NCBI RefSeq assembly: GCF_964204645.1
Contig: NC_134030.1
Coordinates: forward strand, 8,864,278 to 8,928,277
Length of the DNA: 64,000 bases
Direction of reading: 5' to 3'
DNA from: Tubulanus polymorphus
Lineage: Eukaryota; Nemertea; Palaeonemertea; Tubulaniformes; Tubulanidae
Under the pieces are notes generated by a model. That model was not told where the DNA came from and did no database searches. It saw only the letters and a program-made list of their open reading frames with translations. Each line of letters begins with the position of its first letter. Position 1 is the first letter of the stretch. Shown piece by piece: positions 1 through 64,000 of the stretch. The position numbers and the translations under genes were made by a program.

Positions 1-75
1 ATTCGATAATTATCTCAGATTCATCTCTAACGCAATATTGATTTTGCATTCTTGTTTTCTTGTTTCAATGTATAG

Positions 76-3000
76 GTACACTTGCGCCGAGTTTGTTACA
101 GGCCAACCATCCCGACTTCAATCATTCCATCGATCTCGTGTTCGCCACGTATTGGTTTTTTCCGGCGAAGACGCAAACGTTACTTCCCGCCGATCAAAAA
201 TGCATCGACGATTTCATGGCTCAAGAAATGCGACGCTTTAATCCAAAAAGTAAGGAGATTTAACTTCTAAAAAAGAAATCGTGGCCCAGGAAAACTCAAA
301 GTGCATTCAATTATCTATTTGAAGGTAAATATTTTCACATGGATAGAGATGCGTATAACCACGCCGCCGAACACGAGTGCCTCGAGAAATCTGGCAATAA
401 AGTCGACGATAAACACGGAACGTATCAAAGTCAAACTAGTTACAATCCTTATAACTTACTGATGGGACAAATGACTGTGTATAGGTAAGCTATTTCACAA
501 TTTTTCCTATATCAATGTTGTGCATGCACCGACGCTTCTTTGCCCGCCCTAAATGTACGGTTGCCCTCCCAATTCTTCGAAACTGGGATTATTACAAGAA
601 TATTATTTGCCAGATAATAAATTGTGGCAGATGACTGCACATTATTTCAGTATCTATAATATAAGCTAACTGCAAAACTATGTCATGGGTTGGCGCAGTC
701 TGTGGCGCTATGCGTTAAACAAGTTTTATGGTACCAATTGAAAGATAACGGCTGTATGTATGTTTTAGTATTGCATCGATTTTGTGTTGTTGCGATAAAG
801 TTTAGACGCTCTGCGTGACATCACGCACGCGCTGTTCTTCGAATATCAACTTTGTAACTGCTATCAGGGTCTTCTTTTGATTAACAGTTAAATACAAAAA
901 CAGCATATGTACTTTAAACGTTCTCCCTCCACGGATTCTTGGCTAGTTGACAATATTTCCGTAATCGGGAACTTATAAGATTTTGGCACAAAACTGTGAG
1001 TGACTGATAGACATAGCTCCTAGCTTCAAACACTGATTACAGGTATATTAAAATCCTTTTGTTCCCACTCTTATGTATTTGACCACAAATATAGGATTAT
1101 GTGAACATGAAACCCATTATCCTTCAAACTTAAAAGGTGACAAACTAATCTACTTGAGGAGTAAAATCTAGACGTCACAACACCAGGCGTAATGAACGTT
1201 CTTTGATTTTAATCTGTGATGAATTTAGTTTTTAAACATTTGAATTGTAGAATAGTCGGTTTTGTACATGTAAACATGTATGTTTGAAGTAATTAAACTT
1301 GGCTGAACAAAAGAATTATCGGAATTACCACCACGTATGAATTTAATCATCGCCTTAAGCCAGGAGAAAGTGCATCATCACGCAAATTGACATTTTCTCC
1401 CGTCAGATACGCAATATCCATATATGTATATCGTAACTAAGCAACGGTGACCTACTGTTCACTTAAAACTTACCGGGTATTCTATTAGCGTATTAACGGT
1501 TTTGGCCTGAAGTTTAATGCTTGTTGAAAAGTTACTGATTGCGGGGTTCAGTCCTTGAAAGTTTTGAAATACGAATTGGGTCAATTCAAGGCCTCAAGTA
1601 TCATGGAATGTGCTGTAAAATCGTTAAATCATTGTGATTGTCCTTGAATGGCATCAGTCATTAGTTCTCATCTGCAGATCCGAGATACAAGTTCACTGTT
1701 TAAGCTCTTAAAATCTACTGATTAGATAAGAATGCCTGGAAAATGTAGATTTCAGGATTCATGGCTTAAGCATGACGATTATATATAAGGCCTGGAATCA
1801 GAGTCAAAAAAGTCCTTGAAAGTCATTAGGCCTAAATGAGATAGGTCATGGACACTATGAACCCTGCAATTGTGAATTGTGAAATGGATAACAGTCGAAG
1901 CAAACAGTGAAAGATACTGATATTCATTTCATTTTCGATCTTTTCATACACAATTTCGGGTGGTCGAAGCTTAAATCTGGAAATCAGGAAAAGTCTGGGA
2001 ATTTTCTCTTCTTTAAGAAAGGCAAGGAATAAAACTTAAAACCGGGGTTAGCCAGGGAAATAAAATCAAACAGTTTCCATCTATGTCTTACGTATTTGAC
2101 TGTGTTAATTGATTGAATTCTTAGCAGATCAAGTTTAAGGGAAAATAACGTGCATATCAGGGAATAGTGGAAGCTTGTCAAATAAAAGTGGCCACTCTGA
2201 ATAGATTCTCTTTGTTGTACCGAATAAGTCTTCACTGAGGATCGAATTGAAAATGAACATTTGGAAATTATCGCGTAGTAAGCTATCTATAAGACCTAAT
2301 ACGCGCTGGTAAATTAGATTTAGTCAAACAGCTTTATGTTTGGCGTCATTTGTTCGGTGGGAATTGTGTAAGCCTAATTTAATTCGACGCGATCTAGTAA
2401 ACTAGTTCTATATCAGAAGACACGTAGTCGCGGAGTTAGCCAGAAGAATCTCCGCGAATAACGGAATAATAAGCTTAAATCGCGTTAAACCCCGTCGACG
2501 GACGAGAACCGATTATTGTATAATAACCATTCATTGAAATGACGTCAATCTCTATTGATCAACACTTCGTCATATATCGATGGATGTTACCGTTGTCTGC
2601 TGTGACCAGGTGCGTCTTGACTCGTATATGTGTGTGTAGCGCGCTTAGCGATTCGGATGACAATCGGAGAATGTAATGGTTGAAAAATCAAGGGCGAATC
2701 CACATGGAGCTGACACCAAAAAACATTAAAGTCATCGGGTCTCGGGTTTTATAGACATGGTATTAGATTTTACCAGGGGGGGGTTAACTTAATTCATTTT
2801 CAATTAAGTTAACCCCTGGGTTAAAGATAATACTAGTCTATAAAACTTTCACCAAGTCCGGAGAGTGGCCAGTTCTCACTGTATACCGCGTGTACTAAGA
2901 GCGATACACCACTGACTCTAAGGTTCTCAGTGAAATAAAACTGGGCCCCCTTGGGTTATTAGTGTCGAAATTAGCATCCCAACGACAGCCTCTGTGTATG

Positions 3001-4522
3001 ATTGTGGCCTGTGCAGGCGTGCATTCAAGATCGTGTTGCCTTGTAACTCGAAAAAGGAAATTTCTGTCTTGTTTCAGGATGGGAATGATGCTTATTTGTT
3101 AAAATGAATTGCAGTTTATTTTCTTGATTGCTCGTAGTATGGATTTTTTCAAGAAAAAAAAATGGGAGGGCGAAGGGAAAAAAATGAAAAATGAAAAGAA
3201 CTCTTTTGTTATAAAGCGCTTTTCAGGTCAAGGGAATGGGAGAAAAAATAAATCTAGAAATTTCTTATCATTTGAGTATTTTCCGCGTAAAATTTTGGAA
3301 GAACTGCAAAATAGAAATAAACGAAAGAGTGGATGAGGTGCTGAATTAATTATGCGAATGATGGAAAAAAGTGAAGGAAATAAACTTTTTGCCCATTACT
3401 GGATGGAAAACTAAGAGACGGAAATTGAAAAAATTGTGATGAAATTTGCAATGAAAACACGACGAAGGACTGAAAAATGAAAAAAAAAAATCAATTTGTT
3501 GATTTTTGTGCAGTTACAGGAGGCGAATCTGTATGTCGCGTAATCAAAAACTTGTCCTTGTGTTGGTGCTATCATAAAATTTGTATTCAATAAGGGTTTA
3601 ACAAGTTTCGAGGAACCGTTAGCAATGCAGGTTTAGTATTTCACTAATGAATAAGGTAAACTGGGATACCTTTTGGGATTTGAATTTGTCGACAATGTTA
3701 AGAGTGTGCGTTATACCATCGTTTCATTAATTCAAATGCCATCTTGACAGTTGACGGTAAATATCCAGCAGATCCTTAATTAATCCCAGAGAATAGGTGC
3801 TTTGGGTTTTGCATATGATTACTGGAGTGGCATTGCGCAATTTCTTGGATCGGTCTGAATGCAGTACAGAACTGACTTTGATATCTGATCTGATTATCTG
3901 AGAATAAACAAGCCAAGTTATCAACTCTGTTGACTTTCATCCCATTTCATGTATATGTTTATGCTTTTATTGTCATCAGAAAGTTTTCCTTGCATATGTC
4001 AATGTTTTCTGTATTGGGGAGGCCACAGACATACAGTCCCAGAAGGGTTTGTCTAACCACATAAAAGGCATATCGTACTCGGTAATTTTCATTGGCAATT
4101 ACAGGTAAGTACTGTTGACCTGAGTTGTTGACGTGAGTGCTAGGCAGAGGTCAGATAAGAATCTCATCTGCTTCTATTAGGAGTAGCAAGAAATTGAAAT
4201 TTCATTGCACGGCCCTACCCCATGCACCCCTTGGCACTCTCCCTGTTCATCTCTGATGTAACTCGGAAATTGTCAGTTCGTGCTTCCAGTGGACCGTTCT
4301 GTTTTTCTCGTAATTTAATACTGATCGAATTGAATAATAGTTTTGTTTGTCGTTTTCGTTTCCAGAATGCGTATTACATGTAACTGTAAAGGAGACGAAC
4401 GTATGAAATCACCAGGAGCACGGTGTAGCCGTGTACTGCCGTATAAACAACAAGAATGGGCTGGATATATGGGCACGTATGGAGACAGTCACTGGAATCC
4501 GAGGTCTAAAACATCGTCGTAA
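76..4522 (+). CDS. 3' end of an unrecognised gene, last three coding exons
   Basis: Exons are 76-249, 325-484 and 4366-4522, ending in TAA. Each is bordered by AG and GT (donors GTAAGG and GTAAGC), and the reading frame passes through both junctions, at phase 1 (AGT, Ser) and phase 2 (AGA, Arg). The 5' part lies outside the window. The visible 163 residues are hydrophilic, with no membrane segment. They include a Trp-Phe-Phe-Pro patch, the stretch SYNPYNLLMGQMTVYR, and a Cys-containing C-terminus (CNC, ARCSRV) that ends in a Trp-rich tail (QQEWAGYMG, DSHWNPRSK). Coding exons are GC-richer than the surrounding introns, as in the other genes here. I do not recognise the family. The exon structure and codon pattern make it a real gene, but no function can be given. 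Confidence 0.75.
1541..1867. repeat. possible MITE-like repeat
   Basis: The ends are inverted versions of GGGTTCA (left GGGGTTCAGTCC, right inverse GCAGGGTTCATAGTGTCC). Inside are phrases such as GTCCTTGAAAGT that recall the AGGGTCCC-ended repeats at 33.4, 51.7, 55.8 and 58.8 kb. No target-site duplication is visible. Family membership is an inference. Confidence 0.35.
2747..2845. repeat. foldback element with 44-48 bp arms
   Basis: The left arm 2747-2794 and right arm 2802-2845 are inverted copies around a 7-base loop (CATTTTC). Both arms run from TTTTATAGAC through a TATTA stretch to a G-run and GGGTTAACTTAATT. The left arm carries a longer G-run than the right, as expected from slippage. 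A related half (G-run, then TTTTCAATTGGGTTAACCCA) occurs near 58.15-58.23 kb, so this is probably a dispersed family. Confidence 0.7.
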
Positions 4523-5690
4523 CAACTGAATTCTGGTTCTGTGAAATGATTTATGTAATGATATGAATCCTTATGAGTGGATGATTTGCATCTTAAGATG
4601 GAATACAGTAGTGGGCTAGGGCCTACTATAATACATAATAATGAAACCATGTCAAAATGCACTGAGTGATGAAATATTTATAGTGCAATGCTAATGTATA
4701 TATTCAGGTTTGTAATGCGAGTAATATGCAGGTGGGTTCTTTCTTAATTTGATTGGCACTGGCCAATTTCCAGAAAAAAAATTTAATGTTTTTGCTCATA
4801 TATGGCCTGTGAGCGATTTCCACTGATATGACGAAAGCCTAAATGAATGAATGAGCAAATTTGATATACAAGTATTATGTTGTAATAGTTGTAAGCGTAG
4901 ATTAACTTAAATTAAAAACAAGCGGAACTGAATTCTTTGTGAGCCCCCCCCATCCCCCTACAGGCTTAATATTTTAAACTGAAAAATCTTTGCAGGGGTG
5001 GACTCATGGGAACTTCTTTTGGAATCTCAGAATTTTTAGTGCCCATTTGTTTGAAAATACTTCTTTTTCAAAATCGCCACAATTGAGTCGAAAACAGAAA
5101 TCTAGAAAAAGCAATTTATGTCTTAACCAATGAAAAAAATGATGGAAATTCTGGAAATGTGTTAAAAGGGTGCTGCCAGAAAGCTCTTTTTTTATTAATT
5201 TGCCCTGAAAATATTTCAAAGACCCTCCACTCTTTGACCCCTGGTCTATCCCTGTTTTTGAAAGTATGGTTGTTCGCATGAGGTGATGTAATTCCAGCTT
5301 AGACCGTTCAGCCATAATTTTGAAAACACATCAAATAATCTTCTCAATAAATGTGAACAGTATTAATCTTTTTGTTTTCCTCATCTGAAAATTAATGTCT
5401 AAAAAAGACTGGTCCTGGATTATATTTACTATATGGGAGTCCTCGAATCACAGGTTTTGTAGAAACTGTTGTCAGTGCGATGACTAATCATGTACTATGT
5501 TTTAAAGTATATTATCAAGACGAAGTATTGCGCATTTAGCATAATATGTTTTTTTGTGTCCATACCATATCAATTCAATCGTAAAACGTCAAACGATTTT
5601 GTATTTTGTATTGTATTGTAAAAATGGTACCTTGTTTCTCCTAATCGGCCAGGTCATTTTGTGAACTGCAATAAAATCTATAATCTGTTG
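4523..5690 (+). other. probable 3'UTR with poly(A) signal
   Basis: This follows the TAA at 4520-4522. A canonical AATAAA sits at 5670-5675. The stretch is AT-rich with no long inverted repeats, unlike the DNA on either side. The cleavage site is not determinable; the extent is an inference. Confidence 0.45.
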
Positions 5691-5947
5691 ATTTCTCAGT
5701 AGCTGCCGGATCTGTTACGGTTAGCTTGATCATGATTTAAAGTATTTTAAGATTTAAAGTATTTTACAGGGTAGGTAGGCGGCCAGCCAGGTCAACTTTT
5801 AGGCCTAGCAGAAAGGAGAAACGAGGTATAATTCTTTTTTTAGCAATTTTTTTTTTGCAATATGATATCATTCATTATGTCGAGAAGAGCAGAGAGAAGC
5901 ACATGGGGCATATCAATCAAACTTTTTCCTAAATGAACTACTGCTAT

Positions 5948-6371
5948 AGCTGCGTTCACACTAGATTCGGCGTTTACGAAGTACCGTACTTTGCTGGTGC
6001 CAAATTCACCAAAATACGGCGCTTACAAGGCCAGGTACGTTCACACTACAAGTCGGCAATTCAGCACTTAGTAAGCCCAGTATAGTAGTCGCCCGGTGTG
6101 CCAATAGAGGGGAGTGTAATTAGTGTTAAATGTTTTGTACTACGCGGATGTAAATACGCGGCTAGCTAAGCGCCGAATCTGCATCCACACTACAGAAAAT
6201 ACGCGGCCAGCTCCGTGCCGTACTGAGATCAGGTTTTCGGTGCAGAATCGCATTCTGCGCTTAATAAGCCGCGTATTTCAGTACGGAACTGAATAAGCCG
6301 CAAATAGGCCTTGAATAATTTCCTAGTGTGAACGCTTAGTACCATACTGAAATCATAGTGTGAACGCAGCT
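5948..6371. mobile_element. MITE with 16-bp terminal inverted repeats
   Basis: The left end AGCTGCGTTCACACTA (5948-5963) is the exact inverse of the right end TAGTGTGAACGCAGCT (6356-6371). The 424-bp interior has no ORF. It contains further variants of the CGTTCACACTA motif (near 6048 and 6325) and repeated TACGCGG segments. This is the organisation of a non-autonomous DNA transposon. Superfamily is unknown and no target duplication is clear. Confidence 0.75.
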
Positions 6372-7138
6372 TGTAACTAGAATCTGATACTTCCTGGATG
6401 TTTGGTATCTCTTATTTTAAAACTTTATTAACCTAGCATGGCTTCGAGACTTTTTCACTCGCCACTACAGCTCCAGAGGTTTTTTGTTTCGCCTTGTATT
6501 GTGATGTCATTTCATGTCTTTATCTTAAAGCTATCTTCTTGTTGCTTATGCATAACTCAACTGTGTTTGTGAGCTGACGTTATAGCTGCAATTCATTTTC
6601 TTAGTACAATTTATAAAGCCATTTGATTTAGATTAGAATCAAGAATAAACTAGATAATTGATTCATTAGAATCTCAAAATTTATAATGGGAATGATTGAT
6701 TCTCGTGAAATACCGGTTCTTGGGAAGCCAAATACGATAAGTCCATAGTTAGGACAATAGAGCCTATACTTGATCCGGTGAAATTCATCTGGTTAGGCTG
6801 ATCCAAACATAATGCATTCATATGGGATGTCCAAGAGATGTGAGCTGTACTTCGTTCGAGCCCTTGTGTTCAAATTGTTGCATTTATTTCAGTGCTCCAC
6901 AACGAAGAAAGTTTTTTGTATGAAAAGGCAATCGGTCATCGACCATCAAGTCAGGGAAAGATGAAATTCTTCCATGGAAGGGTATGGTTGCATTACTAAT
7001 GCGGTTTATGTAAATACGTGTAAAACAATTCCTCCAAGATTGCTTTTAGAGTTCAAGGTCACTATGTAAGGAGTTTTGGCAGAACATATAATATATATTC
7101 TAAGTAAAATAATAAGTCAATGGACGTTGTGTGCAATG

Positions 7139-7321
<183 letters not shown>

Positions 7322-8408
7322 ATATTGTGTAAGATATATGTACATCTATATTTTTGTGGTGAATGTAAATATATATATTTATCTAATAATCGAAAAAAGG
7401 CTTTGTAAATCTCTGTTTTTAATGGTATGGGATTCAAAACCATTATAGCATGTGGACTTTATAAGAGCCAGGGTGTGTGTCAATTGTTGTATATTTATAA
7501 CAAAATTAAGATGTTTTAAAACTGTTCCATCCATCTTGAATTTGATTCTTTTTGCCGATGGCAATTCGTAATTTTACGCCCCTTGCTCAATATCATGAAT
7601 ATAGCCTGGGTTTGATTTTATTCTCATTGTCTTGGTACCGTACGCACATGATCTCTCATCTAGAAAAAAAGAAACTGGTAAAAAATACCGCGTCCCATCT
7701 TATTGTTACATTATAGTTTCGAGAATTCTTCCAACTCTTATAACGAATGAAACGATTTTCATAAACGCCCCTGACTTCTACATGAATGTTTAATGGTTTT
7801 CATAGAAAAATGCCACATCAGCCGAAAATTACATTACTGTCACGCACGTGTCGTGTGATACTTGGCGTCGTTTCTAGGATACGAGTACGTCATCAATCCC
7901 GGAAATCAGTACAACGCGGTAGCGCTATCTTCCAGCGATGATTTCATGATATAAAGGCGAATAATTCGATTGAATGATTTTAAAGTTTTTAACGTTACGA
8001 AAAAATAATCCTCGCTCGTAGTGGATTTTTAACATCATTTCATAAAGCATACGTTGGTAGGTCCCTAGACTGGCGATAAATTGTTGGCTAGAATTCATGA
8101 TTGATGTATCACATGATCAGGTAATTTGTACTTTCAGCGTTAATCTTTTAAGAAGACATACATTGCACCAGGCAGTAATGCGATATTTCATACCCTGGGA
8201 ACTGGGTGCGTGTCCGGAGCTTATTAAATACCGCCACTCGGAATTTACGTCATTGGCCGGGGTTTATTGATCTACCTACGTAAATCGGAACCTTCTAATA
8301 ATCGATCGGATTTTATCGATCCCCCATTCAGCGTGTGTATTCTCCATCGGGAAAACATACTGAAAACCATCCGCTGATTAGTACAGCGTTAGCAGACGAA
8401 AATTCCAT

Positions 8409-9788
8409 TGACGTCATTACGCGTCGAATGGCATCGAGTATTGAAATTTTCGACGGTATAATTTGCTCGAATTAAAACGACGCGGAAACTTAGACGCTAT
8501 TTGTCAATCGTCAATCGCTGGTCTTTAATTTCCGATGCATCGAAACAATGCGGTTTGCCGAGCCGCGGACGCCGTACAATTCGGAGAAAAGCGGCGGTAA
8601 TATTTGCGCGCGAAAATAAACAGATTTTCGTGCGATCAAATGGCGATTGAATTTCCCTCGTGTCGAGATGAGACGAAGAGCAGAAAGTCATCATCAACCC
8701 GATTTCTAGACATTTCATTTTGTATATACATAGATGAAATGATTACCTCCTCATTCGGATTAATTCCTCTCAAATTGTTTATCTTCTAGGGCCTAATGAG
8801 AATTTAACCTACACATATACGATCGAATTCCTATTTTTAAAAAAACAACCAAAAAACCTGATCCTACGCTTAAAAAGATGTACTATACAGCGGTATACAA
8901 TTATTTCGAATCATTCGTTAAAAATGACCTATACGTTATTACAGAAAGGAACAGCATGCTGCGTACATACAAAAACATGTTAATAAAATCTGTGACGTCA
9001 ATACTTGAAAAGGACACGTGACGCCTATTGCAGTCGTCAAATGAATAAATGTCGACAAGCGAATCGAACTTTTCCTTTAAACTTCATCATTACTCATTGA
9101 ATATACGTATATACATATAATGTTTTTGAATGTCTCACACATTTTAGTCTTTATGAATGATTTAATTTTAAGTGTTTTTTCGTATTTCAATGAAGTAAGA
9201 CATTTTCAAAAGGATGTCATACGCCAATGCACGGTAACTGTACATATATCTCGGTGTGATAACAATGAATCATGAATGATTATTCAAATGTCAGACTGTT
9301 GTGTGTTTCGCGATCGTGCTAGGTGAAGTACTGTTTAATTTCCAAAATTTAAAACAATCTCCAGACGAGCATAGTATATACAGTGTCTGATTCAGTCCAC
9401 TGGACTTCAGTCAAAATAAATGAAGGTACGGTTGTAAAATGAAGCCCTTGGGCGCTTCGTGGAGTTATACCGAACGATACGGCCACAATAAAAACTCGAT
9501 AACCTGCAACAAAGAACAATTTGTGTGGGAACATGCTCAACTATTGCAATGGAATCGACAAAGATTTTTAAATCTTATAGAATTATCCAGGAAGCCCTTC
9601 AATCCAAATCCATCTATAGTTATTCAATGAAAATGAAACGACAAGCGACCGTGACTGATTAAAAGTGTCCCCTAGACACGTTTGCTGCCGCGGCAATCAC
9701 AGCTGATTCTTTGTTTACATGCGTAAAGGAAGCCACACCCCCTGACATAGCGGAATCACCGGCAATCCATGACGTCACAATGACGTCA
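8409..9788. promoter_or_regulatory. cluster of four perfect CREs upstream of SIK
   Basis: The full palindromic CREB/ATF site TGACGTCA occurs at 8409-8416, 8993-9000, 9770-9777 and 9781-9788. The last two start 11 bp apart, about one helical turn, and lie about 130-150 bp before the SIK ATG. Perfect 8-mers are expected about once per 65 kb by chance. That SIK genes can be CREB targets, and that SIK kinases restrain the CREB coactivator CRTC, is established for vertebrate SIK1. That these sites work here is an inference. Confidence 0.55.
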
Positions 9789-9917
9789 GTAGAGCTGTAT
9801 CTGTATGTAGTGGCGCGATCAATGCACGGTTAAGTTAGAAAATGCCCTAATTTCTCACGATTCGGGGGCTCTTGATGGCCGTTGGTGGTTCGAGCCGGCA
9901 GCGCGGTAGGCCTGGAA

Positions 9918-30631
<20,714 letters not shown>

Positions 30632-30742
30632 ATCTATATTAGGGGCTAGGCTACGTGTAGTACGTATATTCAATGTCAGTAATGTTCAAATAGAAAATCT
30701 TTATTCGTATGTAAGAAAATGTCGGGATCTATTGCAATCATT

Positions 30743-31052
30743 CAGGGGTGGATCAAGGGGCAGACTTCGACAGGAGCACAATGAAATGAAAAGGGCTGAA
30801 AAAGGGCAAATCAAGTATCCGCACAGCCAAAACTGGGGTCTTACATACTTTATAATTAGTGCATTTTGATACAATTTCTAGGCACTTGGGGGTCACTTGG
30901 GCTAGAATAGGCCTATATTAGCTAAATCTTATGCCGCAGACTGCTGTCTCATTAGTTGCCGCTGGAAAAAGTGCCCTGAAAAATATTGCCATTGTATTTT
31001 TAAAAAGGGTATAGGAAAATTGCTGCAGGAACACGTCTGGATCCACCCCCTG
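30743..31052. mobile_element. hAT-like MITE, third family copy
   Basis: CAGGGGTGGATCAAGG at the left and CTGGATCCACCCCCTG at the right are inverted. It is 310 bp without coding potential. It starts about 110 bp after the SIK stop codon, so it is probably transcribed in the 3'UTR. Confidence 0.65.
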
Positions 31053-31955
31053 TTATTTGTGTGTGTGTGAGAGTGGTTGTTTAATGGCAGTTGCTATGTT
31101 TTAACGTGTCAATTGTATATCACCAATTAATTGGGCTTTGATTATCGTCAAATCTCGGATGAATATGGCGCGATCTCACCCTCATCCATTTGCTTAATGA
31201 ACAGTCGTTTGGATGCATTTCACCGGTTAGAAAATTTGGACTGATGAAAAAATTTGTGATACACTTCATTAGAAATGGAAAGTCCTATTCCAGTAAGTAC
31301 AGGCAATTCCCAGCCTGTACTCAAATGGTTATTGACACAATCCGGATTTCCAAAGTTCATGATCGTTTTGATTATTCATCGATGATTCAACTTGGGTAAA
31401 TATGTAGGCCTATCTGTTCTAGGATTCGATAATTTTCCAGTGCAGTTGAATGAAATAAATTTGCATTTACCGGGTATGTCAGAAAACAAGTGAAATTAAT
31501 TTCAAGGACGTGAAATTTTGTTAAGTACTAATTCTAAATACGCTCGGATTCCAGTGTGTTTCCGAGGATGTTTTCATTGTCAAAATCTTAATAATAACAG
31601 CAGAATTTCCACCGAGAAATCTTGAAAAAATGTCATCGTGTTTTCGCCAAACCCCCTCCCCCTGGTTCAATCAAGGTTATAAATGATCTATTCGAAAAGT
31701 AAATGCCCCAGGCCTCACCAGATGAAATCAGTAATCGTCGGTGCCATTTGGAAAATCTATGCCCAATTTTACCTAATCGAAGCACATACAATCACATGAT
31801 TGATTTAAAGTCTCAAGCTAACAATGAAGAATACCCCCGGTTATAGTTTATTTTCAAATATTTGATACCTGGTAGGCGTCAAATGTTTATCCAGTTACTT
31901 TGGCCAGCTCATTTTAAGTCTGACCCTAAGATTGAATCAATTACCATATACCAAT

Positions 31956-32246
31956 CCATCCTCCCCGGCATACGAACCTGATGGCATTGCTAATCTCAGC
32001 CACGGCACGGACCCCTGCCACACTGCCACACTATGCGCAGGTTTGCCACAAGTAAACTTGCGGCACCAATCAGATTGTTTGTTGTGTAAATGGGAAAACC
32101 CGGGCTGAAATAAAACAGGATTTGCTAAAAATGACATCATCTATGCTGCGCATGTAGCTGCTCACTCAGTCTAGTGTGGCAGGGTTTTGTACCGTAGCCA
32201 GTCTCGATTCCATCAGGTTCGAATCCTTGCCGAGGGAGGATGATAC
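31956..32246. repeat. foldback or MITE with about 75-bp terminal inverted repeats
   Basis: The left end (CATCCTCC, CGAACCTGATGG, GCCACGG, CCCTGCCACAC) and right end (GTGTGGCAGGG, CCATCAGGTTCGAAT, GGGAGGATG) are inverted copies with scattered mismatches. The inner 135 bp has no ORF of note. Confidence 0.7.
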
Positions 32247-32804
32247 TAAGCCCGCGCCAAGCTTTTTTGAGAGGCTGTTCTATTTCAAGCAAAAGGGATT
32301 TTTTCACCATGAAAATGGGCATTTTCTTATTCAAAAAGGACAGCTCTCAGATATGTACCTGAATGAATCATTTGAGAATGGATTACTTTTCATTTCCCTC
32401 AAAAAAAAACCCAGAAAATTGTATCCAAATTCAAAAACAGTAATCCCCTCGGCACGGGCCTGTATAGTGGAACTCAAGAACTAAATGTCGGCTTTCTGTT
32501 AAACATATTATTAATATCATTTAGAAGCAAACAGCATTTATACATTACATGTACGGTTTAACCAAAAACAAGTCAAAGCAGGTGATAATGTATGAAATTT
32601 GCAGTTTAATATGCACTCAGATGTGAATACCATTGGTGTAATTATACAACGTTTATCTCATACATTATAGAGACGTGTCATTTATTTGTTTATACAATCA
32701 GTTGTTGACTCTTGTTTACAAGTATTCAAAGTTACTTTTACAACTACGTTAATCTTCAATGTCTTACATAAAAATGCGCGATAACAAAAAATACATCTGT
32801 TACA

Positions 32805-32805
<1 letters not shown>

Positions 32806-32844
<39 letters not shown>

Positions 32845-32856
32845 TATTATTATTAG
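32806..32856. repeat. (ATT)n microsatellite
   Basis: About 15 ATT trinucleotide units with one interruption. Confidence 0.95.
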
Positions 32857-33307
32857 AGAAATATATTGTATTTTTACAGATGCAAATTAGATTTGTATTT
32901 CGTCGAAGATAATGTATGTACGTTGATAATGCGTGTTTGACAAAGGATTTTAAACTTTGTCAGCTTTACGGCGGCGAGGTCGCGTATTGATTTTTGACTG
33001 CTTTTTGGTATGGTCAGTTCTACTATGCCTTTGTATATTTCAAGGGGTTATAAAGTATTCTTAATTCAATACCGATAGTTAATTAAAACCTCTACGGAGG
33101 CTGTTCCATGCTATGGTAATTTTCCGTACATATGTATGCGTGTATCTGGTCAAAGCTAGAAGTTTCAATAAGGGCCTATCGGGTATAATTGACTCATCTA
33201 TACTTAGTTCCAATATCTACAAAATAACTTGTACGCATGATCAGTGATAGCTATACTTCGGTATGATTACCCTCGATGTATAAGCTATGTTACAATCATC
33301 TCTCCCC

Positions 33308-33415
33308 GGACCCAGTTCCACAGTTGTAAGTTAAGATTTGACTCTGAGTTAACTGAAACTGAACTGAACTTAAACTCAGAGTTAACACTTAACTCACAAC
33401 TGTGGAACCGGATCC
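33308..33415. repeat. short foldback MITE, GGACCCAGTTCC family
   Basis: Arms of about 40 bp: GGACCCAGTTCCACAGTTGT then AGTTAAG and ACTCTGAGTT, answered by AACTCAGAGTTAA, CTTAACTCACAACTGTGG and AACCGGATCCC. A diverged copy lies at 57500-57605. Confidence 0.7.
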
Positions 33416-33436
33416 CGAAGAACTGTCATTCAGGAT

Positions 33437-33645
33437 CAGGGTCCCTACAGATCAGTCACTCCAGAATTCAAGGACTTTTCACGGGGAAAATTTCAAATTT
33501 TGACCTGAACATTTTCTGATTACCAATTTCTTAAAATTCTAAGAGTTTTCAAGGACTTTAGGGCATTTTGGTCAAATTCTAGGATATTCAAGGACCTTGA
33601 AAAAAATTTTTGGTTTCAAGAAATCAAGGAGTCATGGGGACCCTG
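33437..33645. mobile_element. short MITE, AGGGTCCC family
   Basis: It starts CAGGGTCCCTACAGATCAGT and ends ATGGGGACCCTG. It looks like an internally shortened form of the roughly 370-420 bp copies at 51686, 55840 and 58842 in the transporter introns. Confidence 0.65.
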
Positions 33646-35314
33646 AGGATGCTGAACGCCTCACATAGAGATGTGTTCAGTTAAACTCAGCCGATACAAG
33701 GCTTATCGGAAGAAATATCTTCACCTTTTGCCTGATTGTAATGTGTAAATATGTCGATTGAATGTAACCGTTCGTTAAATTGAAACGGAATTGCTGTATG
33801 TTGTGTAGACTTTTGTAAATATATTTATTCGGAGTACACTGATGTTAAACGTGGGTTGATTAATCATTGAATAATCTGCTTCATTTGCTGATATGAGAGC
33901 CAAATTTACGATTGTGTTCAACTGATTGTTGTGTATATAATGAATGCGATCTTGTGCGGACTGTACATTCTAATTGAAAAACACATGTGATGTTACCTCT
34001 GATTAATTTCATGCCCATCTCTCTACTAAACTGTTTATGGGTGGTTTTCACAATGTCCAGTTCCAAATTATGGGTCTTTATGGGTTCAAAACAGATTGTA
34101 AATAAGCCTTCTTAATCCTAATCTAATGGAATTCATTGGTTTCTTATATCTATGTACTTCTGGTCCTCAGTTGCAGATCAGAAATGATTTCGAACAGTAT
34201 TTTGTATAAATTCACTGACTTGATTAGTTTTCCAAGTACATCGTACCGGTACAAGGAGCCTGAGCTTGTCTATTCTGTGAGCTTGTCGATTCCGCATGCA
34301 TTGTTCATGTCATGTGTTAATTTTCAGTTAGTACTTAGTAAACACTCGTACAGTAAACAACCTAATCCCCTCTACAAGTTGTATTTTATGTTAGAAATGA
34401 GGATTTGTATGTTTCATGTACAATACAGTCAGTTGATGTGCTAGGTGTTAACACCGACTTAATGGATATTTCTTAAGAAATAAAATCGAAATATAGATCA
34501 TTATTAGAGTTTACTTGATGCTTTTCATGGTTTGTAGTAGGTCTACATAGCTACATTTTGGAGAAAAAGTGTTAGTTAAGGCCCTGATTTGCCCTTACAT
34601 GATCAGTAAGTGATGTCTGAAGGGAAATGGGTGGTTCTAAGGGTGATGAGTGATGTTTCTTCATCAACCTGCACTACCAATCAAGATATATCCTTATGGT
34701 ATGTTCCTTTGGACTCATTTACACTACCAATCCTGGAACATCAAACAGCCATAAACCAGTTATCAGGCAGCGCACCGCCACCAGAGCTACCGTTGTCTGG
34801 ATTTCCCCTAACTATATTGCAGAACCAGAGTACGCGCAACAGAAGCCTGTCATATTAAAACTACACAAAATGAAAGAAACATCGAATGAAAGTGACCAAG
34901 CTTGTTTTAAGTTATCTTATATTGCTGTATTAACATAATCACAATGAATGCTACAACATAAACAATACATCACACATATCTCAGACTTTGAAAAAGTCAG
35001 CTAAGTCTATATCATAATAAGTTTAAAAACCCACTATTATACAGAATTTAAGATTTAAATAAAATTCTGTATATTCTGCTGTTCTCTTTGTCTGAGTGTG
35101 GTTATTCTTCCACAGTCTATCATTATGTTTTAATTTAATGAACAAGCATTGACCCTGCAGTCAAATTGAACCCTAAAATATGTCATAGTGTCTTGTTCCA
35201 AAGGGAAAGATACCTGTGATCAGTCTACAGTTAAACTATAAGAGAAATTGATGGTTGACATTCATTATTTATAACAGCGGTGAATTGATGTGATTACTCA
35301 TTAGTTTTAAGCTA

Positions 35315-35462
35315 TAATGAAAGATGGCAGCACCTATCAAACGGTGTAGATGCATCATAGCAGTACTGGTGTGCCTGTTATTCAACACAGGGGCGGAATT
35401 TTTGAAAATCCTTAAATTATCCCCAGCGCTGGTGGGTATTGATTAATCACTGGTAGGGTTAA
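35315..35462. repeat. partial MITE, copy of the 21458 element
   Basis: It shares GATGGCAGCACCTATCAAAC, GGTGTAGA-GCAT-ATAG, GTTATTCAACACA and the terminal CACTG--AGGGTTAA with 21568-21748. The left terminal repeat is not found. Confidence 0.6.
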
Positions 35463-35536
35463 ACCCTAATGTGTCCCGTTCCAAAGGAAAGATACTACAC
35501 GCGATCAGTTCACAACAGTCACGATAAAAGAGGGAT

Positions 35537-37171
35537 TCATGTTTGACACTCATTATTACATATGACTCGCCGAGCTTCGATCGGATCGATGCGTAACATG
35601 TTATAGTAAAGTTTCGCACGCTCCTCCAGATCGACAGTATTAGAATCGCTCAAGCACATCTCGAACAGCTTACCCAACGCGTCCTGGCACTGCGCCGGCT
35701 GCGCGAAAAACAACTTCATCGCCGAATGCAACACGCTGAATTTCACTTTCGCGACTTCGTTGTCGAGAGAATCGTCGTCGCCGTTGACGAAGTCGTCGAT
35801 GACGTACGCGCCGTCGTCGAACTCGCCGCCATGTTCGCCGAGCAGATACAAGAGGGCGCTTTTACCGCCGCCGTCTTCGACGTAACTCGCGCACTCGCGA
35901 AGTCGACTGACGAGTCGTTTGACCAGCGCCGCGTCGGCTAACGGAATCGACTTCAATACGCAAAGAACGTTCGACGACAAACTACTCGATCGCAACTCGA
36001 GCATTTTCAGCAGTTTTTCGACGCAGACGTCGTAACAGTCTTTGTTTTGACGCGCGACCGCGATTTTACCCAAAGCGGCGACTGCGGCCACCGAAACATC
36101 GACGTTTATATCCAACGAATACATCGACAATTCTTCAACGATCTCGGTGACGTTTTCGTCCGTCGCGATCTTCGGGAGCATGGCGATTTTTTTCGTTTTT
36201 ACGTACGTCGGTTCGTGAGCTTTGCAATAGAAGCTCGTCGCTTCTAAATCGACGGCGCGCGGCGAACCCACGTCTCCGCTATCGCTCGTCGTAGATGGCG
36301 CCAAAACCATACGATCGATATATTCCAGAACGGCGTAAACGAGTTCGCGATTATCCGACCCTAAAAAAGAAACCAACGCGCGGTGCGAACGTTTGAATAT
36401 GTCCACTTGTAAATGCGGCATTTCAGCGACTAATCGCAAGAATAGTTCGACCGTTGCCCTGACAACCGACGCGTTGAAGTGATTCAGATACTTATCGAGA
36501 ATATTCAGAATGTCGAAAACTTCGTTTTCATCTTTCGTCTCGTAACGCTTCAAGACGTCGAACACGCGTATGACGCCCCACTCGGAGAACGACGAAACGC
36601 GATTCAACAACGAATACGCTATATTCTTATTGACGACGATGCCACCTTCCGGTCGTAATAACTCGTCGAGCGTGTGCAAGCAGTTGACGACGACGATCGG
36701 ATCGGTGTCGCGTATCATCGCGTAGAGCTCATCGACAATGCCGCACTCGACGAGGAAACTCGCGTTCGACCTGGCGACGGAAACACAGTTCGAAACGGCG
36801 ATGCGGCGCACGTACGCGCTGCGATCTTTCAGACCGGCGACGACCGCGTGGCTGACGTAATCGCTGAAACTGTCGTCGCGCAATGCGCAGATCGTACGCA
36901 GCGCTAAACCGCGCACGGTCGGATTCGGGTCGGAGCAGTCTTTCACCAGTGTGTTTATCGCCAGCAGTAACGTCTGCGGCGCGACGCCACCATACGACGA
37001 CACGAACAGACATGCAAACTTTTTCACGCGCAGATCGTTGTGCGCGATTAACTTGACGATCGTCGGGAACAACGCTTCGATTTCGTTGTGGGAAAGTTTC
37101 GGCGACAGCGCCTGCTTCAAGAGACCTTCGAGTTCCTGAGCGCTGACATTCACGTCGCCTTTCGACTGCAT
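35537..37171 (-). CDS. AP4B1: AP-4 complex subunit beta-1, adaptin core only
   Basis: A single uninterrupted 544-aa ORF. AP-4 is a heterotetrameric, clathrin-independent coat at the trans-Golgi network; its beta subunit is an alpha-solenoid of HEAT-like repeats. Diagnostic segments are LLAINTLVKDCSDPNPTVRG (residues about 69-88), the Arg-Ala-Leu-like repeat SAYVRRIAVSNC, DTDPIVVVNCLHTLDELLRP, EGGIVVNKNIAYSLLNR and FDILNILDKYL, in the same order as the vertebrate protein. The later LLYLLGEHG and AQCQDALGKLF also match. Human AP4B1 is about 739 aa; this one stops right after the trunk (RRVIC) and lacks the hinge and ear. The N-terminus is also slightly shorter. A weak donor-like GTAATA near the end leaves open a spliced C-terminus. 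Its ATG is 48 bp after the ANAPC13 stop. Confidence 0.9.
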   Translation of the reverse strand: MQSKGDVNVSAQELEGLLKQALSPKLSHNEIEALFPTIVKLIAHNDLRVKKFACLFVSSYGGVAPQTLLLAINTLVKDCSDPNPTVRGLALRTICALRDDSFSDYVSHAVVAGLKDRSAYVRRIAVSNCVSVARSNASFLVECGIVDELYAMIRDTDPIVVVNCLHTLDELLRPEGGIVVNKNIAYSLLNRVSSFSEWGVIRVFDVLKRYETKDENEVFDILNILDKYLNHFNASVVRATVELFLRLVAEMPHLQVDIFKRSHRALVSFLGSDNRELVYAVLEYIDRMVLAPSTTSDSGDVGSPRAVDLEATSFYCKAHEPTYVKTKKIAMLPKIATDENVTEIVEELSMYSLDINVDVSVAAVAALGKIAVARQNKDCYDVCVEKLLKMLELRSSSLSSNVLCVLKSIPLADAALVKRLVSRLRECASYVEDGGGKSALLYLLGEHGGEFDDGAYVIDDFVNGDDDSLDNEVAKVKFSVLHSAMKLFFAQPAQCQDALGKLFEMCLSDSNTVDLEERAKLYYNMLRIDPIEARRVICNNECQT

Positions 37172-37219
37172 GTTTGAGAGTTATTTAGCGATTTAGCGGA
37201 TGGTCCCCAAGAACGGCAG

Positions 37220-37447
37220 TTAGTTGTTGCTCGACGGAACTGGGTTTTCGTGAAGGTTCGACAATGCGACGTCCGTCCATTTCTGCTCTTGTTCGAACAA
37301 TGTTTCGTTGCTATTGCCGTTGTCAGGCTCCAATTCGGGAAGTTCCATCTGAGGCACGGCGATATCTTCCATCGGTAGTTTGTCCGATTGCCACTGGGGG
37401 TCGCACAAGTCCATCAAATGACCGTCTCGCATCACTTCACTATCCAT
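37220..37447 (-). CDS. ANAPC13: anaphase-promoting complex subunit 13
   Basis: A 75-aa ORF beginning MDSEVMRDGHLMDLCD and containing DKLPMEDIAVP, ELPELEPDNG and QKWTDVALSNLHEN. This is nearly colinear with vertebrate APC13 (74 aa). APC13 is a small subunit that stabilises the TPR arm of the APC/C ubiquitin ligase, which drives mitotic exit. The start has a strong context (A at -3, G at +4). An acceptor (TTTTTCAG) lies just upstream, with the exon starting at 37518, so the 5'UTR is probably spliced. A donor CTAG|GTAAGA on the same strand ends at 38443 and could close that 5' exon. The gene sits immediately before AP4B1 on the same strand. Confidence 0.95.
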   Translation of the reverse strand: MDSEVMRDGHLMDLCDPQWQSDKLPMEDIAVPQMELPELEPDNGNSNETLFEQEQKWTDVALSNLHENPVPSSNN

Positions 37448-39341
37448 TTTCTATTCCTATTTCGATCAATTTGATGAGATGTGAAGTGCTGTTTCTCAAC
37501 TGCTGTTGTCTACTGAACCTGAAAAAGAAATGTTTACAAATTCACGCGGGGAAGCCTAACCACCATGGCGCGGGACAAGAGCTCTGTTTGAAATAACCGA
37601 ATTGAATGCGTCATTGGGGCAATTGACATTGTTGTGACAGACATCAGCAGACTTGATGCTTTGCTTGTGGATAGATTTAAGCATTACGGAGTGTATAGTA
37701 TTGGTAGATGGAGCGGAGGGCGCGTACACATAGGATCATGAGTAAATCTATTTTTTGGAATAAGGATGACCGAGAATACGTATCACTCAGTTATTCGGTA
37801 TTCCCCCTATTATCAACTATAATTGCAAATTGGATTTACCAAGACAAAATGACTTTTGTGCCAAAAAAAATGTCAAAGCGTATACATTACACTATTACTA
37901 TATTACACAGATAGTAAATCTGTGATACGTGAAAAGCCATACATGATGAAGATAAAGGGCCTGAATAAGCCCCCTCACCTGAATATTTCTGCCAAAATAA
38001 TAATCTAGTTAAAAACGAATTTCATCGATCACAACTGGATGATTGCGCATACAGTTTCGCTGGAGCCACCCTTTCTCGAGCTATATCAATTCAATTCAAT
38101 AAACTCTATATAGCGCGGAATACGGAGCGGACATCGGACCTAAACGCAATATTGTTGACTTGTTCCAAATTTTGTACGATATTTCATTTTGCATAAGACT
38201 CTGAGTCGAGTAATTTTGAAACGATCATTCAAATAATGACTCCAAGCATAAACGTATTGTTGCTGAAAAGATGTGAACTTTTATTCAACGGGTCAAGGGC
38301 CAGTTTTTGCCACAGCGCAACGGCACACAACTTTGGAAGTTCGGCGTTATTCTTAAAAAATGATATTCCCAAAAATACAACCAGGAACTGTGCGCACAAA
38401 CGCCCTTTCAAGTGAAACCTAAAATTCATTTCACGATCTTACCTAGTTCTCATTCTGGTTTTAACTGTCACAGCGGTACTGACCGAGTCTGTTTTTCAAG
38501 CGGCTACGTTATCATTTTCATTATACTTATCTCTACGGAAAATGGTTTTAATTGCTAGTATTAAGTTTGAAAATCAAGTCATAGGCCTATATACAATATG
38601 ACTCCCGAAAACTCGAAGATTGATTGGGTTTGAAGGATTTTCTGACCAGTTTTTCAACAGACAGTGCATTTTGATCACACGTTCGATGTTGCGTCCGGGA
38701 GAGAAAATATTCAGATGGAAGAAGAAACAAATCTAGTATACTAAAAATCGAGTATGACGACCATTTAAACCAGTAATTAACTATAACTTCAAATGTGCAG
38801 TTGTTTATGTATAGTAATTAATGGGAAAACCTGTACTTCATTCAATAAAGTTGACGAGTTTTGTCCAAAGCATTTACTTTCTAAGTAGTTTATTTCCAAT
38901 TAAAAATATTGCAGATAAAGTACTGGTACTCAACACACGTGAAGTGTGGACGAGCACCCTTTGAAAGTGCGCTGATTAAATCCTTTCCAATTGAAAATAT
39001 ATCTGGATGTCTTTCATACATGTGAGTATAGCCTCTACGAAATGACGTTGATTATCGAATTGTATGCAGTAGCAGTGGAGGGGAGTCCCAATTTACGATA
39101 ACGGGTTGGAAAAGAACAAAAATTAATTTCATCTGCTGTGCTGACATCAATTAATCTTGCGAAGGACATGAGTGCGGCGATGCAGGCATCGAAAATGTTA
39201 TGTATAGAATTGTAAGAATGACTCGTAGTTTGGACAGTGCAAAACCCCGAATGATTTTGGTCAATGTGCCACAACATTACAATGAGTCTATCACTACAAC
39301 CGCTCAAAACAAATATCCGACTTGACAACTGTGATGCCATC
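37448..39341. other. upstream region of ANAPC13, gene-free
   Basis: It contains the ANAPC13 leader (37448-37518) and probably its promoter and a non-coding exon ending at 38443 on the - strand. I see no other supported gene. ORFs are under 70 codons and lack family resemblance. Confidence 0.4.
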
Positions 39342-39413
39342 GGTTTCGTAGTGTAGTGGTGATCACGTCCGCTTCACACGCGGAAGGTCGCGGGTTCGAG
39401 CCCCGCCGAAACC
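39342..39413 (+). tRNA. tRNA-Val (anticodon CAC)
   Basis: A 72-base cloverleaf without intron. The acceptor stem GGTTTCG/CGAAACC pairs perfectly, the anticodon stem is TCCGC/GCGGA, and the loop TTCACAC gives anticodon CAC. The T arm is GCGGG-TTCGAGC-CCCGC. The A and B boxes are intact (TAGTGTAGTGG, GGTTCGAGCCC). TTTTT follows at 39425. The sequence is very like vertebrate tRNA-Val-CAC. Confidence 0.96.
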
Positions 39414-40093
39414 TTTCACTCAACTTTTTGAACCCCAATTTTTCGACCATATCTCAAATTCTATTTTTCCATCCAGCAGATAGTGTGATGGTACGTTTCT
39501 ATGATTCAGCATTATTATTTGTCCAATTAAGTGGAACCGATTTGTTGTTTTTGATTGGTTCTAAAAAATGTCTTGATCACTCATTCAGATGTTATGCCAT
39601 ACAAACGGGTTTTTCTGCCTATAGCGCATCATTAATATACAAACCTTTGGGAGTTATAAACAGATATAAAAAATTGTTCTCCAATGAAATTCATCGGATT
39701 ATCTTGACTTCTACAATGTAATAGGCAATTATTCACTGAAATAATCAAAATTTATGTACCGTGATGTTTCGACGTTCTCTCCGGACATCTTCCTCAGAAG
39801 AACTGAGACAAAGATGGCATTAGGTGACATCCGAAGAACGAACTAAATTGTGAACGCTGGCTGAATGGTTCTGAGGTCTCAACTATAGTCCCTCGACATA
39901 GCATATGGCCTGGGACCTCTAAAAACTGGAAGCTGGTCTAACCAAAGTTTTACTGTAATAAGCGTGACATAATTGTAGTTTTTGACGCTTTCTGCAGTAT
40001 TGTATACAGCAATTATGTGCGATGGACCTCTTCATTTTCCACAAGTTACATTCTTCATTCTTCATTTCCCGTTGCATTAGAAGTTGTTTAAAA

Positions 40094-40130
40094 GGTTTCG
40101 GTGGGGCTCGCCACTACACTATGCAAAACC
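40094..40130 (-). pseudogene. tRNA-Val pseudogene lacking its centre
   Basis: On the + strand, GGTTTCGGTGGGGCTCG (the 3' acceptor and T-arm part) is joined directly to CCACTACACTATGCAAAACC (the D arm and 5' part). About 35 bases containing the anticodon arm are missing, and the acceptor has substitutions. The DNA beyond its 5' end (ACAAGTCGGAT) resembles the flank of the two intact genes. Confidence 0.8.
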
Positions 40131-40575
40131 GTCAAATTTGAAGCTGACAAGTCGGATGTTTATTACGAGTGTGGTAGTGGTGTAGAAAACTAGCCTGTAC
40201 TACTACCTGGACTACATGTACGTGCCATTTCTTTCAATGTTTTTGGCATTCTCGTTACATTTATAAAACATTTAAAATTCACCTTACTGACTACCTAATT
40301 TACTGGAACAACCTGGACGATACGCGCCGTATCAACACCGTCAGCCGAAACCTTCCCGTGAACAAGCGAGGCTTCATTACTAACCCCTCCGTAAACGCGA
40401 CCCTCGCTCGTACCATATCTAGATCCAGAGATCCGTGTTTATTTAGGCTACATGATAAGATTTTACAATTAAGAAACACTATTCGTATCACAATAATGAA
40501 ATAGGTTTTAAAGTAATTGCTACGTGAAAAGCCAAATGTTGAAGAATGCATTATCAAATACGGATCACTGGTCCG

Positions 40576-40791
40576 TATTTCTAATTCTGAAAGTCCCTCG
40601 CAGCATATGGAACTACTAGATCTGGAACTACTGATCTTAAAATGGAAAGTAAAAAGTTGCTCAAAAGGTTTCGGCGGGGCTCGTATTTCTAATTCTGAAA
40701 GTCCCTCGCAGCATATGGAACTACTAGATCTGGAACTACTGATCTTAAAATGGAAAGTAAAAAGTTGCTCAAAAGGTTTCGGCGGGGCTCG
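40576..40791. repeat. 108-bp tandem duplication, two copies
   Basis: Copies 40576-40683 and 40684-40791 are essentially identical. Each ends with the 3' 17 bases of tRNA-Val (GGTTTCGGCGGGGCTCG, - strand sense). The first is therefore a tRNA fragment and the second continues into the complete gene. The identity suggests a recent event. A 25-bp hairpin (AAATACGGA-loop-TCCGTATTT) lies at the left edge. Confidence 0.9.
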
Positions 40792-40846
40792 AACCCGCGA
40801 CCTTCCGCGTGTGAAGCGGACGTGATCACCACTACACTACGAAACC
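40775..40846 (-). tRNA. tRNA-Val (anticodon CAC), second copy
   Basis: Identical over all 72 bases to the + strand gene at 39342-39413. It is followed by TTTT directly after the acceptor stem on its own strand, a good RNA polymerase III terminator. About 190 bp of its 5' flank is recognisably homologous to the other gene's 5' flank, so the pair arose by an inverted duplication. Confidence 0.96.
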
Positions 40847-41230
40847 GATGGCATCAAACTTGTCCAGTCGGATCTTTGTTTGAGCAGTGGACGTAGTGGA
40901 AGACTCAAAATGTGTAGCGTCGTGGCACATTAACCAAAATCATTCGGATTTTTGTGTGCACTATCCTGAACTACAAGCAATTCCTTTCAATTTTATGACA
41001 TTTATTATGCCTGCACCACCGCGCTATGTCCTTCACACAGATACAGTAGCGAGGGTATCCAAGTTAACGATATAGGGTCGGGAGAACAAAAATGAATTTC
41101 ATATCATCACGTTTTATTCAAAATCTATACAGTGAACTGTTGTACAAATGCTGAGGAAGTCTGGAAATACATTTAATAGAAGATTGCGTATAAACGGAAT
41201 CTAGAATAGCACGGTTCAGTTCTTTGTAAA

Positions 41231-42893
41231 TCATTTCTTGTCATCTTCGATGATTCTCAAAAGCTGTTTTTCGACCTGCCCAACGAATGCCGGGAAGGCG
41301 CTATCGCTGAGGCACAATCTGATGTAAGAATTCAGCTGAGCCGTACTCGGTGCACTTTTCTGCTGACTGTAGGCGAGAGGCAAGTGATAGGGGGTACCTC
41401 GGTTTGAGACTCGTTTTGGTGTTGCTATGCACCTGGCCAAATTAGGAATCGTTACAACGCCTTCCATCCGAGTACTTTCTTCTTCGCCCTAAGTGAAAAT
41501 AAAAGAAACGTGAACCGTCGTGTAATAAACTCGGCGAGAACACGAGAAGCGCTCTTTTAGCGGGAAATTCGCCGGACTAAATTGAGAGTTCGCCGAGGAA
41601 TCGCCCCTAGTCCGTCCGTTGGCCCGGATGAAGAATGCTCCCGTCAGCTACGAGCAACATCGCCCACGCGCGCTCCTTCTCAAGGGTGGGCAAACAGAAA
41701 GGGCTGTATTCACCCATTTCCTGAGAGGGGCACTGTTTAGAAAATTTTAGACTATTTCACATTTTTCATATAATAGTGGACTCCTCTTTCTTTGACCTCG
41801 GATCTGCCCCTGACGTGTCCGTGGTCGTATCCACATTTTCATTGAATGTATACATGTATATACACCTGTACCTGAATTGGAACATCGCCTTGACCGACCT
41901 GGTGACAGTCAGGAGATATATCCTTTATCGTCAAATACCCAGTCAAATGTTGACAGAGGATTTTGCAGTACTGCGCGCCGCTTTTCACTTCAGACGCTGC
42001 CAACATGATACGAAATTTCCGAGTTTCTTCCTAGATAAAGGTTACCAAAATGCCAAGAATGCCATAGATAACTTCTTCAGTTCAGCAAAGCCTAGAAATC
42101 AAACTTACGTTTATTTTATAAGCGAACAATATGCTATCTCCTTTACAAACCGCTCTCCACTTATCGACGCGGTTTATCAAACTGTGGTTCTCCTTTTTCG
42201 AAAACAAAATATTACACATAATTTGTCATCTGAGATTAAGTTTCAGTCTAACGACATAAAAGGCTAAATAATTAGTTGTTTGTATATAAAACCTGAAAAC
42301 TGTACACGCGTATCACATCCAGTCGTTTCCAGGGCCGTACCTAGGCCTAGCATTTGATTTTTGGGGGAGCTAGGCACCCGAAAATGGGAACAATAATATA
42401 TGCAAAATGGGTACTATCCAAAATGTCTGGGGAGGGAAACTGCCCACTTTCCCCGCTAAATAGGTCCACCGGGCCCAGATTTTTTAGGGGGGGGGTAGGG
42501 ACAGACTTACGAGTATCTCTCTTCCGTGGTGAATCAGTAAACTGCCACTCCTCAACAGCGATAGAGACAAAGGTTTAGCGTTACTTGCATCCAATATCTG
42601 GCAAAAATTAAATACGGTTTTTGGAAATGATTGACTCTAGATTTGCCATGATGTACACCCGGTTCCTCGATGACTTGATTGAAAAGTTTCTTTACCTTCC
42701 AATCACCGTCTTTTTTCGCGATGTCACCGGCACCACCACTGGCACCAGCCCCTCCAACTGCTCCTGAACACCCGACTCCTCTGGAACTCTCCCCAGAACC
42801 ACTCCCATCGCCAGTTACTATCGCTGTTCGTAAAAAGCGCGCGTATTTGCTTAATTTCCATTGGCCTTCAACTTTCAATAGGGATTCGGCCAT
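41231..42893 (-). CDS. two-exon 188-aa protein of unknown family
   Basis: Exon 1 is 42585-42893 (103 codons, donor CAA|GTAACG). Exon 2 is 41231-41488 (acceptor CACTTAG, 85 codons then TGA). They join in phase 0. An AATAAA on the - strand at 41113-41118 lies about 115 bp past the stop. The N-terminus MAESLLKVEGQWKLSKYARF is followed by a Gly/Ser/Ala-rich low-complexity stretch (about residues 29-57) and then a basic-aromatic segment (NHFQKPYLIFARYWMQ). The exon 2 part ends in a helical, charged tail (FVGQVEKQLLRIIEDDKK). There is no signal peptide or membrane segment. It looks like a small conserved nuclear or cytosolic protein, but I cannot name it. Confidence 0.75.
41489..42584 (-). other. 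intron of the 188-aa gene
   Basis: It includes a 3' end of a CAGGGG-type repeat (GGATCTGCCCCTG near 41803) and a G-run near 42486. A 163-codon open frame on the + strand (41776-42267) begins inside the repeat and shows no family resemblance, so I did not annotate it as a gene. Confidence 0.6.
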
Positions 42894-44700
42894 CTTCTCC
42901 AGTTTGAATTCACCGCGCCCATGCGCGCGCGCGCTCTAGCGTAACGCCTTTGAATTTTTTTGGCGGTAACTAATAGTAGACTGGTCGCCAGTCTATGAGT
43001 ACATATTGTTTGTTTGAGCAATTGCCGCTGTAGTTTGTAGTACTTCTATATCGACCGTATCGCCCAAAAAGGCGCTTCGTAATTCTTGGAGTGACGTTCA
43101 ATCGTTGGTAACCCGAATCTCGTTCAAATCACACCTGGAAATCACAAGGCCTGGCACAACGCAACTAATTTGAGTCATCGCCGCATGGCCCGAGGGGTGG
43201 ACACGTAAATTCTTGATCTTTAAAATTATTTCAGTCACGATCTCGATTTTTGCCGTAATTTGATTCGACTACTTTCGACAGAATTCAAGAATCTGTAGAA
43301 GTGTGTTATAAATGAAATTGATCAATAGTTTATATAGATTCATAGAATTATCGGTAGCCACACTCTGACTCTGGAGAAAAGAAGTTTAATACCCGTTATA
43401 GTTTTCAACTTATCTGGAATTCTTTTTTTTCTTCTCTTTATTATCAAAAATTGAATACTCGGTGTTGAAATCCGACCGTTCTCTTTCCATGAATAATTTC
43501 CGCATTAAAAGAACTGCACCACGTGTTTTTATTTTTCCGCTCAAAGAAGCTTACTGTTCAAAGAAAGTAATGTTATCAGATGCCAAGGCCTCGTTACCAA
43601 AGCTTCTTATGCGGTGCCAGGCTTGCTTATGCAACAGATCGTTATCGAAATGCTCTAGTTCTTGTCACGTACGAATCTGTGTCGCAGATATAAAAAAAAC
43701 GACAAAATGTCCTGGTTTGTGGACTATAATTCGAGTAACTGTTATGTGAATATCCATCGCTCGGCTACCACTTCACCGGGATAAATAAAGACCCTAGATA
43801 TAAAACTGGTAATTCCTGGAATCTAGATCTGCCGGTTTACTGTAAAATCAATAGGCCATTCAACCAACCCGAAGTTAACTGCAGGACCAGGGTAGCATAG
43901 CGATTGAACTGCAACGGAGAAATATGATTCAATGACAACCTTTAGAAGTTCAAATTTTTCTAGCACCCAATCCAGGTCTGAAATAGAATGTAGCACCTTC
44001 AGAGCTCCCTAAGTAATTCCAGGCCCTGGACAGTTCTTGGAGGATCCAGGGACTATCATCGTGAAAGCGAGGGTCGATGGTAAACCCGTTGCGAGCTGCC
44101 CCCTTCGTATTACGTTGCAGTACTCCGCTAAAGAAATCTCCAAATGTATGATTCTCTACATCATTGAATTCCGAAAGCCTCCATATTTCGCACATCTACT
44201 GTGGACATCTGCCGGATCTCTACAAGATTCCCGTTCAGGGTGGCCACTTTTCGCGCCGTATTTACAAATTCCGAGTTGATTTTTCCATGTGATTAGGGAG
44301 TGAGTCAGAGAAATTTTTAGGTTTAAAATGTTACACAGCGTTTCATTTTCATTGAATCACGAACTGATAAAGCAGCAAGTGGGTCCAAATTCCCTGGGTT
44401 TTCCGTTCTTTTTTGGTTAAATTTGTCAAATGCCCCGATTTGTTTCGAGATTTTTCCGATTCCCTAAATTTTTCCAGGTCAGTGGCCGCCCTCCCGTTTG
44501 ACTACCTCCAGTCTAATGGATCGGGACTTCGCTTCCTAAGTGCATTTTTGACCTACCGGTACCCTTAAAGTGTGGTAGTTTTCCACCACGCGAAAACTCA
44601 TACAATTGATTTACCCGACCATGAAATATGAACTAATGCAAAACGATCAAACAACGCATATCTTTGGAGTTTTTCATGGAAATATGTTTATTTTTTATCA
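42894..44700. other. intergenic, upstream of the 188-aa gene
   Basis: A GCGCGCGC stretch at about 42925-42940, right before the 188-aa gene, suggests its promoter. A CAGGGTGGCCAC MITE occupies 44236-44494. No other gene is visible. Confidence 0.45.
44236..44494. mobile_element. MITE, CAGGGTGGCCAC family
   Basis: The left end CAGGGTGGCCAC and right end GTGGCCGCCCTC are inverted. The 259-bp interior is AT-rich with CCCTGGG/TTCCCTAAA words, like 27894-28135. Confidence 0.65.
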
Positions 44701-47700
44701 TCAGTTAAAGTTAATTCATTCATATCGATCATCACGGTTTATATATATGGCATACAAATAAGATGGTTTTATTTCAAAATCGCAAATAATCTTCCAGAGA
44801 CACAACATTCTCGGGACAACCAGACTCTTTTAACAATGGATATTGAACAGCTTAAACACAGATCAGCTTAAAAAACAGATGTCAACCAACATGCTTTTGC
44901 TACCTTTCAAATTTTTATAAACCCTAGGCTGTTCGATAAACGTGAAAAGCAGATTTCTCACGCACAGTACAAAGCACGATACAAGTCTTGGTCTGTCAAG
45001 TTATGTTCGGTTAGTTAATTGAACTCACAGATTGATGTTGTTAACACATCGCTATTCCACCGAACACGTGGAAAACAATATCGAAAATAATAAAATATAA
45101 ATGTGAACAAAAGATCCTTATCACACAAATTCGGTTGTACGTGGATTTAACAAACCAGACAACAATGAAACCGCGACCAAGTTTTACATTTATCTGTACG
45201 TTGAAACTTTCAAGTTTAACAAATGAAAAAGCACAAATCTTAAACAAACTCAACTTACAACTACGTAACTTGGTCCTGTGGTTAGCCTACCTCAATAACG
45301 CACTACTTATCGCGCGAAAATCATTCATCTTTTTTTTACAAATAAAACAAATTCTTCACATTACGCAAATAATATATACATAACCAACTATATGATAATA
45401 ATAGCAGAGACGAACAGCACGAAAATAAAGCATTTGTTAAACACGTTTACGTTAAAGAGCACACAAGAGCTAGCTACATAGTAGTATACGAATATGTAGT
45501 ACTTCTACTAGTACAACGAAGTCTATTTTATATTGCATTAAACCAAAAAAAAATAATACGGGAGATTAGCGAATTTCTTATACGTCGAGACATTCATATG
45601 ATCACATTCGATTGGGAGAAACTATACATTTAATTGGAGAACATTTTAGGCACCTCTTCTTCGAATCTACAGTCTATCATTTAGCAAGTGTACTTAGGAA
45701 ATACGGGCTACGTCCCACTAATGGACAATCTTGCCGCTTGCCAATGATAATGAAATATATACTGAAGCACAATTGTTACGGCGCTGGTCATTTACAACTG
45801 GCTGAAATCAATTGACTAATTAACCAACCTGTTTTGTATATGTACTTGACCACTGGGCTGTTCATAGACTACCGAAATTGCTTGGCAAATTATTTGCAAT
45901 CTCCTCAACGTAGGGCTTATGTTTTTTCATAGTTTATGAACAGTTCCTAAAGCGCATAGTTCTGACTAGTTAAAAACACCTGTACAAAACTATATACATT
46001 ACACACTTCGAAAACGTAATACATTCGTATTCGAATTTGTACATCAATGCCGCACAGCGAAAGCCATTTTAATAATCATTATTCGTGCAGTTCTTAATAG
46101 TATGTACAAAACTATATTTACACTGTACATTCATACCTATATAAACATATACATTAAGGTTAGGTTCCTTAAAATCAAATACCGGTACAAATAATTATCA
46201 ATTCCACACGCTTATACGAGAAAGCAGTCTTACACAAATCTTATCGTAACTACAAAAGGTCCATTTCTAGATTGCAGTTATCGTATTGTAGTGCTGCTTC
46301 ATATCATTTCTAAAATACACCGTGGCCACCATAAGAAATTTTCACTAAATTTGTAGAAAGGTCATACTAACGCAGCAGAAAGTATGGCACCAGAAGTGAA
46401 TCACTCAGTTCTCAGTAGGCGATTGAATTATAAAATGACAACTATCAACACGCACCCACCAAATGCCAAGGCGTCATAGTTCAGAAATTGGCCCGGGTGT
46501 CATACATTGAATTGATGCAAAAAATCAACCTAACTAATGATAATCACTTCTCATTTCTATACGTACTGGTATGTAATTCCCACGAGTAACTTTCGGTTTC
46601 ATTGTACCACTCTTGGAGTGAAAAAATGAATATAATTGAATGAAAACTGGCACATCCGAGTCATCGGGTACATCGAGCTAGGTTCACCGAGGACTAATCA
46701 TTAGCTAAATCCATACGTACACTAAAGTATAACAACCAGTGTAGGCAGAGAGCCTTTTCGAACAGCTGCGTAGTTGCGATTCAAAAACGGAACATATCTA
46801 TCAATCAACATCTTACGTCATCTTGAGGCTTCCAACTGTAGACATAAAGTACATACAAGCTCTTACTTGCCGGGGGACATCTGGTGCATACCCAGAACCC
46901 CCGAGGTGCAACTCTTTCGCAAAAACCACAGCTGTTCGAATTCTTATAAAAGAACAGTCACCAACCTTTGAAACGAACAACATTCTTATCGCGGAAATAA
47001 TTTTTTTCCAACTGCTAAATTAATATCTACTGTTGAAAAGACTAGGACAATAACTTATCAGTTTTCCACGAAACTAAAACGCCAAGAGAATCAGGATAAC
47101 TATAGACTTCCAGGAATCTACTAATAGAGATTTTACCGATAATAATACTAATAATAATAATACCACTATATATAATAATCATAATAAGATCATTTATTCA
47201 TAATGAGTCAGTAATTAGTACTGGCTGGATCATTTTTCATAAATAAAGCACATTACATATAAACTATAATACGTAATAAGGGTTCTCGTTTTACATATAG
47301 AAATGAAGAATCACTCTGACGCTAGAGAAAGTAAAGCTATACATATAAATATGTAAACTTAAGACTTTGTACCAATCATAAAACTGATCGGATCATTATG
47401 ATTACATATGCGCGATAGTTAACATCGAGGACAGCGAGATTAAGTTTCAAAAATTCAACAACGGTGATTAATTAATTAGCTCTGTATTATTATTATCGGA
47501 TGACACACTAGGGAAAGTGAAATAGAAAGTACACATAACCCCGATATTGTCAGGCTTTCAGCACACGAACTAATGCATCAATTATTCATACACATAATTA
47601 GCACAGATCTATGACAATTGAAGACATAGGAGGGGAGAGAGAGAGAGAGATAGTAAACGATCCACCCGTGTACTTCCCTAGAACTAGTCAAAATAACACC

Positions 47701-48037
47701 TCATATCCAGGAAAGAACTGCATCTGATTCTTGCCGGCGCACGTAAGCCACGGGGATAATGGCAAACGTGACCCGACATTCATCTCGGAAAGCGAATATT
47801 CGAGGTAGAATCATAAAATATACGTTGAGATCAGATATATGTTAACTTGTCAATATAATATTTCTATCTAACACAGGAATACATAGTCTACAATTCAACA
47901 TAACAGGGTAGCACTCGAAGACAAATCAGCCAACTGCATTAGGCGAATACAAAGCCTAAGACAAACTAACATTTCGCACTCTACTCGCGCGCTACTTGTC
48001 AAAGAAAGAAATGAAACAGGTGGTCACATATGTCATT

Positions 48038-48342
<305 letters not shown>

Positions 48343-49358
48343 CAGTCTGAATTGCGTTGATAGCAGACGTTATAAAAAATCTAAGAATGCATAGACTAAG
48401 TGCACAGATATACACATATGCACCTAGACACAAAAGTCACAAAGTTCTGGCAACTTCAGAAATATTTCATCTGAAGTACCAATCCTACTAATTGATATAT
48501 TCATGGCTGAAAATAATCAATAATTATTGAAATCAGATATACACGATGTACAAACTACAATGATATTTGCCTAGATAGCAATGGTCCGATCTTCCAAATA
48601 TATTACAAACTGTGCTATTCGAACTTGCGGCGCGTGCAACTCACTAGCAATTCAACTTTTCGAAAAATACCTAGAAATATACTTTTCTTTTTTTTTTTCG
48701 AAATTCAACCGGCAAACTAGAATTAATCGTATCTTTCGTAGTATCTACCGGTAGTATATGTCACGATGCAAGACTCGGTCCTATCTGCCAGAGACCAATA
48801 AGCGGTAAATACCTTTTTCTTCGATATAAATATACATGAAGTACCGGTATATAATTCATACGTAAATAATGTACAAACATCGACCCACTCAACGCATTCA
48901 CATCGTCACTAGTTACTTTAGTTATCAAGTAGTTTCATTTTATATCTATACTCATATAGCATATATTTAATATACAACAATTGTGCGTAAAATTCGTTTT
49001 TGTATGGACACTACCTTATATAACACATATATCATCATCATCATTAATCACCGAAATTACGATAAAGACTCATTCTCTCCAAGGATAGCATACATGGCCA
49101 CGATACAAGGAGGGAAACTATAAAAAGTAATATCTATTGCGTCGCTGCTGAAACCAGGTGGGAAAACGACCCCAGCGACAATCATCACTCAAAATCAAGA
49201 CGGGTACATTGCCGGAACATTGATCCATCTTGAGAACAGTGGAAATAACTGATAACAACAATATTGACAATACACAATCTTATTCTTTTCTTTCTCATCT
49301 ATCAGTCTACATATATTTCTCATTTACTCATTGCTTTTTACTGCGAGAGATGTCACCA

Positions 49359-49582
49359 GGGTTCCAACAGATCAGGGAATTGAAAATTCCCTAATATTTC
49401 CCAGACCATTGCCAAAAACTACCCATATCAAATTACAAGATATCCTCGGTGGGAGCCGTTTCTTTATGAGAGGTTCCTTGTGCCATTCAGCAATGACTAA
49501 CGACAAGAGAACAAAATATTCAAATTCCCTTACTTAACCTCGATTTTCAAAAAGAGTCGGAATTCCCTGATCTGTAAAACCA
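49359..49582. mobile_element. MITE, GGTTCC-ACAGATCAGGGAA ends
   Basis: The left end GGTTCCAACAGATCAGGGAA is answered by the inverse GGTTTTACAGATCAGGGAA at the right. The interior has AATTCCC words. It is related to 21130-21451. Confidence 0.65.
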
Positions 49583-51414
49583 AGTGTTTTACGTAGTGAA
49601 CCGTCTTTAAGATAGCCGACTTAGAAACTGTCACCCTTGATCCGTTTCAAACGATCGTCCACAAACCCGATAGATAATAGTCAAATATCGATATCTCGGG
49701 TGACCTTAAAATAATTCATTGAACAGATCAAGTTTACTCGGAATGCTTATCAACAGTGTCTAGCATGCTTTGGAGTATACGATCAGATAATGGATAAGGC
49801 GACTGAGTTCCGTAATAATCAACTCTCCGTTCCAACGATCTTGCAGCACCTGATAATATGCAAAACTACAGTATTTAATTCAAACAACTCGTAATTGAAT
49901 TTCGTCAAAAATATGCAAAGCTGAACTCTTGAAAATTGCATATGTTTGAGAGTCTATTCTAACCTCGCGTTGCATACAATTGATCCAACGACCTTAACGA
50001 ACCACCTTACTAATGCAGCACAGTGTCGTAATATCTTCTATAAAAGCGATTTTTTCTGAAAGCCGCGTCACATCCAGGGCCTTAGCGCAGGTGGCTCCTG
50101 CGCATATACCAAGTGCTATCCATAACGCCAACCAGTCTTACGAGGCGATGTTTTTCGCGAAATCAGAAAAACAAGCAACACCTGGGCTAGGCCTGAATAA
50201 CACTTAGTATCAGGGGGGGGGGGACGTTTGAGGAGGGATGTTATATCAAGTGATAATGACTATCGCTCCGTCATAGCTTAATTTCAACTAATGATAAACA
50301 ATCGAAGGGATATATGGGAGATAATAATCTATACTAGTCGAGATAACTACGACTAGTAAAGGTTTGTTAAATTCTACTGGCTGATGAATCCCATGTCATG
50401 AGTCAATCGACTTTCTTCCACACAACAACTAAGAGAACTTCCCTTCTTACATCATTCCGAATTTAAGCGCGTAAAAAGTACAAACTAGCCACATGCCAGG
50501 CAGCAAAAATATTTGAAATCTGAACAACTGACTTCTCAAACACAGGCTTATAATACAGAATCTGTGACAGTTATCATAATACACTTATCAATATAGACAG
50601 ACAACAATCGTATAATTCATCAAACATTTCTATCCGTCGCATCCAAGTTAAATCAACGAATCAACGCGCGAGCGCGCACATGACAAGTTCGTAAAATGAC
50701 CAAATATAGAGACTGTCGTAGTAAATACTTATAATCTCTATGAGAAAAAAAAATTGTTGCTACCCGCAACAACGAGTTTATCAATCCTATATAACCAACG
50801 TATAATCATCGCGATCGTATCGTAACGAGTCATCTCGATGCGCGATGTTGTCAAATTGGTTTTATTATGCGCCGCACGAAAAATACTTGACCATTTCTAT
50901 TCCCCGGATCGATCCACCCTGACCAAAAAAACAAACAGAAAAAAAAATACGCAGCTAAAAAGATCGATAATCATTTCAGTAGATGATTTACATTTTTCTT
51001 TTACATATATAGACATATCAGATTCTATTTCTTTAAAATAACATACTTTACGTTCGTATTTCTTAAACAAACATAGACACACGCCGACATATATATATAT
51101 TCTTGGTATCTTTCCATACTATAATGAGACATTTTTCTGTCACAACGAAGAATTAAGCGTCTTTCATACATAAACGCAAGCACGCAACTGAGTTCAATGT
51201 TAACAGATCGTGACATCGTCATCATTCGATCGCGGTAGTTGTTGATTGTAACACACACACACACACTCTTACACGCACAGCAATATCCAGCTCTCATTCT
51301 TTTTGTTAATTCTCACAATGCACCATTTTAAATCACAGATATAATCCAGTAAGTTTTTTTTATTTTTCGTTATCGATAATCGCGACTGGCTTTTGCGCGC
51401 GCGCGCGGGCGTCT

Positions 51415-54400
51415 CTACACGCTCGTGATCATCGAATCGATCTGACACGAGTCGGTCTCGTCGCCGTGATAGTATGTCCGATTGCCGAGGCCTTTCTGGC
51501 GGTTCTCCCACGCGTTCAGCCGACGCAGCGGCAAGCACATCAGCCCACTCATCGATATCATACCGCCGGCGAGGTAAAACGTAATATCATATGAGCCGGT
51601 AACATCTTTGAACGCGCCTGCAAGAAAAATTCACAATCAGTACGGTATATTAAAATACGACATACATTGAACATGGTAACCTACTGAGGGTCCCAGGTCT
51701 TAACAGATCAGCCATTCCTAGATACAAGGTGTTTTCAAGGAGTCTTATAAAAGGAAATTTCAAATATCGAGGAAGCACCTGCTTTCATATTCCAATTACT
51801 GTAGACTCCTAAATCGGTACGGTTTATCTCACTACACTATTTTTTCAGTGATTTTTGTAAGCCAATTTTATCCTGTACACTACATAAACCTGGTTTCTAA
51901 CTAACTGCCTAATAAGGTAAAAACAAATCCCAATTGTACCAATTTAGGGGTAAATTACTTTGTTCTACGAACTAGATGAAAAGATATAATTGCCTTTTTC
52001 TCAATGTGAAGGAGTTCAAGGCATTTTGCTCAAATTAAGAGCACCTTTACAAGCATTTTTCATTTGGAAGGAGTTTTTAACGAATCAGGGATTGCTAGGG
52101 ACCCTGTAACATAAGATTACAAACAGCCATGTGTGTTCAACAAGTATTAACGTTTCATCGCTGCTTAGGCACGGGATATCATTGCTACCGAAAGCTGCAG
52201 ACTTATTCGACCTTCTAGCACTGAAAATCTGGAGCACGGGGAAAACATTGACCTTTCATTAATTCATCACGTATGTATATCTTACCAGCGAGTGGAGTGC
52301 CGACAATCGTAGCGATTCCTTGGAAAAGAATCAAAATGCCAAATGCGTTCGTCAACTTTTCCAGTCCCATCAACTCAACCACGAGAATAGACCTCAACGA
52401 TACAAACGCGGCTGAAAAATAAATTAAGACACATTTATTGTTCAAGCAGCTTGTCCGGCTGTAATATAGCAGTTATAGGGGCCATCAAAGTGTGCAGCAG
52501 CATTGGGCGACTTTTCTAGCACATTTTGTGGAATATCTAACATGTTTGATAATTTTCATCGCAGTGCTAAGGCGTACTCGGCGGTAGGGGAACTCTGCGC
52601 ACTTAACGCTGCTTTTGTCATCAATGCGATACACAATCATTCAAAAATGATTATTAGCAGCGAGAATAATTCAGGAAAACAAGATCATTGATTTATTACG
52701 TTGATTATTATCATGAGTACCGGTATCCCTTTCTGCATGATATGGGATTACCAGAACTACTAAAATCATGCTTTCCCTCGCAAGAACCTCTATTTGTATT
52801 TTATTTCTCGCAATGGAGATGCAATAGGCAGGAACAGAAGAATTCCATCATATTCAAATAAGATAATTTGATTAGGCCAAGAATAGCCACTTTGAAAATG
52901 CTGCAGATATGTACATGTAGTAACTATGGTTATATGATGCATACACACTTGCCACAGCTCCCCTTTGTTGAGCGCATTTTTCGCCAGGTGTGCGGGGGCT
53001 CTACATTCTGTGCTATACATGCAAAATTTGCGCAATATTCGCTCCGTGCAGGCTAATGAACGGACATACGCTCAATCATGTACATTCGTAGGTGGCATAA
53101 CCATGATGATATTCCTATGTCACGACCACCAATTATGAATTTGGAAATCATCGCACCTGGGTCTAAGTTTTCCTAGGTGTGAGCTGATTTTAACCAACTG
53201 GTTCCTAAACGACGACACCAGGGCCACGGTCAAATTGTGCAGGACCCAGAAGGGAGCACAAGTGCACGTATATGCTACTGTCACAATTCTCTTACATGCC
53301 CTTTCTGACAATACAATAGCATATTCTTTTCCAATGTACTTTTTCCACATACAACTAATAATAGAGCAGCAGTACGCGGCACAAGATTCGAAATCGCATA
53401 AAAATGCACTGAATTTCTAAATATCCAAACCCCTGTTTTCGACTGATGGTCGCAACGTGTGGAAAAATTGCCCCTTTTTAACTGTATACCTCAATTTTTT
53501 GTCAGTCTGCCCCTGGACCCGCTTCGATAGTGTACTTACCAATGCACAGTCCAAAACCGGCAACGTAAAGCATCAGGTGCACGAACGTCGAACAGAACGG
53601 ACACAAAGCCGTCAGTATTCCGGCGATGATCAACGCAAAACTGTTGATGATCAAACAGTCGGCCCACGGCCGGTCGGAGATGAACCCGGTCATCACGCGG
53701 CCGATGATGTTCATGAAGCCGAGCGCCGAAATGAGATAGTACGCCAAATCGGGGTCGACCTCCAATTCCAGCGCGTTGTCGACGATGAACGTGAACGGTA
53801 CGAAAAAACCTGCAAAGTCGAGAAAAAGAACGCGTTATCGGTATTTCATTTCGTGGACACCGTTCGAAATCGTTAAATTATAACAAAACTGCTTGCAATA
53901 AGAGACGATTTAGAACAAGAAAGCTAAACTTGAAAGTCTTTTGACGCCCTGAGAAATAACATTTATAAATAGGAAAAATATACTCATAATCAGGAACAGT
54001 TGGCAGCTTTAAAAAAATATTTCTTTGATTTTGCTTTTATGAGACCAGAGAACCTTCGACCAAGATGCTCTGTTGCCACCAGGGTTTGAACCCATAAAAC
54101 CAGGATTGACAAGACCAGTGACAGCCACTCGGCCACTGCACCTCTCTTGTTGGCAGCTCTGATGACTGCAAAGGTGCATACGCTGTGGAATATCGCTATT
54201 TATTGTAATACACTCATTCATAATCGGGCGTATTCATAAATTTGCCAGTTAAATTCAACCGTTGCGATTTGGCGAAAAATATGTTCGAAGTGCACAAAGC
54301 ACCTTTTTTAACGCCCTGTGATAACTTCAATAATTCAGTCTATGACAGCAATTCCAGTTAGGCAACTAATAATCATTTTCACTCTATTTAACTTTAATTG

Positions 54401-57400
54401 GGTTTGTATCGCGTGCATGATGATTTCGATCTGCATTTAAATACAATATGCAGTGTCACGTTATAAGGACTTAAGGAAAATGTGTTAATGATTGAATATG
54501 AAAATGTCAAATGTACGTACTAAAATGGAACTAATCCAATACCAGTTAAAATTTCAAAAGTGTAGTTAGTAGTAATATGTTATGAACATCGGGCATATTT
54601 CATGGGCGGATTTAGAGGGTGGTCTCGGGGGTCTGGACCCTGCCTTCCCATTGAGGTTGCCCTTTTCCTCAAGACAAATATCGTTTAAACCTGAAATTGG
54701 GTTTTCACAAGATCGAGAGAGGAAAAGTTAGCTAACTAAGATAGGAGAAGACGGATGTTTGGTATCTTGCCAAACAAATGTCAGGATTCTGATCTGTACC
54801 CTGGATTGGTGGTACACACAAACACACACACAGGGTGATGATATAGACAGGAAAGAACTTGATACTGAGAAGAGCATTATATTAATTACCCAGGGTCGGT
54901 TAAGGTTATCGCTATCAATAGCTAGCGAATACAGGTTACTAGGCCATGCTATTCAAACAAATGTACATGGTTTTATATATAATGCCATGTAAGCCCTATA
55001 GGCTACTAGATCAACCAAGCCGACAGTTCAATTCATATTTCATCTAAAGCATGGGTCAAGCGTTGGTCATTATCAAGGGGTCAGATGTTTAAATCAACTA
55101 TGAAATTCTATCCCGCTAGAATTTCAAGAATTTCCAGGGATAAACGAATGGCTTCTGAGAAGAAGCCACATTTAGAGTGACATTTAAGCGATCAAATACA
55201 GTCATCTTCCCTCCATTTAGCTATACTTATATTTGCAGCAACAATGCAACTGGGGCTCGATATTGATGAATAGGTAGGCCCTAGTCTATTATTCTTCACA
55301 ACTTCATTTGCTTAACATGCCCGAAGTAAAATCGCTATATACCTATATAGGAAGTTAACGGCACGCATTCGCAAACCAGAAGTATAACATTATTTCATCA
55401 AATGCGGCCATGCGATATAACAACAACAACGTCGAGAGCTCCGGAATCTATTCGAATCTATTAAAGTAAAAAATTTCCGCGGTTGTTTTTATCGATCGAG
55501 GCACTTGTTGTGATCTAACAACGCGTCGTTGGGGAAGGGTTTAAACCAGATAACACCAGTCGATGTCTAGTACACCGCACGCGCATATATAAATATATAT
55601 ATACACATTCGACATATGTTTCCAAATATGTAACAATATGAATTATAGTTTCCCTCTAGGCCTATAGCCGCATAACGTCAATACAGTGCCACGCAGGGGC
55701 TTACTTACGAACAATAATGGACATAAACTGAAGTCAAACAGGCGGCTATTGTTCGGTTGTAATGCCTTTGTTTAGAATCGCTCATCCGCTCAATCTATGC
55801 TCTAGTCGATATTCCCACATATAACCCTAGATGAAGGCCCAGGGTGCCTACAGATCGGTCATTTCTGTCTAAAGGGGAAAATTCTCAAATTTCATGGAAT
55901 TGTCGTCTGCATCACTACAATACTTCGGGTACTGTTAATCTCGATAAACCGGTACTTCAGTGGTTTCGTAAGCAATTATTATCCCACTAAATTTTTGTAT
56001 CAAATTCAGTAACCACCTAGCGGGGTGAAGAAAAAATCCTGGTCCCAACTGTTCTGATAAAGGTTTTGTTTTCTGTACACGAGAAGATTTTCAATTGCCT
56101 ATTTAGCCTATTTAGCAAAGGAGAGTTTTAAAGGAGTATTGGACATTTCACTCAAAAAAAGTTTGAAGCACATTTAAAAGTGATCCCAGTTCGGGAGTAA
56201 AGAGTTTTCAACTAGGAATCAAGGATTCACACGGACCTGGGAAGCGCGGGTACTACTCACCTAACATGCTGAACACACTCGACAAACAGAAAACAACAAA
56301 AGTCGGACTGCGCAACAAATGGAAGTCGAGCATTTCCTTAATGACGTCCATCATCGCTTTCAAAGACGGGCAATATTTATTGAACATCGAGTCGGTGTAA
56401 TACTGGTTTTCCGGTATGGAAGTCACCGACACGACGTACTCCTTGACGTCGGGCGTTGACACGTACTGCGGCACGCGCATCATGCTACCGCTGTATAGAA
56501 TATCCTTGCGATACATCGGGCGCGCCATGTCCTTGCTGATCTGCTCGACGATCATGTCCTTCTCCTGTTCGAGACGCTGCTGCTCGGCGTACGGGTCGAG
56601 CTCGCCAGCGCTGCCACCCGCCGTGTGCAGACTCGACGCGCAGCTAGCCGGCAACGAGCCGCCGAACTTCAAACCGTTCGCGTTGACGAGCGGATTCGGA
56701 TCGGTTCCGCGACGCGTCAGGCAGACCTGCAATGACTGCGTATCACCGTCGGGACTTTGTTTTGGCACAGCGTAACCAGCCTGGCTGGTCGACGGATCGT
56801 TTGCGCCGTTCTTCGGCGACGGCCCGGCGCCTGGAGTTCGATTTCCGGACATGTTGTCCTGCGCGATACGGTTCATCATTTGATTACTTAAACTGATTCG
56901 CAAATGAGCCGGCAACTTGACTAATTCATTGTTTCGAGTGATCACGCACCCGTCGAGAGAACCTTGCGATATCGTTCGTTGACGCGCTTTCTCCTCGATT
57001 ATCTTTTGAAAGATCGACCCGCGGCGAATCTTGCTGCGCGGAATGTCGCCCTCTTTGCGATACTTCCCGCGGTTTTTCGGTTTTGTATATTCCAACGGCC
57101 GGAACAACGCGCCGCCGATGCAACAGTTCAACACGATTCCGGCCATGATCAGCAAACTGCCCTTCCAATCGTACTTTTCCAACAACGACTCGGCCAACGG
57201 CGCGAACACCAACGTTCCGATTCCTGAACCGCACACGGCTATTCCAGTTGCAAATGCGCGACGTCGCTCGAAGTAAAATCCAACGATGACGATCGACGGC
57301 AAATAAATCAAACCGAAACCGATTCCTACAATGGAAAATTCGATAGCGCCATTAGAAAATATTTGTTAAACAGGGCGATAACTTTCTGCCCATTCATAAA

Positions 57401-58777
57401 ATCCCTTGAGCGAATCACAAAAAATGTTACGATTCATTCATTCGTGTGTTGATTGATAAAGGAACACTTCGACAATAGCATCATCCAAATTCCGTTTTCC
57501 AGGACCCAGTTCCCCAGTTCTGAGTTAAGATATGACTTTGTGAAAATTAACTAATTTTAACTCACAGAGTTGACTCTAACTCACGATTGTGGATCCTGGT
57601 TCCTGGTAAAATTTGACTAATTCCCCAATTCCCTGAGAGGTTTCCAGGTCAGCAGCCACCCTGTTTTAGCGACATATCATTTCTTCAGGGATATATAATC
57701 ACGAGATGGGATCGTGAACGGTCGTACTCTCCCACGGGGAGTAATATTACATACCTCCAAATATTCCATACGCGACGATCAGAATCTCAATATTTGGAGC
57801 CATTATCGCCATGACGAAAGCGATCGTCGTAATGATCGCTCCCGCTATGGTAATGACTCGGCACCCGAATTTGTTTGCAAGGGCGCTGGCAAGTGGACCT
57901 GAAAAGCAAAAAAATAAATAACCAAAATGAACATCAATTTCATTAGCCTCAAAACCATTCATCTACATAATTTAAGCACCATGTAACCCTTCGTGTTCAA
58001 CCAACCATTTAAACTCAAAATTGGGGAATAGGATACAATTAAAATGTAAGTTGGATGATCCACTGATACCCGACTAGATAGAAGTGTCTTCTAAAACATG
58101 GATATCAGCTCCGGACTCAGGCACCCGGGACTGCCGTTTATTAAACTGGGGGGGGGGGGGGATTATCTACTTCCTTTTCAATTGGGTTAACCCACTGGTC
58201 AAAGTCAAAGTCGATACCTCTCTATGAGACCAGTCGCAAAGTTATTTCCTATGAGCAGCGGGGGCTTGGCATTCAACGATCTTCGCACGAAAATGCTGCA
58301 GAATTGAACGGCGATTTCGACGTATGTGGGACACAAAGGGTTAATCACATTGAGCGTATAACGCGTTTTTAAACTGAAATACAATTTCAGTTCCCGTGTC
58401 GGGTAAATTATGAATTTCCGAAGTTACCAGTTCCGTTATAAAGGATTATCATTCATCTTTTCATCACATTGCTGCGTTTCGTTTCGTAACTAGAATCCGT
58501 AGCACTGCTTACCCATAATGAGATAAATGCCGATCAAGAGGGAACCGACCCATGATGTCGCCGATGTCGTCGAATGGAAGTGCTCTTGAAAAGCGATGAA
58601 GAATATGCCGAAACTGAAGCACACGCCATCAACGATTATATTGCAGAACAACGACGCGATCACGACGACCCATCCCCAGCCGCCGTCCGGAGGTACCGGC
58701 GGCACGAGATCGTCGTCGGCGACGATCTCGTCGTCTTCCTCTTTCGGTTTGTCGATCAAATTCTTCGTTACACCCAT
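51415..58777 (-). CDS. monocarboxylate transporter-like SLC16 family protein
   Basis: Coding exons in order are 58513-58777, 57755-57898, 56261-57325, 53540-53809, 52286-52411 and 51415-51617 (TAG), giving 690 aa with all junctions in phase 1. SLC16 proteins are 12-helix major-facilitator transporters, many of them proton-coupled carriers of lactate, pyruvate or related solutes. The signature [16 protein letters not shown] opens TM1 (residues about 29-44), followed by [21 protein letters not shown] (TM2) and [15 protein letters not shown] with [14 protein letters not shown] (TM4-5). TM6 ends in FRPLEY. The TM6-TM7 loop, about 250 residues, is Ser/Pro/Gly-rich and includes [14 protein letters not shown], a segment seen in the MCT9/12/14 branch. 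TM7-12 carry [12 protein letters not shown] and [16 protein letters not shown]. Substrate cannot be predicted. The ATG at 58777 has A at -3 and G at +4. Confidence 0.94.
51618..52285 (-). other. SLC16 intron before last exon
   Basis: Mostly occupied by one AGGGTCCC MITE (51686-52106). Borders are GTAAGA and CTTGCAG on the - strand. Confidence 0.8.
51686..52106. mobile_element. MITE, AGGGTCCC family, long form
   Basis: It starts GAGGGTCCCAGGTC and ends TAGGGACCCT. It shares AGATCAGCCATTCC, GGAAGCACCTGC, AAATCGGTAC-GTTTATCTC and GGCATTTTGCTCAAATT with 58842-59216 and 55840-56240. Confidence 0.7.
52412..53539 (-). other. SLC16 intron between exons 5 and 6
   Basis: Just over 1.1 kb of AT-rich DNA with GT/AG borders (GTAAGT and TTTTTCAG). 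I see no repeat family or additional exon in it. Confidence 0.75.
54009..54148 (-). mobile_element. tRNA-derived SINE, 5'-truncated or deleted copy
   Basis: It shares the B-box GGGTTCAAACCC and the downstream body (CTTGGTCGAAGGTTCTCTGG) with 22983-23187. It has lost about 15 bp around the A-box-to-B-box spacer. The direct repeat GTTGGCAGCT flanks it at 53999-54008 and 54149-54158. The tail end is AT-rich. Confidence 0.85.
55840..56240. mobile_element. MITE, AGGGTCCC family, long form
   Basis: The left end AGGGTGCCTACAGATCGGTC and right end AATCAAGGATTCACACGGACC correspond to those of the other copies. The interior GTACTGTTAATCTCGATAAAC and CAGTGGTTTCGTAAG are shared with 58842-59216. More diverged at the ends. 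Confidence 0.6.
57500..57605. repeat. short foldback MITE, second GGACCCAGTTCC copy
   Basis: GGACCCAGTTCCCCAGTTCT and GAGTTAAGAT at the left answer AACTCACGATTGTGGATCC at the right. It parallels 33308-33415 base for base over much of its length. Immediately after it lies the 3' end of a CAGGGTGGCCAC element (57613-57662). Confidence 0.65.
58132..58235. repeat. G-run repeat related to the 2747 foldback
   Basis: A 14-base G-run (58148-58161) is followed by TTTTCAATTGGGTTAACCCA and GATACCTCTCTATGAGACC, matching the loop and right arm of 2747-2845. The left arm is not recognisable. Confidence 0.4.
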
Positions 58778-58794
58778 CGTTTTAAAATGAACAT
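58768..58794 (-). other. upstream ORF overlapping the transporter start
   Basis: In the first coding exon (5' border 58802), an ATG at 58794 opens an 8-codon frame that ends with TAA at 58768-58770, after the main ATG (58775-58777). It has G at -3 and T at +4, a fair context. It would compete with the main start if the exon border is right. Confidence 0.5.
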
Positions 58795-58802
58795 TTCTGG
58801 TT

Positions 58803-61800
58803 CTGAAAATAGATCGCGACACTGATTACAAATTTCCAATGCGGGCTCCCTACAGTAATATCTTGAGAAAATTTCACACTTCATGGAAGCACCTGCATCG
58901 CTTATATCCCATTTACGACAAGACGCCTCCAAAATCGGTACTGTTCATCTCAGTAAACTGTTAATTCAGTGGTTTCAAAAAGGAGATATTTATCTTTGAC
59001 ATAACTAACTCGCTAACCGCTTAGGGTTATCCAGCTTCCAACAGTTCCGAATCAGTCTTTTATACAACTTCGAAAACTAATTGCCCATTTCTCAAAACTG
59101 ATGGAGTTTCTGACATTTTGCTCGAATTGGAAGAGTTTCAAGCACCTTTTAAAAACATTTTCCGCTTTTCAATAAATCTTTTTTTAAGGAATCAAGGAAT
59201 CGTCGCGACCTCGCAGTTACATCATATTTTCCATATTAATACTGTAATAAACCAGGCAGCAGTGAATTATTCAGTGACCTATTAATTTATTTCGAGTCAA
59301 CGATCCTGGCTGGTAGCTTCCTGGAATTCATATCAAATATTGGAAGCATCTGACATGAACTATTACATATTCATTGACAGTATAAATTTCCCCATTGTGT
59401 TTACTGGATAGCCCTCCTGTAGTTGCCCCAGGTTACTACTTCAATAGGGGTATATCAGTTCACTATAGAGGTATAGACCAATGGGAGGGATTGATTCGAT
59501 CCACCGATCCAGAGCGCCTAGACGGAATTCTCGATAAAAACAAGGTCACCACGAGTTAACAGTAACCGATCAATATAGTGGCGGCAATATCCTGATCTGA
59601 ACATCATAACATTTCTCAGAAAATGCTTCACGTTATTGTCAATTTACTTAATTCATCAATATCGCAGCGACACAAACGCAGACTAAATACAAACATAGTT
59701 TATGAAAAAACCACTCGGATTCATAATGAGACGTTTTTCACTAGGAATGCAAGAGGTAGTTCAGTTTGAACCAGTGTCATTCTCTCTTCACAATTTGTTT
59801 TAGAAGGGCAGCAGCCCCCTATTCATTTTTACATCCACCCCTCTGATAATCAGCCACTCCCTATATAATATCTGCTGCCCCCATATAAGTTGTTGACATT
59901 CTATCAGTGCATAATTGCTTTAAGAGTATATTTGAAAAATAGAAGATTACTGTACACCAAAATCAAGCTTAATTTTCTGTATATTTTTTAGGGGGAAGGG
60001 GATAGGGGATCAAAAGCCTCGCTAGTTCAGCAGCCACAATGTCGAAATGCAGCCCCTAAAAAATCCCATCATATGGAGAACATCGCGAACGGAAGGAAGT
60101 CGGGGGCTGGAAAATATTCCGTCTTTTTTTACCTTCTAATCCAAACCTCTTCGGTGTATTCTTCTTCGAACGAAGAAATTTCATCATCCAAAAGTGAATA
60201 ATTCAAATACGCTTGCATTTAGACCCGAATTCCTCACGCTTAAAACGATTTAATATCCGAATGCGATTACAATATCGTTCAAAAAACCTGCGAAACCTCT
60301 TTCATACAATATCCGAAGTCAGTTTATGATTGTATTGTGAAAGCGATACTAGTCCTGAAACTTTCCCAACCTCGACCGGACATATTTCTGCGCGAAGCGG
60401 CACTCTCCGTCTCTGTCGGGGAAAGCTAACTAGCCGTCAGAATCTACGAGCTGATATCAGGTGTAATATACACCATTCGCCTAGTTAGGCAACCCGGACA
60501 AAGTTCGCGTACAGAGGCTTGATTAATGTAAGAACAATACGACAACCAACGTCCAGAGTGCACGAAATCAGAACTGACACGGTTTGATAACTTTCTAACA
60601 ATACGAAAAGCGAAAACATTTTCTAGGAGGTAATGTGACCAGGATTGATTGACTGATTGACCCAATTGGTCAACAAAGTGTCTAGGATATATTGATCAAT
60701 AAAGTCATTAATAAAGTCAATAGATCAAATCATAAAAATGCCACAGGCCAACTGTATTCAATAGGTTATCGGGAGACAAAATTATTTGCCAACGACAATG
60801 TTTAAAAATTCATTATGTCAACAATTAACTCGACTTAATTGCATTCCTCTCGGGCCTGAGAGGAGAGCTTAATACCTTACGATAAAATCGAGCGCGTAGC
60901 AAGTTTTTACAGGGCTAGGCCACGAGAAAATAATGAGAACATTCTTCGGAGTTAGCAATGTAATTAAAAGATTATTTATGTTATTCTGACATAGGCCTAA
61001 TATGCACGGTAGTAGAAGTCATAATGCGAAAGCGTAGAATGAGGTTTAACCCTGAACGCAGCAAATCAATGTGCCTAGCACAAAGAAATTTAGCCCGACT
61101 TACTGATATAAAAAGAGACAGAATCAACGATTGCTACTTCCAACAACAATCGAATGGCACGAAAACTAACTACTACTACTACGAATAACTCGGGTATTAC
61201 TCGGGTAGCACCCACACTCCCACGTCTCAATAAAAACGGAAGCCATAATGCATTCGTCAGCGCCGATTGAGTAATGGACGAATCGAATGATGAAACACGC
61301 GACGAGAGGGTATTTCCGGGAAAAATCGTTTTTCGCCGAAACGACCAATCGAACAACGTACCTTGTTTTCGTACTTTTGTCATACATCGATAGACGATTT
61401 CAAACGAACGTAACATCAATACATAAGAAGCTCATTTACGTTTATAATAGAGAGAGAGTTTTAGCACAACATGGAAGACACCATTCATACGTTCGTACGG
61501 CTATACTACACATACACGCGTGCATACGGCGTAGCTATTTATAACGTATTTCTAGGTCACACGAAATCACGTGATGGCACCACTTGCAATGCAAGAGTGT
61601 CTACATGGAAAATCTCTGAATGTACGTTACACTACACTTTATACTGCCTGCCTGCCTACCACCTCCGCGCTATAAACCAGGCGAACGAACACTATCTTAA
61701 TCCGAAAACAAAGCCGATACAGGTTTATAAAAGGTTTTAAATAAAAATAAGTACATTACCGCCCTGACTGTCGAAAATATATCATATAAAATTTCAACCG

Positions 61801-62943
61801 TTAAACGAACCATCTCAGAGAGAAATGTTATAGCCAACTTTCACTGCTCATGAACTTTTGCGATGGACGCTTAAAGCCACAAAAAAAACTTCGAAGACCG
61901 AACCCAAAATATATGAAAGTATTGCCATTGTTGACATTTCTAGGTAAACATCTTCATAGGTCTACCTATCTTTAATATGCCCTATCGAAGGCCCAAAATA
62001 TCACATATCAGATTGAATTTGTCAATGATCAGATAGGCCCTACCAAATGCAGGGCAGAGTGACAAAAATTATGGCCTCAAACAGGGGTATATTCTGGCAT
62101 CGCAAAAACAGTAGCAAAATGTCAAGTCTCAATCAAATTTCAGCTACATGCCAATATCACTGGTAGCCTACTTATCCTAATGTTACTACTTGAGGAGGGG
62201 AAGTTTAGGCAGGCTGGTTTGAGGTCCCTTTAAGTAAAAAATCTTTTAAGAGACCGTATGAAGAAATCCTTGCACGTCACGTCTAAGATTTCTCAATAAA
62301 TAATACAAAATTTAAGAGAAAATCAAATAATCAAACAAGCAGAAGACGAAAAATCACCCCAGATGACAAGAATGTAACGCAACTGATTTTCTTCTGATTC
62401 AATGTAAAATAAATTTAACACAAAAATCAGAGGAATTAGGCCCCTCCTCATTAAAAGTGAATTTTTTGACAAAAATGACAGTCGACAAGAAAATTAAACC
62501 AACTAGCCTAATAGCAATTTAACTGATGTTCTTAGATTCAAAGTAAAACAAATTAACACAAAAATCAGAAGAATTAGGCTGCTCCTTGGTAAATGAATTT
62601 TTGACAATTGACATCATAATTTGTCTTGACAAGTATATAAATAAAACCAACTGACCTAATAACAATTTAAGTGAATAACCTTCGACAAGAATTTAGCCAA
62701 TATATCCAGTCACAACTTGACACTTGTCGAAGTGGTGTAAGGAAGCAGGGTAGAGGCCAGTCAGCGGTGGTTGATGCCGATGGTGTCACGCACACACACC
62801 GGACCGGGCGAACGGCGGGAGAGAAGACTTTCTATCTCCTTATTCTCAAAAATTGCCGACGAATTCCGTGACACTCACAAAATCTAACTACCTCACGAAA
62901 AACTTATATTCGACGAAACGTATTTAGCAAAAATTAGACTTAC
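58803..62943 (-). other. probable first intron of the SLC16 gene
   Basis: A 4.1 kb interval between a good donor (GCGG|GTAAGT, exon end 62944) and the acceptor CTATTTTCAG at 58803, both on the - strand. It contains an AGGGTCCC MITE (58842-59216) and AT-rich DNA. No coding ORF is supported. The link to the non-coding exon is inferred from splice signals only. Confidence 0.45.
58842..59216. mobile_element. MITE, AGGGTCCC family, long form
   Basis: It starts GGGCTCCCTACAGTAAT and ends GGAATCGTCGCGACCTCG. It shares CATGGAAGCACCTGCAT, AAATCGGTACTGTTCATCTC and TGACATTTTGCTCGAATT with the copy at 51686-52106. Confidence 0.65.
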
Positions 62944-63200
62944 CCGCTATTGTGATATTCGACTGCGTCGAACAAAGCCGCCTCGGAGCAGCGATCAGCT
63001 GTTCTTCCAGGCGCTGACATGTGCGATATGTTAATCAGTTTCGATGCGCGCTAGAGAGACCCCGCCGCCGTTGTGACTTCGCCGTTCAACTACGACTCGA
63101 AACCGATTGATATTTCGTGCATATCTCGCGGCGCGACTGTTTGCACCGCTGCCAGTATTACTCCGGCGAAAAGATTTGTATTTCGACTAAATTTCATACA
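62944..63200 (-). promoter_or_regulatory. probable 5' non-coding exon and promoter of the SLC16 gene
   Basis: The exon's 3' end is set by the donor GTAAGT at 62943. The sequence upstream on the - strand is CG-rich (about 62960-63180) in contrast with the surrounding AT-rich DNA, as in promoters. A perfect CRE TGACGTCA lies at 63437-63444, roughly 500 bp upstream. The transcription start is not defined. Confidence 0.4.
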
Positions 63201-64000
63201 TTTTCAGTCCTAGCAATTCCATAGCTCTCTAGCCTGCATCGAAAATTAATTGACGCCTGTAAGCTCCGCCTACCGGGTTATTTCATGAGGATTTTTAGCG
63301 GAAAAATTTATTTTCGCATAACATAGAAACAAATTAACCGGGCTCTAGTTGTGATTTAGCTGGTTTTTAAACCTGCTTATGGTTAGTTTATCAATTTCCG
63401 ATATCTCTTATCGGTGAAAATTGTTTCGGTTTGATATGACGTCATTTTAGTCGACTGCCAGAGTTGGATTTGCAATAGACTGTTGACCGGTCTCTGTCTT
63501 CGGGACAGGCAACCAGTCTAGATATGCAACAGCTGCCAGAGCCGCCTCAGCGAGCGGTACGGAATCGGCGCCCGGACGGTTCTTGGATGAACCTCCGAGA
63601 TCGGCTCCTGGACCCGCCTCGTCACTTGAATACTATCAATAATTCGTAAAGAATATGAATTTATGGTCCTATCGTTAGAAAAGTCTTGAAATAATATAAA
63701 ATCCCCAAAAGAAACGACAAGACACCAGAGCAATGAGAAAAGACAAAGACCAACAAGAAACAAGAAATGTTTTTTAAAATTTTTTGGTTAATTTAATAAA
63801 ATCATACAATATACACTGACACATATCTTTGTTTACTAAAATTGAAACATCGTTTTATACAAATGATGCAGAAGCTATTATCATTAAATACAAAAAATTT
63901 CAATTGCAAAACCAGAAGAATTGGTGGCTCGAGTATCTGTCCAAAATATTTTAGGGTCTTTCAATGTCTAATGATGCAAACTTTTGGTACAGTACACATA
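63201..64000. other. gene-free end of the window
   Basis: It contains the CRE at 63437 and an imperfect hairpin about 63477-63520 (AGACTG...CAGTCT). A short + strand frame, 63523-63650, is Pro/Arg-rich and starts MQQLPEPP. It could be a retroelement remnant or chance; I do not call it a gene. Confidence 0.35.

Follow-up and report, generated by a model that had tools for sequence, protein, structure and literature searches.

Does a single messenger RNA of the nemertean Tubulanus polymorphus encode both ANAPC13, a subunit of a cell-cycle ubiquitin ligase, and AP4B1, a subunit of a sorting adaptor? Few animal mRNAs encode two complete, conserved proteins, and a two-protein arrangement of this sort is uncommon in animals yet of an already known kind. 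The question is raised by two open reading frames (ORFs) on the minus strand of the analyzed 64,000-nucleotide stretch of contig NC_134030.1, hereafter termed the window. Both ORFs are found at the minus-strand coordinates given in a preliminary description of this DNA, and the identities proposed there are supported by Pfam and PDB matches. The first (37220..37447, minus strand) comprises 75 uninterrupted codons, and its 75-aa product matches Pfam Apc13p (E-value 6.9e-12) and APC subunit 13 in PDB (chain 4ui9_M, E-value 4.1e-25, 59% identity). The second (35537..37171, minus strand) comprises 544 uninterrupted codons (544 aa), which cover the trunk domain only. Its product matches Pfam Adaptin_N (profile search, E-value 3.3e-67), and its best PDB match is AP-4 beta-1 (9u9i_B, E-value 2.2e-107, 37% identity over the trunk); the next kind of PDB match is AP-1 beta (E-value 2.2e-63). 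Like AP-4 beta, the trunk is thus of the AP-4 type, far closer to AP-4 beta-1 than to the beta subunits of AP-1, AP-2 or AP-3. Chains 4ui9_M and 9u9i_B are presumably human. On the basis of these similarities we regard the identification of the two ORFs as ANAPC13 and AP4B1 as firm.

The ANAPC13 stop and the AP4B1 ATG are separated by 48 bp (37172..37219, minus strand). As claimed earlier, this gap contains neither AG nor ATG, and the list of ATGs in the region confirms that AP4B1 begins at the first ATG past the ANAPC13 stop. The lack of AG had also been used to exclude a splice acceptor from the gap; the observation itself holds, but the argument carries less weight than it was given, since 9.1% of the minus-strand 48-mers of the window lack AG by chance (4.1% lack both AG and ATG), and it does not extend to acceptors within the ANAPC13 ORF, which holds AG sites. 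The gap is therefore mildly unusual rather than striking and proves little alone. The two start codons lie 276 nt apart, which places the ORFs in the same frame, and three in-frame TAA codons stand between them (37222-37220, 37195-37193 and 37183-37181, minus strand), the last two inside the gap. A read-through fusion of ANAPC13 and AP4B1 is ruled out by these stops.

Splice sites were scored with approximate generic matrices drawn from general knowledge and ranked against the 7133 GT and 6413 AG sites. By this approximate measure, the donor at 37979 (CAG|GTGAGG) scores 11.9 bits, in the top 0.0% of the GT sites on both strands, and the acceptor at 37518 (TTTCTTTTTCAG|GTT) scores 8.7 bits, in the top 0.8% of the AG sites. 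This acceptor is the strongest within 37150-37700, precedes both ORFs and can be paired with the donor at 37979; together they delimit a predicted 5' UTR intron of 460 bp (37519..37978, minus strand), preceded by a predicted 5' UTR exon (37979..38085, minus strand), whose 5' end at 38085 is a guess, downstream of TATATA at 38112. If the guessed end is right, the leader contains two ATGs ahead of ANAPC13, so that scanning ribosomes would pass small upstream ORFs on their way. The approximate matrix reveals no good acceptor within the ANAPC13 ORF or the gap: the AG sites of the ORF at 37393, 37348, 37282 and 37239 score 3.8, 3.2, 2.0 and 0.9 bits (top 17-45%), the first value being the best of ORF and gap combined. 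The GTCGAG near the last ANAPC13 codons, put forward earlier as an acceptor, does not rank among the six best AG sites of this region. The splice scores thus suggest that a single exon would carry both ORFs.

The same sites bear on the main rival to a dicistronic mRNA, namely that AP4B1 possesses a 5' end of its own. This could come from an internal promoter, located in the intron or in the ANAPC13 exon, or from alternative splicing of the donor at 37979 to an acceptor in the last part of the ANAPC13 ORF; a monocistronic mRNA for AP4B1 would then lie nested within the ANAPC13 unit. Such a transcript would make reinitiation after 75 codons needless; the four AG sites of the ANAPC13 ORF are at hand for it, and an acceptor at 37239 would eliminate all ATGs that follow the ANAPC13 start and precede that of AP4B1. 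All four, however, score well below the acceptor at 37518, and the three best of them would retain an ATG upstream of AP4B1. We consider a separate 5' end possible, albeit doubtful.

Signals for 3' end formation point in the same direction as the splice scores. Neither AATAAA nor ATTAAA is present on the minus strand from 37219 down to 35140, a span that includes the whole AP4B1 ORF. The first such hexamers 3' of either ORF form an overlapping ATTAAA pair (35129..35139, minus strand), a candidate signal whose first member (35139) lies 398 nt beyond the AP4B1 stop. Both hexamers are missing from 21 of 1239 minus-strand segments of equal length and from 448 of 1000 codon-shuffled versions of the AP4B1 ORF, hence their absence can be explained by coding composition; even so, ANAPC13 is left without a canonical poly(A) signal. 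Variant hexamers occur inside the AP4B1 ORF (GATAAA at 36959, AATATA at 36625 and 36324, TATAAA at 36110). The dicistronic unit proposed in the preliminary description is helped by the absent canonical signal and by the sole strong acceptor lying upstream, and it remains the reading that we favor, with the mature mRNA itself being what we infer: one mRNA probably carries both ANAPC13 and AP4B1.

The spacing alone would also be compatible with a spliced-leader operon, in which the pre-mRNA is cut between the genes and a leader is trans-spliced onto AP4B1. Close same-strand spacing is shared with the spliced-leader operons of nematodes, tunicates and chaetognaths, as far as these are treated in the excerpted texts of PMC7986045 and PMC12460157: median intercistronic distances are given there as 57, 33 and 31 bp in three runs for Oikopleura and 1 bp for Ciona (PMC7986045), and candidate operons of chaetognaths were annotated as genes less than 250 bp apart (PMC12460157). 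Unlike in such operons, the gap between ANAPC13 and AP4B1 contains no acceptor, the approximate matrix finds only weak AG sites ahead of it, and the first gene has neither AATAAA nor ATTAAA. Moreover, some 3.2 kb separate the predicted 5' UTR exon from the nearest upstream same-strand gene piece identified, a REC114-like exon that matches the last part of the Pfam profile (41255-41392, minus strand, as calculated from the matching residues; E-value 1.4e-8), so that among the gene pieces identified no larger tight cluster is seen. An operon of this type is disfavored, and we judge it improbable.

Our best reading of the sequence, to which we give an even chance, is a single transcription unit that yields a dicistronic mRNA, with AP4B1 made by inefficient reinitiation. 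It is supported by the tandem arrangement of two conserved same-strand ORFs only 48 bp apart, and no Pfam domain was detected on the opposite strand in 30600-40600. A single promoter upstream of about 38.0 kb would give rise to a single transcript, from which the 460-nt 5' UTR intron would be spliced out; the terminal exon would then bear the ANAPC13 ORF first and the AP4B1 trunk ORF second, and cleavage and polyadenylation would take place downstream of AP4B1. ANAPC13, whose start context is strong (GAAA|ATGG), would be translated through scanning, and AP4B1, whose ATG has A at -3 (AAAC|ATGC), would be translated inefficiently, by ribosomes that take up scanning again past the ANAPC13 stop. 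Five ATGs lie between the two starts, four in the ANAPC13 frame and one out of frame (37280). The latter opens a 31-codon ORF (37185..37280, minus strand), which begins within ANAPC13, crosses its stop and ends 13 nt upstream of the AP4B1 ATG. It is a possible by-pass ORF for reinitiation: ribosomes that miss the ANAPC13 starts could translate it and restart 13 nt further on at AP4B1.

Reinitiation appears to be the simplest translation route. Internal ribosome entry, which had been named as an option, finds no positive evidence in the predicted folding of the junction RNA, as 176 of 200 shuffled sequences equal or surpass the junction in folding (z-score +1.1), which leaves no sign of special structure. 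A route through a termination-reinitiation motif was rejected: the core TGGGA is missing from the 159 nt upstream of the AP4B1 ATG, and only TGGGG is present, at 37209. The length of ANAPC13 counts against reinitiation, since its 75 codons exceed the limit of 55 codons that, according to the excerpted text of a review, was predicted from HIV tat mRNA (PMC4705651). The same text mentions an upstream ORF of 102 codons detected in SLC35A4, and a first protein of 124 aa in the bicistronic RPP14/HTD2 mRNA (PMC4705651).

Among the bicistronic animal mRNAs on record in that text are RPP14/HTD2 (HsHTD2), SNURF/SNRPN and CERS1/GDF1, for which it regards leaky scanning and/or reinitiation as likely, with the mechanism uninvestigated (PMC4705651). 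As in these cases, two proteins are encoded in tandem at the Tubulanus locus; unlike in them, as far as the excerpt describes them (PMC4705651), other genes are involved and a short upstream ORF (75 codons) precedes a much longer downstream ORF (544 codons). Literature searches found no report of an ANAPC13-AP4B1 pair (the terms are co-mentioned, each once, in work on mouse uterine epithelium), and nothing linking ANAPC13 with dicistronic mRNA or APC13 with operons, trans-splicing or adaptin. No relatives were found in viral and prokaryotic contig collections. If the dicistronic reading is true, the locus, with 75 codons in its first ORF, 544 in its second and 48 nt between them, would provide a natural test of reinitiation past the 55-codon limit predicted in the part of the review cited above (PMC4705651). 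The expression of a sorting adaptor would then be tied to that of a cell-cycle ligase subunit, and an AP-4 beta without the ear, if real, would inform which parts of AP-4 are dispensable.

The C-terminal hinge and ear of AP4B1 are known to bind tepsin. Here, unlike in AP-4 beta, no hinge or ear was detected, the ORF is uninterrupted and the N-terminal part is shorter (29 residues before the aligned block vs. 44 in the AP-4 beta-1 chain); the last residue in common with that chain is Cys538. The searches for the missing part, carried out without an invertebrate AP4B1 or other positive control, covered the minus strand of 26000-35700 against Pfam (E-value up to 1) and of 30640-35560 against PDB (E-value up to 10), neither of which gave an ear or hinge, and a tblastn of the human ear against the window, in which the best match was at 52150 on the plus strand (E-value 0.26). 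A diverged, split or distant ear exon may have escaped these searches. With respect to splicing towards an ear exon, the donor adjoining the end of homology (GTAATA at 35560) is weak (top 29% by the approximate matrix). The donor at 35674 is stronger (top 0.8%) but was rejected as a route to an ear exon: it precedes the end of the trunk homology, hence its use would lose conserved trunk.

The trunk homology stops (35537-35560) at the edge of an old direct repeat of 85 bp that flanks a dispersed repeat (35188-35557). One copy of the direct repeat, of about 85 bp (35471..35557, minus strand), includes the last six codons of AP4B1 (NNECQT) and the stop and is 74% identical to 35188-35269; between the two copies lies the dispersed repeat (35274..35462), which has a relative at 21524-21749.

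An alternative raised by these features is that the ORF in the 3' UTR of ANAPC13 represents an earless AP4B1 copy, retroposed or decaying and scarcely translated, and that a complete AP4B1 exists at another place in the genome. The missing ear, the shorter N-terminal part and the location of the AP4B1 tail within an old duplication beside a dispersed repeat would all agree with such an origin, as would the lack of introns in 1635 bp, whereas the matches to a SIK3-like kinase (18567-18881, 27575-27868 and 28409-30628, plus strand) and to a monocarboxylate-transporter-like (MCT-like) protein (53505-53834 and 56256-57365, minus strand) are split among separate ORFs. On the other hand, the 544-codon ORF is intact, trunk residues are conserved up to Cys538, and codon usage is native (its correlation with the SIK3-like 3' ORF is 0.90 and that with the MCT-like ORF is 0.78, each of the two ORFs being read from stop to stop); the intact ORF and the former correlation make AP4B1 look like a living gene. 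A target-site duplication was also rejected, as no exact repeat of 8-10 bp links 37172-37260 to 35100-35570, the longest being a 7-mer. We consider a decaying copy unlikely. Quite unlikely, too, is a scenario in which an AP-4 beta gene lost its introns and ear on being copied through RNA into the last ANAPC13 exon and would now serve as a second cistron, translated by reinitiation after the 75-codon ORF; the expression of a cell-cycle ligase subunit would thereby be linked to that of a sorting adaptor consisting of the trunk only.

Several further features of the window were recorded. Among the SIK3-like and MCT-like matches, UBA_SIK3 and the second MFS_1 piece fall under the Pfam cut-offs, and the ORFs 13988-14281, 17975-18298 and 58493-58825 resemble further SIK3-like or MCT-like exons, by eye only. 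The ORF 42555-42935 may be the first REC114-like exon, judging from resemblance only; it has no Pfam match, and its PDB matches are weak, the best being to a lectin (E-value 0.0021). An inverted repeat of about 290 bp (39154-39429 and 40759-41042, 81% identity) bears in its arms two opposed tRNA-Val(CAC) genes; two tRNAs are the only Rfam matches at gathering level in the window. The inverted repeat is accompanied by an exact 108-bp tandem duplication (40574-40789). Long (AT)n arrays of up to 298 bp occupy 7139-7318, 17019-17188, 18219-18292 and 48041-48338. The observed/expected ratio of CpG is 1.20 in the whole window and 2.05 in the AP4B1 ORF, and this lack of depletion suggests that there may be little CpG methylation in this animal.
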